Source: Adlercreutzia sp. ZJ141
GTDB lineage: Bacteria; Actinomycetota; Coriobacteriia; Coriobacteriales; Eggerthellaceae
Reading direction: 5' to 3'
NCBI RefSeq assembly: GCF_011038965.1
Contig: NZ_JAAKEB010000005.1
Coordinates: forward strand, 62,001-126,000
Length of the DNA: 64,000 bases
Below the pieces are notes generated by a model. The model saw only the letters and a program-made list of their open reading frames with translations. It made no database searches and was not told where the DNA came from. The position numbers were made by a program, and so were the translations under genes. This document shows positions 1 through 64,000 of this stretch, one piece after another. Position 1 is the stretch's first letter. The number at the start of each line of letters is the position of its first letter.

Positions 1-1
1 C

Positions 2-724
2 AAACATGGCGTCATTTTCCACACCGATGCCGTGCAGGCACTCGGTCACGAACACATTGATGTGCGCGAACTTGGCGTCGATTTGCTGTCGGCATCAGCG
101 CACAAGCTGTACGGCCCAAAGGGTGTGGGGCTGCTCTACATCGGCGCGAACGTGAAGCCGCGCAACTTGATCGACGGCGGACAGCAAGAACGCGGCCGAC
201 GCGCTTCCACCGAAAACGTGCCTGGCATCGTGGGTTTCGCGAAGGCAGTCGAACTTGCCTGCGCTGAACGCGAAGCTGAGCATAAGCGTCAAACCACGCT
301 GCGCGACCATGCCATACGCCGCATCTTGGACGAGATTCCCTACAGCAAGCTGAATGGGCATCCCACGAAGCGTTTGGCGAATAACGTAAACATTAGTTTC
401 GAATTCATCGAAGGCGAAGGTATGCTGCTGCAGCTATCGTTTCGGGGAATATGTGTCTCCAGCGGCAGCGCTTGTACGTCTGGCTCGCTCGATCCCAGCC
501 ATGTGCTGCTGGCCATTGGGCTTCCCCACGAGATCGCCCATGGATCGATGCGCCTCACTATCGGACGCGACACCACACGCGATGACATCGACTATACGGT
601 TGACGCCCTCGTGCAAACCATCGCGAACCTGCGCGCGATGAGTCCGCTTTGGGAAGACTTCCAGGCGGGAAACGCAATCTCGATTATCGAAGAGCGCTTC
701 TCTGGTATGGCTGCGCAGGAATAA
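2..724 (+). CDS. nifS: Cysteine desulfurase (NifS/IscS family), 5' end outside window
   Basis: PLP enzyme that takes sulfur from cysteine and passes it as persulfide to an Fe-S scaffold. The open frame enters from the left edge, so the N-terminal third is missing. The visible part has the HTDAVQALGH block, the PLP lysine in SASAHKLYGPKG, and the active-site cysteine in SSGSACTSGS near the C-terminus; the fold-type I ending is complete. A NifU scaffold gene follows 86 bp downstream on the same strand, the usual pairing for Fe-S assembly. The family call is secure. NifS versus IscS naming is arbitrary; NifS is used because of the NifU neighbour. Confidence 0.95.
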   Translation, partial: KHGVIFHTDAVQALGHEHIDVRELGVDLLSASAHKLYGPKGVGLLYIGANVKPRNLIDGGQQERGRRASTENVPGIVGFAKAVELACAEREAEHKRQTTLRDHAIRRILDEIPYSKLNGHPTKRLANNVNISFEFIEGEGMLLQLSFRGICVSSGSACTSGSLDPSHVLLAIGLPHEIAHGSMRLTIGRDTTRDDIDYTVDALVQTIANLRAMSPLWEDFQAGNAISIIEERFSGMAAQE

Positions 725-810
725 CGAACGACTCGCTTGCGGCTGCGTACTGCGTTCGCAAGCACGCTCAAATACAACGTAAACTCTCCCAGTGAACAGG
801 AACACCTATC

Positions 811-1248
811 ATGGCAATGAATTACTCCGAGAAGGTTATCGATCACTTCACCAACCCCCGAAATGTCGGCGAGATCAGTTGCGCATCTGGTTGCGGTACC
901 GTCGGTAACGCGGTGTGCGGCGACATCATGCGTGTGTATTTGGATATCGACGACAACCAAGTGATTCGCGACGCGAAGTTCAAGACGTTCGGCTGCGGCG
1001 CGGCCATAGCCACCAGCTCTATGGCAACGCTGCTCATCAAAGGCAAAACCGTACAGGAAGCACTTGAGGTTACCAACAAGGCAGTCATGGAAGCACTCGA
1101 CGGCTTGCCGCCCGTGAAAGTACACTGCTCTCTTCTGGCTGAAGAAGCCATCCATGCGGCACTGTGGGACTACGCCGAAAAGCACAACCTAACCATTGAG
1201 GGGCTGGAAAAGCCCGTAGATGACATCGAAGAGCTCGAGCATCACTAG
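811..1248 (+). CDS. nifU: Fe-S cluster assembly scaffold, NifU/IscU N-terminal type
   Basis: 145-residue scaffold on which [2Fe-2S] or [4Fe-4S] clusters are built from sulfur delivered by the upstream desulfurase. It contains only the IscU-like domain: YSEKVIDHFTNPRNVG at the start and the three cluster-ligand cysteines in the GNAVCGD, FGCGAAIA and VHCSLL contexts. There is no C-terminal Nfu domain. AGGA lies 9 nt before the ATG at 811; a second in-frame ATG sits at 817. Probably cotranscribed with nifS. The last residues are acidic with a terminal His pair. Function is well supported by family and context. Confidence 0.95.
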   Translation: MAMNYSEKVIDHFTNPRNVGEISCASGCGTVGNAVCGDIMRVYLDIDDNQVIRDAKFKTFGCGAAIATSSMATLLIKGKTVQEALEVTNKAVMEALDGLPPVKVHCSLLAEEAIHAALWDYAEKHNLTIEGLEKPVDDIEELEHH

Positions 1249-1281
1249 CGCCAAGATCGCGAAAGACGCACGAAACAACAA

Positions 1282-1318
1282 CGCCCTTACCTTCGCACAA
1301 TCAGCGGAGATAAGGGCG
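1282..1318 (+). terminator. Hairpin after nifU, possible terminator
   Basis: CGCCCTTA at 1282-1289 pairs with TAAGGGCG at 1311-1318, 34 bp after the nifU stop codon. The loop is long (21 nt) and only a mixed CTTGTGTT follows, so termination efficiency is uncertain. Confidence 0.4.
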
Positions 1319-1426
1319 CTTGTGTTACTTCGCACACGGTACGCGCGGTGCGCACAGGGATGAGCGAGGTGTACCGTATTCAAACAGTGCTCGCCATTCC
1401 CACAATACGCCTCACTTCAAAACTAC

Positions 1427-1561
1427 GCTCCGAGAAGAGGGGCGGGGCACGCCGTGCTCACACAGTGCTCGCTTTGCTGCGCAACTGCGCGCGGCACGCC
1501 CCGCCCCTCTTCTCGGGAATGCGCAACTGCGCGCGGCACGCCCCGCCCCTCTTCTCGGAGC
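1427..1561. repeat. GC-rich inverted and direct repeat cluster between nifU and cysK
   Basis: Most of the 324-bp gap between the convergent nifU and cysK genes is repeat. A 22-bp sequence at 1427-1448 is perfectly inverted at 1540-1561. A 38-bp unit at 1479-1516 is repeated exactly at 1521-1558, so the right arm occurs twice. The result can fold as alternative long hairpins between convergent genes. No coding capacity is evident, although chance open frames cross it. It may be a bidirectional transcription barrier or a REP-like element. Confidence 0.8.
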
Positions 1562-1572
1562 TGAACGTGTAT

Positions 1573-2502
1573 TTAGAACCCGAACATCGCCGTGGTCAGG
1601 TAGCGCTCACCGGTGTCGGGTAATATGACCACGATCATCTTGCCCTTGTTTTCAGGACGCCGCGCGAGCTTCGCCGCAGCCGCTACGGCAGCACCCGACG
1701 ATATGCCTACGAGCAGCCCCTCTTTGCCAGCCAACTCGCGTCCGACGGTAAACGCTTCTTCGTCTTCGATAGTAAGCACCTCGTCATAAACGCTGGTGTC
1801 GAGTGTGTCCGGCACGAAACCCGCACCAATACCCTGGATTTTATGCGCTCCCGCACGCCCCTGCGACAGCACCGGAGAGGACGCCGGCTCCACGGCAACC
1901 ACCTTGATATCGGGGTTTTTCGACTTCAGGAAACGGCCCGCGCCAGACAACGTACCGCCGGTTCCCACGCCCGAAACGAAAATATCGACCTTGCCGTCGG
2001 TCGCTTCCCAGATTTCCGGACCGGTGGTTGCTTCATGGACAGCAGGGTTCGCAGGATTGGTGAACTGACCTGGAATGAACGAGTTCGGAATCTGCTCGGC
2101 CAGTTCGTTTGCCTTCTCGATGGCTCCCGTCATACCCCGCGCCCCGTCGGTAAGCACAAGTTCGGCACCGTATGCCTTCATGAGATTGCGGCGTTCAACC
2201 GACATGGTTTCAGGCATGGTGATGATGATACGGTTGCCACGCGCAGCAGCCAACGCGCACAGCCCGATGCCGGTATTTCCCGACGTGGGCTCGATGAGCA
2301 CGGTGTCGTCGTTGACCAGACCAGCACGCACTGCTTCCTCGATCATGTTCTTGGCAACGCGATCCTTCACCGATCCAGCGGGGTTTACCAGCTCAACCTT
2401 GCCGATGATGGTTGCCTCAAGTCCGTTGTTGTGCTCAAAGTTGCGCAGCTCCAACAGCGGGGTGTTGCCAATCAGGTCGGCAACGCTTTGATACACGGTC
2501 AT
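1573..2502 (-). CDS. cysK: Cysteine synthase A (O-acetylserine sulfhydrylase)
   Basis: Makes L-cysteine from O-acetylserine and sulfide in the cytoplasm, using PLP. The 309-residue length is normal for CysK. The PLP lysine lies in the NPAGSVKDRVA block, followed by the substrate loop EPTSGNTGIG, the glycine-rich phosphate loop GVGTGGT, and ISSGAA near the end. The chosen ATG at 2502 has GAGAGG upstream; the open frame runs 36 codons further upstream, but that extension does not resemble the family. Convergent with nifU, so the cysteine that feeds NifS is made next door. No riboswitch was recognised upstream. Confidence 0.97.
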   Translation of the reverse strand: MTVYQSVADLIGNTPLLELRNFEHNNGLEATIIGKVELVNPAGSVKDRVAKNMIEEAVRAGLVNDDTVLIEPTSGNTGIGLCALAAARGNRIIITMPETMSVERRNLMKAYGAELVLTDGARGMTGAIEKANELAEQIPNSFIPGQFTNPANPAVHEATTGPEIWEATDGKVDIFVSGVGTGGTLSGAGRFLKSKNPDIKVVAVEPASSPVLSQGRAGAHKIQGIGAGFVPDTLDTSVYDEVLTIEDEEAFTVGRELAGKEGLLVGISSGAAVAAAAKLARRPENKGKMIVVILPDTGERYLTTAMFGF

Positions 2503-2672
2503 TGTGAATCCTCTCTTTCGTTTCAACAGCGAATACCAAATGTGCAAGCGAGTCCGATATTTGACCATCAAGCTAGCGATGAGATCAACAGCAACGTCCA
2601 CACAGAGCACTCGTAACGAACGAAACCTGTTTAATAGCTGTTATCCTACTAGTTACCTAGGTTTTGTCAACT

Positions 2673-3383
2673 TTAATTGTCGCCTTCACGCGAATCTTCC
2701 GCACGCCATGCGTCTACCAGGCTTTTCGCTGCTTCATATGGGTCGGTGGCACCGCATACTGCCGACACCACGAAAAAGCCCGCCGCACCCGTGTTGCGCA
2801 CAAGCGGCACATCGGCCAGCTTCACGCCGCCGCCAACCACAATAGGAACGGGACTTGCCTGCGCGAGCTGCCGGAGGTCATCGAAGTCTTTCGTGATGAC
2901 GTTGCCTTGCGCATCCATGCCGCAATCAGGCTTCGTGGCAGTTTCGTGCAATGGCCCCACACCCAAGTAGTCGACCACACTCATGTCGGCAGTCTTCACG
3001 TACTCGAGCATCTCAGCCGTCCGAGCCGACAGTCCCACGATAGCATCCGGCCCCAACAGCTCACGACACACGTCAACGGGTATGTCAGATTGCCCCACAT
3101 GCACGCCATCGACCTTCGCTCCTCGCGCCCGCGCGGCCAATGCCACGTCAACGCGGTCGTCCACCAAAAGCGCCACCTGTTCGCCCATACCCCGCCGAGC
3201 AATGACATCGGCAACAGCAACCGTGCAGTCGATAAGCTCGCGCGCCGAGCACTCCTTCGAGCGCACCTGCACACACGTAAAACCCGCGTCGATAGCCTGC
3301 CCCACCACGTCGGCCACAGCACGACCGTTTGTATTCTCGGGGCCTATCACCAGATAGGCAGAAATATCCAACGAACCTCTCAT
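2673..3383 (-). CDS. thiE: Thiamine-phosphate synthase
   Basis: Joins HMP pyrophosphate and thiazole phosphate to form thiamine phosphate. 236 residues, TIM-barrel family; recognisable stretches are VQVRSKE, LLVDDRVDVA, GVHVGQSD, VDYLGVGPL and VVGGGVKL. The ATG at 3383 is preceded by GGGAGG; the upstream in-frame extension lacks family similarity. A thiamine-binding protein gene lies 141 bp upstream on the same strand and ThiM is encoded 6.4 kb away, consistent with thiamine synthesis or salvage. No TPP-riboswitch motifs could be found in the leader. Confidence 0.95.
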   Translation of the reverse strand: MRGSLDISAYLVIGPENTNGRAVADVVGQAIDAGFTCVQVRSKECSARELIDCTVAVADVIARRGMGEQVALLVDDRVDVALAARARGAKVDGVHVGQSDIPVDVCRELLGPDAIVGLSARTAEMLEYVKTADMSVVDYLGVGPLHETATKPDCGMDAQGNVITKDFDDLRQLAQASPVPIVVGGGVKLADVPLVRNTGAAGFFVVSAVCGATDPYEAAKSLVDAWRAEDSREGDN

Positions 3384-3465
3384 AGGTAAACCTCCCCTTC
3401 CCTTCTCTTCAATCCTGCGGCTTTGTGAGAGTGCATTACGGAAACGCTGATTAAAGAGTGAGAAA

Positions 3466-3516
3466 TGTGCCAAAGGTCACACCTCATAGCACGCTCTCAC
3501 CCTTTAACACTATAGA
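3466..3516. repeat. Copy of a dispersed GTGnCAAAGGGTnAC-type intergenic motif
   Basis: TGTGCCAAAGGTCACA at 3466-3481 is followed by a roughly inverted copy (CTCACCCTTTAACAC, ending near 3513) between the thiamine-binding protein gene and thiE. Similar motifs occur near 15165, at 20427-20478 (an exact inverted pair) and near 43161. All are intergenic. Function unknown. Confidence 0.5.
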
Positions 3517-3524
3517 ACACTCCG

Positions 3525-3821
3525 TTACTTCAGAATCGCGTCGACTTTCGCCACTTTCTCTTCCATCATATTCTCGAAGCCCGGGCGCACGTCGGCCTTT
3601 AGCACCACCTCGGTGCGAATACCCTTCTCTGCCAGCACGAACGTGGCATCGCGAACCACGCGAAACACCTCGTCCCATTCGCCCTCGATCTCGGTGAACA
3701 TAGAATTCGTGCGATTCGGCAAACCTGATTCGCGAATAACGCGCACCACCTCGGCAACCTCAGCGGCAAGCTCGTCTCCCACACCTAATGGTGCAATAGC
3801 AACAGCAACAAGCGTATTCAT
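3525..3821 (-). CDS. Thiamine-binding protein, MTH1187/YqgV family (former DUF77)
   Basis: 98-residue ferredoxin-like protein of the Thiamine_BP family, proposed to bind thiamine or HMP in the cytoplasm. The family signature is clear: an N-terminal strand VAVAIAPLGVG, the central NRTNSMFTEIEGEWDEV segment, and the C-terminal ADVRPGFENMMEEKV helix. The start at 3821 is preceded by a GGAGT-type site. It lies just upstream of thiE, supporting a role in thiamine handling. The biochemical role of the family is only partly established. Confidence 0.9.
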   Translation of the reverse strand: MNTLVAVAIAPLGVGDELAAEVAEVVRVIRESGLPNRTNSMFTEIEGEWDEVFRVVRDATFVLAEKGIRTEVVLKADVRPGFENMMEEKVAKVDAILK

Positions 3822-4190
3822 AACATCTGACTCCTTTCATCATACCTTCATTTCCCCAAAGAAAGCTCGTACGCGAACGGCATACGAGCTTGGACGTCAA
3901 CACTCTTCACAAGACTGCAGCTACTCTGTTGCAGAACTTCTCCATGTCACTGTCTTTTCATCCAGCTCATCAGATGAATTGCTGACTCGCTCAATAATAC
4001 CCTCTTATCCTCCCCCTAGCTTGCTTAGCAGCTTATTATCCACTTCCATTTAGCTCCGAAACGATCAGCCGGAAACATAGACGAACTGTATATTCAAGTT
4101 CTTCTCGCACCCGCACAGACGCAGGACTTCCGAGACCACGAGGCACCCGCAGGAGCGAACGAGGAAGAACCTTGGCGCTCGATGCCCGCG
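3822..4190. other. Intergenic region upstream of the thiamine-binding gene
   Basis: No convincing gene. It holds the leader of the thiamine-binding protein gene (minus strand) and the short stretch after the antitoxin stop at 4191. The only structure seen is the hairpin at 3863-3891. TPP, cobalamin, SAM and purine riboswitch core motifs were looked for by eye and not found. Confidence 0.6.
3863..3891 (-). promoter_or_regulatory. Leader hairpin upstream of the thiamine-binding gene
   Basis: AAGCTCGTA at 3863-3871 pairs perfectly with TACGAGCTT at 3883-3891. On the minus strand it is followed by TTCTTTGGGG and lies about 40 nt before the start codon, the position of an attenuator. The T-run is poor, so this is only a candidate regulatory structure. 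Confidence 0.45.
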
Positions 4191-5237
4191 CTAGGTTCCG
4201 ACGAATTGCTCGAGACTGTTGAGCTCATATGCATCAAGGTAGGAAAGCAGCATGCCGTCACCGCTTTCCGTCCAAAGCTTCTCCTGGTGGCTGTATTCGC
4301 TGAGCTCTTTCGCCGTGTCGAAGCCATTCACAAATTCAGCGACCCTCTCAAGGATGCGAAGCTCCTGGTTCGTAAACAGGCAAGAATCGAACTCCTCCCC
4401 CGTATTGAACACCGTCGCTTCATACGGACCGCACGAAGCCGACCCTTCGAGAAGATGTCCTTGCCTGACCAGCTGTCCGAAAACCACGTCATACTGATCC
4501 ACGATTGGCCCATGCGTGGCATGTGCGTATACGAGCCCCGACATAGAGCAGGCCGTATCCGCGAAGCACGAGAAATCCGCATAGAACAGGGCCTTGTTCA
4601 GCTTCGTGCGACCGAGGTTGGCGCAATGCTGCGCCATGTAGACAGCCATCTGCACGACACGGCCCCAGTCAAGCTTCCTGAACCCGTTGCGTTCGGAAGG
4701 AGGCTCTTCCGACAGCAGCAGGCGGAAGTTGCCAACCGAGTTTCCCACAAAGGCATGATCGTCAGCCTCGTCCGCCAGGAGGGCGAGGGCCTTTTGGCGA
4801 GCGGATTCAGCTTGGCTCACCGGGATCTTGCCGTCGTGCTCATTGAGCAATGCAAGCATGTTCTCGGGCTGGCTCGCCTGCCTTATCGCCATGTCAATCT
4901 GCTTCGTCTGCAACGCGCCATGCTCGTACCGGCTCAAGGTCGCGCCGCCGAGGTTCAAAAGTGCGGCGAACGTCTTCTGGGTCAAACCGTATTTCGCGTA
5001 GGATTCCCTTATCTCATGAGGGGACAGCAGCTTTTCCTCTGCGCGGTAGGAGGCAAAAGCAGACTCCAGATTCGAACGGGAAATCTCCTCGTCAGCGATT
5101 GCCTCACCGCAATGCGGGCAAACCGCCCGAAGCTGGCAAGCGCGCACGTTGACTTTTCTCACGGTAAGGGGAACTACCGCTTCGGTCACCTCAGCATCAA
5201 CCCTGCGGTCGCACCTAGGGCAGTAGATAGACCTCAT
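4191..5237 (-). CDS. MqsA-like zinc-finger/HTH antitoxin with C-terminal Panacea (DUF4065) domain
   Basis: 348-residue multidomain antitoxin. Residues 1-50 form a YgiT/MqsA-like zinc finger (cysteines 6, 9, 40 and 43). Residues about 74-125 form an XRE-type helix-turn-helix (LTQKTFAALLNL, TLSRYEHG). Residues about 205-330 match the SocA/Panacea (DUF4065) domain, with LGRTKLNKALFYADF and the ATHGPIVDQYD core. The start at 5237 has GGAGGTGAG upstream and overlaps the toxin gene by 23 bp, giving tight coupling with the toxin first. Known MqsA is about 131 residues and lacks Panacea, which is itself known as a promiscuous toxin-neutralising domain. Likely represses the palindrome upstream of the toxin and neutralises it. 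Confidence 0.85.
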   Translation of the reverse strand: MRSIYCPRCDRRVDAEVTEAVVPLTVRKVNVRACQLRAVCPHCGEAIADEEISRSNLESAFASYRAEEKLLSPHEIRESYAKYGLTQKTFAALLNLGGATLSRYEHGALQTKQIDMAIRQASQPENMLALLNEHDGKIPVSQAESARQKALALLADEADDHAFVGNSVGNFRLLLSEEPPSERNGFRKLDWGRVVQMAVYMAQHCANLGRTKLNKALFYADFSCFADTACSMSGLVYAHATHGPIVDQYDVVFGQLVRQGHLLEGSASCGPYEATVFNTGEEFDSCLFTNQELRILERVAEFVNGFDTAKELSEYSHQEKLWTESGDGMLLSYLDAYELNSLEQFVGT

Positions 5238-5613
5238 GCTGCTCACCTCCAAATTCATAAACCAACGGTCGCTCGCTTTCATGGAACGAAATGCATAGGC
5301 ATCCGAGTCCGCCTGCGGTTTTCAAATGGGTGACCTTAATGTAGGTTTCGACGTCCTGCCCATCGCATCGAAGCGTCTTCCCAAATACCCACACGTCATT
5401 TCTGCCGGGCAGATGCTTGTCATCGACGCAAGGCCCGTCTACGTAATCGCAAGTCTTCAACCCCAGCACAATGTCCTTAGCCGTCTCAAAGTCGATGCCC
5501 CAATCAAGCATAAACTGCATATTCTTGCTACGTGGAGAGATGACGAACTCGTTCTGCGCGAAGGACTTGGCAAGCGCTAAATACTGGCTGACCTTTTTCC
5601 TGTCCGTCGCCAT
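5215..5613 (-). CDS. mqsR: MqsR-family mRNA interferase toxin
   Basis: 132-residue RelE-fold toxin. Weak but collinear similarity to MqsR: the GIDFETAKDIVLGL segment corresponds to the MqsR helix before the strand NDVWVFGKTL, followed by TYIKVTHL and the C-terminal CLCISFHE strand. MqsR enzymes cleave mRNA at GCU sites; specificity cannot be inferred here. The gene lies first in a two-gene operon overlapping its antitoxin, the order of mqsRA in E. coli. GAAAGGAAG lies before the ATG, just downstream of an 8+8-bp palindrome. About 30 residues longer than E. coli MqsR, with a C-terminal extension ending in HEVYLLP. Confidence 0.8.
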   Translation of the reverse strand: MATDRKKVSQYLALAKSFAQNEFVISPRSKNMQFMLDWGIDFETAKDIVLGLKTCDYVDGPCVDDKHLPGRNDVWVFGKTLRCDGQDVETYIKVTHLKTAGGLGCLCISFHESERPLVYEFGGEQHEVYLLP

Positions 5614-5626
5614 GGCTTCCTTTCGT

Positions 5627-5644
5627 TTTTATCAAATGATAAAA
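5627..5644 (-). promoter_or_regulatory. Palindromic operator/promoter of the mqsR-like operon
   Basis: TTTTATCA and TGATAAAA form an 8-bp inverted repeat with a 2-nt centre, 14 bp before the toxin ATG. On the minus strand TATCAT inside it can act as a -10 box with TTGCGC 17 bp upstream. This is where an HTH antitoxin would autoregulate. Confidence 0.6.
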
Positions 5645-5780
5645 CCTAGCCGCAAGAAGCGCAAGGGACATTTTGAGTGTCCAGCATCCAGCAGTACGGC
5701 ATGCGAAACACAAAAAACAGGAGAGGCGGCCGAGCACTGCTGTCCGCAGCAGTGCTTTTCATTCCGACACCTCGTTGAAC

Positions 5781-5814
5781 TTGTGTTCATTCGCATGCAT
5801 ATCTATAATGCATG
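5781..5814 (+). promoter_or_regulatory. Promoter with overlapping operator of the vapBC-like pair
   Basis: TTGTGT at 5781-5786 and a perfect TATAAT at 5804-5809 are 17 bp apart. CATGCAT at 5794-5800 and ATGCATG at 5808-5814 form an inverted repeat spanning the -10 box, a typical site for a ribbon-helix-helix autorepressor. The gene starts at 5845. Confidence 0.65.
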
Positions 5815-5844
5815 ATAAATAGGTGTGAAATGGAGGAATAAAGC

Positions 5845-6252
5845 ATGCCTGCATTGCAAGTAAAGGATTTTCCCGACGACCTCTATGAAGAATTGCGCGA
5901 GTGTGCAGCCAAAGAGTGTCGGAGTGTTTCCCAACAAACCGTCTATGGTCTCAGGGAATTCCTCCGCATGTACAAAGCTCATCAATCCGTAAAGAATGCG
6001 CTCTGGGCTGAACCCTATGTAACCGATCTTTTCAATGAGAATGAGGACCGCGAGCGCCGCAAACGCGCAAACCGAAGACAGGTTCTAAACGACCGAATTG
6101 ATAAACTCGGGTCAGCCGATGTTCCTATTGGTTTTCCCGATGCTGCGAAGCTCATTCGTTCAATGCGTGAAGAGCGCACAGACCAGATTCTGGAAGCGGT
6201 TGGGGATTTGGATGCAAGTCTGAACATGGAGGCCCAACGTGATCGTGCTTGA
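5845..6252 (+). CDS. Ribbon-helix-helix antitoxin, FitA/VapB type
   Basis: 135 residues. The first 45 (MPALQVKDFPDDLYEELREC and following) match FitA-like ribbon-helix-helix antitoxins with a conserved basic/alternating DNA-contact strand. The remainder is charged and helical, with an arginine-rich stretch (RERRKRANRR) and a C-terminus that probably wraps the PIN toxin. GGAGGAATAAAGC precedes the ATG. The stop overlaps the toxin start by 14 bp, showing coupling. Longer than most FitA proteins (about 80 residues). Probably binds the 5794-5814 inverted repeat. Confidence 0.8.
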   Translation: MPALQVKDFPDDLYEELRECAAKECRSVSQQTVYGLREFLRMYKAHQSVKNALWAEPYVTDLFNENEDRERRKRANRRQVLNDRIDKLGSADVPIGFPDAAKLIRSMREERTDQILEAVGDLDASLNMEAQRDRA

Positions 6253-6652
6253 TGCCAGCGCCGCTGTCGAAATCGCAAACGGTACGACGAAAGGCCGGGC
6301 GCTTTGCACCCTGCTCGAAGAAGGAGAACAGCTGATAAGCTGCGATTTATTTCGCGTTGAAGTGCGCAATTCATTTTGGAAGTACGTTATCGCTCAAATA
6401 ATGTCTGAGGAATGTGCACAAAAACGAGCAGCTATCGCCATCGACTATGTTGATACATACATTCCTATTGAAGAACTCAGCGACGAAGCGTTCCTTGAAG
6501 CAATCCGACACAAGCACCCCGTATACGATATGCTCTACTTTTGTTTAGCTCGGCGTAAGGGTGCAACCTTAATGACGCTCGACAAAAAACTCGCGAAGCT
6601 CTGCCAAGACACCGGCGTGAACTGCATCGAAGAAGTGGCGCTTTACGCTTAA
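6239..6652 (+). CDS. vapC: PIN-domain ribonuclease toxin (VapC/FitB-like)
   Basis: 137-residue PIN domain RNase, the toxin of the pair. Acidic metal-binding residues are visible: Asp5 in MIVLDASAAVEI, the Glu in FRVEVRNSFWK, and Asp residues in VYDMLYF and TLDKKL near the end. The start is GTG at 6239, with GGAGG in the right place, inside the antitoxin gene; the overlap supports this start. VapC toxins usually cut tRNA or rRNA; the target here is unknown. It stands next to the mqsR-like pair, making a two-system TA island. Confidence 0.9.
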   Translation: MIVLDASAAVEIANGTTKGRALCTLLEEGEQLISCDLFRVEVRNSFWKYVIAQIMSEECAQKRAAIAIDYVDTYIPIEELSDEAFLEAIRHKHPVYDMLYFCLARRKGATLMTLDKKLAKLCQDTGVNCIEEVALYA

Positions 6653-6789
6653 GCCCCTCGGCGGGGCACTGGGAACGAACAGAGACACTGGGGATCTGTT
6701 GTTCTTCATATACTTACCGTGGCAGAGACTATCCATGCGCTACTATGGTGTGCAGTTGCTGACCGATGAGTCAACAAAGGAGAGCCGCC

Positions 6790-7419
6790 ATGGCAAAACA
6801 TGGAGATTTCGACCGCCTTCCAAAAGATCGTCAAGAAGCCCTGATCGCAGCTGGCGTGGAAACGTTCGGGCGTGTGGGCTACAAAGATGCCCGCACCGAT
6901 GACATAGCGCATAGGGCCGGCATTTCCAAGGGGCTGCTGTTCTTCTATTTCCACAACAAGCGCGACTTCTATTTTTACTTAATACAGTGCATGCGAGAAA
7001 GAGCGGTGGCTGCAGTTGTTGGACCGCAGTATTGGGAAATTGACGATTACTTTGATTTGATGCGGTATTGCGCCGAGACGAAGATGGATATGTTCGCGCA
7101 GTTTCCCTATTTGATCGAATTTTGTCTGCGTGCGTTCTACCCGCAGCACAAGGATGTAAGCGACACGGCAATGCGCTGGATGTATGGGCAGGTGGACGAG
7201 CTGCTTGAGCAGTATTTTTACCATGTGCGCACCGATAAGTTTCGCGACGGCGTTACCATGAAGCAGGTGACCGACCTGCTCATTTGGTTAGCTGACGGCT
7301 ATATGCATCAGCAACAAAGCCTGGGACGCGCCATTGTGTGGGACGAGATGATGGTCGAGTTCAAGTTGTGGTGTGAGATGGTGCGCGCGTGGGCTTATCG
7401 CCCGGAATATCTGGGATAG
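6790..7419 (+). CDS. TetR/AcrR-family transcriptional regulator
   Basis: 209 residues. An N-terminal TetR helix-turn-helix (ALIAAGVETFGRVGYKDART then DDIAHRAGISKGLLFFYFHN) is followed by a helical ligand domain rich in aromatic residues (YQLM-like patches, QYFYHVR). The ATG at 6790 has AAAGGAG upstream; an earlier in-frame ATG at 6766 lacks a site. It converges with an ABC exporter operon, a usual arrangement for a repressor of an efflux system, although ligand and target are unknown. Confidence 0.9.
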   Translation: MAKHGDFDRLPKDRQEALIAAGVETFGRVGYKDARTDDIAHRAGISKGLLFFYFHNKRDFYFYLIQCMRERAVAAVVGPQYWEIDDYFDLMRYCAETKMDMFAQFPYLIEFCLRAFYPQHKDVSDTAMRWMYGQVDELLEQYFYHVRTDKFRDGVTMKQVTDLLIWLADGYMHQQQSLGRAIVWDEMMVEFKLWCEMVRAWAYRPEYLG

Positions 7420-7567
7420 GAAGCGAAACAATCGGATGCAATAAGCGAAAGCAACAGACGCGGTGAGTGACGCCGACAGATGGCGCTGACTTTGGATCGC
7501 GTGCCGCTAGCTTTAGATCGCGTAAAACAGCTCGACGCTTGTGCGGAACAGCCAACAACGTTTGCGC

Positions 7568-8365
7568 CTATACGCTTAAATCGCGGCGTGTGAAGGCCAG
7601 CACCCCCAAGGCGAACAGCCCGCAGCCGATAGCGCCCAGCAGCAGAGCATCCGTCACGGCACCGGCGGTATTCGATACCAGATCGGTTGCTTGATACAGC
7701 TCATAAGGGTTCGCTACTTTCAGAATGTCCCAGTCTTTTTGCAGGTCAGCAAGCATTCCCATAAGATAGAACAAAAGGCACACCCCGGCTCCCGCAAAGA
7801 ACCCTCTGTCGGGGCGAGGCAGCACACACACGCCAAGAAAGACGAGTCCGCCCATAAAAAGCCAAAGTCCCAGCAGTCCCGCATTGGCCCGCAGCAGAGC
7901 AGATGCATCCAAGTCGCCGGGGAACAGCAGTGCTGCGCACGCTATTTCGCACAAGGTAGTGGCCACAAGTAGGCCAATCAGCAAAGCCGCGAATGCACCG
8001 ATAAAAGAAAGTACAATGCAGCGACGCGTCAACGGAAGTGCTAGCGTGAAAGCAAGCGATCCGCTTTCGAGGGGCTTGACCAGCATCTTGTGCACCGCCA
8101 TCAGCATAAACGCCAAGGGGAACAGCACCAAAAGAAACTTCTGAAGATAGTTCACCATGAAATCAACTAACGTGGTTGTAGGGGAAGCCATGCCGAAAGC
8201 GGCAAACAGTTCCGGCATGGCTTCTTGCATGGTGCTCAGGCTGGCTTCCAGCGAGGGGTCATACATGATCACGATGCAAACTACGTACAGCGCTATCACG
8301 CCGAAAAACATCAGTGCGGAAAACAGGTTCGATTTGATTTCACGTCTCACAAGAATCAGGTTCAT
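7568..8365 (-). CDS. ABC-2 type transporter permease
   Basis: 265-residue integral membrane subunit with about six hydrophobic segments. It starts with a cytoplasmic NLILVRREIKSNL and a first segment ALMFFGVIALYVVCIVIMYD. A conserved MLVKPLESGSLAFTLALPLTRR loop is typical of permeases partnered with NatA/CcmA-like ATPases. Function: export of an unknown substrate with the ATPase encoded just upstream. AAAGGAACCCC precedes the ATG at 8365. The gap to the ATPase gene (197 bp) contains a short tandem repeat. Possible substrates include antimicrobial peptides or drugs. Confidence 0.85.
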   Translation of the reverse strand: MNLILVRREIKSNLFSALMFFGVIALYVVCIVIMYDPSLEASLSTMQEAMPELFAAFGMASPTTTLVDFMVNYLQKFLLVLFPLAFMLMAVHKMLVKPLESGSLAFTLALPLTRRCIVLSFIGAFAALLIGLLVATTLCEIACAALLFPGDLDASALLRANAGLLGLWLFMGGLVFLGVCVLPRPDRGFFAGAGVCLLFYLMGMLADLQKDWDILKVANPYELYQATDLVSNTAGAVTDALLLGAIGCGLFALGVLAFTRRDLSV

Positions 8366-8510
8366 AGGGGTTCCTTTCGTCGCCTACGTTAACTGGCGTT
8401 ATGCTGTGCGTTGGTGAGCGTTGTGTCAGCCGGCCGGTGAACGAGTGCCACACTACGTGGTGACCAACTGGCGAAGGGGTGTCGCGCCTTGTTGCCAGCC
8501 CGCGTTCTTG

Positions 8511-8588
8511 CTAGTCGGCGTCGTTCCACGTGCTAGCTAGTCGGCGTCGTTCCACGTGCTAGCTAGTCGGCGTCGTGCCACGTGCCGA
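8511..8588. repeat. 26-bp tandem repeat covering the 3' end of the ABC ATPase gene
   Basis: Three consecutive 26-bp units (8511-8536, 8537-8562, 8563-8588); the first two are identical and the third differs at a few bases. The unit carries the last codons and stop of the ATPase gene, so the duplicated copies lie just after the functional stop. The unit is not a multiple of three, so contraction is tolerated only outside the coding part. Confidence 0.9.
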
Positions 8589-9285
8589 CCAGCGCGTCTT
8601 CTCCGTACAAATTAACCAGCGCGCCATCCATGGTTAGCTCGGCCGGCTTGCATTCCATGATGCGTCGCCCATGGCGAATGAACAGAACGCGATCACACAG
8701 CCGTTCCACCTCTCCCAACAAATGCGACGACATGAGCACCGTAGCACCCCGCGCGCGCTCAGCTTGCACAAGCTCGACAAAACGCCGTTGCATAAGCAGA
8801 TCAAGACCGGTTGTGGGCTCATCAAGCAGCAGCACGTCGGGTGTGTGGAAAAACGCGCAGACAATTCCAACTTTCTGCTTATTACCTTTCGACATGGACC
8901 CTATGCGCATGCTGGGGTCAAGCTCGAAGAATTCGATGAGACGCTGCATGCGCCCCAGATCGTGCAGTTCGCGCACCTGCGCCTGAAAGCGCAAGAAGGC
9001 GTCGGCGGTCATGTGGGGTGGCAGGGCCAATTCTCCGGGCAGGTAGCCAAGCGTGCGCTGGATGCGATCGCGATGCGCAAAGCAGTCAAGGCCCGCAATG
9101 CGGGCGCATCCCTGGTCTGCGCGGATGAAACCCATAAGGGTGCGCAGCGTCACGGTCTTTCCAGCGCCGTTTGCCCCCAGAAAACCCAGCACTTCACCGG
9201 GCGCAACGGAAAACGTCAGGTCAAACACGCCTCGGTTGTGCCCGTAGTCTTTGGTGAGCCCCTCTACGTGAACGATGTCAGCCAT
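8563..9285 (-). CDS. ABC transporter ATP-binding protein
   Basis: 240-residue nucleotide-binding subunit. Walker A in GANGAGKTVTLRTLM, signature SKGNKQKVGI (ABC motif in the variant form seen in CcmA/BcrA-like exporters), Walker B LLLDEPTTGLD, and the H-loop SSH. The ATG at 9285 with AGGAGGGAAA gives a normal length; the frame extends 63 codons upstream without family similarity. Paired with the downstream permease as a NatAB/BcrAB-like exporter, with the TetR regulator convergent. Its 3' end lies in a tandem repeat. Confidence 0.93.
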   Translation of the reverse strand: MADIVHVEGLTKDYGHNRGVFDLTFSVAPGEVLGFLGANGAGKTVTLRTLMGFIRADQGCARIAGLDCFAHRDRIQRTLGYLPGELALPPHMTADAFLRFQAQVRELHDLGRMQRLIEFFELDPSMRIGSMSKGNKQKVGIVCAFFHTPDVLLLDEPTTGLDLLMQRRFVELVQAERARGATVLMSSHLLGEVERLCDRVLFIRHGRRIMECKPAELTMDGALVNLYGEDALVGTWHDAD

Positions 9286-9743
9286 GGGCGTTTCCCTCCT
9301 GTCGCGCCGAAGAGCCGGCGGTTGAGTACCTGATAGCCACAACCTTAGTGTGTTGACTCGATTTAGGAAGCCCCCAAAGAGAAATGCGCTGCCGTGCTCC
9401 ACGAGAAACGCGAAGTACAGCGACAACGAAGGGGACAGCATGCTCAATGCCACTGGTTGACCCGTGAGTAACATAAGAGTTGCTGAGGGCTACCCCCGGC
9501 TCTTGGAGATAGCTTGTTCAGCCACCAAGCACTTTAGGCCAAACTATTACACCAGCAACCAAGCGGCATGTTCGGCGCACTAACAGAAAGCCCCATCCGA
9601 AGATGAGGCTTGCATGATTCAAAGCGTAAACGCGCCTTCACATCTGTATCAGATGTACACTATGAACTGGTAGAACATGCCAGTCTGAATCGTAGTGTTT
9701 TGAAGGCCTTATTCTTTTGAAGGTCTTATCTTTCGAATTACGC
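9286..9743. other. Intergenic region between thiM and the ABC exporter
   Basis: 458 bp with no convincing gene on either strand. It carries the upstream region of the ABC operon (minus strand) and the transcript end of thiM, with one terminator-like hairpin at 9589-9610. Nothing else recognised. Confidence 0.6.
9589..9610 (-). terminator. Probable thiM terminator
   Basis: A 9-bp stem with one G-T pair and a TTCG loop (UUCG tetraloop on the minus strand), followed on that strand by TTTCTG. It lies 134 bp after the thiM stop. Confidence 0.45.
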
Positions 9744-10574
9744 CTACTCGACCGTAAGCTCGCAGTGTGCAATACCGGCTGGCTGGATGCGGTAGAGCTC
9801 GTCGAGAAACGCCTGCTTAAACGACGCCGGCGCCGCATGAGCAGCGGCCGCACGCAGCCCCGCGACGTTGTAATGCGCTGTTGCCGCAAGCGCCGCTGTA
9901 AACGGATCGACTACGGCAGCATACACGGCGCAGACACCGCCCAGCGAGCAACCGAAGCCTGTCACACGCTCCATCAGCTCAGAGCCGCCCTGCACATGAA
10001 CGATCGTCGTACCGTCGGTCACCAGGTCAACCTCGCCCGACACCGCAACCGCACCACCCGTATAGCGAGCCAGCGCGCAAGCAGCACCTCGTGCTGCGTC
10101 AACCGCATCAGTCGTATCAACGCCATGAGCACGCCCTAACTCCGATGCGTCGCCTTCAAGCTCCCATAAACCCGCAAGCGCAATGATCTCCGACGCATTG
10201 CCACGAACGATTCGCGGCTTGAACGGCTTGAGGGCGCTTAAGATATCGGTGCGCAGCTGTCCGATGCCAATACCCACCGGATCGAGCACGCATGTCTTGC
10301 CCGCAGCGTGCGCGGCTTTCACAACTGCGGGGATTGTCTGCTCGTGTACCGGCAGTAGCGTTCCCATGTTCACGTACACGGCGTCACCCGCTGCCACCAG
10401 CGCTTCGCCCTCGTCAGGCAAATACACCATGGCCGCCGATCCGCCGACGGCAAGCTGGGCGTTTGCCACGAAGTCCGTGGTTACACCGTTGGTTACCGAA
10501 CCCGCTAACGGTCGCCGCTCGCGCACGGCAAGCACGGCTTCCTCAATGCCCTTTCTCAATTGTTCCGCATTCAT
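9744..10574 (-). CDS. thiM: Hydroxyethylthiazole kinase
   Basis: Phosphorylates the thiazole alcohol (salvage), giving the substrate of ThiE. 276 residues, ribokinase-like fold: SVTNGVTTDFVANAQLAVGG, the MVYLPDEGEALV segment, the conserved VLDPVGIGIGQLR block, IRGNASEI-like VRGNASEIIAL, and the catalytic GFGCSLGG motif, where the usual GTGC is GFGC. The ATG at 10574 has AAAGGGGAG upstream. Single gene on this strand; divergent from a PurF-like gene. With thiE and the thiamine-binding protein it suggests the organism salvages thiazole. No riboswitch found. Confidence 0.95.
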   Translation of the reverse strand: MNAEQLRKGIEEAVLAVRERRPLAGSVTNGVTTDFVANAQLAVGGSAAMVYLPDEGEALVAAGDAVYVNMGTLLPVHEQTIPAVVKAAHAAGKTCVLDPVGIGIGQLRTDILSALKPFKPRIVRGNASEIIALAGLWELEGDASELGRAHGVDTTDAVDAARGAACALARYTGGAVAVSGEVDLVTDGTTIVHVQGGSELMERVTGFGCSLGGVCAVYAAVVDPFTAALAATAHYNVAGLRAAAAHAAPASFKQAFLDELYRIQPAGIAHCELTVE

Positions 10575-10874
10575 TCCACTCCCCTTTCTCATTCGCTGGC
10601 TCAACACCCATCCCAACGCCGTGTGCCTTCGTTTGGGTGCAAACCAGCATCCAATGACTCAACCGGGAAGTATATACAGGAGCCGCACGGCACAGACACA
10701 CCGTGCAGCGCAATGAGTCAAATTTTTCGACGGATGTTTTCCTCTACTCCTACAGAAAAACAAACAGCGTACGGAAATCGTGACGTTTTTCACTCCTGTA
10801 ACACACAGTTCACGCCGTTCGGCTATGCTTGCATCTTCACTGGGCGGCAGAACATGAAAGGTGCGCGAACAGCA
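10575..10874. other. Divergent intergenic region between thiM and the purF-like gene
   Basis: 300 bp between divergent genes. It must contain both promoters, but no strong -35/-10 pair or riboswitch could be fixed by eye. The purF-like frame is open through most of it; that extension is not treated as coding because it resembles nothing in the family. Confidence 0.5.
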
Positions 10875-12302
10875 ATGGGTGGATTCTTTGGGGCAACGGC
10901 AAAGCACGACGTGGTACTGGACGTCTTCTTCGGCGTCGATTATCATTCCCACCTCGGCACACGCCGCGCCGGCATGATCTTCCACGACGATGAGAAGGGC
11001 TTCCAGCGACAGATCCACTCCATCGAGAACACGCCATTCCGTACCCGCTTCGAAGAGGATCTGCCGCACTTTTGCGGCACTGCGGGCATCGGCTGCATTA
11101 GCGACACCGATCCGCAGCCGCTGCTGGTGCGTTCACATTTGGGCGTGTACGCTATCGCCACAGTGTGCGCCATCAACAACGCCGAACAGCTGGTGGAAGA
11201 CTACTTCACCGACGGTTGCAGCCAATTCATGGCAATGAGCTCAGGGCGAGTGAACTCAACCGAGCTGGTGGCGGCGCTCATCAACCAAAAGCAGGACTTC
11301 GTGTCGGGCATCAAGCACGCGCAGAAGCTCATCGACGGCTCGCTCACCCTTACTATTATGACCGCAGACGGGTCTATTATCGCTGCACGCGACGCGCTCG
11401 GCCGCCTGCCCGTGGTTGTAGCCAAAGCGGAAGACGGCTACTGCGTGTCGTTCGAGAACTTCGTGTACCAGAAGCTCGGTTACGTGAGCGATTACGAACT
11501 TGGCCCCGGCGAGATTGTCCGCGTAACGCCCGACGGCTACGAAACGTTAGCGCCCGCCGGCAACGACATGAAAATCTGTGCCTTTTTGTGGGTGTACTAC
11601 GGGTACCCTAACAGCACCTACGAAGGCGAAAACGTGGAGGTCATGCGCTACCGCAACGGTGCTATCATGGCGCGCGATGAACGCAAGCGCAACGGACACC
11701 TTCCCGACGTTGATTTCGTGGCGGGCGTGCCCGATTCCGGCCTGCCGCACGCCATCGGCTACTCTGCGGAAAGCGGCGCGCCGTTCGGTCGCCCCTTCAT
11801 CAAGTACACCCCCACCTGGTCGCGATCGTTCATGCCCCAAAACCAGACCATGCGCAACCATGTGGCGAAGATGAAGCAGCTGCCCGTGCCCGAGCTTATC
11901 GAAAACAAAAAGCTGCTGTTCGTTGACGACTCCATTGTTCGCGGCACGCAGCTGCGTGAAACGGTTCGATTCCTGTACGAATCGGGTGCCGCGGAAGTGC
12001 ACATGCGCAGTGCCTGTCCGCCCATCATGTACGGATGCAAGTACCTAACCTTCTCTAGCAACAAGTCGGATATGGATCTTATCGCCCGCCGCACCGTGCA
12101 GGAACTCGAAGGTGACGAAGGCCAGAAGCACCTTGACGAATACGCCGATGCCACCACCGAACGCGGCAAGTGCATGCTGCGCACTATCTGCGAACAGCTG
12201 GGCTTCGACTCGCTGGAGTTTCAGTCGCTTGATGGCATGATCGAAGCTATTGGCATTGATCCGGCGAAGGTGTGCACCTACTGCTGGACCGGCAAGGAAT
12301 AG
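10875..12302 (+). CDS. Amidophosphoribosyltransferase-like protein lacking the N-terminal catalytic Cys
   Basis: 475 residues with the PurF architecture: an N-terminal class II glutamine amidotransferase (Ntn) domain and a C-terminal phosphoribosyltransferase domain. The PRPP loop FVDDSIVRGTQ is intact near residue 350, and EGENVEVMR and MPQNQTMRNHVAKMK resemble PurF. The N-terminus reads MGGFFGA, where PurF has MCGIFG-like, so the nucleophile Cys that hydrolyses glutamine is absent. A 7-codon-longer start at 10854 would not restore it. Similar MGGFFG proteins exist in anaerobes (recalled, not checked). It may use ammonia, take nitrogen from a partner, or be regulatory. Monocistronic, with an inverted repeat at its end. 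Confidence 0.85.
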   Translation: MGGFFGATAKHDVVLDVFFGVDYHSHLGTRRAGMIFHDDEKGFQRQIHSIENTPFRTRFEEDLPHFCGTAGIGCISDTDPQPLLVRSHLGVYAIATVCAINNAEQLVEDYFTDGCSQFMAMSSGRVNSTELVAALINQKQDFVSGIKHAQKLIDGSLTLTIMTADGSIIAARDALGRLPVVVAKAEDGYCVSFENFVYQKLGYVSDYELGPGEIVRVTPDGYETLAPAGNDMKICAFLWVYYGYPNSTYEGENVEVMRYRNGAIMARDERKRNGHLPDVDFVAGVPDSGLPHAIGYSAESGAPFGRPFIKYTPTWSRSFMPQNQTMRNHVAKMKQLPVPELIENKKLLFVDDSIVRGTQLRETVRFLYESGAAEVHMRSACPPIMYGCKYLTFSSNKSDMDLIARRTVQELEGDEGQKHLDEYADATTERGKCMLRTICEQLGFDSLEFQSLDGMIEAIGIDPAKVCTYCWTGKE

Positions 12303-12366
12303 GTGAAGAATTAACACGAAACAGAAATGACGATAAGCTCACGCTGTCACAAGTGCGCGCTTCTGG

Positions 12367-12403
12367 AAAAATCGAATGTGCTACCATAGTACATTCGATT
12401 TTT
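12367..12403. terminator. Perfect 13-bp inverted repeat between the purF-like gene and helD
   Basis: A-run plus TCGAATGT at 12367-12379 and its exact inverse at 12391-12403 flank an 11-nt loop; T5 ends the right arm. It fits a bidirectional intrinsic terminator 64 bp after the purF-like stop, but it also lies 27 bp before the helD start, where an operator would be expected. Confidence 0.7.
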
Positions 12404-12430
12404 CAGTTTGAGACATCGCAAGGAGGCAAC

Positions 12431-14596
12431 GTGAGCACAAGCGTCACCGCACCGCAGCCAACCGAGCAGACCGACCCCGTATTCGAACACGAGCAGCGGC
12501 ACCTGACGAAAACCTACGAAAAGCTAAAAGCTATCGCCCGCGATGCGCAACGCAAGCTCGAGGAAACGGCGCGCGCCGCAGCGGCCGATAAAGAGTCGAT
12601 GACCGCCGACATTGCGCACAACTTCACCACCGACGATGAAGCCATGGAAACCTACGCAGCCATTGCCGCCGTAAACCGCATCATCGAGGGGTACAACATC
12701 TCACAAGAAGTGAACTCTCAGCGCTTGGCCGATGCGCAGCTGCTGCTACGCCAGCCGTACTTCGCAAAGATTTCGCTGCAGTTCAAGCCCGATGAGGACC
12801 CCAAAGAGCTCTACATCGGCAACGCGGGCATGTCGGACGAGAACTGTAAGCGGCTCGTTGTCGACTGGCGCTCGCCGGTTGCTGAGGTGTACTACAACCA
12901 AGAAAACGGTGCCACCTCATACGTGGCGAACGGGCGCACTATCAACGTTGATTTGCTGCTTCGTCGACAATTCGACATTTCTGAAAACGTGCTTGCCGCC
13001 TACTTCGACACGAACGTGGCTATCCAAGACTCGCTGCTGCTTGCGTCGCTTTCCAAACAGCGAACCGCGCAGATGCAGGCCATTACCGCGACTATCCAAA
13101 AAGAGCAGAACGTTATCGTGCGTCACGATGACGTTGACGCGTTGCTGGTACATGGCATTGCCGGCAGCGGCAAAACTTCGGTGCTGCTGCAGCGCATCGC
13201 GTATTTGTTCTATCAAAACCGCGACACCCTGCGCCCCGACGAGGTGCACTTAATCACGCCGAATCCCGTGTTCGGACACTACATCGACAACGTGCTGCCC
13301 GACATGGGCGAACAAAACCCACACATCGAAACATGGGCTGATCTCGCAGAAAGCCTAATGCCTCAAGGCCGCGGCCACGAGCGTAGCCATGCCACCACAG
13401 CTGACCTAGCCGCACTTGATCGCGGCATGCGCGAGCTTGTACTCGACCACGGTGACTTCAAGGAAATCACCTGCGAAGGCACACGTTTTGTGTCGGTCGG
13501 GCAAATCCAACAGGCAATTGGCAAATTCAAGAACGTGCCAATTGGGCCTCATCGCATTACGCTTGCGCGCGAAGAGCTGCTCAAACGTGTCCGCTCGCGC
13601 ATCGCACAGCTTGCCGCAACCGAACGCGCCCAAGATGAGCTGCTGGAATTAAGTACCGACGAGCAGCTTGAGCTGTTCCGCGAAACCATTGAACCGCAAA
13701 CCGAAGCGGAACTGAAATCGTACACGCTGCGTTACCTGAACACGAAGTACGCAGGAGCCATCGAAGCCGTCGAGCGCGATGAATGGCTGCGCATCGACCG
13801 CATTGGCATGCGCATATTGGACGCACAAGGGCTCGATCCCGTCACGTGGCTTTACACGAAAATCTGCCTAACTGGATTGGGGGACACCAGTGCGAAGTAC
13901 GTGATGATCGACGAGGTGCAGGATTATACCGCCGCACAGCTCGCCGTGTTCGCCCGCTACTTCAGATACGCCCATTTCTTGCTACTCGGCGACGCCCATC
14001 AGGCGATTAAGGAAGAAACCGCCACCTTTGACGAGATACGACAGGTGTTTGAACGCGAACGTGGCTCAGTCACATCCTGTAGCTTGATGACCAGCTACCG
14101 ATCATCACCCGAGATCACCAACTTGTTCGCAAGCCTGCTGCCGCAAGATGAGCAAGCGCACGTGTCATCGGTCCAGCCCGAACACACCTCACCGAGCATT
14201 GAGGTGTGCACCACCGAAAACGAACGCATCGCACGAATTGCCGCTATCATTATCGAAGCCGGCGACCAGGCGGGGCTTGCCGCCATCATAACACCCGACT
14301 CCAATCAAGCCCGCCTACTACATGCCGCCCTACTGCCTGCGCTGGGAGAGAAAACACCTCGTGTTATGGACACCACGATGACGCTTCCCGACGACGGCGT
14401 TGTTATCGTGCCGCTCAAGTTGGCGAAGGGCCTCGAGTTCGACTGCGTGATCGTGCCTGACGCATCGGCTCGCGTGTTCGGCGAAGACGAGCTATCGCGC
14501 AACCGCCTGTACACTACCATCAGCCGTGCTACTCACCACCTTCACATCGTGTCGAGCGAGCCGCTGACCCCGCTGCTGCAACGCTGTGGTGCGTAA
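12431..14596 (+). CDS. helD: HelD-like superfamily 1 helicase (RNA polymerase recycling factor)
   Basis: 721 residues. HelD proteins use ATP to free stalled RNA polymerase from DNA. The N-terminal coiled-coil (HEQRHLTKTYEKLKAIARD) is typical of the arm that enters the polymerase channel. VDWRSPVAEVYYN is the family signature. Walker A is GIAGSGKTSVLL, Walker B MIDEVQDYTAAQ, then TSYRSSPEI, LAKGLEFDCVIVPD and TTISRATHHLHIV. The GTG start at 12431 is preceded by AAGGAGGCAAC; upstream codons overlap the previous gene's end. The gene overlaps the following PAP2 gene by 11 bp at most. Family assignment is firm; class I versus II was not resolved. Confidence 0.92.
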   Translation: MSTSVTAPQPTEQTDPVFEHEQRHLTKTYEKLKAIARDAQRKLEETARAAAADKESMTADIAHNFTTDDEAMETYAAIAAVNRIIEGYNISQEVNSQRLADAQLLLRQPYFAKISLQFKPDEDPKELYIGNAGMSDENCKRLVVDWRSPVAEVYYNQENGATSYVANGRTINVDLLLRRQFDISENVLAAYFDTNVAIQDSLLLASLSKQRTAQMQAITATIQKEQNVIVRHDDVDALLVHGIAGSGKTSVLLQRIAYLFYQNRDTLRPDEVHLITPNPVFGHYIDNVLPDMGEQNPHIETWADLAESLMPQGRGHERSHATTADLAALDRGMRELVLDHGDFKEITCEGTRFVSVGQIQQAIGKFKNVPIGPHRITLAREELLKRVRSRIAQLAATERAQDELLELSTDEQLELFRETIEPQTEAELKSYTLRYLNTKYAGAIEAVERDEWLRIDRIGMRILDAQGLDPVTWLYTKICLTGLGDTSAKYVMIDEVQDYTAAQLAVFARYFRYAHFLLLGDAHQAIKEETATFDEIRQVFERERGSVTSCSLMTSYRSSPEITNLFASLLPQDEQAHVSSVQPEHTSPSIEVCTTENERIARIAAIIIEAGDQAGLAAIITPDSNQARLLHAALLPALGEKTPRVMDTTMTLPDDGVVIVPLKLAKGLEFDCVIVPDASARVFGEDELSRNRLYTTISRATHHLHIVSSEPLTPLLQRCGA

Positions 14597-15104
14597 AACT
14601 ATGAAGCAGAAAAGCTACTTTCGGCTGCATACGTTTTTGCGCGGCCACCCACGCTTACTACGGGTGGCCGCCGGCGCAAACACTGCCATCACAGGGGCCA
14701 TCTACCTGGCGTATCCCTGCCTTATTGTGTGGCTGTTCGCACACGACGGCCTACTGGCGGCTTTTCGCGCTGTGGTTGTTCCAGCGATTGGATTTGTTGC
14801 GGTCACGCTGCTGCGCCAGGTCATCAATGCACCACGACCTTACGAGGTGTTCGGCATTGAAGCATCCGTACCAAAAGACACTCGCGGAAAGTCGTTTCCC
14901 AGTAAGCATACGTTTTCTATCTTCGTTATCGCAACCGCGTTCCTGGAATGCCTCGCTACGCCGGTACCTGCCATTATCGTGTTCGCGCTCGGCGTCGCAC
15001 TCGCCACGCTACGCGTAATCATTGGCGTGCATTTCCCCCGCGACGTAATAGCAGGTGCGCTCGCAGGCACGCTCACCGGACTCATTGGGTTTGCGCTGAT
15101 CTAA
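14586..15104 (+). CDS. PAP2-family membrane phosphatase
   Basis: 172-residue membrane protein of the PAP2 superfamily (undecaprenyl-pyrophosphate or lipid phosphatases). The three catalytic motifs are present: LRQVINAPRPYE (KX6RP-like), FPSKHTFS (PSGH-like, with K in place of G), and RVIIGVHFPRDV (SRX5HX3D-like). About five hydrophobic segments. Start uncertain: GTG 14586 or 14589 overlaps helD, or ATG 14601; no strong ribosome-binding site, so translation is probably coupled to helD. Substrate not inferable. Confidence 0.85.
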   Translation: MVRKTMKQKSYFRLHTFLRGHPRLLRVAAGANTAITGAIYLAYPCLIVWLFAHDGLLAAFRAVVVPAIGFVAVTLLRQVINAPRPYEVFGIEASVPKDTRGKSFPSKHTFSIFVIATAFLECLATPVPAIIVFALGVALATLRVIIGVHFPRDVIAGALAGTLTGLIGFALI

Positions 15105-15105
15105 C

Positions 15106-15134
15106 ATGACAAAGAAACAAATGGGTGCTACAAT
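15106..15134 (+). promoter_or_regulatory. Promoter for a small RNA after the PAP2 gene
   Basis: ATGACA at 15106-15111 and TACAAT at 15129-15134 separated by exactly 17 bp. It begins 2 bp after the PAP2 stop and points to a short, terminator-ended transcript with no good reading frame. Confidence 0.55.
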
Positions 15135-15139
15135 TGGGC

Positions 15140-15233
15140 CATGCCGGCAAGGCCCGTGTTGTGTTAAAGGGTTACGGGCGGCGCGGGTTGTATTTCTAAG
15201 AGGTCAGTGTCCTACCACTGACCTCTAGTTTTT
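15140..15233 (+). ncRNA. Predicted small RNA, candidate antisense antitoxin
   Basis: A transcript of about 94 nt is implied by the promoter at 15106-15134 and the strong terminator ending at 15233. It could fold into a GCCCGT/ACGGGC hairpin before the terminator stem. It runs tail-to-tail into the small peptide gene at 15232-15339, whose mRNA would read through this DNA on the other strand, so the RNAs would pair at their 3' regions as in txpA/RatA-type systems. It contains one copy of the dispersed GTGTTAAAGGGTTAC motif. Expression is inferred. Confidence 0.5.
15199..15233 (+). terminator. Strong intrinsic terminator of the small RNA
   Basis: AGAGGTCAGTG at 15199-15209 pairs perfectly with CACTGACCTCT at 15216-15226, 6-nt loop, followed by AGTTTTT. 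The T-run overlaps the stop codon of the opposite-strand peptide gene. Confidence 0.85.
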
Positions 15234-15339
15234 ACTTCCCCTCGTCATCCGTTTGCGTTTTCCATTCCCTCCATGCATCGAGGATAAACTCCGCGATGGT
15301 AGCCAATGCGGCCAACATGAAAAGAACTTTCTCGATCAT
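15232..15339 (-). CDS. Small hydrophobic peptide (35 aa), candidate type I toxin
   Basis: A short gene with an ideal ribosome-binding site (AAAGGAGTG) before ATG 15339. The peptide begins MIEKVLFMLAALATIAEFIL, a single probable membrane helix, then a charged tail (DAWREWK, QTDDEGK). Length, one helix and charged C-terminus resemble TxpA/BsrG/Fst-like holin-type toxins. A promoter-to-terminator small RNA converges on its 3' end. It follows the pit gene by 78 bp on the same strand and may be cotranscribed with it. It could instead be a small membrane subunit of Pit; sequence alone does not decide. Confidence 0.6.
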   Translation of the reverse strand: MIEKVLFMLAALATIAEFILDAWREWKTQTDDEGK

Positions 15340-15417
15340 AGGCGATCACTCCTTTCAAAAAAGAAGCGCCGCCCGCATACGGACCTTGCCGACCTTCTGA
15401 TTTTACCACCCGGAATG

Positions 15418-16470
15418 CTACATAAACGCGAGGAACACGTGCGTGAACGCGAACGCCAACAGGCCACATCCGGGAAACGTGAGCACCCAGGTGAGTATCA
15501 TGGATCCAACAAGGTTCCACTTCACCGAGCGAATGCTTTTCTCGGCACCCACACCCATGATGGCAGTGGTTTTCGTATGCGTGGTGGAAACGGGCAGGCC
15601 GGTAAACGTAGCAAGACCAATGCAGAAGCATGCGGCAACACACGCCGAGAACCCCTGTGCTTGATCCATGCGCACCATGTTCATACCCACCGACTTGATG
15701 ATCTTACGACCGCCAACTGCCGTACCCAATGCCATGGTCATCGACACGAGAACGATTACCCACAAAGGGAAATTGACGTCGGAATATGCCACGCCGTCAA
15801 CACCTAACATGATGCCGAGCATGCACAGCGACAAGAACTTCTGACCATCTTGCGCGCCATGAAGCACGGCAACACCTGCGCCCGATATAATCTGCAGCCA
15901 TCGAAATGCCTTGTTCGCCGCAGCACGCTGAACATCGCGACACACGATTTTCAACAGGCGCATGAACAGCCAGCCGCTCCCGAAACCTAAGCATGTTGAC
16001 ACAAGCAGACCGTAGATAACCTTCACCCATTCGGCACCATTCACGCCTGCAAGCCCACCTTGCAACGCGATAGCCGCACCTGTAATGCCGGCGATCAGCG
16101 AATGGCTTTGGCTCGTGGGTATGCCGAAATACCACGCCGCAACACCCCATACAATGATAGCTACCATGGCAGCTGCCAGCGCAACCAGAGCCGCATGGTT
16201 GTCGCCTCCGAAATCGACCATGCCGAAGATGGTCTTCGCCACCGCCGATGAGATCATGGTGATGCCCACCAAGCCTATGAAGTTACACACCGCGGCCATC
16301 GCAATAGCGGCGTTCGGGCCCATCGCACGAGTCCCCACAACAGTAGCGATGGCGTTCGGCGCATCGGTTGCACCGTTCACTACCGTTGCCCCCAGCGTCA
16401 ACACGACAATGAGCGCCAAAGCGGGATCACCCATCATGGCCTGAGCAACTGTGACGAGACCAAAATCCAT
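15418..16470 (-). CDS. pit: Inorganic phosphate transporter, PiT family
   Basis: 350-residue secondary transporter for phosphate (probably metal-phosphate/H+ symport). About ten membrane segments. The two family repeats are visible: NGATDAPNAIATVVGTRAM in the N-terminal half, FGIPTSQSHSLIAGITGAA, and in the C-terminal half LPVSTTHTKTTAIMGVGAEK. AGGGGTAGGG precedes the ATG at 16470. No PhoU-like gene is adjacent, unlike many pit loci. Single gene, possibly with the 35-aa peptide downstream. Confidence 0.95.
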   Translation of the reverse strand: MDFGLVTVAQAMMGDPALALIVVLTLGATVVNGATDAPNAIATVVGTRAMGPNAAIAMAAVCNFIGLVGITMISSAVAKTIFGMVDFGGDNHAALVALAAAMVAIIVWGVAAWYFGIPTSQSHSLIAGITGAAIALQGGLAGVNGAEWVKVIYGLLVSTCLGFGSGWLFMRLLKIVCRDVQRAAANKAFRWLQIISGAGVAVLHGAQDGQKFLSLCMLGIMLGVDGVAYSDVNFPLWVIVLVSMTMALGTAVGGRKIIKSVGMNMVRMDQAQGFSACVAACFCIGLATFTGLPVSTTHTKTTAIMGVGAEKSIRSVKWNLVGSMILTWVLTFPGCGLLAFAFTHVFLAFM

Positions 16471-16594
16471 TCCCTACCCCTACCTTCCGTCATCGGGCAT
16501 ACACGTTCTTTATAATCGTGCATGCGTGTATGATGACAGATAAGTGAGTGTAAAGGTCAGGTAAAGTTAGACAAAGCAGTGCAAATTAGGTTTT

Positions 16595-17269
16595 TTACCG
16601 CCGTTTGTCAATGCGGTTAACCAGAAAATCGCCGCCAGCCTGAAACAGAATAACAATAATCACGCACAACGTAACGGACACCAGCATCACGTCGCTTTGG
16701 AAACGCTGGTAACCATAACGAATGGCGATGTCACCCAAACCGCCGGCACCAACGGTACCTGCAATGGTAACGTACCCGAAAAGCGTAACAAACGTAATAG
16801 ATACGCCGCGCACCAGCGAAGGCAACCCTTCGCGTAAGAACACCTTCGACACCACCTGCGGCACGCTTGCGCCAAACGACAGCGACGCTTCAATGAGCCC
16901 GCCGTCAACCTCGGCTAAGCTCTGCTCAACGATGCGAGCAACAAACGGGGCTGCTGTAACCACCAGGGGCACCATCGCGCCCCGCACACCAAGTGAGGTT
17001 CCCACGATCAAGCGCGTGATAGGAATTAATGCCACCAGCAAGATTACAAACGGTACAGAACGCCCAATGCTCACCACCCAGCTGAGCACCGTGTTGAGCA
17101 CTCGATGGGGACGCAGACCCCCTGGTGCAGTAACCACCAGGGCAACACCTAACGGTATACCAATAAGATAGGCAATGAACGTGGCACCAAACGTCATGAC
17201 CAGCGTGTCGATTGTGCCTTCGAACAGCAGCTCGCCATATTCAGCGAAAAAAGCAGCTACGGACTCCAT
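16595..17269 (-). CDS. metI: Methionine ABC transporter permease
   Basis: 224-residue permease of the MetI/MetNIQ family importing methionine. Five membrane segments; the EAA-like loop EASLSFGASVPQVVSKVFLREGLPSLVRG contacts MetN. PFVILLVALIPITRLIVGTSLG is characteristic of MetI. Last gene of metQ-metN-metI, 11 bp after metN. The C-terminus is basic (RIDKRR). No terminator stands out after it; the next gene lies 124 bp on. Confidence 0.95.
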   Translation of the reverse strand: MESVAAFFAEYGELLFEGTIDTLVMTFGATFIAYLIGIPLGVALVVTAPGGLRPHRVLNTVLSWVVSIGRSVPFVILLVALIPITRLIVGTSLGVRGAMVPLVVTAAPFVARIVEQSLAEVDGGLIEASLSFGASVPQVVSKVFLREGLPSLVRGVSITFVTLFGYVTIAGTVGAGGLGDIAIRYGYQRFQSDVMLVSVTLCVIIVILFQAGGDFLVNRIDKRR

Positions 17270-17280
17270 TGTCAGATCAC

Positions 17281-18063
17281 CTATCTTCCAAACCGATTAG
17301 CCGAAGCAAGACCATCGAACTCCAAGAGCTCGCGCGTTACCGGACTTTTGGGATTCGACAGCACCTCGGTTGTCGTTCCCTGTTCGACGATGCGCCCTTC
17401 ATCAAGCACCACAATGCGGTTACAAATACGGCGCGCCACGGCTAGCGAATGGGTGATAAGAACCAACGTGACACCTAGCTCTCGATTGATCTGCTCGAGC
17501 AGGCTTAAGATGGAAACCGTCGTGCGCGTGTCAAGCGCACTTGTTGCCTCATCGCACAAAATGATGCGCGGGTTGTTCGCCAAGGCGCGAGCAATAGCCA
17601 CCCGTTGCTGCTGCCCACCCGAAAGTTCACTGGGATACGAGGTAGCCTTCGCCGATAACCCCACGATGTCGAGCAGTTCCATGGCGCGGGCACGCATGGC
17701 TTCCGCCGAACGCGGCTTACCCTTTGCCACCCCGCCAATTTCCAAGGGAAACGTAACGTTTTGTACTACGGTGCGCTGCTGAAACAAGCTGAAGTTCTGA
17801 AACACCATACCAATGCCCTTGCGCAGCTCGCGCAGTTGAGCCCCAGAATAATCCGTCACGTCAACCCCGTCCACCAGCACGCGCCCCGATGTCGGTCGTT
17901 CAAGCAGATTGATGCAGCGCACCAATGTCGACTTGCCCGCACCCGATTGTCCGATAATACCGAACACATCACCTGCGTTAACATGCAGGCTTACATCACA
18001 GAGTGCATGGTGTTCTCCTCTGCGGGCGTCGTAAGTTTTACTCACATGGTCAAACGTGATCAT
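17281..18063 (-). CDS. metN: Methionine ABC transporter ATPase lacking the C-terminal NIL domain
   Basis: 260-residue ATPase energising methionine uptake. Walker A GQSGAGKSTLVRCINLLERP, Q-loop MVFQNFSLFQQRTV, signature LSGGQQQRVAIARAL, Walker B IILCDEATSALD, and ITHSLAVARRICNR. The MetN of E. coli is about 340 residues, with a C-terminal ACT-like NIL domain that senses methionine and inhibits transport; here the protein ends about 25 residues after the ATPase core, so that feedback is missing. AAGGAGCG precedes the ATG. Between metQ and metN is a perfect hairpin at 18100-18133. Confidence 0.93.
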   Translation of the reverse strand: MITFDHVSKTYDARRGEHHALCDVSLHVNAGDVFGIIGQSGAGKSTLVRCINLLERPTSGRVLVDGVDVTDYSGAQLRELRKGIGMVFQNFSLFQQRTVVQNVTFPLEIGGVAKGKPRSAEAMRARAMELLDIVGLSAKATSYPSELSGGQQQRVAIARALANNPRIILCDEATSALDTRTTVSILSLLEQINRELGVTLVLITHSLAVARRICNRIVVLDEGRIVEQGTTTEVLSNPKSPVTRELLEFDGLASANRFGR

Positions 18064-18099
18064 CGATTAATCGCTCCTTTTCACGGTAGGCGCAGCGCA

Positions 18100-18133
18100 C
18101 TCACGCCCAGCCTTATGAGCGGCTGGGCGTGAG
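18100..18133 (-). promoter_or_regulatory. Intercistronic hairpin between metQ and metN
   Basis: CTCACGCCCAGCC at 18100-18112 pairs perfectly with GGCTGGGCGTGAG at 18121-18133, with an 8-nt loop and no T-run. Likely stabilises the metQ mRNA or reduces read-through, giving more binding protein than ATPase. Confidence 0.7.
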
Positions 18134-18202
18134 CAGCAAGGTCATCGCAGGGCTATCGTAACACCCTTGAACCGTAAGGGCGCAGACAGGATACCTTATG
18201 GT

Positions 18203-19060
18203 TTAAAACACCGGCACAACCGCGCCGTCATAAGTGATGCCAATGTAGTCGCGCACCTGGTCAGACACGAGCGCTTCCCGCAGCGCCTGAACAGCCTCGG
18301 AATCCTCGTTGCCTTCCTTCACTACCAGCACGTTGGCGTAGGTTTCGGCTCCCAGCGAGTCGGCACCCTCGGCAGCAAGCGCGTCGGCAAGCGAAAGACC
18401 AGCCTGTGAAGCATAGTTACCGTTCAGGCAAGCGATGTCAACATCGGCAAGCGTGTTGGCGATAGTTGCCGCTTCGAGCTCTTTGATCTCAAGGTTAAGT
18501 GGGTTTTCCTCGATGTCCTTCGGTGTTGCCTCAAGACCCACGCCTTCCTTCAGCTTAATGAGACCCTCCTGCTCGAGCAGCAGCAATGCGCGCGCCTCGT
18601 TGGTGGTGTCGTTGGGCACTGCCACAATGGCGCCTTCCTTCAGATCCTTAAGGCTTTCGATCTTCTCGGAGTAGATGCCAAACGGCTCATAGTGCACTGC
18701 CGCCACCGACACCAGATGCGTTCCTTGGTCGGCATTGAAGTCGTCCAGGTACGGCTGATGCTGGAAGTAGTTTGCGTCAACCTCGCCAGCCTCCGTTGCT
18801 GTGTTCGGCAGCACGTAGTCGGTGAATTCCTTCACCTCAAGCGTGTAGCCCTGCGCTTCAAGCAGCGGAGCAACTGCGTCGTTGAGAATCTCGGCGTGGG
18901 GCGTGGGGCTTGCCGCTACGGTGATCACTTTGTTCTCGCTCGCACCACCGGCGGTATCGGAAGACGAGCCGCAGCCCACCAAACCAAGCGAGGTAACCAG
19001 CGCTGCAGAGGCGCCCAGCGCCAGAAACTTCCTACGGGTAACGCGTGCATTCAGATTCAT
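18203..19060 (-). CDS. metQ: Methionine-binding lipoprotein
   Basis: 285-residue NlpA/MetQ-family substrate-binding lipoprotein on the outer face of the membrane. It has a lipobox (SLGLVGC, Cys30) after a hydrophobic segment preceded by TRRKFLALG, a twin-arginine-like motif, so Tat export is possible. The mature part has the family features VAASPTPHAEILNDAV, YFQHQPYLDDFN and IAVPNDTTNEARALLLLEQ (here VAVPNDTTNEARALL). Start chosen at 19060 with GAAAGG upstream; another in-frame ATG is at 19069. First gene of metQNI, behind a strongly folded leader. Confidence 0.95.
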   Translation of the reverse strand: MNLNARVTRRKFLALGASAALVTSLGLVGCGSSSDTAGGASENKVITVAASPTPHAEILNDAVAPLLEAQGYTLEVKEFTDYVLPNTATEAGEVDANYFQHQPYLDDFNADQGTHLVSVAAVHYEPFGIYSEKIESLKDLKEGAIVAVPNDTTNEARALLLLEQEGLIKLKEGVGLEATPKDIEENPLNLEIKELEAATIANTLADVDIACLNGNYASQAGLSLADALAAEGADSLGAETYANVLVVKEGNEDSEAVQALREALVSDQVRDYIGITYDGAVVPVF

Positions 19061-19084
19061 CTGTTTCATCCTTTCACAGAAGAA

Positions 19085-19222
19085 GGGGCCGCATGAGACC
19101 TCCCAGTTTTCAATCGTTCGCCAAGCCGCAACCGTCTCATCAGCCCCGTTCCGGATCAAGGTGATGCTTACAGGCGATTGCAGGCCTTGAGGAAACACTG
19201 ACCAAATTCGTGTTTCTTCAAG
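19085..19222 (-). promoter_or_regulatory. Structured metQ leader, unassigned (possible riboswitch or attenuator)
   Basis: Two stable stems sit just before metQ. Distal: 13-bp stem with one G-T pair between 19186-19198 and 19210-19222. Proximal: two-part stem 19085-19099 with 19134-19147 (GGGGC/GCCCC and ATGAGAC/GTCTCAT, short internal loop). The proximal stem ends about 16 nt before the ribosome-binding site. SAM-I, SAM-IV and T-box core motifs were looked for and do not match well. Confidence 0.55.
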
Positions 19223-19346
19223 CGATGGATTCGATTCTAAAGGCAACAGCGAAGTTTGGGAATTTCGAAAACCCGATGCGACGCCATCAGAGAAAGCGAT
19301 GACGATACTACCGATGCGTAGCTATCGAACGAAGCGATAGGAAACA

Positions 19347-19393
19347 TATACGCGAAACGGCAGCCTCGAAGATGGGCTGCCGTTTCGCGTATA
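19347..19393 (-). terminator. Terminator after degV
   Basis: A perfect 19-bp stem (19347-19365 with 19375-19393) and 9-nt loop, 24 bp after the degV stop. On the minus strand it is followed by TGTTTCC, a weak T-run. It may also act on transcripts from the other strand. Confidence 0.7.
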
Positions 19394-19417
19394 CATGAGC
19401 AACGTGAGATATGTTTG

Positions 19418-20308
19418 CTAATCGGCCCAGCGCACCGACGGCATATGCGCTAACCCCACACCCAACGCGTCGGGGCCGATATGACAGCAGATAGCGAGCG
19501 GCAGGTCGCCATAAAGCACCTTCATGCCAGGGAACGCCTCTTCGAGCTGGGCGATCCACTTCGCCGTTTTTGTCTCAGACGAGCTTCCGGCTGCAAGAAG
19601 TGCGATGCTTTTTGCTGGCAGGCCGCCTGCCAGCAGCTTCTCGAGGTCTTTGCGAACAGTATCGATCATCGACAAGCGCGCCTTTGCCATACCGCGCGCG
19701 GTCTTCGCCAGCTGCAGGCCCTTAGCCGTAAATTCTACGATGGGCTTCACGTTTAACGCCTCGCCAATTACCGACACGGCCTTCGGAATGCGACCGCCGC
19801 GCTGAAGGTATTCAAGCGTGTCAAGGGCCACATACGTGCATGACTTCATGCACGTAGCCTCGAGTGTCTTGCGAATTGTTTTGGCGGGAAGGCCGTCTTC
19901 AATAAGTTCGCACGCATCCATGACCGAACGCAGCTGCGGAGCCGACACGCGCTTGGTGTCGACCACGGTCACGCGCCCTTTATACTTGGAATCGCGCGCC
20001 AACTGACATGCGGTGTCGTACGACCCCGACAGCATGCTGCCAATGGGCACGTACACGATCTCGTCGGCTGTACGCAACGCAGCGTCCCATGTTTCCATCA
20101 GCTCACCTGGTGCGGGCTGGAATGTGTTCACAAGAGCGCCATCACGCAACATCTGCATGAATTCCTCGCGCGAAATGCTTCCGTCCTCGCGAAAAATCCG
20201 CCCGAACACGCCATACGACGCCGGAAGAACAGTTACACCTAACTGCTCGGCAAGTTCTCCGCTGATTCCACAGTGGCTATCGGTCACAACACCTATTCGG
20301 TTTGACAT
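19418..20308 (-). CDS. DegV-family (fatty-acid-binding) protein
   Basis: 296 residues; DegV/FakB proteins bind fatty acids, often for FakA-dependent activation to acyl phosphate. Signature segments: GVVTDSHCGIS at the N-terminus, TFQPAPGELMETWD (usual TSQPSP), YVPIGSMLSGSYDTACQLA (the LSGTYQSA-like block), VDTKRVS, and EYLQRGGRIPKAVSVIGEALNVKPIV, with the catalytic-domain GGRI. The ATG at 20308 has GGGGGAG upstream. No fakA-like gene nearby. A perfect 19-bp terminator hairpin follows. Confidence 0.93.
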   Translation of the reverse strand: MSNRIGVVTDSHCGISGELAEQLGVTVLPASYGVFGRIFREDGSISREEFMQMLRDGALVNTFQPAPGELMETWDAALRTADEIVYVPIGSMLSGSYDTACQLARDSKYKGRVTVVDTKRVSAPQLRSVMDACELIEDGLPAKTIRKTLEATCMKSCTYVALDTLEYLQRGGRIPKAVSVIGEALNVKPIVEFTAKGLQLAKTARGMAKARLSMIDTVRKDLEKLLAGGLPAKSIALLAAGSSSETKTAKWIAQLEEAFPGMKVLYGDLPLAICCHIGPDALGVGLAHMPSVRWAD

Positions 20309-20426
20309 GGGCTCCCCCTCAATCGTTTCTCCTCTCAAGTATCGCCGAAGCGAATCGATGACACCCACACCGCACGTGCATAAGCATAAAGAATCAACAG
20401 GATGTGATGTGATGCATTAAGGGGTC

Positions 20427-20478
20427 ATGTGCCAAAGGGTCACACCAAATGACACATGTTACGACCCTTTGGCACGCG
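20427..20478. repeat. Inverted pair of the dispersed GTGCCAAAGGGTC motif
   Basis: GTGCCAAAGGGTC at 20429-20441 is repeated exactly in inverse at 20463-20475, 21 nt apart, between queD and degV (both minus). It could terminate queD or be a small mobile repeat. Same motif family as the copies near 3466, 15165 and 43161. Confidence 0.7.
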
Positions 20479-20479
20479 A

Positions 20480-20905
20480 CTACGAGGAAGCAGTCCAATA
20501 CGCGCAGTTGTTGGGCGTTTCGTACACTTCCACCCGCGACACGGGATAGCCTGCATCCTGCAAGCGACGTGCAAAATGAGCTGCGAGGTTTTCCGCCGTT
20601 GTTCGCCAGGGCACCACCGTAAGCGAAAAACCCTCGGCATGCAGGCATTCCATAGTCTGAGGGGCAAGCGAGCCCTCTTCCACTAGGAAGGTGTGGTCGA
20701 ACTCATCGACAATAGCGCGAAAATCGCGTTTGAACACGCCAAAGTCAACTACCATGTCACGCATCGTGCCTTCGGTCTGAAGTGCCGCTTGTTCGATAAA
20801 AGCAACCACGCGCCAGCGGTGCCCATGCAGGTTCTCGCATTTTCCGTAGTACTCGGTGAGGAAATGTGCCGCATCGAAACAGTACTCAGTCTTCAGTCCG
20901 TACAT
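20480..20905 (-). CDS. queD: 6-carboxy-tetrahydropterin synthase (QueD/PTPS family)
   Basis: 141-residue zinc enzyme, first committed step from dihydroneopterin triphosphate to queuosine/7-deazapurine precursors. Zinc histidines: FDAAHFL and HGHRW; the catalytic Cys is in GKCENLHGHRW. Further family marks are MVVDFGVFKRDFRAIVDEFD and FDHTFLVE, then PTTAENLA-like RTTAENLAAHFARR and VEVYETPNNCAYW. AAAGGGGCGCGG precedes the ATG. No queC/queE beside it. It follows ackA by 79 bp on the same strand. No preQ1 riboswitch recognised. Confidence 0.93.
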   Translation of the reverse strand: MYGLKTEYCFDAAHFLTEYYGKCENLHGHRWRVVAFIEQAALQTEGTMRDMVVDFGVFKRDFRAIVDEFDHTFLVEEGSLAPQTMECLHAEGFSLTVVPWRTTAENLAAHFARRLQDAGYPVSRVEVYETPNNCAYWTASS

Positions 20906-20984
20906 TTCCGCGCCCCTTTCTCAAGCCTTCCCATCGCTCACGCGCCAGCGGTACCTTCGGATGCTACCGCGCGCTACCCTGCCG

Positions 20985-22217
20985 TTAATCGCTGTACGGA
21001 TCGGATATGTCCACGCCCGCAGCAATAAGCGACACATCACGCGCGATTTCGGCCTCTTCATCGGTTGGCACCACCAGCACCTCAACCGTGGAGTCGTCGG
21101 TGGATATGCGCCGATCGGCTTTGCCCACCTCCATGTTGCGTTCCTGGTCGATACGGATACCGAACGGCTCAAGCCCGCGGAAAATCAGACGTCGCGCATA
21201 CGGGTCGTTCTCCCCCACCCCAGCGGTACACACGATGACGTCCACGCCGGCCAGCTCGAAGAAGTACGCGCCAATCATGCGACGAATCGAGGTAAGGAAA
21301 ATGTCGTAGGCAAGCTCGGCTCGTTCGTTGCCAACTGCTACCGCCTCTTTGAGCTCGCGCAAGTCGCCCGACACGCCCGACACGCCCAGCATGCCCGACT
21401 CGCGGTTTAACACCGCATCCATTTGTGCGGGCGTAAGGTTTTCGCGCTCCATGATGGTGGTGATGATGGCCGGATCAACCGACCCCGACCTCGTGCCCAT
21501 CACGATGCCGTCAAGCGGTGTGAAGCCCATTGAGGTATCCATAGAAACGCCGTGATCGATGGCACACACACTGGCACCTGCGCCCAAATGGCACGTGATC
21601 ATCTTCAAGTCGCGGCGGCTCTTGCCCAGAAACTCCGCCGCACGGCGGCTCACATACTTGTGTGACGTGCCGTGGAAGCCGTAGCGTCGAATGCCCATGT
21701 CGGCGTAGTAGCGGTACGGAATGGGATACACGTAGTTGCGCGCGGGCATGGTTTGATGAAACGCCGTGTCGAATGCGGCAACTTGCAATTTGCTCGGCCC
21801 GAACAAGCGGCGGCAGTGGTCGATAACCGCAAGCGCCGGTGGGTTGTGCAAAGGTGCCAGCTCAGCGAACCGCTCGATGGTGGCAACCACATCGTCATCA
21901 ATGGCAACCGAGCAGGTGAACACGTCGCCGCCGTGCGCGATGCGATGCCCCACCGCCTGCACGTCATCCAAGCTGGCCAGCGGCGCACCGTCGCCTTCCA
22001 CCAAGCTTGCAAGCACATGCTCGAGCGCGCCGGCGTACCCCTCGCCCGCAACGTCTTGCACTACTGCCCCGCGTTTATCGGTACACACAAAACGTGCAGG
22101 AGCACTTGAACTGCCAATACGCTCCACCACACCGCGCGAGAGTACACATTCGCTTTCTGATTCGAGCAGCTTGAACTTCAGCGAGCTTGAACCCGCATTC
22201 AATACCAAAACGATCAC
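20985..22217 (-). CDS. ackA: Acetate kinase
   Basis: 410 residues. Interconverts acetyl phosphate + ADP and acetate + ATP, the ATP-yielding step of acetate fermentation. Family blocks: VLNAGSSSLKFKL, VGHRIAHGGD, PLHNPPALAVI, FDTAFHQTMP, RRYGFHGTSHKYVS, THLGAGAS (here CHLGAGASVCAI), DTSMGFTPLDGIVMGTRSG and FTAGIGEN-like VCTAGVGENDP. It begins inside the last codon of the upstream receiver gene (ATGA-type 4-bp overlap). No pta in the window. Confidence 0.97.
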   Translation of the reverse strand: MIVLVLNAGSSSLKFKLLESESECVLSRGVVERIGSSSAPARFVCTDKRGAVVQDVAGEGYAGALEHVLASLVEGDGAPLASLDDVQAVGHRIAHGGDVFTCSVAIDDDVVATIERFAELAPLHNPPALAVIDHCRRLFGPSKLQVAAFDTAFHQTMPARNYVYPIPYRYYADMGIRRYGFHGTSHKYVSRRAAEFLGKSRRDLKMITCHLGAGASVCAIDHGVSMDTSMGFTPLDGIVMGTRSGSVDPAIITTIMERENLTPAQMDAVLNRESGMLGVSGVSGDLRELKEAVAVGNERAELAYDIFLTSIRRMIGAYFFELAGVDVIVCTAGVGENDPYARRLIFRGLEPFGIRIDQERNMEVGKADRRISTDDSTVEVLVVPTDEEAEIARDVSLIAAGVDISDPYSD

Positions 22218-22600
22218 GGACGCACCACCTCTCGCTGGTAGCTTTCCTCAATGAGCGCCACAATCTCATCGAGCTTTCGGTTATCCACTGGCTTCACCAG
22301 AAAGCCCAGCGGCTCCATGCCAAATGGGTCATCCATCACGTCGCTGTACGCCGTCATATAAATAAACATGGGAACCTTCGGAAAATCGGGCAGTGCGTCG
22401 GGCAGCATCGTAGTACCCGCGCCAGCAATGTTGTGGTCGACAAACACCACATCAATGCCGCCCTTCCTTAATTTGGCGATGCCCTCTTGCAGGCACACGG
22501 CCTCGGACACCACATGAACGCGACCCGTACGTTCGAGCTGATTGGTTAGCTCAACACGCGCCGGAGCCTCGTCGTCAACAATCATCGCTTCAAAAATCAT
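22214..22600 (-). CDS. Single-domain response regulator (receiver only)
   Basis: 128 residues, entirely a CheY-like receiver with no output domain. Acidic pocket Asp9/Asp10, phosphoacceptor Asp55 (VVFVDHNIAG), Thr83 (MTAYSD) and Lys103 (LVKPVD) are all present, so it should be phosphorylatable. The N-terminus resembles LytTR/AgrA-type receivers, but LytTR is absent. The stop overlaps the ackA start by 4 bp; no histidine kinase nearby. Because AckA consumes or makes acetyl phosphate, a known small-molecule phosphodonor, a link to acetyl-P is an inference worth testing. Confidence 0.85.
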   Translation of the reverse strand: MIFEAMIVDDEAPARVELTNQLERTGRVHVVSEAVCLQEGIAKLRKGGIDVVFVDHNIAGAGTTMLPDALPDFPKVPMFIYMTAYSDVMDDPFGMEPLGFLVKPVDNRKLDEIVALIEESYQREVVRP

Positions 22601-22718
22601 AGTCTTTCGCCTTTGCAAACAACGTAAACGTGCAGCTTTTCATTACACCACATTCCAGCACACCGGCGAGCAGATTATTTGAAAACTGCGAACACGCAAG
22701 TAGGCGACACTGCGACGC

Positions 22719-23005
22719 AGCGTGACAATAGGGCCAGGGCCTATTGTATGTTGGGATTGTAACTGAATCCCGCTTGTAAGGATGCAGGTAGACGGCTTGT
22801 TTTTGGGTTGGGGTGTCTGCCTGCATCCTTTCGGTAAAGAAAAAGTCAAGAATCGTGCCCGCGCAACGCTCGCATCACTTCGCACCGTTTTACTACCCGG
22901 CGAGCATGTATGCTTTCTGTATGACATCCATGGCCTCGCGCTTGGACTTCATGTTGACGTGTGTGTAGATCTTGAGCGTGGTGTCTGGGCTCTTGTGGCC
23001 GGCGA
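22719..23005. repeat. Left inverted repeat of the accessory island (integrase 3' end)
   Basis: About 290 bp nearly identical, in inverse, to 31491-31777. It contains the final 38 or so codons of a tyrosine-recombinase gene, its stop, and a downstream hairpin (CTGCATCC arms near 22780-22835). The outer limit AGCGTGACAATAGGG at 22719-22733 matches the right copy. Sequence beyond diverges. Confidence 0.85.
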
Positions 23006-23311
23006 GGTACATCATCACCGACGGGTGCACGCCCTGGGCGGCAGCAAGACATAAAAACGAGTGGCGCAGGCTGTGAAGCGTCCAGCCTCACAGCCGTACT
23101 TCTTGCAGTGACGGCTCCACCATTTGCTGAGAGCCTGGGGCTGCGGGCGCTTTCCGTCGTCGTTGCAGCAGACGGCCACCTTGCCCTCAACCTCGTAGAG
23201 CTTGCCGTCAACCTCGACACACCCCGCCGCGCGCACGCCAGCGCACAAATCAAGCGCGTAGGTTGAATTACTAAACGCAACACTGGGGGGGTGTTGCATT
23301 AACATTTGCAA
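22893..23311 (-). pseudogene. Tyrosine recombinase/integrase 3' remnant, frameshifted
   Basis: C-terminal catalytic part of a phage-type integrase. Near 23074 the frame breaks: expected GRFHSLRHSFLCLAAAQG needs one extra base before the His codon. After it the frame reads LAGHKSPDTTLKIYTHVNM to the stop at 22893, with the catalytic Arg (SLRH), His (AGHK) and Tyr (IYTH). The N-terminal DNA-binding part is absent. The upstream stretch (residues from 23311) still looks like recombinase sequence. Reads outward from the methyltransferase operon. Probably inactive. Confidence 0.85.
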
Positions 23312-23437
23312 CCAACCCCTTATGTTTTTACGTCGCCAAAAACAAGGACCTAGACTTGAGAGAACCGTTTAGATAGTAAAATGAATCGGTTGTACTGTAC
23401 GCAACTATCTAGCCTGATTTGGAGCAACATCCGAGCT

Positions 23438-25201
23438 ATGCAAAACAACCTTTTGACACTATACCGACAGGCGTTGCCGTCGTTCCGCTCGGGTGTCTTC
23501 TTCAATACCTACGCGTATCCAACTAAGATAGCGCCAGAATCGATTGCCGTCTACATCGCCACGCATACTGACCCTGGAGAAACGGTCCTCGATTTGTTCT
23601 CAGGGAGCGGGGCGACGGGACTAGCCGCCCAGATGTGTGAGCACCCAACTCAAAGCATGTTGAGCATTGCTGAGAAACTCGGCGTAGATCCCAAATGGGG
23701 TCCTAGAAACGCCATTCTCTACGACATAAGCACTTACGGCACCTTTGCAACTCGTGTGATGACGAACCCCCCCTCTTCGGATCTCTTCGTCAAGTCAGCA
23801 GAGAAACTAATTCGTGACGTGGACGTCGAACTAGGCCATCTGTATCAGGCTAAGGATGACCAAGGGCATGTCGGCACTATTCGCCATATTATTTGGTCAA
23901 GCGTCCTAACATGCAGGCAATGCGGTCGTGACTTCACGTTCTATGAAGGCATGGTCAGTTGGAACCCCCTTAGAATCGATTCAAATGGCAAGTGCCCTCA
24001 CTGCGGTGCGAGAGTGACGACAGGCGATAACGCGTTTTCAATGGAGACGAAATACGATGCCTTGCTCGGCAAGAGCATAAGTAGCCGTCGTAGGATTCCG
24101 GTTCTGGTCTATGGCGAAACCAATGGGCGAAACTGGCGACGTACCGCAAATGCAGCGGATCTCGATGGTGTAACCAGAATCGAAGCTCTTGCCTATCCGG
24201 AGGACACAAAGCCACAGCCAATTGAATGGGGTGAGCTGTATAGGGCTGGGTATCACAGCGGGATTTCTCACCTGCACCACTTCTACACGAAGCGCAATTT
24301 TCTCATTATCGAAGCACTCTGGAGAAAGGCTGCAGATTACGAAAACGACGTTCGGGACGCGCTGCGCCTCCTAATACTCAGCTACAACGCCACGCACGCA
24401 ACCCTCATGACGAGAGTGGTCGCCAAGCACAATTCGTCAGATTTCGTGCTGACAGGTGCCCAAAGCGGCGTGCTGTACGTTAGCAACCTACCTGTCGAGA
24501 AGAACATCTTTAAGGGTCTACAACGTAAAATAAAGCCCTTCGCAAGGGCCTTCTCCTACATAAATGGGTGCACTGGACATGTCAAGGTTATCAACCAAAG
24601 CAGCGACAGGCTTCAAGAGGACGACAGGACGATTTCATACGTCTTCACCGATCCACCGTTTGGAGACTTCATCCCCTATGCGGAGGTTAATCAAATCAAC
24701 GAGCTTTGGCTGGACGCGACCACTGATCGCACAGATGAGGCCATCATCAGCCCCTCTCAAGATAAGGATGCCAATAAGTACAGCCATATGATTATGGCTT
24801 CACTGGCTGAGGCCAAACGTGTTTTAAAAGACGACGGGCTCATGACGCTGGTGTTTCACTCATCAAAAGCGGATGTGTGGCAAGCGCTCGCTTCGGCAAT
24901 AGAAGACGCGGGCCTCGATGTGGTTACCACCACGCACCTTGCGAAGTCACAAGAAAGCTTCAAACAGGTGGTTTCAACGGGAAGCGTGAAAGGTGACTCT
25001 CTTATACTGCTGGGCAAGACGGAGCATAAGTCAGGCGCATCTATCGGCACAGAAGCAGAGCCTGTTTTTTACGAATGCCCAAACGACCCGTATGAGGCAT
25101 ATGCCTCATACGTAAACCATTGCCTCGAAAACGGATTGCGGGTAGAGCTGGACGCCCGCGATGCCTACGAGAGATTTACATCATTCGGGGCAATAACATG
25201 A
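23438..25201 (+). CDS. Zn-ribbon-containing DNA methyltransferase (COG1743-like)
   Basis: 587 residues if started at ATG 23438 (GGAG 12-13 nt upstream; an alternative ATG at 23381 has no site and lies at a possible -10 box). An AdoMet-binding motif VLDLFSGSGATGLA lies at residues 50-63. A zinc ribbon with Cys159, Cys162, Cys186 and Cys189 is inserted. The catalytic TDPPFGDFIPYAE is near residue 404, about 340 residues after motif I. This layout matches adenine-specific methylases with a Zn-ribbon. First of three overlapping genes (4-bp overlap with the next). GC content appears lower than in the flanking housekeeping genes. Target sequence unknown. Confidence 0.8.
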   Translation: MQNNLLTLYRQALPSFRSGVFFNTYAYPTKIAPESIAVYIATHTDPGETVLDLFSGSGATGLAAQMCEHPTQSMLSIAEKLGVDPKWGPRNAILYDISTYGTFATRVMTNPPSSDLFVKSAEKLIRDVDVELGHLYQAKDDQGHVGTIRHIIWSSVLTCRQCGRDFTFYEGMVSWNPLRIDSNGKCPHCGARVTTGDNAFSMETKYDALLGKSISSRRRIPVLVYGETNGRNWRRTANAADLDGVTRIEALAYPEDTKPQPIEWGELYRAGYHSGISHLHHFYTKRNFLIIEALWRKAADYENDVRDALRLLILSYNATHATLMTRVVAKHNSSDFVLTGAQSGVLYVSNLPVEKNIFKGLQRKIKPFARAFSYINGCTGHVKVINQSSDRLQEDDRTISYVFTDPPFGDFIPYAEVNQINELWLDATTDRTDEAIISPSQDKDANKYSHMIMASLAEAKRVLKDDGLMTLVFHSSKADVWQALASAIEDAGLDVVTTTHLAKSQESFKQVVSTGSVKGDSLILLGKTEHKSGASIGTEAEPVFYECPNDPYEAYASYVNHCLENGLRVELDARDAYERFTSFGAIT

Positions 25202-27039
25202 GCAACAAGGAAATTGGCCAATTCTTTTCAGGACCCAGAGTCTCCAATCTTCTTGTGCTCGCTGCAGAGATCACCGATATCGAATCTGCTTACGCCATCG
25301 ATCCTATGGTCGGGCAGGCAGACATGCTCGTAGCCCTGCAGCAACACGGAGCGCACACAGAAAGGCTATACGGGATTGACATCGACGGCGAGGCCGTTGA
25401 GGCTGCAAAGGCGAGGCTAGGAAACAGCAACCTTCTTGAGTGCGATGCATTGAGCCCATCGGCTACTGACTTGTATAGCTCACATGAGTGGGACTTGGTC
25501 ATAACGAACCCGCCCTATGTCAGGTATCAGACCCTCGACACCTTTTACGGTGAGAATTCGGTAGAGACCATACGCAAACGTCTCATCGGGACCCTTGAGG
25601 CGCTCGATGCTTCGAGATCAAAGCGACCGTATCTCGAAGCGGCTAGATCGTACTCTGGGCTATCCGACCTCGCTGTGCCTTGCTGGATTCTTTGCGCATG
25701 CCTAGTAAAACCCGGCGGCAAGCTCGCAATGGTGCTGCCTGATGCCTGGCTGAAGAGAGAGTACGCCAGCGTCATCTATGACGTTTTGAACACTGATTTC
25801 ACAATTGACCGGATTGTCATCGACGAAGGCCGCACCTGGTTCCCGGATGCGCAGGTCAAGACAAACCTCCTTATTGCCACCAAACGCAATGACGGCAGAA
25901 CGACACCAGATAACACGCATGTGCATCATATAGGCTTGTCGAAGTGGGCAGTTAGCGAGCATTCACTTTCCGGCGCATTAGCGTACAAGGGACATGCTGG
26001 CGACGAGGCGTTTATTGATCTATGCCGAAACGGAGCGAATATCTCGAACAGCTTCGTATGGGCACGACGTGAAGACCTCAGCCGTGTTTCATATGCATCG
26101 TGTCCAGAAGCCGAAACGAGAACGGTGTCTCTTCGCGACTGGAGGCTTAACGTTGGCCAAGGCTTGCGCACAGGTGCAAACGGGTTCTTCTACCTGATGG
26201 AGGACGAGGACGGACGGGTCAGCAACAGTATTTGGGAGAATTGTGCAGGGTTGGAGCCTGCCAACGCTTGTCGCCTTCCGCTTATGCCGGCACTGCGCTA
26301 TCAGGACGAAATCAGAGATGCGTACACTGTAGCAGCACGCGAAACTGGATACCGGCTATTGCTCATCAGCAAGCCCATCGAGAACAGCCCCGCTCTTGCA
26401 GAGCGAGAATTGACAAGCTTGAGGAAATATATCGATTACTGCGAAGAGCATGATGTTGTCCAGGATGGACGACGCCAGTATATACCAAGCCTTTCGGCTG
26501 TTAGGACAAACGGACCACTCAGTAGTACGCCCGACGTAGATCGATATTGGTACATGCTGCCCGCGCTCAAAGACAGGCACCTGCCAGACTTGGTGATCCC
26601 CCGCATCAATGGAGGCGTCGTGCGCGCCTATCTCCTTGCTGGTGACAGACAGGTTGTGGCAGATGCCAACTTCTCCACGATTTGGGTTAGTGGCAAGGAC
26701 TGCAAAATGGCACACGCCGCGCTCGCGCTGCTGAACTCGACTTACGTCAGGCTCGAGCTTGAGCGCCACTGCAGCATACTGGGCGGCGGGGCTTTGAAGT
26801 GCGAAGCCGTGTCGTTACGCAAGTTGAAGCTACCTGAACCAAAGAGTGAACTGATAGAGGCACTGAGCCGGTGCGGAGCCGAGCTTGCGATAGCTCGCAC
26901 CATCGATGAGGCAACGGCCATCCAGACAAGTATCGACAGCGATATTGCGCACGTGATGGCCGTGAACGAACAAGCCAGTGTCCTGCTTGCGCGATGGAGG
27001 GAAGAGCTTAACATTAGGGTGAAGCTAAGGAGCGAGTGA
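25198..27039 (+). CDS. Eco57I/N6-adenine DNA methyltransferase-like protein
   Basis: 613 residues. AdoMet motif in AIDPMVGQADMLVAL (residues 33-47), acidic YGIDIDGEAVEAA, and catalytic NPPY at residues 104-107 (DLVITNPPYVRYQ). Then a fold continuing to MVLPDAWLKREYA and a long C-terminal half (residues 320-613) that resembles the target-recognition part of Eco57I-type enzymes. ATGA overlap with the upstream gene and a GTGA overlap with the next show translational coupling of all three. No nuclease motif seen. It could supply modification for a restriction activity in the third protein. Confidence 0.8.
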   Translation: MSNKEIGQFFSGPRVSNLLVLAAEITDIESAYAIDPMVGQADMLVALQQHGAHTERLYGIDIDGEAVEAAKARLGNSNLLECDALSPSATDLYSSHEWDLVITNPPYVRYQTLDTFYGENSVETIRKRLIGTLEALDASRSKRPYLEAARSYSGLSDLAVPCWILCACLVKPGGKLAMVLPDAWLKREYASVIYDVLNTDFTIDRIVIDEGRTWFPDAQVKTNLLIATKRNDGRTTPDNTHVHHIGLSKWAVSEHSLSGALAYKGHAGDEAFIDLCRNGANISNSFVWARREDLSRVSYASCPEAETRTVSLRDWRLNVGQGLRTGANGFFYLMEDEDGRVSNSIWENCAGLEPANACRLPLMPALRYQDEIRDAYTVAARETGYRLLLISKPIENSPALAERELTSLRKYIDYCEEHDVVQDGRRQYIPSLSAVRTNGPLSSTPDVDRYWYMLPALKDRHLPDLVIPRINGGVVRAYLLAGDRQVVADANFSTIWVSGKDCKMAHAALALLNSTYVRLELERHCSILGGGALKCEAVSLRKLKLPEPKSELIEALSRCGAELAIARTIDEATAIQTSIDSDIAHVMAVNEQASVLLARWREELNIRVKLRSE

Positions 27040-30000
27040 CTACTATGGATATGAAAGACTACGAGCTTCGCGCGGAGCTCGACTACGAGGCCGCCAGAGA
27101 CTTCTTCACGCAGGCAAGTCACGACATTCAGGACAGGTCAAAGGAAGACCCCTTACGCTACCTCTTCTGTACACGGTTGCCGATAATGTTCCCCAGCAAG
27201 CCTTGGTGGATTGACGAGCATGCCAGAAGAGCAGAAGCGAATGAAACATACAGCGTCAACAATACGCAAAGGAGCGGATTTGCCGACGTGTTAATTGGCC
27301 ACACCGCCGTCGAATACGAAAAGAACCTAGCGCAAAGCAGCATATTCGATCACGGATACGAGCAGGTCGAAGACTATTGCGCAGGCCTCCTTAACAAAAA
27401 CGTCGATCGTGACAACATCGTCGGAATCCTTTCCGACACCGTACACTGGTACGCCTATCGAGTTGACATCGAATATGACGGACGGCCCATGGCCGAAAAC
27501 GGCCTCTGGGGCCGGGATGACCTAAAGCTTTGTGAAATCGATCAACTCGACATGACAGACACTTCCGACGAGAACCTGGGGAGATTCGAGAGATTCATCA
27601 ACAAGTATTACGGACGCATCGGTTCGAAAGAGCTCACCCCGAAAGCGCTTGTGTCTGACTTCGGCCTGTACAGCGGAAGCACTAAGACCAGGACTGATGC
27701 CATACGAGATTTAGTCGCTACCGCCTGTAAAAAGAATCCTGGGTACGCGAAGCTCATTGAGGGTCTATGGTCAAACTTCGTCGAAGGTGTAACCGGGGTA
27801 GGCTCGGGGTTCACGGAAGACTACTCGCATGAGCTTTACATTATCACCCTCGCAAAGCTTATAGCGGCAAACATACTCGACGGCGGTGCACCAGAGAGAA
27901 GCGCAGGGCAGATACGAGAGATTCTTGAAGGTAGCTACTTCGTGAGTTTGGGCATCGAAAACCTTGTTGAATACGATTATTTCGGCTGGCTGAACGCAGA
28001 CCCGTACATTGACGGTCTTATCGACTGTGCAATCGAGCTGCAGCGAGACCTAATGGTCTACGACTTCGCAAACGTGGCAACAACGGACCTGTTTGGTGGA
28101 CTCATCTCTCAGATGGCAGGAGTTGATAAGAAAATACTTCTCGGCCAGGCGCCAACCCCTCAGCCCATCGCTGCAAGAATGGTCAGTAAGGTTATAGAAA
28201 ACCTCGACGGGCGAGCGCCCCATCTAGTTGACATGTGTTGCGGATCGGGGATCTTCATTGTCGAAACGCTGTCACGGCTCATCGACAACATGGGCAATCC
28301 GGCAAGCCTAGAAGGCACTGAACTCATTATGCTCAGCGAATCCATATATGGCTTCGACGTTGACCCGCTTGCCGTCATCCTTTCGAAAGTCAACTGGGTG
28401 CTCGTGATGAAGAAGTACCTTAGCTTTTTCGCGGGACCCGTACATATTCCAGTGTACCATGCCGACTCCCTATTCACGCGCACACCCGTTAGCACGCACG
28501 ATGACACAAGTGGCAACGAACTTGTTGCCCACCTTCACGATAGATCGGTTTCGATTCCGCAGTTCCTCATAAGCAGGCCTTATAGGCAACTGTTCGACGA
28601 GATGTTGGTCAAAGCCGACGTCGTCGCTGCCGACTACTCAGAAAAGGAGCAAGAGGTCGACGACGCAGACACGGATGGGATTTTCGCCAGCTTGGTAACG
28701 CATATGGGAACGGAGCTCGATGAGAACAGCCATCACTCTGCCGCAGCTACGTTTGCCGATCTTATCCGAGTGCTGAGTGACTTGCGCAACCGAGACAGAA
28801 ATGGCATCTGGCCTTTTGTTCTGAGCAACTCGTTCAAGCCCGCATTTGCCACATCGTTCTTCAACGGCATCATATCCAATCCACCTTGGCTTGCGCTCAG
28901 CAGGCTGCGCGGGAACCCATATCATGACGCGCTGATTAAGCTGGCGAATTCGCATGGCATAATGCCACACGGCAGCTCCTTCCCCCACGTTGAACTTGCA
29001 ACCATTTTCTTGGTGGCATCTATACGAAGATACGTGTCAGATGGCGGCGTGATAGCATGCATCATGCCTCACTCGATGCTTAACGGTAGGCATGAAGAGT
29101 CTTTCAGGACAGGGGGCTACCTTCGTTCAGGGCTAGCAACCGAATTTAAGTTAACCGAAATCTGGGAACTACCAAAGGAAGCCTTCAATAATCGCGCTGC
29201 AGTCATCTTTGCCAAAAAGGAGCACACCGATACTGCGAGCAGAGAAGTTGCAGGCATTGTGTTCGATAGCAGCCTCGATGAGACTCAAGTCACATACAAG
29301 CTTATAACTAACGGAAGGGCAACGGCCTTTTCCTACAGCACCCAAAATGTTGAGAAAGCCCTGGACGTCGTTAACTTCAATCAGGGCTTTGATGGAATGC
29401 CTCGAACGGCTGTTATCTTTAAATGCGAGCAGCAGCAGAATCGCCTCTGGACGGTTAGCTCGATTCCAACAAACGGCGACTCACTATCTTTTGCCATAAA
29501 GGACGGTAAGAAATGTAAGAATTTCAGCATCGGTACGGTCACAAATATTGACGGCAGTTTGATATATGAAATGATTACATCTAACCAGGTCATGCCCTTT
29601 GCGCCTGTCCATCCTGTAAGAGCTTTTCTGCCTGTGAAGTACGTCCCCGGGCAAGGAGCCGTCGAGCTATCCGATCGAGACCTTGCTTTGCTTGGAAGAA
29701 GCAACAAAGTACTTGCTGACAAGGTCAAACATTGCACGGAAGGCGGTGTTGAGTTCTACCAGGAAAAGGGCGGCTATCTCGCATATCTGGACACGAGAAA
29801 CAAGCTTTCGCATACACTGCACGACACTTCAAAATGGCGTGTCTTGTACGGCGCCGGCGGCAGCAACATTAGTGCGTCGGCCATTAATTGCGAGGAAATC
29901 AGCAGGGCACATAAGCTGGCTATTGACCAGACTCTCTACTGGCGAGGGGCAAACAGCGAGGATGAAGCCCTCTATTATGTCGGCCTTCTCAACAGCGACG

Positions 30001-30305
30001 CCATTAACGACGCAATAAAAGAATTTCAGCCCGAAGGCAACTTCGGGAAACGTCATATCCACACGCTACCCCTTAGCCTTATTAGCGAATACGACCCGAA
30101 TGATGAGAGACACGCCAAAGTCGTTGAAGCAACGAAGCTATTGCAAGCCAGGATTAAGAGGGCTTGTGCCGAGGATCCGCGTCTTGCTTCATGTCTAGAT
30201 CCTGCAAACGGTGCTCTCAGCGGTCGACGGAGGAGATTTCAGCAGTTTTATAGAACCCTTCAGGAATTCGAGCGCCTTAACGCGACGTGTATGGAAGCTA
30301 TTTAA
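27036..30305 (+). CDS. Large methyltransferase with possible N-terminal nuclease domain (Type IIG-like)
   Basis: 1089 residues from GTG 27036 (overlapping the previous stop; ATG 27045 also possible, AAGGAG at 27027). N-terminal region with GFADVLIGHTAVEYEKN (Asp84, Glu93, Glu95), a possible PD-(D/E)XK-type site in the ExE form; this is a guess. Helical linker to about residue 380. AdoMet motif LVDMCCGSGIFIVE near 397, catalytic NPPW near 615 (GIISNPPWLALSR), then MPHSMLNGRHEESFR. The C-terminal about 300 residues would be target recognition (RVLYGAGGSN, NFGKRHIHTLPL). Size and order fit Type IIG enzymes, or PglX-like methylases. No ATPase motif. Confidence 0.75.
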   Translation: MTTMDMKDYELRAELDYEAARDFFTQASHDIQDRSKEDPLRYLFCTRLPIMFPSKPWWIDEHARRAEANETYSVNNTQRSGFADVLIGHTAVEYEKNLAQSSIFDHGYEQVEDYCAGLLNKNVDRDNIVGILSDTVHWYAYRVDIEYDGRPMAENGLWGRDDLKLCEIDQLDMTDTSDENLGRFERFINKYYGRIGSKELTPKALVSDFGLYSGSTKTRTDAIRDLVATACKKNPGYAKLIEGLWSNFVEGVTGVGSGFTEDYSHELYIITLAKLIAANILDGGAPERSAGQIREILEGSYFVSLGIENLVEYDYFGWLNADPYIDGLIDCAIELQRDLMVYDFANVATTDLFGGLISQMAGVDKKILLGQAPTPQPIAARMVSKVIENLDGRAPHLVDMCCGSGIFIVETLSRLIDNMGNPASLEGTELIMLSESIYGFDVDPLAVILSKVNWVLVMKKYLSFFAGPVHIPVYHADSLFTRTPVSTHDDTSGNELVAHLHDRSVSIPQFLISRPYRQLFDEMLVKADVVAADYSEKEQEVDDADTDGIFASLVTHMGTELDENSHHSAAATFADLIRVLSDLRNRDRNGIWPFVLSNSFKPAFATSFFNGIISNPPWLALSRLRGNPYHDALIKLANSHGIMPHGSSFPHVELATIFLVASIRRYVSDGGVIACIMPHSMLNGRHEESFRTGGYLRSGLATEFKLTEIWELPKEAFNNRAAVIFAKKEHTDTASREVAGIVFDSSLDETQVTYKLITNGRATAFSYSTQNVEKALDVVNFNQGFDGMPRTAVIFKCEQQQNRLWTVSSIPTNGDSLSFAIKDGKKCKNFSIGTVTNIDGSLIYEMITSNQVMPFAPVHPVRAFLPVKYVPGQGAVELSDRDLALLGRSNKVLADKVKHCTEGGVEFYQEKGGYLAYLDTRNKLSHTLHDTSKWRVLYGAGGSNISASAINCEEISRAHKLAIDQTLYWRGANSEDEALYYVGLLNSDAINDAIKEFQPEGNFGKRHIHTLPLSLISEYDPNDERHAKVVEATKLLQARIKRACAEDPRLASCLDPANGALSGRRRRFQQFYRTLQEFERLNATCMEAI

Positions 30306-30441
30306 GGCAGGGTGATCGAATGTTGCAGGATGTACGATGATTACAAGCATACGACTGCCTTTAAGAACGCCCTTCGACCACGAACAAGTAACGATTGATG
30401 ACTGACCTGTGTCAATATTTCGGACACAAAAACTTGAGATT

Positions 30442-31401
30442 CTATGCCACCTTCAACACCCTTTCATCCATAGGTCTCGTTCGTTCAAAGAATGCATCCA
30501 TCACTTGCGCCGGGATCTTGTAGTCAATCGTTGAATGCGGTCTTTTGCGGTTGTAATAGACTTCGATGAACTCAATCACAGCCATCTTGGCCTGGGCGCG
30601 TGTGGCGAAGCTTTTCCGGTAGTACATCTCGTTTTTGAGTGTGGCAAAAAATGATTCGGCAACTGCGTTATCGTGGCAGTTTCCGGTACGACTGCACGAT
30701 AGTCGTACGTCATTGTCACGTGCCCACTCGGCAAGAAGGCATGAGGTGTACTGAGCACCCTTATCTGAGTGGAAAATAGCGTTTTCTGCCACATAGCCAC
30801 GTGCTTTTGCATTGTCTAGTGCACTCACTACGATATCTGCCGTCATGCGCTCAGAAAGCGCCCAGCCCACAACCATGCGGGTGCACAGATCAATAACGGT
30901 TGCTAGATAAAGCCAGCCTTGTCCTGTGCGCAGGTAGGTAATGTCTCCTGCAAGCTTGTAGGTGGGAACAGGGCTTGTGAAGTCGCGCCGGATAAGATCA
31001 GGTCGGGGTTTTGCACTCTTGTCAGGGATAGTTGTGCGTTTTGATCTGTAGGGAGTACATCCCTTGATTCCCAGCTCACGCATGCATTTCCGCACACGAT
31101 AGAGGGTGGTATTCCCGAAGTCGTTAGGCAAAAAGCACTTGATAAACCTTGCACCGAAGCGTCTGTCTGATTCTTCCCAGATGCGCTTTGCTGTCTGCCG
31201 TGTCTCATTCCAGTTATCAATCGATCCTCCTCGACCTAACCAGGCGTAAAAACCAGAACGTGACACTTCTAAGATGCGCGCCATCATCTTCACAGGATAG
31301 TTTTCCTTCTCCGCTAACATCAGTTGATAACGCGGCTTTACCCCTGCTCTTTCGCGAAGAAGGCTGCGGCTTTTTTTCTGGCACCTTTGCCAAAGCAGCA
31401 C
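30442..31401 (-). CDS. IS3-family transposase OrfB
   Basis: DDE integrase-type transposase, up to 319 residues. N-terminal segment with ILEVSRSGFYAWLGR (HTH_21-like), followed by rve core: first Asp in LAGDITYLRTGQGWLYLA, second Asp in IFHSDKGAQYTS, and Glu in ESFFATLKNEMYY. Intact over the catalytic part. Normally made as an OrfAB fusion by frameshifting at the A7G stretch at 31370-31377. Upstream orfA is truncated, so expression is doubtful. It separates the methyltransferase operon from the right repeat. Confidence 0.92.
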   Translation of the reverse strand: MLLWQRCQKKSRSLLRERAGVKPRYQLMLAEKENYPVKMMARILEVSRSGFYAWLGRGGSIDNWNETRQTAKRIWEESDRRFGARFIKCFLPNDFGNTTLYRVRKCMRELGIKGCTPYRSKRTTIPDKSAKPRPDLIRRDFTSPVPTYKLAGDITYLRTGQGWLYLATVIDLCTRMVVGWALSERMTADIVVSALDNAKARGYVAENAIFHSDKGAQYTSCLLAEWARDNDVRLSCSRTGNCHDNAVAESFFATLKNEMYYRKSFATRAQAKMAVIEFIEVYYNRKRPHSTIDYKIPAQVMDAFFERTRPMDERVLKVA

Positions 31402-31460
31402 CGCACCCCGGAAACCTTGGTTGAAACCGCCAGACCGCGTTCGCGGAAAGCGATCATCAT
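31338..31460 (-). pseudogene. OrfA remnant of the IS3-family element
   Basis: Short frame ending KKAAAFFAKEQG, the usual C-terminal motif of IS3 OrfA (ASAFFA-like), in the frame before OrfB. The slippery A AAA AAG run at 31370-31377 joins the two frames. The helix-turn-helix part of OrfA is missing. Confidence 0.6.
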
Positions 31461-31488
31461 GCTCGTGGCATTTTCTGATTTCTGTTTG

Positions 31489-31603
31489 CCTCGCCGGTCA
31501 CAAGAACCCGGACATAACGCTCAAGATCTACACACACGTCAACATGAAGTCCAAGCGCGAGACCATGGATGTCATACAGGAAGCATACATGCTTGCCGAG
31601 TAG
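31489..31603 (+). pseudogene. Tyrosine recombinase 3' remnant, right copy
   Basis: Encodes LAGHKNPDITLKIYTHVNM and the following MDVIQEAYMLAE to a stop at 31601. It keeps the catalytic His and Tyr only. Nearly the same as the left copy but in inverse orientation, also reading outward. The junction with the IS element at about 31489 cuts off everything upstream. Confidence 0.85.
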
Positions 31604-31777
31604 TAAAACGGTGCGAAGTGATGCGAGCGTTGCGCGGGCACGATTCTTGACTTTTTCTTTACCGAAAGGATGCAGGCAGACACCCCAACCCAAAAACAAG
31701 CCGTCTACCTGCATCCTTACAAGCGGGATTCAGTTACAATCCCAACATACAATGGAACCTGACCCTATTGTCACGCT
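31491..31777. repeat. Right inverted repeat of the accessory island
   Basis: Partner of 22719-23005, including the recombinase 3' end, the hairpin with CTGCATCC arms, and the outer CCCTATTGTCACGCT at 31763-31777, which overlaps the stop codon of the Trm9-like gene. A few substitutions separate the copies. Confidence 0.85.
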
Positions 31778-32666
31778 ACCGTGCGATGTGGCGCAGCACC
31801 AGGTATTCGTTCAGGTTGCCCGTGCGGCCGTCGGCGAAGAAGCGCGCTTGCACCTGCGCACAGTCGGACACCTCGCGCGCCAGCTCGTCCACGTCACGCG
31901 AAGTGAAACTGTGGCAGTAGCGATACGCAGCGCGCTCGTGCTGCCACCCTAAAATGAAATCGCCCTCGTCAAATTCTTCGGGCGTGAGGCTCAGGTCGGC
32001 GAGCGCACGCTCATGCGACAGCAGCGCTTTCTCGCGAAGGCGGTCATCGCGCAGAAAACCCCAGAACGACACGATGACGTATCCACCTGGACGCACGCTT
32101 TGCACCAGCTCGCGCAGCAGACGCACGCGAAGGTGTGCCGTGGGAACGTGGTGTAGAAAGCCAAACGCCACTGCAACATCGAAGAGGGAAGCGGAGCTGC
32201 GAACAGCAGGGTCACAGATAGCGGAATCGCGGGTAGCACAACGGGCAGCAGCAAGATCGCAGATAGCGCCGCAGACAGCGCTACCTATGCGCAGTGCACC
32301 GATGACATCGAGCTCGCAAAATCGCACGTCAAATGGCACTGTACCAGCAGCCTCGCCAGGGTCATCCACGTGTGCGATGGCGAACTCGCCCGCAAGTGGC
32401 GCACAACTGTCAACCGCACACACATCAAAGGACACCTGCGGCACCTGCTCGCGCAGAAACGCTTCGAAACGTAAGTTTCCACACGCCACATCCAACAAAC
32501 GGCACCAACGCTGCGACTCTTGCTGGTGCGCCGCATTCTGCACGTACGGCAGGCAGTGTTCCCATCCGGGCCATGAGGTGCGCCGCGTTTCAGAAAACGA
32601 CTTCGCCTGCGCAGCGTAGAACCGCTCGTTCAGCGCAACCAGCGCGTCAATTGTCGCTTCATTCAT
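31776..32666 (-). CDS. Trm9-like tRNA wobble-uridine methyltransferase (class I)
   Basis: 296 residues, class I AdoMet methyltransferase. AdoMet motif RLLDVACGNLRFEAF at residues 57-70. Trm9/ALKBH8-like points are an N-terminal FSETRRTSWPGWEHCLPYV (yeast Trm9 has FSQTRYKPWP), FGFLHHVPTAHLR, then LVQSVRPGGYVIVSFWGF and RYCHSFTSRDVDELA. A Cys/Ala-rich insert of low complexity (about residues 130-165) is unusual. ATG 32666 has GGTGGGG upstream; a GTG 9 bp earlier is possible. It diverges from elp3. Trm9 methylates the carboxymethyl group installed by Elongator; the pairing supports that role here. Other small-molecule or RNA substrates remain possible. Confidence 0.65.
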   Translation of the reverse strand: MNEATIDALVALNERFYAAQAKSFSETRRTSWPGWEHCLPYVQNAAHQQESQRWCRLLDVACGNLRFEAFLREQVPQVSFDVCAVDSCAPLAGEFAIAHVDDPGEAAGTVPFDVRFCELDVIGALRIGSAVCGAICDLAAARCATRDSAICDPAVRSSASLFDVAVAFGFLHHVPTAHLRVRLLRELVQSVRPGGYVIVSFWGFLRDDRLREKALLSHERALADLSLTPEEFDEGDFILGWQHERAAYRYCHSFTSRDVDELAREVSDCAQVQARFFADGRTGNLNEYLVLRHIAR

Positions 32667-32754
32667 GCGCCCCACCTGCCTTTCGCCTTCGCCACTTCAA
32701 AATAGATGCGCCACGCGCTCCGTTTTCTCATTCTAGTATAGAATTCCCCTTGCT

Positions 32755-34785
32755 ATGGAATCGCTTCTCTTGGACATACTTGCTCGCCTGAATGCTGGCG
32801 AACAGCTCGACGCCAAACGGCTCGAAGCGCTCGTGCGCTCACACAGCGGACAGGCAGACGCCGAACACACCCGCTATTCAAAGAAGATGATTCTCCCCTT
32901 CTACCTGAACGTAAAGGCAAACGACCCTGCCCGGTGGCAGCGCTGGCAGATAAGCACTGAAACCGAACGGCAGTTGTTTGAGCTGCTGCGAATGAAACCG
33001 CGCCGCACGGCGTCGGGCGTGGCCACCATCACCGTAATCACGAAACCGTGGAAATGCGGCAGCAACTGCCTGTACTGCCCAAACGACCTGCGCATGCCGA
33101 AAAGCTACCTATCGGAAGAGCCCGCCTGCCAACGCGCAGAGCGTGTGTGTTTCGACCCGTACCTGCAAGTGGTATCGCGCTTGCAGGCGCTCATGCACAT
33201 GGGACACGTCACCGACAAGGTTGAGCTTATTGTGCTTGGCGGCACCTGGAGCGACTACCCGCACGCATACCAAATTTGGTTTGCAACCGAGCTCTTCCGC
33301 GCCCTGAACGACTGCGGCGCGCACGAAGCAACGCAGCCAGATGACATCGCGCGCTTTTGTATCGCCGAGGTTGCCCAACAGCACGCCGAGATGCGCCGCG
33401 CGTTCTACCGCGCCTGCGGCGTGCCAACCGAAAAGGACGACGCACGCGCTTTTGTGGCCGAGGCACAAGCGCAGGTGAATGTGGGTAAACTCACCTACAA
33501 CCAGGCCGCCGAGCAACTCTACGAGCACGGCGAAGCATGGAGAAATGTCGCGCGCATGCAAGTGTCCACGCTCGATGACCTGAAGATGCAGCAACGGAAA
33601 AACGAAGCCGCACGCCACCGCGCCGTTGGCTTCGTCATCGAAACGCGGCCCGACACCATTACCCCCGATAGCCTTTTCCTTATCCGACAGCTCGGCTGCA
33701 CGAAGATTCAAATGGGCATCCAAAGCCTTGATGCACGCATTTTGAAAGCAAACCGGCGCGGCATCGGCCCCGAGCGCATCGCCCGCGCATTCGAGCTCGC
33801 TCGTCTGTATGGTTTTAAGCTGCACGCGCACTTTATGGTTAACCTTTTGGGTGCCACGCCCGACGCCGACAAGCGCGACTACCTCAAACTCGTAAGCGAT
33901 ACCGCCTACTTGCCCGACGAGGTGAAACTCTACCCGTGCGCCCTGGTGGCAGGCACGGGGCTGTGCGAGCACTACAAGCGGGGCACGTGGCGCCCCTACT
34001 CCGAAGACGAGCTTGTCGACGTGCTGGCAGCCGACATGCTGGCTACGCCTGCCTACCTGCGTATCTCTCGCATGATTCGCGATATTTCGGCAGGCGACAT
34101 CGTGGCGGGTAACAAGAAAACGAACCTTCGACAGCTTGTCGAACAGCACATCGAGCAACAAGCCGAAGAAAACGCCACACGTCCCCTATCTGCGAGCACG
34201 GCGCAGGAAGAAGCACTTTCGGGCACCACACAGGAAGAAACACCTGCAGACGCTGCTCACAAAGAAGCATTCGCGGACACCACACGCAAAGAAGCACCTT
34301 CTGTTCGCGCTCCCCTGCACGAGATCCGCTACCGCGAACTGGGCTCAAGTGTGGCCGGTGCGTCCGATCTCACGCTCGACGTTATTGCATATGACACCTC
34401 GGTTACCTCAGAGCGGTTTTTGCAGTGGGTCACACCAGAAAACCGGATCGCAGGGTTTTTGCGGCTGTCGCTTCCCAACCAACGCGTGGTGCGCGAACGC
34501 GCCACCGATCTGGCAATAGGCGAACGTGAAGCCATGATCCGCGAGGTGCATGTGTACGGCAAGGTGGCCGGCATCGGCGGGCCGGGACAAAATGCGCAGC
34601 ATTTGGGGCTTGGTCGCACGCTCATCGAACGTGCTTGTGCCATCGCCCGCGAGCACGGCTACACCACCATAAACGTGATCAGCGCCGTAGGAACCCGCGA
34701 ATACTACCGCCACCTTGGCTTCCACGACAACGAAAACGGGCTCTACCAGCAACGTCTCCTGGTAGAGCCCGACAGCGCCCACTGA
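32755..34785 (+). CDS. elp3: Elp3-family radical SAM/GNAT tRNA-uridine-34 acetyltransferase-like
   Basis: 676 residues with both Elp3 domains. Radical SAM: [4Fe-4S] cysteines 101, 105 and 108 in KCGSNCLYCPND, then ELIVLGGTWSDYP and FVIETRPDTITPD, KIQMGIQSLD, HFMVNLLGATPDADK. C-terminal GNAT: REVHVYGKVAGIGGPGQNAQ, HLGLGRTLIERA and EYYRHLGFHDNENGLY. It adds a carboxymethyl group to U34 of certain tRNAs (known for bacterial and archaeal Elp3). Between the domains (about residues 466-520) is a low-complexity insert with QEE/KEA repeats not found in typical Elp3. No Shine-Dalgarno; TATAGA at 32738 suggests a very short leader. Confidence 0.9.
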   Translation: MESLLLDILARLNAGEQLDAKRLEALVRSHSGQADAEHTRYSKKMILPFYLNVKANDPARWQRWQISTETERQLFELLRMKPRRTASGVATITVITKPWKCGSNCLYCPNDLRMPKSYLSEEPACQRAERVCFDPYLQVVSRLQALMHMGHVTDKVELIVLGGTWSDYPHAYQIWFATELFRALNDCGAHEATQPDDIARFCIAEVAQQHAEMRRAFYRACGVPTEKDDARAFVAEAQAQVNVGKLTYNQAAEQLYEHGEAWRNVARMQVSTLDDLKMQQRKNEAARHRAVGFVIETRPDTITPDSLFLIRQLGCTKIQMGIQSLDARILKANRRGIGPERIARAFELARLYGFKLHAHFMVNLLGATPDADKRDYLKLVSDTAYLPDEVKLYPCALVAGTGLCEHYKRGTWRPYSEDELVDVLAADMLATPAYLRISRMIRDISAGDIVAGNKKTNLRQLVEQHIEQQAEENATRPLSASTAQEEALSGTTQEETPADAAHKEAFADTTRKEAPSVRAPLHEIRYRELGSSVAGASDLTLDVIAYDTSVTSERFLQWVTPENRIAGFLRLSLPNQRVVRERATDLAIGEREAMIREVHVYGKVAGIGGPGQNAQHLGLGRTLIERACAIAREHGYTTINVISAVGTREYYRHLGFHDNENGLYQQRLLVEPDSAH

Positions 34786-34869
34786 CAACTCCCGCTAACA
34801 GCGCGAAGCACAGCAGATTGGCAGTATGGGGTTTAAGCGCAACCCTGCCCTCGAGCTCAATAGCGCCCG

Positions 34870-35724
34870 CTACGCCTTCTGACGCCCGTAGGCAGCCCAG
34901 TACAGAAGCCCAATGAGCACCGCGCCGCCCACGATGTTACCCAGCGTAACAGCCGAGATGTTGCTCAGCAGCCCCATCATGGTAAGCGCCGACACGTCAG
35001 CCGCACCACTGTACGCAAACCCACTTGCCTGTGTGATCATTCCCATGGGAATAAGGAACATGTTGGCGACACAGTGCTCAAACCCGCAGGCCACAAACGC
35101 AAAGATGGGGAAGATGGACGTAAACATCTTGTCCACAACGGTGCGTCCCGCAAAGCCCATCCACACAGCAGCGCACACAAGCGCGTTACACATGATGCCG
35201 CGGAAAAACGCTACACCCCACGGCAGCGCTGCCTTGCCAGCGGCAACTGATATCATCGCATCGCCCACGCCGCCGCCATTCATGCCGGCAAAGTTCGCGA
35301 ACAGCAAGATAACTACCACCAAAAGTGAACCAACCAAGTTGCCCACATACACGATGCCCCAGTTTTTCAGCATCGCACCCCACGACACCTTCTTGTCAGC
35401 CACGGCAGCAACCATCAGGTTGTTTCCGGTGAAAAGCTCAGCGCCGGCAATAATCACACATACCAGGCCCACCGAGAACACAAAGCCGCCCAAAAGCTGC
35501 GACGCGGCAAATCCCAGCTCGGCGTCGCCTTTCACCAGCAGCATAAACGTGCCGCCAAACGCGATGAACACGCCTGCCAGCACCGAAAGCGCAAAGCAGC
35601 GCAGCGGTGCCGTGCCAGCCGTGCTGGCCTTGCCAACCGCAATGCCCTGGGCCTTCTGAAGCAGAGCAGCCCCCGACACACAGTCGGGATTGGCCGCCAA
35701 CACATCCTCTTTCTCGATCGTCAT
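34870..35724 (-). CDS. focA: Formate/nitrite (FNT) channel, FocA-like
   Basis: 284-residue pentameric membrane channel. Six membrane segments with the FNT marks AGVFIAFGGTFMLL, GLVCVIIAGAELFTGNNLMV, GNLVGSLLV, FFRGIMCNALVCAAVWMGF, ACGFEHCVANMFLIPMG and GNIVGGAVLIGLLYW. Transports formate, or nitrite in relatives. Lies 33 bp after the formate dehydrogenase gene on the same strand, so formate is the likely substrate. Basic C-terminus (YGRQKA). GGAGCGAGG precedes the ATG. Confidence 0.93.
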   Translation of the reverse strand: MTIEKEDVLAANPDCVSGAALLQKAQGIAVGKASTAGTAPLRCFALSVLAGVFIAFGGTFMLLVKGDAELGFAASQLLGGFVFSVGLVCVIIAGAELFTGNNLMVAAVADKKVSWGAMLKNWGIVYVGNLVGSLLVVVILLFANFAGMNGGGVGDAMISVAAGKAALPWGVAFFRGIMCNALVCAAVWMGFAGRTVVDKMFTSIFPIFAFVACGFEHCVANMFLIPMGMITQASGFAYSGAADVSALTMMGLLSNISAVTLGNIVGGAVLIGLLYWAAYGRQKA

Positions 35725-35757
35725 ATTCCTCGCTCCTTCCCGTAGCGATTCTTTAGG

Positions 35758-38469
35758 TTAAGCCTTCTCCACCGACACGGCGCACACCTTGTATTCGGGC
35801 GCCTTCGCAACGCCATCCAGCGCAGCATTGGTGAGCCAGTTCGAATTTCCGTCCTGGAAATGGAACGGCATCCACGTTTCTCCCTCATTCGTCTTGCCGC
35901 TCACTCGTGCGGTCGATTCAATGCTCCCGCGGCGGCTCGACACCTTCACGCGATCGCCGTCGGCAATGCCTAAACGCGCGGCATCCGCATCGTTGATTTC
36001 GATAAACGACTCGCTGGCGATCTCGTTTAAACCTGCGGTTTTATCAGTCAAAGCACAGGCGTTGTACTGGTACAAAATGCGACCCGTCGACAACATCAGT
36101 GGGAACTCATCGTCGGGCAGCTCAACCGACGGACGATATTCGGCCAGCGAGTAGCCACCCTTGCCGCGTGCGAATCCACCTACATGCAGAATGGGCGTGC
36201 CCGGATGATCGGGCGCGGTGCATGGCCACTGCAAGCCCCGGCCGGCAATCTCGGCGCTGTCAAGGCGAGCATGGCTAATACCCGCAAAGCTGGGCGTGAG
36301 ACTGGCGATCTCGTCCATAATCTGCGCAGCGGTCAAACGAGGTTGCTCATACCCCATCAAGTTCATAATGTCGATAAAGATGTCGGTATCAAGCCTCGTG
36401 TCGCCCGACACCTCCACCGCCTTACGCACGCGTTGCACACGCCGTTCGGTGTTGGAGAACGTGCCTTCCTTTTCCGCATAAGAACGGCCCGGAAGCACCA
36501 CATCGGCGTACTTCGCCGTTTCGGTCATGAAGAGGTCGTCCACCACCAAGAACTCGAGCGATGAGAGCGCTTTGATAACGTGATGCGTGTCGGGGTCGGT
36601 GCGAACCGGGTCTTCACCGCAGATAAACAGGCCGCGAATCTCGCCTTCGATCATTTTGGGGAAACACTCGGTTGCCTTGGTGCCCACCTTAGGGTTAAGA
36701 GAAACTCCCCACGCTTGCTCGAACTTGCGCAGCACATCGGGGTTTTCCACCTTCTGATACCCTGTAAAATCGGTAGGCAGCGCGCCCATGTCGCACGCAC
36801 CCTGCACGTTGTTCTGACCGCGAATGGGGTTCACGCCGCAACCGGCGCGCCCAATTTTGCCGCATACCATGGCGATGTTCGACAAGCTCATAACGCCATC
36901 GGTACCCGTGGAATGCTCAGTCACACCCAAGCAGTACAGAATGGGTGCACGGTCGGCCTGCCCATACAGCAGCGCTGCGGCGATTAGGTCGTCTTCTGGA
37001 ATGCGGCAGATCTCGGCCACGCGCGCAGGTGTGTAGCTAGCCACCATAGCGGCCAGCGCGTCAAAGCCCTCGGTGTAGCGGTCGATGAAATCACGGTCGA
37101 TAAGCCCACGCTCTATCAGGATATGCACCATGCCATTCGCAAACGCCACGTTGGTGCCGGGACGCAGCTTCAAATGGATGTCGGCACGGGCAGCCAGCCC
37201 AATGTCGCGCGGGTCGACCACGATGAGCTTCGTTCCGCGCTCAACGGCAGCGCGTATCTGCATGCCAAACACCGGATGAGCTTCTTCGGGGTTTGTTCCC
37301 ACTAGCATTATTACGTCGGAATTGCGCGTGACGTCGTAGATCGGATTCGTCATAGCTCCCGAGCCAAGTGTCGTTGCCAGACCGGCAACCGTGGGAGCGT
37401 GTCAAACACGTGCGCAGTTATCAACGTTGTTCGTCCCGAACGCACAACGCGCCATCTTCTGCAGCATGTACACGTCTTCGTTCGTCGATCGCGAGCAAGC
37501 GAACGCGGCGAGCGCATCAGGCCCTACCTGCTGCTTAATGCGCGTGAAGTTGCTTGCCACGTAGTGAAGCGCTTCATCCCACGACGCTTCCTCAAATTCG
37601 CCAGTTTGCTTGTTCTTGATGAGCGGTGTGCGCAGACGTTCGGGGCTGTGAACGAAGTCGAAGCTGGCCGAACGGCCTTTCACACACAGCATCGAATGAT
37701 TCGATGGACCAGCTACTCCCTCGGTGTCAACGATGCGGTTATCCTTCACCACCAAGTTCAGCTGACATCCCACAGCGCAATGCGGGCACGTGGTTTGAAC
37801 CTTTCGCGTTTCCCATTCGCGGTAGCTGGCACGACGCTTTTCGGTGATGGCTCCCGTGGGGCACGCCTGAGCGCAGTTGCCGCAGTTTTCGCAGTCGGTC
37901 GCGCGCCAATTCTCGCCGAACGGTGCCTCAATCGCTGTTCGCACACCCCGCTTGCTGGTATGCAGCGTGTGGTTGCGCGCCGCCCGGTTGCATGCCCCCA
38001 CGCACCGCTGGCACGCGATGCACAAGTTTGGATCGAACCGCAGAAACGGGTTGCTGTCGAGCACGGCCTTTCGCGGCTGAGCCACGTAGTACGGCGATTC
38101 AACGACCCCCTGCTCACGACAGACCGTTTGCAGCTCGCACGCGCCATTCTTCACGCAGCTAAAGCAATAGTTCGTGGAATCAAGACCATGACGTGCAAGT
38201 ATCAGCTCGAGCGCTGTCTTCCGCGACGATCGGACGCGCTCGGAATCCGTTGTCACAACCATGCCTTCGGCAACAGGCGTGTTGCACGCCGTTACTAGTT
38301 CGCTTCGTCCCTCAACTTCAATTGCGCAAACACGACACGACCCGATGTTACTTACATGCTTCAGGTAACACAGCGTGGGAATACTCACGCCAGCCTGGCG
38401 TGCAGCTCCCAAAATGGTCGTGCCCTCCCTCACGCTTATCGCACGGCCATCAATGGTCACATTCAGCAT
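35758..38469 (-). CDS. fdhF: Selenocysteine formate dehydrogenase, catalytic subunit (in-frame UGA = Sec356)
   Basis: 903-residue molybdenum/tungsten enzyme oxidising formate. The reading frame is broken by one UGA (37402-37404) exactly where formate dehydrogenases carry selenocysteine: NNVDNCARV-U-HAPTVAGL, followed by a SECIS stem. N-terminal NuoG-like part: [2Fe-2S] CYLKHVSNIGSCRVC, further Cys motifs, two ferredoxin clusters (CIACQRCVGAC; CENCGNCAQACP), then the Mo-domain CPHCAVGC. The C-terminal half has the MGD-binding NPVRGQNNVQGACDMGA-like block. ATG 38469 has GGGGTGAGG upstream. Adjacent focA and the hyd genes suggest formate/H2 metabolism. Confidence 0.95.
37373..37389 (-). promoter_or_regulatory. 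SECIS element for Sec356 of formate dehydrogenase
   Basis: On the minus strand, starting 12 nt after the UGA, GTTGCC-GGTCT-GGCAAC forms a perfect 6-bp stem with a GGUCU loop. Loop sequence and spacing match the SelB-binding stem-loop of E. coli fdhF. Confidence 0.85.
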
Positions 38470-39052
38470 CTTTACCTCACCCCATTTCTCGCTCGCTTCG
38501 CCTTCGCCGCTTTTGAAACGCACTACTTACGCACCGTTCACAACAAAGGCTTACCGCGATCAATATTCACATCTGTCGTGTTTCGCCAGCGTTTCAAATT
38601 CGATCAAGTTCGGTCAAACGCCGCTTTGTTGTTTTGAGCGGCGCGGCGAAAAGAAGCGTGAAAGAGACAGGGGGAAAGCCGGGGGGAACCGAAAAGAAGG
38701 CGGGGAAGGAGGCATGAAGAAGGCGACGAACCACCCGCTCGCCACACCGCGCCACCCGCCCGGCGCATCGCATCCGTTGCGCCACCCGCCCGGCGCATCG
38801 CATCCGTTGCGCCACCCGCCCGCCACACCGCGCCACCCGCCTGCTGAAACAATTCGGTGATGCGACCCATGTATACTTATGTGCATGCAAGCGACACCAC
38901 AGCAGGGGCACACCCTTTCTGAGGTGCCGCGCGCGATACGCACCTGATATGAAGGCGAGTCGTCAAAGCGGGCTCCATTTTGCAGGAAAGGCCTTTAAGC
39001 CCCCTTCGAAGAGACTCTTGGCAACTCGTGCTGAAGGAAAGGTCGGACTACT
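38470..39052. other. Divergent intergenic region between fdhF and hydE
   Basis: 583 bp with no convincing gene. Holds G-rich/C-rich low-complexity DNA (38640-38720), a tandem repeat at 38731-38851, and a TATACT box at about 38871 that could be the hydE promoter -10. The final 110 bp is a GC-rich leader to hydE with no recognised riboswitch. Confidence 0.6.
38731..38851. repeat. 30-bp tandem repeat upstream of hydE
   Basis: Two identical 30-bp units at 38751-38780 and 38781-38810, flanked by partial copies (CCACCCGC... at 38731 and 38811 onward). Open on both strands as repetitive peptides, not believed to be coding. Confidence 0.85.
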
Positions 39053-40105
39053 ATGAGCAGCACACGCTACCTTGTGGACAAGCTCGCCGAAGAGCGACGC
39101 CTGTCCGTCGAGCAGTACGAGCAGATCATCCTCAACCGCTCACCCGAGCTTGCCGCTCATGCACGCGAGCTGGCCTGCGCGCAACGCAAAGCCGCATACG
39201 GCACCAGCGTGTTCATACGTGGACTCATTGAGGTGAGCAACTACTGCAAAAATGACTGCTACTATTGCGGCATCCGCAAAAGCAATGCTTCATGCAGCAG
39301 GTACCGCCTAAGCGCCGATGACATCTTCGACTGCGCACAAACGGCCTACGATCTGGGGTGCCGCACGTTCGTGTTGCAAGGGGGCGAAGACCCCTGGTTT
39401 ACCGACCAGCGGGTTGCAGAAATTATCGGCCAGCTGAAGCACCGCTACCCCGATTGCGCCATCACGCTTTCCTTAGGCGAGCGGAGCTTTGAGAGCTACC
39501 AAGCGCTGCGGCAAGCCGGTGCCGACCGCTACCTGTTGCGACACGAAACAGCTTCGGCACGCCACTACCAAATGCTGCACCCAGCCGATCTGGCGCTGCA
39601 AAATCGCCTGCGCTGCTTGTCCGACCTGCGCGACCTTGGGTTTGCCGTGGGTAGCGGGTTTATGGTAGGAACGCCCGGGCAAACAGCCTACGAGCTTGCA
39701 TGCGACCTAAAGCTCATCGAAGAGTTACAGCCCGCTATGTGCGGCATCGGCCCGTTCGTGCCGCACCACGCAACCCCCTTCGCAAACGAGCCGCAAGGGT
39801 CGGCCGAGCTCACCTGCTTTCTGCTGTCGCTTCTGCGCATCATGCGACCCAGCCTGCTTTTGCCCTCCACCACCGCCTTGAATTCCATTCAGACGGCTGG
39901 CATGGAGCAAGGAATTTTGGCCGGCGCGAACGTGATCATGCCGAACTTGTCGCCGTTTTCGTGTCGCAGCAAGTACGAAATTTACGACAACAAGGTTTTC
40001 GGCATCGAAGACGCCGCCGCGCAGTTGGAAAGCCTGCGGAAGCGCATCCGCGCAATTGGCTACGAAATTGTCACCGACCGGGGCGACCCCCAAGCACCCG
40101 CGTAG
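39053..40105 (+). CDS. hydE: [FeFe]-hydrogenase maturase HydE (radical SAM)
   Basis: 350 residues. Radical SAM enzyme of the H-cluster pathway, acting on the organometallic product of HydG. Cluster cysteines 65, 69 and 72 (YCKNDCYYCGIR). Family marks: GYRTFVLQGGEDP-like CRTFVLQGGEDPWF, LSLGERSFESYQALR, RYLLRHETA, VGSGFMVGTPGQT and SCRSKYEIYDNK. ATG 39053 with AAAGG upstream. Followed by hydG and hydF on the same strand, giving all three maturases in one operon-like run. Confidence 0.95.
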   Translation: MSSTRYLVDKLAEERRLSVEQYEQIILNRSPELAAHARELACAQRKAAYGTSVFIRGLIEVSNYCKNDCYYCGIRKSNASCSRYRLSADDIFDCAQTAYDLGCRTFVLQGGEDPWFTDQRVAEIIGQLKHRYPDCAITLSLGERSFESYQALRQAGADRYLLRHETASARHYQMLHPADLALQNRLRCLSDLRDLGFAVGSGFMVGTPGQTAYELACDLKLIEELQPAMCGIGPFVPHHATPFANEPQGSAELTCFLLSLLRIMRPSLLLPSTTALNSIQTAGMEQGILAGANVIMPNLSPFSCRSKYEIYDNKVFGIEDAAAQLESLRKRIRAIGYEIVTDRGDPQAPA

Positions 40106-40290
40106 TGCGCACGGCACGCGACCGAGCACACCGCACAACGCTACGAACCCGGCACGCGGGTACGTAGCACGCACGGCACGCAGAAGCGCAACGCGAACCG
40201 AAGCTACACGCCTGTCACGTAAGCAAACCGAAACGGACCGAACCGCCACCAAACCACCGCCGAGCGGTGCCAACGAGAAAGAAGGACCTC

Positions 40291-41745
40291 ATGACTACCT
40301 GCACGTATGACCCGAAATCGCCTCACGCCGACGAATTCATCAATCATCAGGAAATTCTCGACACGCTTGAGTACGCACAACAGCACAAAAACGATCTCGA
40401 GCTCATCGAGCGCATTCTGGAGAAAGCCCGCCCGAACCTGCATCCCGCGCGCGACCACTGCTCGGTTATCACCCACCGCGAAGCCGCAGTGCTTATGGCC
40501 TGCGACGACCCAAAGGTCAACGCCGCCATCAAGCAGCTCGCGCACGACATTAAGCTGGCCTACTACGGCAACCGCATCGTGCTGTTCGCGCCGCTGTACC
40601 TGTCGAACTACTGCGTGAACGGCTGCTTGTACTGCCCGTATCACGCCAAGAACAAGCAAATTCCCCGCCGCAAGCTCACGCAGGACGAAATCCGCGCCGA
40701 AGTAATAGCGCTGCAGGATATGGGACACAAGCGCTTGGCCATCGAAGCGGGTGAAGACCCGAAGAACAACCCGCTCGACTACATTCTGGAAAGCATGGAA
40801 ACCATCTATTCCATCAAGCACCGTAACGGCGCCATCCGCCGCGTGAATGTGAACATCGCCGCAACCACGGTTGACGACTACCGTCGGCTCAAAGAGGCCG
40901 AAATCGGCACCTACATTCTCTTCCAAGAAACCTACAACCGCGAAAACTACGAGCGACTTCATCCCACAGGCCCCAAGCACAACTACGCGTGGCACACCGA
41001 AGCCATGGACCGCGCCATGGAAGGCGGCATCGACGACGTAGGATTAGGCGTGCTGTTCGGCCTGGACAACTACTTGTACGAGTTCGTCGGCCTACTCATG
41101 CACGCCGAACACCTGGAAGCCGTTCATGGCGTGGGCCCGCACACCATCAGCGTGCCGCGCTTGAAGCCTGCAAGTGACATCAACCCCGACGACTTCGATA
41201 ACGGCGTGCCCGACGACATGTTCGAGAAAATTATCGCGTGCATCCGCGTTGCCGTGCCCTACACAGGCATGATCATTTCCACCCGCGAAAGCGAAGTCGT
41301 GCGCGAACGCGCGCTGCGTTACGGCATATCGCAGATATCGGGTGGCAGCCGCACAAGCGTAGGTGGCTATACCGAAGAAGCCCGCCCGCACGACACCGAG
41401 CAGTTCGACGTGTCGGATCAGCGTACCTTAGATGACGTGATCAGCTGGCTTATTTCGTGTGACCACATACCCAGCTTCTGCACGGCATGCTACCGCGCGG
41501 GGCGCACCGGCGACCGCTTCATGAGCTTCTGCAAAAGCGGCGAAATACTGAACTACTGCCATCCCAACGCGCTCATGACGCTGCAAGAGTATCTGACCGA
41601 CTACGCAACGCCTGAAACCAAACGGGCAGGTGAAGCCATTATCGAGCGTGAGCTTAATAAGATCACGAACGAGAAGACCCGCAGCATTTGTGAGGCCCGC
41701 ATTCGAGACATTAAGGAAACCTCGCTGCGCGACTTCCGCTTCTAG
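40291..41745 (+). CDS. hydG: [FeFe]-hydrogenase maturase HydG (tyrosine lyase)
   Basis: 484 residues. Radical SAM enzyme that splits tyrosine to give CO and CN ligands on iron. N-terminal cluster: Cys108, Cys112, Cys115 (YCVNGCLYCPYH). C-terminal auxiliary cluster: CTACYRAGRTGDRFM and a further Cys (SFCKSG). SQISGGSRTSVGGY is strongly conserved. ATG 40291 with AAGGA upstream. Starts 185 bp after hydE. Family is firm. Confidence 0.97.
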   Translation: MTTCTYDPKSPHADEFINHQEILDTLEYAQQHKNDLELIERILEKARPNLHPARDHCSVITHREAAVLMACDDPKVNAAIKQLAHDIKLAYYGNRIVLFAPLYLSNYCVNGCLYCPYHAKNKQIPRRKLTQDEIRAEVIALQDMGHKRLAIEAGEDPKNNPLDYILESMETIYSIKHRNGAIRRVNVNIAATTVDDYRRLKEAEIGTYILFQETYNRENYERLHPTGPKHNYAWHTEAMDRAMEGGIDDVGLGVLFGLDNYLYEFVGLLMHAEHLEAVHGVGPHTISVPRLKPASDINPDDFDNGVPDDMFEKIIACIRVAVPYTGMIISTRESEVVRERALRYGISQISGGSRTSVGGYTEEARPHDTEQFDVSDQRTLDDVISWLISCDHIPSFCTACYRAGRTGDRFMSFCKSGEILNYCHPNALMTLQEYLTDYATPETKRAGEAIIERELNKITNEKTRSICEARIRDIKETSLRDFRF

Positions 41746-41894
41746 CGCAGCGTGCACTACGGGCGCGCACGTTGCTGCACGTGACGCGCCCACCACGTAC
41801 ACCCACACCGCAGCGGCGCCCACCACGTGCGCCTGCCACGCGCACGCGCCGTACCGCCCCACACCCGTCCCGCGACCAAGTTAGGAGGCCGGCA

Positions 41895-43115
41895 ATGGGA
41901 CTGAACGACACCCCCGCAAGCGAGCGGGCGACCATTGGCTTTTTCGGCATCTGCAACGCCGGCAAGTCGAGCGTTGTTAACGCCGTCACCTCGCAAGACC
42001 TATCCATCGTGTCGGGCACACCTGGCACCACCACCGACCCAGTGCGCAAGACCATGGAGCTTTTACCTTTAGGGCCCGTGGTGATTGTTGACGCCCCCGG
42101 CATCGACGACGCAGGCGAGCTTGGCCAACTGCGTGTGCGCAAGGCGAAGCAAGCGCTTACCACGTGCGATATTGCCGTGCTGGTAATCGACGCCGCGCGC
42201 GGCGAGGAAGAAGCCGATTGCGAGTTGGCTCGTGCCGTGCGCGAGCGCGGCATTCCGCTCGTGCGAGCATGGAACAAGGCTGATTTGCTGTCACCAAGCG
42301 AGCGGCAGCGCATGCAGCACCGCGAAGGCGACGTGCTCGTAAGCGCCGTCACAGGCGAAGGCATCAACGAGCTGAAAGAAACGATAGCTCGCAGCGCCCG
42401 CACAAGGGAGAAGCAGAAGCGCCTGATTGCCGACCTTATTCAGGAAGGTGATACGGTGGTGCTGGTTGTGCCTATTGACTCGTCGGCGCCGAAAGGCCGG
42501 ATTATTCTTCCCCAGCAAATGGTACTGCGCGACGTGCTTGACTCACACGCCCAGGCGCTCGTGTGCCAACCCTCGCAGCTGGCAGGTGCGCTTACGTCGC
42601 TTCGCCAACCGCCGCGCCTTGTGGTTACCGATTCGCAAGCGTTTGAGCAAGTGGCACGCATTGTTCCGGACGATGTACCCCTTACGTCGTTTTCCATCCT
42701 CATGGCGCGCTACCGGGGCGACCTGTCGTCGTTTACAGATGGCGCGCGCGCACTTGCCGGGCTGCGCGACGGCGACCGCGTGCTCGTATCGGAAGCGTGC
42801 ACGCACCACCGCCAGTGCGAAGACATTGGAACGGTGAAGATACCGCGCATGATTCGGGAATGTACCGGAAGCAATCCGACGTTTGAGTTCTCATCGGGCG
42901 CGCATTTCCCCGATTCGCTTGCCGGCGTATCACTTGTTGTTCACTGCGGCGGCTGCATGATCAGCGACGCGCAGATGAAGGCTCACACCGACGCAGCGCG
43001 AAGCGAAGGCGTGCCGCTTATCAACTACGGCATGGCGCTCGCGTACATGACCGGCGTGCTGAAGCGGAGCTTACAACCGCTCCCTGAAGCGAAAACGCTG
43101 CTTGAAAACTTGTGA
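41895..43115 (+). CDS. hydF: [FeFe]-hydrogenase maturation GTPase HydF
   Basis: 406-residue scaffold/GTPase that loads the 2Fe subcluster into apo-hydrogenase. GTPase motifs: GICNAGKSS (residues 18-26), DAPGIDD, WNKADL. C-terminal cluster ligands: CTHHRQCED and HCGGCMISD. TTAGGAGG precedes the ATG. The apo-hydrogenase gene itself is not in the window. Confidence 0.95.
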   Translation: MGLNDTPASERATIGFFGICNAGKSSVVNAVTSQDLSIVSGTPGTTTDPVRKTMELLPLGPVVIVDAPGIDDAGELGQLRVRKAKQALTTCDIAVLVIDAARGEEEADCELARAVRERGIPLVRAWNKADLLSPSERQRMQHREGDVLVSAVTGEGINELKETIARSARTREKQKRLIADLIQEGDTVVLVVPIDSSAPKGRIILPQQMVLRDVLDSHAQALVCQPSQLAGALTSLRQPPRLVVTDSQAFEQVARIVPDDVPLTSFSILMARYRGDLSSFTDGARALAGLRDGDRVLVSEACTHHRQCEDIGTVKIPRMIRECTGSNPTFEFSSGAHFPDSLAGVSLVVHCGGCMISDAQMKAHTDAARSEGVPLINYGMALAYMTGVLKRSLQPLPEAKTLLENL

Positions 43116-43160
43116 GGAAACGGCAGCGAGCATGACGGCACGGCAGGCAACGGCACGGCG

Positions 43161-43222
43161 TGCGCCAAAGGGTTACGCAACCCGATACACGGCAGCAGGT
43201 TACCCTTCGTGTCTTGCTGCCG
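43161..43222. repeat. Dispersed motif copy and hairpin after hydF
   Basis: GCGCCAAAGGGTTACGC-like copy at about 43161-43178, then an 8-bp stem CGGCAGCA/TGCTGCCG (43190-43197 with 43215-43222) whose loop carries an inverted GTTACCCTT. May end hydF transcripts. Confidence 0.5.
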
Positions 43223-43349
43223 CAGCCTTTCGTGACGCTTTGTCACCCTGCTCCGTCACCCAACCGGCGACGAAGCTAATCTGTCGCCCCCGGCGGGGCG
43301 GCGACACGATACAATAAGGCAAGTGGAACCGAAGCCAAAGGAGGCTGCC

Positions 43350-43595
43350 ATGGACACCAGGGTTGCTGCAATATCGATCATCGTCAAGAACACCGAGTCG
43401 GTCAACCAGCTCAACGAGCTGTTGCATGAGTACCGCGACTACATTATCGGCCGCATGGGCATTCCCTACCGCGAGCACAACATGAACGTGATCATGATCG
43501 CCCTTGACGCGCCACACGACGTTATTTCGGCACTGTCGGGCAAAATCGGCGCACTCGACGGCGTCACCTCAAAAAGCGTGTGCTCCGCGCTCTAA
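43350..43595 (+). CDS. Iron-only hydrogenase system regulator (TM1266 family)
   Basis: 81-residue ACT-like protein, family usually encoded with [FeFe]-hydrogenase maturation genes and thought to regulate them. The start at 43350 has AAAGGAGG at normal spacing. Recognisable: RVAAISIIVKNTESVNQLNE, EYRDYIIGRMGIPYRE, MIALDAPHDVISALSGKIGA. It lies 234 bp after hydF, extending the maturation cluster. Effector unknown. The stop codon opens an octamer tandem repeat. Confidence 0.85.
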   Translation: MDTRVAAISIIVKNTESVNQLNELLHEYRDYIIGRMGIPYREHNMNVIMIALDAPHDVISALSGKIGALDGVTSKSVCSAL

Positions 43596-43640
43596 CGCTT
43601 TAACGACCTAACGGTCTAACGGTCTAACGGTCTAACGCTC
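43593..43640. repeat. Octamer tandem repeat beginning at the TM1266 stop codon
   Basis: Six 8-bp units of the form TAACGnYY from 43593 to 43640; three central units are exactly TAACGGTC. The first TAA is the stop codon of the hydrogenase regulator. No function assigned. Confidence 0.85.
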
Positions 43641-43663
43641 CAACAATCCAAGCTCGTAAAAAC

Positions 43664-43686
43664 GCCCCTGTCACCCGCGCAGGGGC
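43664..43686 (-). terminator. Hairpin upstream of the HTH regulator gene
   Basis: GCCCCTG at 43664-43670 pairs with CAGGGGC at 43680-43686; on the minus strand it is followed by GTTTTTACG, so it would stop leftward transcripts. No leftward gene ends here, so its use is unclear. Confidence 0.45.
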
Positions 43687-43765
43687 TCCGCCGCGTTCTC
43701 TACCGAGTCCGACACAGATAGTCTTTACATCAGTGATCTTATGCGCCTGAACTGGGAGGATACTT

Positions 43766-44446
43766 ATGCCCGCCTACGCTGAAAGCTACCTTATGGACGC
43801 AATGGAAAACCTCGGCGAAATGGCTGATTGTGTCGCGGCAGCCCCGGATGTCAGTCTTACTGAGTTCTGGCACGTTTTCGTGTCAAGCACCGTCGCGCGC
43901 GAAATCGCCAAGGGATCACCCTTTACCATTGTGGGGAAATCGGGGCTTGAGTTGGCAAACGAAGTCTGCGAGCAGGGAGGCCTCGCCTTTCCCGACGACC
44001 CAGGCACCCTTTCGGTCAGTGACAGCTTCAACCTTTCGCCCTCGTATTGGTGCGGCTGGATTCTTGCTTTCTATCAATGGAGCACAAGCCTTACCTTTGC
44101 GGAAATTAATCGTCACCTTCCCATTAGCACCGTGTTCAACATGTACAGAACATATCATGAGCAATCCGAAGACCGATTTCGGGAAGCCGCCGATGAGATA
44201 ATCGCCGCCAGCAGTTACCCGCAGGGGCTGAAACACCAGCGCACCCTTATGGGGCTTTCCCAATCGCAACTGGCACAACGCTCTGGCGTGGGAATTCGCG
44301 CAATACAGCAATATGAGCAGGGCTCGAAAGACATCTCGCGAGCGTCGTTTGACAACGTGTGGAAACTCGCCAAAGCGCTGCATTGCCAACCACAAGACCT
44401 CATGCCGCCAGCACGTCGATTCGAATACGGAGTAGTGGCACTGTAA
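43766..44446 (+). CDS. XRE-family HTH protein with uncharacterised N-terminal domain
   Basis: 226 residues. The last 70 residues form an XRE helix-turn-helix (LMGLSQSQLAQRSGVGIRAI, YEQGSKDISRASFDNVWKLA). The first 150 are not recognised: an acidic start, WHVFVSSTVAREIAKGSP, SYWCGWILAFYQWSTSL and STVFNMYRTYHEQ, aromatic-rich and probably helical. Similar proteins with a C-terminal Cro/C1 domain are common in this bacterial group (general recall). GGGAGG precedes the ATG. Adjacent to hicAB but probably separate. Could be an antitoxin or phage-related regulator. Confidence 0.75.
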   Translation: MPAYAESYLMDAMENLGEMADCVAAAPDVSLTEFWHVFVSSTVAREIAKGSPFTIVGKSGLELANEVCEQGGLAFPDDPGTLSVSDSFNLSPSYWCGWILAFYQWSTSLTFAEINRHLPISTVFNMYRTYHEQSEDRFREAADEIIAASSYPQGLKHQRTLMGLSQSQLAQRSGVGIRAIQQYEQGSKDISRASFDNVWKLAKALHCQPQDLMPPARRFEYGVVAL

Positions 44447-44606
44447 AAGGCTTCAATGAAACTGAACTTACAACAGGATTACGACCCCCTTTGCAGCTTA
44501 GCCGTAGCGGGGAATACCTTGAAGGTATGACAATAACAAATATTCTTCTATGTGTTATATACACTTGTTATTCTATTCGTTATACTGATTTGCAGGAGAG
44601 ATAGGG

Positions 44607-44804
44607 TTGAAAAGCTATTCGTCACGAGAGATCATCGCATAGCTCAAGGCTGATGGGTGGTACGAGGTCGCAGTAGTTGGAAGCCACCACCAATTAAAAC
44701 ATCCGACAAAACACGGACGAGTCACAGTGAAGCATCCAACAAAAGACATACCACCAAAGACGCTCAAGAGCATCGAGGCACAATCGGGGCTGCGATTCGA
44801 GTAA
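44607..44804 (+). pseudogene. hicA: hicA mRNA interferase gene with internal amber codon
   Basis: TTG at 44607 with AGGAGAGATAGGG opens a 65-codon frame matching HicA: KSYSSREIIA, then TAG at 44640, LKADGWYEVAVVGSHHQLKH, PTKHGRVTVKHPTKD, and ending near IEAQSGLRFE. The active-site His lies in GSHHQLKH. Only the amber codon 12 breaks it, so this is a recently inactivated toxin, or the codon is suppressed or a sequencing error. hicB follows 20 bp downstream and is intact. Confidence 0.8.
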
Positions 44805-44824
44805 CCCCCTCAAAAGGAGCATAC

Positions 44825-45226
44825 ATGAAAAAAGCCGACCGGTACTTCTATCCAGCAATTTTTACTTACGAACAGGGGCAGGAAATCGCTGTGGAATTCC
44901 CTGATTTAGGAGTAGCAACAAGCGGCGTAGACGACAATGACGCGCTGCTATCCGCACGCGAACTTCTGGGCTGTGTACTGTTCGGATTAGAAGAAGACGG
45001 TGAAGAAATACCAGCTCCCACACCTTTAAGCCAACTAACCGTCGAATCGAATGAGCGAACCGTACTCATTGACGCATATATGCCCTCGGTGCGGCAGGCT
45101 CTATCATCTCGAGCAGTAAACCGCACCGTAACGCTTCCCGCATGGCTGAATGCTTTGGCCGTCGAACATGGTGTCAATTTCTCGCAGACCTTACAAACAG
45201 CCCTGCGTCAGCAGCTGCGCGTGTAG
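44825..45226 (+). CDS. hicB: HicB-like antitoxin
   Basis: 133 residues. N-terminal HicB fold (KADRYFYPAIFTYEQGQEIA, FPDLGVATSGVDDNDALL, ARELLGCVLFGLEEDG) followed by a C-terminal HTH/RHH-like DNA-binding part (VNRTVTLPAWLNALAVEHGV, FSQTLQTALRQQL). AAAAGGAGC precedes the ATG. The expected toxin partner is the interrupted hicA just upstream. Retained antitoxin with a dead toxin is a known decay state. Confidence 0.9.
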   Translation: MKKADRYFYPAIFTYEQGQEIAVEFPDLGVATSGVDDNDALLSARELLGCVLFGLEEDGEEIPAPTPLSQLTVESNERTVLIDAYMPSVRQALSSRAVNRTVTLPAWLNALAVEHGVNFSQTLQTALRQQLRV

Positions 45227-45287
45227 CAGACCTCCGAAATGGTTGCGATTACAACCATAAGGGAAAGGGTTTTACTTTGTCGAGCGT

Positions 45288-46664
45288 TTAACCGAGCTTG
45301 GGTAGCGTGATGGTAAACGAATCTTCAGTGTCGACACCTTTTCTCAATCCAAGCGCTTCGGGAAGGCAAAGGGCTGCATACCACGGCAGATACACCACCT
45401 TGTCACGAACCTCTACATTAAGACGCGAGAACACAAAACCACGCTTGATATCGTAATCGCTCGTTGCCAGCAACTTATTCAGCGCTTCGTGAGCCCGGGG
45501 AGAACGGCCAGACTTGATTTCAATGGGAACTACTTCCCCACGGGCACCCTCAACAAGGAAATCAACTTCGCCGCGCTTGCGATTCATGTAATAGTACAGA
45601 GAGCAACCACACGATACGAGCGCTTGAGCAAAAACGTTTTCAAACATAAAGCCCAGGTTAACCGTACGATCATCAGTGTAGAGTGCGCGCGCAACTGAAA
45701 TGTCGTAACGGCTTGTCAGCATGCCCGTATCCGACTCGTACAGTTTAAAGTTACCTGAATCCTCCGTTGCCTTAAGCGGGCTTTTCGGATTGCGTACCAC
45801 ATTACACTTGAGCCCAACATGAGCCGATACAAGCCAATTGAAATCGAGACTAAACTTGTCGTAGCGGGCCTTAGAATCCAATGAATTCAAGCGGAAACGC
45901 TGAGATTTCGCATCAAGCTGCACGGGGAGCTGCTCAAAAATAGCGCACACATTCGGAGCGGCGTTTTTCGCGTATTTTGTAATATCGTGAACGTAAGACA
46001 CAACCAGTTCGCTTTGCACCGTTCTCACCGACCGCATGTTGCCGCCGTCATCCACAAACGCCTGCACAGCAGCAGGCATGCCGCCCACCACCATGTACGT
46101 GCGAAAGTAGCTAAGGAGCGATTCGTGCAGGTAGTCGGGCACAGGCGTAAGCGCAGCGCAGCACTTGTCTACCACGCCCAACACATCTGGCTTCAGGGCG
46201 TTTGCCCAGCAGAACTCTTCGAAATCCATGGGGTACATGGTTACTTCTGTTACGAATCCCACCGGATATGAACGCACATGCCGCAATTCGGTACCAAGCA
46301 TCGAACCAGAAAACGCATAGCAGAAGCGACCGTCCTGAACGAGTGCCTTTACCAACGTCATAAGATCGGGAAGCTCTTGAATCTCATCTATAAATACCAA
46401 CGTTTTACCTACAATGAGTTCGGCATCCGAAAGCAACGACAACCGCACAATAAAATCTTCAACACTCGAAACATCCGAGAGAACACGCTTCGCATCTTTA
46501 TTGAGAACAAGATTGACTTCCGCAAGAGACTGAAATCGCTGCCGACCGAGATGTTCGATCAAGTAGCTCTTGCCGATTTGCCGCGCACCAGTAACAAGGA
46601 GAGCCGTCTGACCCAGCCTGTCTGCCCAACGCTCGAGCTGATTATAGGCTTTCCTTTGAAACAC
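45288..46664 (-). CDS. AAA_14/DUF4143 ATPase
   Basis: 458-residue predicted P-loop ATPase of unknown role. Walker A GARQIGKSYLIE, Walker B LVFIDEIQELPDL, sensor-like FSGSMLGTEL. A C-terminal DUF4143-type domain has GEVDFLVEGARGEVVPIEIKSG, a PD-(D/E)XK-like arrangement (Asp, Glu, Lys). Such proteins are widespread in anaerobes. Stands alone, convergent with hicB. The 200-bp AT-rich upstream stretch holds two similar 20-bp blocks (TTTGCAATTTTGCTA-like) that could be operators. Confidence 0.85.
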   Translation of the reverse strand: MFQRKAYNQLERWADRLGQTALLVTGARQIGKSYLIEHLGRQRFQSLAEVNLVLNKDAKRVLSDVSSVEDFIVRLSLLSDAELIVGKTLVFIDEIQELPDLMTLVKALVQDGRFCYAFSGSMLGTELRHVRSYPVGFVTEVTMYPMDFEEFCWANALKPDVLGVVDKCCAALTPVPDYLHESLLSYFRTYMVVGGMPAAVQAFVDDGGNMRSVRTVQSELVVSYVHDITKYAKNAAPNVCAIFEQLPVQLDAKSQRFRLNSLDSKARYDKFSLDFNWLVSAHVGLKCNVVRNPKSPLKATEDSGNFKLYESDTGMLTSRYDISVARALYTDDRTVNLGFMFENVFAQALVSCGCSLYYYMNRKRGEVDFLVEGARGEVVPIEIKSGRSPRAHEALNKLLATSDYDIKRGFVFSRLNVEVRDKVVYLPWYAALCLPEALGLRKGVDTEDSFTITLPKLG

Positions 46665-46830
46665 GTTGCTACCTCGTCAATCTAGAAGAGTATTTGCAAG
46701 TACCAGGAAGTTTGCAATTTTGCTAATCTTTACTGCTTGATATTTTACAATTTTGCTAGTCTTTGTTTCAACCTATTCTGCAATTTATAGATTCTTTAAT
46801 AAGCAATAATGCTGAATTTCCTACCGCACA

Positions 46831-46865
46831 AAGCAGGCGACCCCTGGTTGAGAGGCCGCCTGCTT
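46831..46865 (-). terminator. Terminator of the giant surface protein gene
   Basis: AAGCAGGCG at 46831-46839 pairs with CGCCTGCTT at 46857-46865, with inner pairs CCC/GG. It begins 5 bp after the stop of the giant gene and continues TTTG on the minus strand. Confidence 0.75.
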
Positions 46866-46869
46866 ACCA

Positions 46870-49800
46870 CTAGCGCACGATGAAGGTGTAGAACACGTCG
46901 TCGTTTTCGCTGGTGCCGGCGATGGAGAACCGCACGCGATACGTTCCTTTGGTGGCTGGGATTGCTGCGGTCGCAGTACCCTTTCCATTGGAAATACTTA
47001 TCGTCGGAGACACTTTCGTTTCAATTGTTTCAAACGTAGCAAGAGGACTCTTTTGCTTCTCTACCGTAACTGTTACTTGACTCGCATTCGTATCACAACC
47101 AAACGAAACACTATATGACTCGTCCGTTCCGCTGAGAGCGTTATAGGTGCGCGGCGCATCGCACGCCACCGACAAGCTCGGCTGTGCGGCGTCAGTTGCT
47201 TTATACGTACTGCTCTGGTCAACATTACTGCACGTTCCATTGAGTACATTTGGTGCATCACCAGCACAAAGCTTCCATGTGATGTGGTATGAATCTGCGG
47301 GCAATCCGCCGAAGAAGAAGGTGTACGTTTTTTGCAGCGCATTAGCTCCGTAATCTCCCAGCTTGAATGCCACGGTGTTGCCATTTACCCATGTGCCGTT
47401 GATCTGGCTGCCGCCAGACTTCAGGGTTGCTGTCGCTTCAAGAGGGACCGTGAACGATGAAGCGTCCGTCTTGCTCAATGTGCCAACCAGATACACCTTC
47501 GAACCCTTGAGGCGTTCATCACCTGCAGGCGCAGTATTCACCTTAACGTCAGTCGAGGTCGCCCCAATTGCACCAAACACCACCGAGGTTACCGTGTAAT
47601 TCACTGATGAACCCAAAGTGTACGAACCTGCGCCCGCGCTCGGAATCAGTGAGAAGGAAACTGTACTGGCCTCCGGGTTAACGCCCGAGCCAAGCTCACC
47701 GAAGTCGGCACTGAGCAGGAATGTCTCGTTGGTCCCTATCGGGCGGTCAGCAAGCACGGGCGGGGCTGCCGCCGTGGCCCCCATCTCGGTGAACTGCGAG
47801 AACTTCACCGTATTCGCGCCTCCGACAGGAACCGTGTAGTGGTAATACGCGTTTGGTGCAGCATTGGTATTGGACTCAGCCTTTTCCGCGGCAAGTACCG
47901 TGAGGGTAAGATCGGTGCCAGCAGGCAGAGACTGGCTAAACGTAACCTGATAGTCGCGCCCAGTTACATTTGCGCCATCGCTTACCAGCTGTGCCGTCCA
48001 TGCGCCGCGTTGCGAAACCGAAACTTGTTTGCCCGTGTAGCCGCTTTCGAAGCTCGTAAACACCCTGCCGCTCTTGATAAGCGCTGTTCCCGTCGGGTTC
48101 ACCCAAGCATGCACGGTGAGCGTCTTTGTACCATCAGCATCAGCAGCGCTCATATCCTGGGATGCGGTATTCGCCGAGAGTTGCGTCTTACCATGCAAGC
48201 CACTCGGCACGGCCTCAGCATCGAGCAAGCCAAGACGCGTCGTGCCATCGCCGTTCGAAATATACCAGCAATTGAATTTATCCTTGTTATCACCCGTCGG
48301 GTTTGCCGGTATACCATTAAGAGGATCAACGGGCTCGGCTGCACCATCGGTTTGAGTGCGCAGCACGGTGGGTAGCGAATTGCCGTCAGCATCTTTAAGA
48401 TCAAGCTTCAAGGTGCCCACATCATAGGCAATACGGTAATGATCCTGCACCAGGTTGCCAGCTATGGTCGGTGTGCCATCCGTCTTCACAAACGTAAAGG
48501 TGCTGTTCTGAGCCCCACAGGCACCAATGGTGACCGCCGTAACATTACCGCCATTAATGGTAACCGTGGAAGCAGTGCTCGGAACAACTGTACCGTCGGT
48601 CCCTGTAGTCGCAGCGCTGCCACCATTGCTGCCAATAGCGTGGCTCGCACAGTTTGCCTCCACGCCAGCTAAGGTCATGTTGCCCTTGACTATCACATCG
48701 GCATTTCCAGTAAGCTTGCCACCTGTTTGCGCATAGCTGCCCTCGCCAGACAGACCCTTCTGGTACGTTACGCCATAACCGTTTTCGCAGCCTGCATCGC
48801 CTGTGCCTGAGATGGGCCTGCTCTCAGCTACTAATTCACAATTCGCCGCAACAGAAGCCGCCTCCGTTACCACCAAGTTGCCATCCAATACCACCTTCGC
48901 ATTGGAATTGATGGTCAGCGCCCCGATGGTCACACCAGTACTGTTCGTAGGCTCCATCGGTTGCTGCACGGTGATTGTCTTATTCGCGCCGAGGCTTTTC
49001 ACTGTTAAACTCGCCGGTGTTGAATTAGGGTCGGTGGCCGATGACACCTTCTCCTTCAGTAGCAGATAATTCAGGGACAAGTTGCCGTGGTCGTGAGATA
49101 CCCCGCCCTGGGTAATCTTAGATTCCTCAATGGCCATATTGCCATTGCCAACCTCAACGATCTGGGTACCGTTGATGGTCACATCGGACTTAGCATTGTC
49201 GATCACCAGTTTTCCGGTAAAGAGCTTATTGGTTTTACCACTGTTGACGTAGGCAACCTGTATGGTGCTGTTCTTGCTCGGGTCGGTTTTGATACACGAG
49301 ACTGTAGTGGTTCCACCATCCGTGCCGATCATGGATACATCGCCAAGATCAGATTCGTTCTGCAGATATATATTGCAGCCTGTGATGTTCAACGTTTCTG
49401 CTGCGTGAATCGGCTCTTTTACCGGGCGACCTGTGGTGCCAATCGTGCAGTTCTCCAAAGACACCGAAGTGCCATCTATCGCTTTCGCATTATGGTTTGA
49501 GCTTCCTTCAGCTTCTGCAACGATCATATTAGTCACGCTGACATTCCCCACACCAGCGCCACCAATCCATGCACCTTTGTATTGACTGGATGCACTCGTG
49601 CTTTCCTTTACGGCTATTCGGCTGTTGGTTATTGACACATTGCCGTATGAGTTTGCCCCTTCAGCGGGCGCTTGATTCCCAGAACCAATGCCCGAAGAGC
49701 TCGACGGAGCATTCAATTCCATCGACACATCAACCTTATCCAAGGTGATGCCACCGTTCGCGGGATTCGCCTCAGTGGCGCCGATAGCAGCTCGACCTGA

Positions 49801-52800
49801 CTCCGGTGCAAGCTTGATGGTCTTGTTTTGCGAGGCATCGCTTGCGTTATAACCACCCGTCAACGTTAGACTCGTATTTGACGGCACCAGGATGTTTTTC
49901 GCTTTGATGTTGCCCTCTTGGGTTAGGTTGACAACCGTTGGGCCAGGCGTAACCTCAGGCGTCACCTGAGCTGCGTCGATCAGCTCGATGGAGTTATTGC
50001 TCTCGATGTTCAAATTACCAAGGGTAATTGTGCGTCCTACAGATTTTCCTTCGCTATCAACTTTATTATCGACACGCGTGGTCATGTCGCCTGAAATCTT
50101 CAGCGTGTTCTCCGTTGGATGGAAGTCAGTATTGTTGCCCTCACACTGCAAGATCCTGTAGTCGCCGTGCCACGTAACTTTCGATTCGTATTTGCCCGCC
50201 TGCGTAAACCCATCAGGGGACAACTCGATGGAGCCTTCATCTAAATACAGCTCCATGACGTCGTTGTAACTGATGGTCACGTTGCGCGCAGGCATTGCGA
50301 ACGTATAGTTACCGTCCTTCTTCTGCGCATACTCATCAAGGCGCTTCGTTTCCACTATCGTATTGTTGGCTGGATCCCCAAACGTCAACGTGATGAACTC
50401 TGCAGGCTGGGTTGTGGGATTTGGCTTAAATGTAACCGTTGAATGATAGCTCACGGTACTTTGACCATTGTTTAGATGAATATCATTGCTCGGATCTATA
50501 TCGGTTGCACCATCTCCATAGGTAATAGCCCATTTGTCACCAACGGTCGTATCTTTTCCGAGAGCGTACTTTTTCGGCGTATAGCCAGCAGAAACTGTTA
50601 TCTTGCCGTCTTGCAGTTCTGTCGCCCTCGCGGCCGGATCCAAATCGCCCAGCGTCAACTGTGTCAACGACAACGACGACAAAGCAGCACCAGGCGCACC
50701 TGGAGGCGTATAACTCCAATTTGCTGCTCGGTCGTAGCCTTCAAGCCCGAGCGTAGCATTTGCCACCAGCAAATCAGATCCGTATTTCTGTGTGTCAATG
50801 CGGCGATAAACCTGCGCACCGGCATCGGCCCCTGAGCCGACACTCTCGCCTGCGCCCAGCAACTCAAAAGCTTTGGATTCCGACTGCGGCTGAATCAACT
50901 TGAGGTCTTCCTCTGGTTCTGGCAAATTCACCTGATAATCAACCTTATATTGAGAAGGCTGAAGCTTCACGGTGAGGTTCTGTTTCAACCACTGGCTAGA
51001 GAGAATGTTCGTATCGTTTTCAGTTTTTACAAAAGTGTATTTGATGGTAATCGGAAACCTATTTGTCTCGGTCATCACCTTAGAGTGATGCAGTGTCAGC
51101 TTTAGAGTCCAATCCTTACCTATCGCTTGGCTGGCAACTTCCGCCGGCTGGTCACCGGCGTCCTTAACAATAGATACTGGAGACAGATTAGAGTTCAAGC
51201 CCGTTTTTTCCAGCTTCAGCTCCAAAGCAACGGTGTCGTTAGCCGTGTACGTTTTGCTGCCATCGGTTGTCCACGAACTGTCGTACAAGTGATCATCCAT
51301 ATCGGCGACGTCAACAAGATTCAAACCCTCCGACTTGCTTTCCACATGATAGAAGAGCTGGCCCTCTTGCATACTGCCTGGTAGAACGTACGATGCAAAG
51401 GGGAAAGAGAATTCGCCAAAGGTGTTAGCCGTTGCGTCCAGATCTTGACTGATAGAATCTTGTGCTACATAGGCGGTGTACACATTGATGTCAACAGTAC
51501 CAGTAATACTAGCGTTTGTCAGCCACTGATTAACCGTATTCGTAAAGCCATTGCCATTATCCGGATACGCGCGACCAGAATCAACGGTGCGGGAGAGGGC
51601 ATACCACCCTGCCAAAGCATAGCCACCATTATTCTCCGTCAGAGAACTATAGTTCCCTTCTTTGTTTTTGATATACGTTTGGGGATAATCTGAGTATTGC
51701 GTCCAAGGGCATGAATGCATGATTGTGCTTTGCGTCTGGCCATTTCCATCCACGTACTCTTCAATAAACACCAAGGAACGCTCGCGATAGACACCATACA
51801 AGGGAATAGTGCAGCCCGAAGGATAGTCGGGCACCTGGAATCTCGGGTTACTGCCCGAGACAGTAGGATTCGCAATAACAGCATCCGCCAAGTCGTTGCT
51901 GTATTTTGTATCATCCGGCAGGAAGAATGTGCCACCGTCGCTAAACATGGTCTTGCTGTTTTGCATGTTGACGACTGCTTTCGCGTACTTCGTGTAGGTG
52001 CTTTCAGAAGTCGTATTAGTGCTATCGCCAGGGTCAAGTGCGGCAAACGTGGCTCCCAGCATGAAACGCTTATTATTATCAGTATCAGCTTCGCTGCCCT
52101 TGTTGAAAGCGTACCAATTCGCTTTATCGGGCCATGTACTGCTAGCACTAATGGGCCGGCCGACCGTGACACCATCAATCAACACCGTAGATTGATTCGG
52201 ATTATAAAAGTCCGACACATAGCTCGTTCCATAGGCATCATTTTTTACATGAAGCTTAAGGCTGTAGGTGTTCGGCGTCCAGTCTGCCACTAAGCTGAGG
52301 TCACTGAATCGCGGAGCGCAACCATAATGCGCGTTAGCTACGCTCTCTTCTCCCGCCTTTTTCCAACCTTGAAAGGTATAGCCCTTACGCGCGAGTGTGT
52401 AGCGATAGTCAGTATTATCAAAAGTGTTGGTGCTAGCGAAATGATCTTTCGTTGTACTATGGACGGAATAGTTCTTAGTGCTATCAGCACTGGTCACCTT
52501 GCCAAGCTTTTCATAGCCAGTTGGCTCGGAGCCAACTGGCACATCCACAGAGTACCCAGCAAGCGGTTGCCCATATTCCGGGGAGTCTTTGTCGCCTACG
52601 ATCTCAGTACTCGCCCACACGCCACCATTCAGGTTATAGGTAACCTCCACCGGACGATAGGAGGCATACAGTGTCAATGCAGGTGTGGGGCTCGACTCAT
52701 TCGTGCCATCGTAGGCTTTGTTCACGTCGAGTGCATCAATAATTAACTGATCCAGCTCGCTTTCACTGGTGACTTCGCAATCCTTGTTCTCTTTCTTACT

Positions 52801-55800
52801 ATGATAGAACCAACCCTTAAAGACATATCCTTCCCGCCATGCAACAGGAAGTGTCCCGATCTTTTCAGAGCCATCGCCAAGCAGTGTTATGTTGTCTTTA
52901 TCCGGCACGGTATCGTATACCCAGGTATAGTTCAGCTCATGCTTGGGACCCTGATTGGCGTCCGGCGCGGTAATATCTGCCGTCACCCAACGATTATCGC
53001 CCCCAGGAATCGAATTCTCGCCAAGCGATTTCGCGCTGAACTGCACCACGTAGGTGTTCGGTGTCCACTTAGCGTAAAGCGTAGTGGTATTGGCGCTTTG
53101 AAGATCCGATATCTTGGTTGCGGAGGTTACCGGATCCCCCTCAAGTCTGCTATTCGTGTACCAACCCCTAAAAGTGTAGCCGGGAGCCGTTGGGCAAATC
53201 AGGCCATCGTTCAGCCCATCTTCGGTCGAGGAATCCGCAAATGGCCCAATGTTGCCCAACGTAGACGTAACGGGTATATAGGCACTCACCTGATTATCAT
53301 CATCGCCACCATTATTCACTGTACCTGGGCTCAAGTTAAACTGCGTGTCTTCGGGGCGATTATTATTGTTTTTGTTTTGGTCAAGCGTTATAAGGATATT
53401 TACTACCTGGGTACCATCCTTGGTAACCATCAAAATCAGCGGGGTCACAGCACTATCGGCGTTAGCTTGGTTTTGCCCCACAAAGGCATCCGCCATGTCC
53501 GCCGTAACTATGTCACCGGCTGACACTTTCTTTTCGTTATAAGCGACCTCCATGACTCCCAACGTTTTTGTCATGTAATTCGACAGGTAAACACCATCTA
53601 CACCCAATATTTTGTCGCCATAGGCAACCGTCGCTTGCTCCTTGAAGCGATAGGTGTTTTCGGACCCTTCAACCACCTGCATAGTTCTCTCATCATATTC
53701 TTTGGTGGCGGTATCGCTGTTTGCGAACTGAATTTGGACCTCGAACGTAACCTGCACCTTTTCCCACTTGGCTGCCAGGTTGACTGTGCGCATGTTTTCC
53801 TTACTGATTGTAGCTACAGGATCATCCCCTAGTTTTCCCATATCTGGATCGTATTCATACCAGCCAAGGAACCTATACCCACTGCACGAAGCAGGTTGAA
53901 GGCTGTATGTGCCGCCAGATGTTACCGTGTAGTAAGGCAGGCCGCCTTCGGAAGCGGAGTTGGGGTTGTCCACCTTGTTTACATCGCTATCCAGCAAAAC
54001 GCTACCCTGCGGCCGAACGTAATAGTGAACGTCCACTACCTTCGTACCGTAGACGTTTTTCGGAAGCTTCTGCGGGTTATTGGTTGTGTCAGTGTAACTG
54101 GAGCTACCCGCACCCTCACCGATGACACCATAGGCATTGGTGGTGTAGAGGTAAGCTCGATTGTTGTCGATGTTAGCAACAGTGATGCTGCCTTCTTTGC
54201 CACTCGGCACATTGGCATAAGCGGAAGCAGCATAGACCACCGAGCCATTCTGGATAGTGAGATTTTGGGCCGACAAGCGCCGCGCAATAGATATGCCTAG
54301 GTTCTCATGTCCAGGAAATCTGTCAGTACCAATATATGAATTAGGATACGTTTTCCCAATAGCCCCGGCGATAGTGATATTGCCGCAGTTGGCCACCATG
54401 TCATACACGTTAATAGCGGTATCCGCCCCAGAAACGTTCACGGTGCCGTAAGGCATAAGAATAGAGCCGCCTTTTTGAGAATCCCCTTCTCCAGACACCA
54501 CGCCTTCCACAATGCCACCAGTTATGGTCAGGGAACCGAAGTTTGCGGGCGTTTGACCATGGGAAGTAGCATTATTTAGCAGCGTCGTCTGCTGTTCGTT
54601 CGTCAGGCCAAGAACGGCGTCTTCTGCAAGCTGCACCTTACCGCCGCTGATATTGACGGTTGTTTTCATGCCACCCAGATATGGAACTATACCGTCTTCG
54701 GTGGCGCCCTCGGGTCGAGCCACCTTAACCGTACCGCCCTCAATAGTAACCGTAGCGTCTGTGGGAATTTTCTTGTAGGTGTAGATATATTCCTCGTTCG
54801 CCTTCGGAACATACTGCGTGTAGCCGTAGAGTTTGCCGGTAGTTCCGATGGCCGGGGCGCTGACAGTACCGCCCTTAACGGTAATCTTGCCGTTCACGTC
54901 ACCGGTGATATACTCTTTGGCTGTTACCGTGCCGCCGTTGACCACCAGGCCGGAGTTGCCATTGCCATCGAGGATTCTCTCTCCTTTCTTCATGGCGTTA
55001 AGGAACTGGTCTTTTGTTTGGAATTCACCTGAGCCATTATAGAATCCGGAAACAACAATCCCGCCTGCTTCCAAGCTCGCATTGCTGTTAACCTGTATGT
55101 CTTCGCACAGCAAGTAGCCGGTGCCGGTCTGCCCAGCCTGAACCGCGCTTCTGTCGTCGGATTTGGTACTGTCACCAATTACCAACTTTTTCAGACGGGC
55201 ATGCTGCTCTAGGATGAGGTTAGCGTTATTTGTCAGCTTAACTTCCGGCGGAAGGAAGCCCCACGCGGTCTGATACACCCGGTAGGTTTTGCCATCATCC
55301 GGCACCCGCAGGGACAGATCAAGAGTAGCATTATCGATCACCAGACTATTCATGATCCTCAAATAGAAGGGACGTCCCGGATCGGTTTCGGTGGCACCAT
55401 TATCCGTAACGGTGATCCTTGAGCCATTTTGCATGGTGACATTCTGGCTTAAGTCACAGAAGGATCCCGGCCAGTCCTTCGATACCTTGAGCGTAATTTG
55501 ACATCCGTCAAAGACCACGTTCCCGGCTCTGTAGGCAAAATAGCTTCGGTTGTACCAGCCACGGTTTTTGTTGTTGTCGCCATCCTGATTCTGAGCCGAT
55601 TTATAGACGCAGTTCTTGTACGTCACCGTATTGTTGCTATCTTGCCCGCTATAGCAAAGGCTTCCTAACATACCTTGCGACCTAGCAAGAATAGTCAAAT
55701 CCTGCAGTGTGATATTGCCCGCCTGACCTTTAAAACTACCGATGGATGCCCAGTCATCCCCTCTCAGCGCGTCTCCATTTACGGTCGGGTAGATCGCATC

Positions 55801-58800
55801 TTTTGTTCGGTCATTGTTTTTCCCTTTCAGTCCGAAGTCCGAACCCTGGGGAACATAGATGCGGCAGGTTCGGATGACTCCATCCACCAGGAAGTTGGCT
55901 TTTGCCCCTACTTCCAGCTCAATGCCGCGAGAGGTGGGTGTTCCGTTCTGGTAAATTCGGCGCAGCGTCACAGTCCTTCCACCTGCGCTGTTGTCAAAGG
56001 CGTCATCTACCAGAATTCTATTGGTGGTTTGAATTATGGCATTTTTGGAATTCCTGGGAGCAATTATCTGTTCTGACGCGAGAAGTTTTTTCGTCTCATC
56101 GACAACAGTATCTATATCTCGATACTGTATATCCTCTTTTATGGATCCCTGATGGATCACCAGACTACCCAGATAGTGGAAGGTGGAATCATCTCGCTCT
56201 AGCGTCGCATTGGCCTCGGTGCGAAAGCCGTCCTCTAAAAGGGTGTAGGAGGCGATGTCCAGATCAAGCGTCACTTCATCCGAAACAAAGACCTCCACAT
56301 CGGAATTAGGCATGGTGAAGGATATGGTGTTTCCGCTCACGGTAGGATTGACGCTGTGAATGATTCCGATGGCATCAATGTACCAGAGGACGGTTTTGTC
56401 CTGTGTCATAGCCGAATCCATAAAGGTCAGCACCACGTTCCTACCCGCCGGGACGGGTGCTTTCTCACCGTCCGTTTGGGGCAGCATCATCGACGTATCG
56501 TCGCAGGTGATGCCCTTGACCTGGGAAGCGCCCTCCTTAAAGATCAGATCGTAGTTGCTCTTAACGGCATACAGCTTCATCTGAATTCGATCAAAAGCCT
56601 TTTGGTTTTCCGCAAGGGGAGCATTCGTGCTCTGTGCAATGCCGTCAGTGCTTATGGCATCCACCGGGTGGTCGCCGTTCAAGCTGTCCCAATTCCATCT
56701 TCCGGTACCTCCCCCGACCACATTGGGCGCGCTGAATGACAAGGCGGTGTTACTCCAATTCTGGGTGGCAAAGGCATTGTCCCCACTCCACGTGGTTGTA
56801 AAGCGTAAACTGTCCTTGTTCCCATTATTCGTGAACTGGGTATTGTTAAAGATATAGTTGATATAGACGTCGTGGTAGATTTTAGGCTCGCCCTCAATCG
56901 TGGCATTTGTCCCGATAGTGACAGTACCCTTGGGCTGATACTTCTCGTCAGGCACTTTCGTATCGGACACCCGTTTTTCAAATGCGCCAATCCTGTCCGC
57001 TGTCACCATGCCGCCCTGAATGTCAGTGCGCTTCCAGCGGATGGTCTTATCCTTTAAGGTTGTTTTAAGATTGTAGGCGTTGCCCACAACAGAAGCCGTG
57101 ATGCTGCCGCCCGTGACCGTCACGTCGCCCTTGCTGCCGAAGGAGCCGTTGCAGTATATGGTTCCTCCGGAAACGGTCGTGTCGTTATAAAAAGTAATAT
57201 TGCCTGCAGCGTAAATCTCGGCTCCGGAGATCTCAACGGAGCGCCTTGTGCTGTAGTAATCGTTGCTGTTGCCCAGGACGACGCATTCGTTGCTTGTTAG
57301 CGCACTGCTTCTTACCGCGATCTCTACATTGGTGGTGTTCACACTGGGATTTTCAACAAGATCGCCGTTCGCGTCAAAAAGTGGGGTTATAAAAGGCGCT
57401 ATCGGGTTGTTCTCGGACATTGCCGTCAGTGTTGAATCGTACGCTGTTATTGGGTTATCGTTTCCAGTGATCGTTTTTGACGTTGTTTTGTAATACCCCA
57501 GTAGGTAGATTTTGCCTCCGCTGAAAGTATAAGTATTCGGCTGCTCACTTTTGTGGTGGTATATGGTGAAGGGGTAGTCGTCAGAATTGCTTTGCGATCT
57601 CTGTGTCTGATTGTTCCCGACCGGATCATAGCTATATTTATGATTGTTTGGATCGTACTTCCAGAAGCCCACAGCCTGGTTGGTAATCTGGTTGGTAATG
57701 ACCGTGCCGCCCTTGATACCACCGGCACGACCAAGAACCAAGTTGTTGCAAATCAGGGTACCGGCCTTCCAGCTGCGGTTGGGAATATCGCAGAAAGTTC
57801 CCTTGACAACAAGCAAGTTATCCGGATTATCGTCCGTTGCACCTTCCATATCCTTCTCAGATGCATCCGAATCAGCCCAATGATGGTAGGCCATTTCTAG
57901 ATTTCCCTCGATGACTACTTTGGCACCTTGTTCGAGGCGTATCGGAATGCAGCCCAACCGTGCATTTTCACGTATGCGTAGATAAGAGTTGATTACTTTG
58001 AATGTTCGGAAAACACAGATGCTATAAAGATCCGCCGTTGAGTTTGTAAAGGAGACCTCCTTGGCCGTGTCCGTCATACAACCCGCATGTATATTCTTAT
58101 GCTGTGCTTGGATAACGGCGTTTTTGATCTTGCAGCCCGTTTGATTGGCACAGTAGAACAAATACTTGAAGTCGCTCTTTGTGAGATCTTCTTTGATATA
58201 TTCCGTCACCGTGATATCGGAAACCGTATAATCGAAGTTACCGAAGGCAGTACCTAGATTAACAGTGCCGCTATCCTTCCCGGTGCTTTTCAAAGTCAGA
58301 GGGTTTATGTTGTTGCCGCTTACCCGCAGTTCGTCCTGCATGATCGCGCCGACAGTATTGTTTTCTCCTTGGAAATTAAAGGTGGTGGTATAGGCCTGCC
58401 AGGTGCTGTTGTTGATGACGATGTTGGCGTAATCCGCTAGATCGACGTTCTTGAGGCCTTCCTCGACCTTATCACAGGTATATTTATTCTGCTCTATACT
58501 GATGGAACTCTCGCAGTCTACGCCGTTGAGCAGGCTTCCCTTGGCATTGTTCACATAGGCGTCACGCATGGCGAGATTGACGTCTTTGAAATACACGCCC
58601 CTTGTTAGGGTATTTACCAACGTCAGCTGGTTTTTGGTGGCCACGCTATTACTAGTAACGCAAAACTTATCCGTAAAATTCCACTGATAGAAATAGGCAC
58701 CTATAGAAAGGGCGGTAGTTCCATCCGTCTTTGTGCCGGATAACATTTTGCTCTCATCCCGAAACAGCGGCGTCATGCCATCAATGTGGTCGGCATACCA

Positions 58801-61146
58801 GAAACCTGCGCGATCCTTGTTGTGGTAACTAACCTTTTCCTGAAATTCGATGGGGCTTTTTGCTATATCAACCCAAATTTCTTTGTCTTTGTTATAGGTC
58901 GCCGTTACGTTAGCCGCAGGCATAGTGAACTGGTAAACAAGCTTAGAGTCACCAGCTGTATAGGGCTGCTCATCTGGGATGATCTTGCCGTTATCGAGAC
59001 CTTGTTTGAAATCCCATAAGCTGAAGTTCTTGGGGTTTGTTGCGCTTGTCATGAGTGTGACCGGGCTGTCTTGCTGTACCAAAACGGTGCCATCTGTTTG
59101 GCTATTCTCACCAATGGTTTTCACTGCGCCATCCGAGCCGGTATAGGTGAGACTCCAACCCGCAGGCATAGTGTTTGGCAGCTTCAAACCGTAGCTCATC
59201 ACACCCCAAACAGCACTAAGTGGTGCGTTGTTCTGATGCAATTCTGTCTGATAGGCACTGAGCGTTTTATCGCCTGGCGCAAGCATGCCGCCCTCGCCAT
59301 AACAGTACGTTGTCGTTCCATCAATCGCACCAGAAGCGCTCGACCAGCCACTAAAGTTTTTTGTTTCTTCGCTTGTACGTTTATCGCGCAGAATTGGCAG
59401 CTCACCCTCGGGGAGTTGCGTGAAATAACTTGTTCTCAGATAGTCACTGACATTCTTCCCGTATTCTATGGGCTTATCCGAGCTGAAGGTAATGCTACGA
59501 CCACTTACTTTTACGCCCTCCACTTGGAAATTATTGAGCGAGTTATAGGTGGTGCCTCCATCAACGGAAATCTCGAGGTTCTCATCCCCTCCTACATCCG
59601 AACCCAAAAACAACGTGATGTTGAATTTATCAGCCTCCCACTGGGCCTCCATGCTGACAACCGATTGATTGCCTTCCGTAGTGCAATCACCAAGCTCAAT
59701 CGTATAGTCGCCAGCCTGCACTGTTCGTGGGTTCGTACCATTGGCAATTTTCCAACCAGTGAACTTATAGCCAAACCGGAAAGGGGTTGAAAGCGTAACG
59801 GTTGCGTTGAGCTGGGACTCTATTGTGGTTATGCGTGCGGGGAAGTTTCCGGTATCGTCCTTGTCGCTTGTGTAGACATCGGGGTCAAAGCCAAGGTTAA
59901 GCTTTACCATCACCGCACCCGGCTTCAACGCCGCTGTTAGCACGACATCTCCCTGATAGCTGCTGAGTTCGTGGGCAGCGTCGTTTGAATCCCCTATTTT
60001 CCAACCCTCAAGCACATAGCCAGGCTGCGTGTAGTCTTTAGGCAGCGGGACACTTGATTCTTGTTTATAAGTTCCAGATGCGTGATAACCAACGATGCCG
60101 GCACCATTGAAAGTGTTGCTGCTGGTACTCACACGATAGGCGTTTGGCCACGATGCATTTCCGGTTATTTTCTCCGTACCGTTTTGGTAAGTAATCGTGT
60201 AGTCGTTGTAGAAGGTTGTATTTGAAACAGACGAAATCGTTTCAATGCCCGTTATCGAAACTTGATCGACACTGTTGGGTAAGCAGCCAACCGCCGCAAC
60301 GCCGGAGAACCTATTGTTGGTCCCCGTAAGGGCGAGCTCTTTTTCGCCGCTTGTACCTGCATAACCAAACAAAGAGGCGCTTTCCACCTGGCCACTATTG
60401 AGAGAGATTGTATCAGTTGCGGAAATCGCGTTGCCATTAGCCTTAACCACTGCGTTACTCACCGTCAGAGTCTGAGCGGATATGCCCTGCCCCACATCAA
60501 TAGTACCGCCATTGAGCGCAACGGTTCCTTGGCTTGTAAAGGCGCCTGTTACCGCGAGTGTACCCAAACCCGTCACAGTGAGCGTGCTGCCCGTGCCCAG
60601 TGAAATGCTTGCTACGGTAAGATTCTGATCGAGAACAATGTCAAGGTTGGCATAATCTTCCACTTCTAAAGTGCCCACCGAAGAAGCATTGGCCACCGTG
60701 AGCGTGGTCTTGTATGCGTAGGTACCGCTATCAGAAGCCGGACCCACCGGCTTCACAGTGAGGAATTGCGTCATGGTAAGACCATCCAAGAAGATGGGGA
60801 TATCGGCATCGAGTGCTGCAGTATCGTTGCTCCCATCAACAGGATGATTGCCGATAACTATGCTGCGATAATTGTTGGTACCACTGATGCTGTAACTACC
60901 AGAGCTCCGCGTAATACCCTGATTTGCATTTGTATAAAACTGTGAATTGTAAATATTCAGGTCAGTATTTTGATACGTCTCAAATGGCACCGTTGTCGCA
61001 CCAGCGTCACCGCCGGTGGCGGCTTCAGCTATGACTACTTGGCCGTTGGGACTGAAGCAGGTTAGGACTAGTAAAAGAGCGAGCACTATCGAGAGCACGC
61101 GCTCAAAGGGGGTGTTTCTTTTTTCGTTCGTTTCCCTTGCCATCAT
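46870..61146 (-). CDS. Giant secreted InlB-type repeat protein (4758 aa)
   Basis: One uninterrupted frame of 4758 residues. A Sec signal peptide is clear (RVLSIVLALLLVLTCFSPNG, cleavage after the AEA region). Then alternating parts: beta-helix-like stretches rich in GGTxT, TIGxxA and NITG motifs, and InlB B/Flg_new repeats (GYVLEGWKIG, GYTFRGWYTN, GYVFKGWFYH, GYTFQGWKKA, with TPNTYxV linkers). Probably a long adhesin or matrix protein. No LPXTG, no C-terminal hydrophobic tail, no SLH or choline-binding repeats: it ends IAGTSENDDVFYTFIVR. GGAGTAAG precedes the first ATG. Starts 5 bp after the TasA-like gene stop, so it is last in that operon. Ligand unknown. Confidence 0.9.
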   Translation of the reverse strand: MMARETNEKRNTPFERVLSIVLALLLVLTCFSPNGQVVIAEAATGGDAGATTVPFETYQNTDLNIYNSQFYTNANQGITRSSGSYSISGTNNYRSIVIGNHPVDGSNDTAALDADIPIFLDGLTMTQFLTVKPVGPASDSGTYAYKTTLTVANASSVGTLEVEDYANLDIVLDQNLTVASISLGTGSTLTVTGLGTLAVTGAFTSQGTVALNGGTIDVGQGISAQTLTVSNAVVKANGNAISATDTISLNSGQVESASLFGYAGTSGEKELALTGTNNRFSGVAAVGCLPNSVDQVSITGIETISSVSNTTFYNDYTITYQNGTEKITGNASWPNAYRVSTSSNTFNGAGIVGYHASGTYKQESSVPLPKDYTQPGYVLEGWKIGDSNDAAHELSSYQGDVVLTAALKPGAVMVKLNLGFDPDVYTSDKDDTGNFPARITTIESQLNATVTLSTPFRFGYKFTGWKIANGTNPRTVQAGDYTIELGDCTTEGNQSVVSMEAQWEADKFNITLFLGSDVGGDENLEISVDGGTTYNSLNNFQVEGVKVSGRSITFSSDKPIEYGKNVSDYLRTSYFTQLPEGELPILRDKRTSEETKNFSGWSSASGAIDGTTTYCYGEGGMLAPGDKTLSAYQTELHQNNAPLSAVWGVMSYGLKLPNTMPAGWSLTYTGSDGAVKTIGENSQTDGTVLVQQDSPVTLMTSATNPKNFSLWDFKQGLDNGKIIPDEQPYTAGDSKLVYQFTMPAANVTATYNKDKEIWVDIAKSPIEFQEKVSYHNKDRAGFWYADHIDGMTPLFRDESKMLSGTKTDGTTALSIGAYFYQWNFTDKFCVTSNSVATKNQLTLVNTLTRGVYFKDVNLAMRDAYVNNAKGSLLNGVDCESSISIEQNKYTCDKVEEGLKNVDLADYANIVINNSTWQAYTTTFNFQGENNTVGAIMQDELRVSGNNINPLTLKSTGKDSGTVNLGTAFGNFDYTVSDITVTEYIKEDLTKSDFKYLFYCANQTGCKIKNAVIQAQHKNIHAGCMTDTAKEVSFTNSTADLYSICVFRTFKVINSYLRIRENARLGCIPIRLEQGAKVVIEGNLEMAYHHWADSDASEKDMEGATDDNPDNLLVVKGTFCDIPNRSWKAGTLICNNLVLGRAGGIKGGTVITNQITNQAVGFWKYDPNNHKYSYDPVGNNQTQRSQSNSDDYPFTIYHHKSEQPNTYTFSGGKIYLLGYYKTTSKTITGNDNPITAYDSTLTAMSENNPIAPFITPLFDANGDLVENPSVNTTNVEIAVRSSALTSNECVVLGNSNDYYSTRRSVEISGAEIYAAGNITFYNDTTVSGGTIYCNGSFGSKGDVTVTGGSITASVVGNAYNLKTTLKDKTIRWKRTDIQGGMVTADRIGAFEKRVSDTKVPDEKYQPKGTVTIGTNATIEGEPKIYHDVYINYIFNNTQFTNNGNKDSLRFTTTWSGDNAFATQNWSNTALSFSAPNVVGGGTGRWNWDSLNGDHPVDAISTDGIAQSTNAPLAENQKAFDRIQMKLYAVKSNYDLIFKEGASQVKGITCDDTSMMLPQTDGEKAPVPAGRNVVLTFMDSAMTQDKTVLWYIDAIGIIHSVNPTVSGNTISFTMPNSDVEVFVSDEVTLDLDIASYTLLEDGFRTEANATLERDDSTFHYLGSLVIHQGSIKEDIQYRDIDTVVDETKKLLASEQIIAPRNSKNAIIQTTNRILVDDAFDNSAGGRTVTLRRIYQNGTPTSRGIELEVGAKANFLVDGVIRTCRIYVPQGSDFGLKGKNNDRTKDAIYPTVNGDALRGDDWASIGSFKGQAGNITLQDLTILARSQGMLGSLCYSGQDSNNTVTYKNCVYKSAQNQDGDNNKNRGWYNRSYFAYRAGNVVFDGCQITLKVSKDWPGSFCDLSQNVTMQNGSRITVTDNGATETDPGRPFYLRIMNSLVIDNATLDLSLRVPDDGKTYRVYQTAWGFLPPEVKLTNNANLILEQHARLKKLVIGDSTKSDDRSAVQAGQTGTGYLLCEDIQVNSNASLEAGGIVVSGFYNGSGEFQTKDQFLNAMKKGERILDGNGNSGLVVNGGTVTAKEYITGDVNGKITVKGGTVSAPAIGTTGKLYGYTQYVPKANEEYIYTYKKIPTDATVTIEGGTVKVARPEGATEDGIVPYLGGMKTTVNISGGKVQLAEDAVLGLTNEQQTTLLNNATSHGQTPANFGSLTITGGIVEGVVSGEGDSQKGGSILMPYGTVNVSGADTAINVYDMVANCGNITIAGAIGKTYPNSYIGTDRFPGHENLGISIARRLSAQNLTIQNGSVVYAASAYANVPSGKEGSITVANIDNNRAYLYTTNAYGVIGEGAGSSSYTDTTNNPQKLPKNVYGTKVVDVHYYVRPQGSVLLDSDVNKVDNPNSASEGGLPYYTVTSGGTYSLQPASCSGYRFLGWYEYDPDMGKLGDDPVATISKENMRTVNLAAKWEKVQVTFEVQIQFANSDTATKEYDERTMQVVEGSENTYRFKEQATVAYGDKILGVDGVYLSNYMTKTLGVMEVAYNEKKVSAGDIVTADMADAFVGQNQANADSAVTPLILMVTKDGTQVVNILITLDQNKNNNNRPEDTQFNLSPGTVNNGGDDDNQVSAYIPVTSTLGNIGPFADSSTEDGLNDGLICPTAPGYTFRGWYTNSRLEGDPVTSATKISDLQSANTTTLYAKWTPNTYVVQFSAKSLGENSIPGGDNRWVTADITAPDANQGPKHELNYTWVYDTVPDKDNITLLGDGSEKIGTLPVAWREGYVFKGWFYHSKKENKDCEVTSESELDQLIIDALDVNKAYDGTNESSPTPALTLYASYRPVEVTYNLNGGVWASTEIVGDKDSPEYGQPLAGYSVDVPVGSEPTGYEKLGKVTSADSTKNYSVHSTTKDHFASTNTFDNTDYRYTLARKGYTFQGWKKAGEESVANAHYGCAPRFSDLSLVADWTPNTYSLKLHVKNDAYGTSYVSDFYNPNQSTVLIDGVTVGRPISASSTWPDKANWYAFNKGSEADTDNNKRFMLGATFAALDPGDSTNTTSESTYTKYAKAVVNMQNSKTMFSDGGTFFLPDDTKYSNDLADAVIANPTVSGSNPRFQVPDYPSGCTIPLYGVYRERSLVFIEEYVDGNGQTQSTIMHSCPWTQYSDYPQTYIKNKEGNYSSLTENNGGYALAGWYALSRTVDSGRAYPDNGNGFTNTVNQWLTNASITGTVDINVYTAYVAQDSISQDLDATANTFGEFSFPFASYVLPGSMQEGQLFYHVESKSEGLNLVDVADMDDHLYDSSWTTDGSKTYTANDTVALELKLEKTGLNSNLSPVSIVKDAGDQPAEVASQAIGKDWTLKLTLHHSKVMTETNRFPITIKYTFVKTENDTNILSSQWLKQNLTVKLQPSQYKVDYQVNLPEPEEDLKLIQPQSESKAFELLGAGESVGSGADAGAQVYRRIDTQKYGSDLLVANATLGLEGYDRAANWSYTPPGAPGAALSSLSLTQLTLGDLDPAARATELQDGKITVSAGYTPKKYALGKDTTVGDKWAITYGDGATDIDPSNDIHLNNGQSTVSYHSTVTFKPNPTTQPAEFITLTFGDPANNTIVETKRLDEYAQKKDGNYTFAMPARNVTISYNDVMELYLDEGSIELSPDGFTQAGKYESKVTWHGDYRILQCEGNNTDFHPTENTLKISGDMTTRVDNKVDSEGKSVGRTITLGNLNIESNNSIELIDAAQVTPEVTPGPTVVNLTQEGNIKAKNILVPSNTSLTLTGGYNASDASQNKTIKLAPESGRAAIGATEANPANGGITLDKVDVSMELNAPSSSSGIGSGNQAPAEGANSYGNVSITNSRIAVKESTSASSQYKGAWIGGAGVGNVSVTNMIVAEAEGSSNHNAKAIDGTSVSLENCTIGTTGRPVKEPIHAAETLNITGCNIYLQNESDLGDVSMIGTDGGTTTVSCIKTDPSKNSTIQVAYVNSGKTNKLFTGKLVIDNAKSDVTINGTQIVEVGNGNMAIEESKITQGGVSHDHGNLSLNYLLLKEKVSSATDPNSTPASLTVKSLGANKTITVQQPMEPTNSTGVTIGALTINSNAKVVLDGNLVVTEAASVAANCELVAESRPISGTGDAGCENGYGVTYQKGLSGEGSYAQTGGKLTGNADVIVKGNMTLAGVEANCASHAIGSNGGSAATTGTDGTVVPSTASTVTINGGNVTAVTIGACGAQNSTFTFVKTDGTPTIAGNLVQDHYRIAYDVGTLKLDLKDADGNSLPTVLRTQTDGAAEPVDPLNGIPANPTGDNKDKFNCWYISNGDGTTRLGLLDAEAVPSGLHGKTQLSANTASQDMSAADADGTKTLTVHAWVNPTGTALIKSGRVFTSFESGYTGKQVSVSQRGAWTAQLVSDGANVTGRDYQVTFSQSLPAGTDLTLTVLAAEKAESNTNAAPNAYYHYTVPVGGANTVKFSQFTEMGATAAAPPVLADRPIGTNETFLLSADFGELGSGVNPEASTVSFSLIPSAGAGSYTLGSSVNYTVTSVVFGAIGATSTDVKVNTAPAGDERLKGSKVYLVGTLSKTDASSFTVPLEATATLKSGGSQINGTWVNGNTVAFKLGDYGANALQKTYTFFFGGLPADSYHITWKLCAGDAPNVLNGTCSNVDQSSTYKATDAAQPSLSVACDAPRTYNALSGTDESYSVSFGCDTNASQVTVTVEKQKSPLATFETIETKVSPTISISNGKGTATAAIPATKGTYRVRFSIAGTSENDDVFYTFIVR

Positions 61147-61151
61147 CGTTC

Positions 61152-62015
61152 TTACTCCAGTGTTATTTCTGCGCCAGTGCCAGTTTTTTCGGTGCCACCG
61201 TTATAGGGTTCGGCGGTGTTTTTGAAGAACAGCAGCTTGTAGGTGGAGTTGCGCTGCGCTGTAAAGATGCCTTGCGCGCTGGTTGCTGTAGCACCCGCTG
61301 CACTTGCGTCTGTCCATGTGGACATTAGCTCATTAGTGTTGTCGGGCGAGAACCTGGTGTTGTTCCACTTCAGCGTTACATTGCCGGTGTAGTCGTTGGT
61401 TGTAACCGTTACTAAAACAGTGCCATCACCCTGATCTTCGATCGTGTAGCTGGGCACGCTGCCAGCAACCGTAAACTTCGCCGTGAGCGTCTTGACGTAG
61501 GGAGAGGTCGTTTTCACCGTCACCGTAATGGGATTGTCTGGCGAAGTCGGTTTTGTGGGGGTCACGTGAAGCACCTGTTGTGCTTTGCCATCTTCGCCCG
61601 CTGCCTTCATGAGTTGGTAACTTCCGCCCTCACCGGGATTAATCGGCGCTCCATCAGCAGTCTTCACGCTCACCGTCGCGTTTTGGGCTGTCACCGTGTA
61701 CGCAATGTCCACCTGCGAGATAAGCGCGACGTTTTCCTTCTCGTAGTTGTATAGGTAAATATCGAAGGTGTCTGCGTACGGCACCGTGTGCGAGACAGAA
61801 TTGCCTTCCCCAGAGGGTTCGGCAAGGTAGTCGGAACTTATATGAAATACAGCCGATTCCATTTCGGAGCTGTAAGGGTTTTCCGTCACGTAGCGCGCCG
61901 CCACGCTGCCAACTGCTAAAGCCACCACGCAAACGATCAGCGCCGCCCATGCGACAGCACGTTTGCCGCCCTTGATGGGTGCGATCGCGGCAATCTGTCG
62001 TTTATCGTTTTGCAT
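61152..62015 (-). CDS. TasA/SipW-type secreted protein
   Basis: 287 residues. N-terminal charged start, then a hydrophobic segment RAVAWAALIVCVVALAVGS followed by VAARYVTENPYSSEMESAVF, the layout of SipW-dependent (TasA/camelysin) substrates. The mature part has beta-rich segments (YTVTAQNATVSVKTADG, TLTAKFTVAGSVPSYTIEDQ). It resembles the C-terminal half of the upstream SipW-like protein (shared LAVGxxAR[FY]). Likely a fibre or matrix subunit. Between the two-domain peptidase and the giant protein on the same strand. Confidence 0.7.
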   Translation of the reverse strand: MQNDKRQIAAIAPIKGGKRAVAWAALIVCVVALAVGSVAARYVTENPYSSEMESAVFHISSDYLAEPSGEGNSVSHTVPYADTFDIYLYNYEKENVALISQVDIAYTVTAQNATVSVKTADGAPINPGEGGSYQLMKAAGEDGKAQQVLHVTPTKPTSPDNPITVTVKTTSPYVKTLTAKFTVAGSVPSYTIEDQGDGTVLVTVTTNDYTGNVTLKWNNTRFSPDNTNELMSTWTDASAAGATATSAQGIFTAQRNSTYKLLFFKNTAEPYNGGTEKTGTGAEITLE

Positions 62016-62090
62016 TCCTACTCTCTCTTCCGTGCTGAGGTTTCGCTAGCCTGCTCGGACGCACAACGCGCTGCGCAGGCTGGCGGAGCC

Positions 62091-63743
62091 TCAGTCAATC
62101 TGCTCTGCTCTCACGGTTAACTTCACTTCCGCAACCGCACTGCGCGAAGCAAACTTCGCGTTATTTGCGCTATCGGGCCAGCGCACGGTGAGCTTATAGG
62201 TGTCGGTGCGCCGCGAAGCAGCCTCAAAAGTTGCCGCCTGAGCCTCTGCTGTCGTCGTGCCAATCGTGGGACCTGTGCTCGTACCGCCTTGGGAGCCTGC
62301 GCCTGCGCCGCCCGAAGAGCCCGCATCCCCATCTGTCAGCGCCACGGAAAGCACCGTGTCGACCGAATCGGTTGGGTTCGTTGGATCTGTTGGATCGGTT
62401 GGGTTAGTCGGATTTGTCGGGTTCGTCGGGTTCGTCGGGTTCGTCGGATTCGTCGGATCAGCGCCACCTGCACCCTGGCCATCCACTTTCTCAATCGTGC
62501 AGGTAAGCGGCATGCTGCCGTTCAGCTCCACCGTGAACAAGCAACGCAGCGCCACTTCGCTCACCGCGCTGCCATTTGTGTTGCTTACCGTGAAGGTGTA
62601 CGTTTTTTCGTCGCCTGGCTGTGTGATATTGAGTGAGGATAAAAGAGTACTCTTTATACCCTCCTTCGTGAACGCGAACGCTGCCACGCGGGCGCTGTCG
62701 CTGGCGGAACCATCCGTTGCGAAACGGGCGCCCACACCCACGGCCAAACACAAGCACGCAGCCAGCGCCAACAGCACACACATTGCCTTGGTGGCCCCTG
62801 CCGGGCGCAAGGCTTGCGAAGCCGCACCCTGTGATGCAGCGGCCTGGGAGGTGTTCGCCAGCGACACGACGGCCGACGATGTAGCGGCACAGGAAGCGTC
62901 CCGTGGCGTGACCCCCCGCGAGATATCAGCCCGCGGCACGGCGTAGGCATCCATAGTCTGCAAGGAAGGGCTTGCAGATGCGTTCGCGCGTGACCCCTGC
63001 AAAGCTTCCTTGGCGTGCGCTTGAGAAAGCTGCGCCTTCAGGCGGGATACCTCATCTTGGAGGTTGCTCAGTTGCGCTTCTTCCCTGCTGCGATGCGGAC
63101 GGAATGACAACCACAGGAAAGCGACGGCAGCCAGCAGCAGCGCCGCGAACGCCGCCGGGGTTTGTAGTGCGTCAACCGCCGCACCCGCATACGGGATGCT
63201 AAACACCACCGCGCCCTGCACGGCGTTTTCGTTGATAGGATCGTCGGGTGCGTTGTTCGCGTCGCCTTGTGTGGTAAGGGTGTCGCCTTCGCTCGCAACC
63301 ACCCGATGCATCACCAGGTTTTGCCCCGACTGGTACACAACGATATCGCCCACCGCGTAGCTCTCCTGCGGCCGCACAATAACCAGGTCGTCGACTTCGA
63401 GTGCTGGAGACATACTGCCCGACATAACCACTGCCACGCCAAACCCGAAGGGCATAGGCAGCGCGTCGTCCTGCGGCGCCGTGGCAATGCGGAATGCGCC
63501 GAACCCCAGCGCGGCACACAGCACCACAACAACAATGAAGCGTACCGCCGAAAGGATGCTATGCTCTTGTGCGTGGGGCTCACAGGAAACGCCGACCTCG
63601 CGAGAAACATGGAACTCACGGGACATATGGGACTCGTAGGGCACGCGGGACTCGCGGGGCGCATGAGACTTGTGGAATTCGCGAGTCTGGGCATGCTGAA
63701 CCTGGGCGCGCCTGTTTCGCCGCATCGAACTACCCGCGCGCAT
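62091..63743 (-). CDS. SipW-like signal peptidase fused to a TasA-like domain
   Basis: 550 residues. Residues 1-62 low-complexity SRE/HV repeats. TM near 64-82. Type I signal peptidase core: VVMSGSMSPALEVDDLVIV (Ser110), LVMHRVV (His146), QGDANNAPDDP (Asp161); the Ser/His/Asp arrangement is SipW-like. A second TM near 193-212, coiled-coil (EVSRLKAQLSQAHAKE), then a third hydrophobic segment CVLLALAACLCLAVGVGARF and an exported-looking domain, with an NPT repeat (about 450-480). The last part is TasA/camelysin-like. RBS AAAAGGA before ATG 63743. The upstream gene's stop overlaps this gene by 14 bp. Confidence 0.75.
   Translation of the reverse strand: MRAGSSMRRNRRAQVQHAQTREFHKSHAPRESRVPYESHMSREFHVSREVGVSCEPHAQEHSILSAVRFIVVVVLCAALGFGAFRIATAPQDDALPMPFGFGVAVVMSGSMSPALEVDDLVIVRPQESYAVGDIVVYQSGQNLVMHRVVASEGDTLTTQGDANNAPDDPINENAVQGAVVFSIPYAGAAVDALQTPAAFAALLLAAVAFLWLSFRPHRSREEAQLSNLQDEVSRLKAQLSQAHAKEALQGSRANASASPSLQTMDAYAVPRADISRGVTPRDASCAATSSAVVSLANTSQAAASQGAASQALRPAGATKAMCVLLALAACLCLAVGVGARFATDGSASDSARVAAFAFTKEGIKSTLLSSLNITQPGDEKTYTFTVSNTNGSAVSEVALRCLFTVELNGSMPLTCTIEKVDGQGAGGADPTNPTNPTNPTNPTNPTNPTDPTDPTNPTDSVDTVLSVALTDGDAGSSGGAGAGSQGGTSTGPTIGTTTAEAQAATFEAASRRTDTYKLTVRWPDSANNAKFASRSAVAEVKLTVRAEQID
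62370..62460 (-). repeat. 9-bp tandem repeat encoding NPT tripeptides
   Basis: About ten 9-bp units (GGGTTCGTC-like on the plus strand) encode a PTN/DPT chain in the SipW-like protein. The unit is in frame, so slippage would only change linker length. Confidence 0.9.
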
Positions 63744-64000
63744 GGTCAGCGTCCTTTTCTCGTTTGCGGCGCGCTATCACTACCACAATCAGCGCGCATG
63801 CCGCAACAGCCAGCAAACACGCCGCCACAAGCGCAAGCGCGGAATCGCCCGTTTGTGCTAGCAGACCAGCGACGATATCTTGTGGGGTTTTCGGCGTTTC
63901 GGCGGCAGGTGACGGAGGTGCTTGCTCCGCCCGCACGAAGATGGTCGCCTTCACGCCGAAGTCTTCGAGCGCTGCGTGGTCGCCGTGCGCTGTGTCGGTA
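63730..64000 (-). CDS. C-terminal end of a sortase-anchored protein (partial)
   Basis: The gene enters from the right edge. Visible residues read KATIFVRAEQAPPSPAAE and on to the end. A sorting signal is present: LLAQTGD (LPXTG-like LAQTG), a hydrophobic span ALALVAACLLAVAACALIVVVIA and a basic tail RRKREKDADHARG. It would be covalently linked to the wall by a sortase that is not in the window. The stop overlaps the start of the SipW-like gene by 14 bp, so it is first in this operon. Probably a large surface protein; domains outside the window. Confidence 0.75.
   Translation of the reverse strand, partial: TDTAHGDHAALEDFGVKATIFVRAEQAPPSPAAETPKTPQDIVAGLLAQTGDSALALVAACLLAVAACALIVVVIARRKREKDADHARG

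Follow-up and report, generated by a model that had tools for sequence, protein, structure and literature searches.

A mobile trio of methyltransferase genes in Adlercreutzia, probably a Type IIG-like restriction-modification system with two accessory methyltransferases

The window, that is, the whole 64,000-nucleotide stretch of Adlercreutzia sp. ZJ141 DNA analysed here, carries at 23438-30305 a cassette of three plus-strand genes. They encode three different methyltransferases of the N6/N4 type:

23438..25201, + strand: MT1, 587 aa, a COG1743/BrxXI (PglXI)-like methyltransferase with an inserted four-Cys Zn ribbon and a DPPF motif
25198..27039, + strand: MT2, 613 aa, an Eco57I/N6_Mtase-type (gamma-like) methyltransferase with a C-terminal recognition-domain-like region and an NPPY motif
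27036..30305, + strand: MT3, 1089 aa, a predicted Type IIG-like fusion of restriction enzyme and methyltransferase with an NPPW motif

Adjacent genes overlap by 4 bp, MT1 and MT2 in the sequence ATGA (25198-25201) and MT2 and MT3 in GTGA (27036-27039). The MT1 reading frame is also open from 23381, and homologues align from 23438. The GC content of the trio is 51-54%, against 55-60% in most neighbouring windows. The first-pass annotation had described the 4-bp overlaps, the lowered GC content and three different methylase layouts (DPPF, NPPY and NPPW); all of these hold, the layouts being recovered both as motifs and as Pfam and PADLOC matches. Annotation of the window by ORFs, Pfam and PADLOC places no ATPase, helicase or PglZ in or directly beside the cassette. 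Likewise, Pfam and PADLOC detect no SNF2, DrmA/B-type helicase or PT-modification genes within it, such as DISARM and Dnd-type systems would have, and none of these is conserved beside the trio at other loci.

MT1 matches N6_N4_Mtase of Pfam (8e-12) and the PglXI profile of PADLOC (5e-111, residues 22-524 on 116-619 of 919). Its motifs are FSGSG, the four-cysteine ribbon C159/C162/C186/C189 and DPPF; the four cysteines, D405-P-P-F408 and an SFKQ motif are invariant among 22 MT1 homologues. The methylase core and the four-Cys Zn-ribbon insert are common to MT1, to BrxXI (PglXI) of Type 3 BREX and to the DUF1156 methylases of Hma/BR systems. A 2026 survey reports that the insert of BrxXI, with its four-Cys zinc finger, is without homologues outside BREX systems (PMC12839542). 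Judged by sequence, the insert of MT1 appears to be such a homologue. BrxXI also has a reported C-terminal triple-HTH region, for which the shorter MT1 has no room. Because MT1 has DPPF and is BrxXI-like, it is predicted to form m6A rather than m4C. MT2, for its part, matches Eco57I (5e-10) and N6_Mtase (7e-7) of Pfam and carries the motifs DPMVGQAD and NPPY, with N105-P-P-Y108 invariant among 20 homologues. At one locus (L031) MT1 and MT2 are fused into a single ORF. In PADLOC the three proteins of the trio are matched separately, to profiles for generic methylases and for Type IIG enzymes.

MT3 matches the REase_MTase_IIG profile of PADLOC (5e-48) and N6_Mtase of Pfam, and its methylase motifs are DMCCGSG and NPPW, the latter replaced by NTPW in two homologues. 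A search of PDB sequences found no close relative. The AlphaFold2 model of the full-length protein (pLDDT 80.5) was compared with the PDB by Foldseek, and the top matches, with E values from 3e-13 to 3e-11, are DrdV (3e-13), MmeI (1e-12), M.BseCI, CamA, BrxX and BpuSI (structure 3s1s, 3e-11, 12% identity); sequence identity to DrdV and MmeI is only about 10%. As a group these matches are Type IIG/IIL enzymes and gamma-type methylases, and the likeness to Type IIG profiles and structures extends over the length of an R-M-S protein. In the model the order of domains is a predicted nuclease domain, the methylase with DMCCGSG and NPPW, and a C-terminal region, which fits the one-chain organization of a Type IIG enzyme. 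The N-terminal part is the following:

27078..27638, + strand: MT3 residues 15-201, predicted PD-(D/E)XK-type nuclease domain with E37, E67, D84, E93, E95, Q110 and Y114

Modelled separately (pLDDT 89.5, pTM 0.88), this domain has the topology helix-strand-strand-strand-helix-strand. The second strand contains D84, E93 and E95 fall at the third, and the helix after it contributes Q110 and Y114. A possible D...ExE site at Asp84/Glu93/Glu95 had been pointed out before, and these residues are indeed found, without exception, in the trio MT3s that reach this far. Of the trio MT3s, 34 span the region, and none of them departs from D84, E93, E95 or Q110; two copies from viral contigs have Q in place of Y114. 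E37 and E67 are likewise conserved wherever the trio MT3s include them. The nuclease fold that the first-pass annotation had proposed to look for was recovered in one respect, as the AlphaFold model predicts a PD-(D/E)XK-type topology, and not in the other, as Pfam gives no match to the domain and Foldseek gives, for the domain alone, a single relevant match, a weak one to DrdV (E 0.01, probability 0.77). For that reason, the assignment of the fold leans mainly on the motif and the predicted topology.

A scan of genome contigs with MT3 yielded 28 loci with a full-length or nearly full-length relative, at 34-97% identity, from Actinomycetota, Bacillota, Pseudomonadota, Bacteroidota, Chloroflexota, Acidobacteriota and candidate BRC1. 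A neighbourhood search for the trio had been suggested before, and it shows MT1 and MT2 homologues directly upstream of MT3, on the same strand and in the same order, at 28 of 28 loci (MT2 is broken into pieces at L030, and MT1 is cut by the contig edge at L026). At another locus, L034, a phospholipase-D-like gene lies between MT2 and MT3. Since the order is identical at every locus with a full-length MT3 relative, the association of the three genes is far beyond chance. The trio is also carried by six viral-called contigs, one of which ends within MT1, and by a Hymenobacter plasmid, where the MT1 match is in two pieces. Four E. coli chromosomes matched MT1 and MT2. Two were inspected, and both have the complete trio in unchanged order, within an island that is bounded by nanCM on one side and by a tRNA-Leu gene next to idn on the other and that also encodes an HNH endonuclease, the helicase YjhR and a phosphorothioate-dependent restriction enzyme. 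RefSeq labels these two MT3 copies differently, one as "hypothetical protein" and one as "DNA methyltransferase family protein".

The co-occurrence of MT1 with MT3 was assessed in Coriobacteriia and Actinomycetota. A short, strongly matching MT1 is present in exactly 4 of 398 Coriobacteriia genomes, and these are the genomes with a strong full-length MT3. Distant MT3 relatives, at about 22-27% identity, stand alone without MT1 or MT2. Stand-alone MT3 relatives, again without MT1 or MT2, are also found in other Coriobacteriia (L088, L089 and L090), and in these ExE is followed by a 4-residue insertion (IEYEPPRSFN). Clustering of neighbour genes over the 28 loci revealed no fourth component, in that no other gene family occurs at more than 4 of them. 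The occasional neighbours encode XRE-type (4 loci), Cro-like (2), ribbon-helix-helix (4) and phospholipase-D-like (3) proteins and AAA-domain proteins, including AAA_13 (4). An AAA_13 (RloC/PrrC-like) gene adjoins the trio directly downstream in three Coriobacteriia (L013:12360-13708, broken; L014:12302-14494; L015:12342-14603) and upstream in Stenotrophomonas (L033:2212-4515); the window has no AAA_13 gene and has an IS3 element instead.

Across 16 loci the pairwise identities of MT1, MT2 and MT3 are correlated, with r of 0.68-0.87 between proteins. Conservation is 0.34-0.41 in the recognition regions and 0.47-0.60 in the catalytic regions, with domain boundaries that are estimates. Both the correlated identities and the modest divergence of the recognition regions are to be expected if the three proteins must keep one target. 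At the level of sequence they support, and do not prove, one shared and slowly changing target for the trio, as the correlation partly reflects shared host phylogeny and the boundaries are estimated.

The surroundings of the cassette bear on its mobility and include the following features:

23321..30401, + strand: exchanged block of 7.1 kb, common to two other Coriobacteriia, flanks unrelated (blastn)
22704..23007, - strand: left remnant of a tyrosine-integrase 3' end, inverted-repeat arm, with the translation ...GHKSPDTTLKIYTHVNMKSKRE...
31489..31792, + strand: right remnant of the same tyrosine-integrase 3' end, inverted-repeat arm
30442..31401, - strand: IS3-type transposase (Pfam rve, 2e-23, and HTH_21), between MT3 and the right integrase remnant

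By blastn, the block is 96.4% identical in DNA to positions 5286-12366 of L013, from Adlercreutzia sp. ZJ304, and 80.0% identical to positions 5290-12365 of L014, from an uncultured Coriobacteriaceae genome. The two alignments end at nearly identical points, and neither extends into the flanks. Because the block is shared with both loci while the flanks are unrelated, the trio is the moving unit. The cassette is framed by a 304-nt inverted repeat (22704-23007 and 31489-31792, 93% complementary) made of the integrase remnants, which are the only two long copies in the genome; the left remnant retains more of the gene, with frame breaks. In G169, another genome of this family, about 0.9 kb separates a homologue of the flanking methyltransferase gene from one of acetate kinase; order and orientation are unchanged, and the trio is missing. 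Judged by gene order and spacing, this is the arrangement that an insertion would leave. The three genes travel together in a unit of 7 kb that is often found close to integrases and within defence islands. A 24-bp perfect palindrome inside the MT1 gene (25089-25112) was considered as an operator and rejected, as it is not kept in L013 or L014. Elsewhere in the window, a single minus-strand ORF of 4758 codons occupies 46870-61146, in DNA of lower GC content (about 48-54%); it possibly encodes a giant surface protein.

Does MT3 cut DNA, or does the cassette only modify it? The motif D84...E93-x-E95 with Q110xxxY114 can be aligned, position by position, with stand-alone Type IIG relatives of MT3, in which the position of E95 is that of the catalytic lysine. 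All trio members have E at this position, not the canonical K. A cassette dedicated to modification, epigenetic or anti-restriction, would label host or mobile-element DNA, and the N-terminus of MT3 would be a dead nuclease kept for DNA binding. The lack of the ExK lysine in every trio MT3 is in line with such a function, as are the weak structural match of the nuclease domain and the presence of the cassette near integrases and on viral-called contigs. However, a dead domain would have no need of E37, E67, D84, E93, E95 and Q110, which are kept across phyla. Moreover, eight stand-alone relatives keep the D, E, Q and Y, with four of them having K at position 95 and four having E, and glutamate in place of the catalytic lysine is documented in the restriction endonuclease BamHI, an active enzyme (PMC4081073). 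Since the residues are kept, K and E alternate in the stand-alone proteins and BamHI provides a precedent, motif and model are better explained by an active nuclease whose third residue is BamHI-like than by a dead domain, and we regard a modification-only cassette as unlikely.

The relationship of MT1 to PglXI/BrxXI, clear from the PADLOC match and from the four-Cys insert reported for BrxXI, raises another explanation, namely, that a BREX/Pgl-like or Hma-like system has shrunk here to its methylases, with MT1 as its BrxXI and with the ATPase, PglZ and helicase lost or acting in trans. The genome does encode a DUF499 ATPase. It is, however, the only one, and it is part of a complete hmaABC locus on another contig, with a DUF1156 methylase and a helicase of its own. 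PglZ was not found in this genome. A partner in trans, whether ATPase or PglZ, was rejected on these grounds. The partner genes of BREX and Hma are absent from the trio locus, and among the neighbour genes common to the 28 loci there is no PglZ, no helicase and no BrxC-type ATPase such as a BREX system would have. The first-pass annotation had noted that no ATPase, PglZ, helicase or SNF2 partner is present, which agrees with the annotation of the cassette and with the neighbours at the 28 loci. It had also named, as an outcome that would speak against its proposal, a trio always found beside an ATPase or PglZ that had been lost here; this was looked for and not found, no fourth gene being present at more than 4 of the 28 loci. 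In addition, the MT1 proteins of the trio, at about 590 aa, differ from the other strong MT1-like matches in Coriobacteriia and Actinomycetota, which at about 830-1010 aa are BrxXI-sized. With no conserved ATPase, PglZ or helicase, no PglZ in the genome and the DUF499 ATPase engaged in hmaABC, a BREX remnant is quite improbable. The Hma system itself (L101, contig C57, 63000-82000) consists of a helicase, a DUF1156 methylase and a HEPN-DUF499 ATPase and adjoins genes matching IetS and PDC-S02, so that the genome has a second defence island.

That two systems lie side by side by chance, a stand-alone Type IIG/IIL MT3 and an unrelated two-methylase operon, might be suggested by the distant MT3 relatives that occur alone, but it is very improbable given an order that is invariant, and a spacing nearly so, among all close relatives, the 4-bp overlaps, transfer as a single 7.1-kb block and the exact co-occurrence of MT1 and MT3 in Coriobacteriia.

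The closest precedents are Type IIG enzymes with accompanying methylases. BpuSI is organized as R~gammaM~S & M1 & M2 and BseRI as R~gammaM~S & M1~M2, and the accompanying methylases of such systems modify both strands (PMC3874165). The layout of an RM enzyme with M1 and M2 is found at all 28 trio loci, in fused form at L031. Like the trio, BseRI has a fused R-M-S enzyme and two accessory methylases, a likeness seen in the published layout. Its accessory pair is one chain, an m4C-MTase~gamma-MTase (PMC3874165), the same layout as in the MT1~MT2 ORF of L031, and the annotation "BseRI" has been given to a plasmid-borne, stand-alone relative of MT3. In contrast to BseRI, the trio of the window has MT1 and MT2 as separate genes, and its MT1 is a BrxXI-like protein with DPPF, predicted to form m6A and not m4C. 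BpuSI resembles the trio in having three proteins, an R-M-S enzyme, a gamma-methylase and a second methylase, and its structure 3s1s is among the fold matches of MT3. Its second methylase, however, is an m5C enzyme and its cleavage domain is FokI-like (PMC3874165), whereas the N-terminal domain of MT3 has D..ExE with QxxxY. The single-chain Type IIG/IIL enzymes DrdV and MmeI are the best structural matches to full-length MT3; unlike the trio, enzymes of the MmeI family need no accompanying methylases (PMC3874165).

Beyond the layouts of BpuSI and BseRI, no published trio of this composition was found in the open-access literature searched. The earlier suggestion that the locus is of a possibly undescribed kind is not supported, since RM & M1 & M2 has been published for BpuSI and M1~M2 for BseRI. 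The other suggestions, of a compact modification-based defence and of a Type IIG system with two accessory methylases, fared better: both are supported by the Type IIG/IIL structural and PADLOC matches of MT3 and by the conserved motif in its predicted N-terminal nuclease domain. Because its MT1 is BrxXI-like (DPPF, predicted m6A) and its MT3 has the ExE site, the trio is distinct from the described examples. Most likely, it is a widespread, unrecognised form of a known kind of restriction-modification system.

We propose, with a probability of roughly 0.78, that the cassette is a Type IIG-like restriction-modification system with two accessory methyltransferases. In such a system, MT3 would use its C-terminal recognition domain to find a fixed and probably asymmetric site, methylate adenine on one strand of the site and cut the unmodified site a fixed distance away by means of its N-terminal PD-(D/E)XK-type domain (D84, E93, E95), with a requirement for S-adenosylmethionine and none for ATP. 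MT1 and MT2 would recognise the same site, which is our assumption, by their own recognition regions and would together methylate both its strands. Newly replicated host DNA would in this way be spared from cutting, and unmodified incoming DNA of phages or plasmids would be cleaved. A more far-reaching possibility, which we consider unlikely, is that the trio is a distinct class of ATP-independent defence, in which an MT1 of BREX/Hma lineage was recruited into a Type IIG system, one target shared by all three methylases was frozen across phyla, and the ExE nuclease would be licensed, not simply blocked, by the methylation pattern of MT1 and MT2.

Although this compact trio is conserved in many phyla and occurs in E. 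coli too, RefSeq lists its effector MT3 as a hypothetical protein or a methyltransferase. If the proposed mechanism of Type IIG-like restriction with two accessory methyltransferases is true, the trio would add a family of restriction enzymes that, to judge by the modest divergence of their recognition regions, seem to share a single target; it would also link BREX-type methylases to Type IIG restriction outside BREX.
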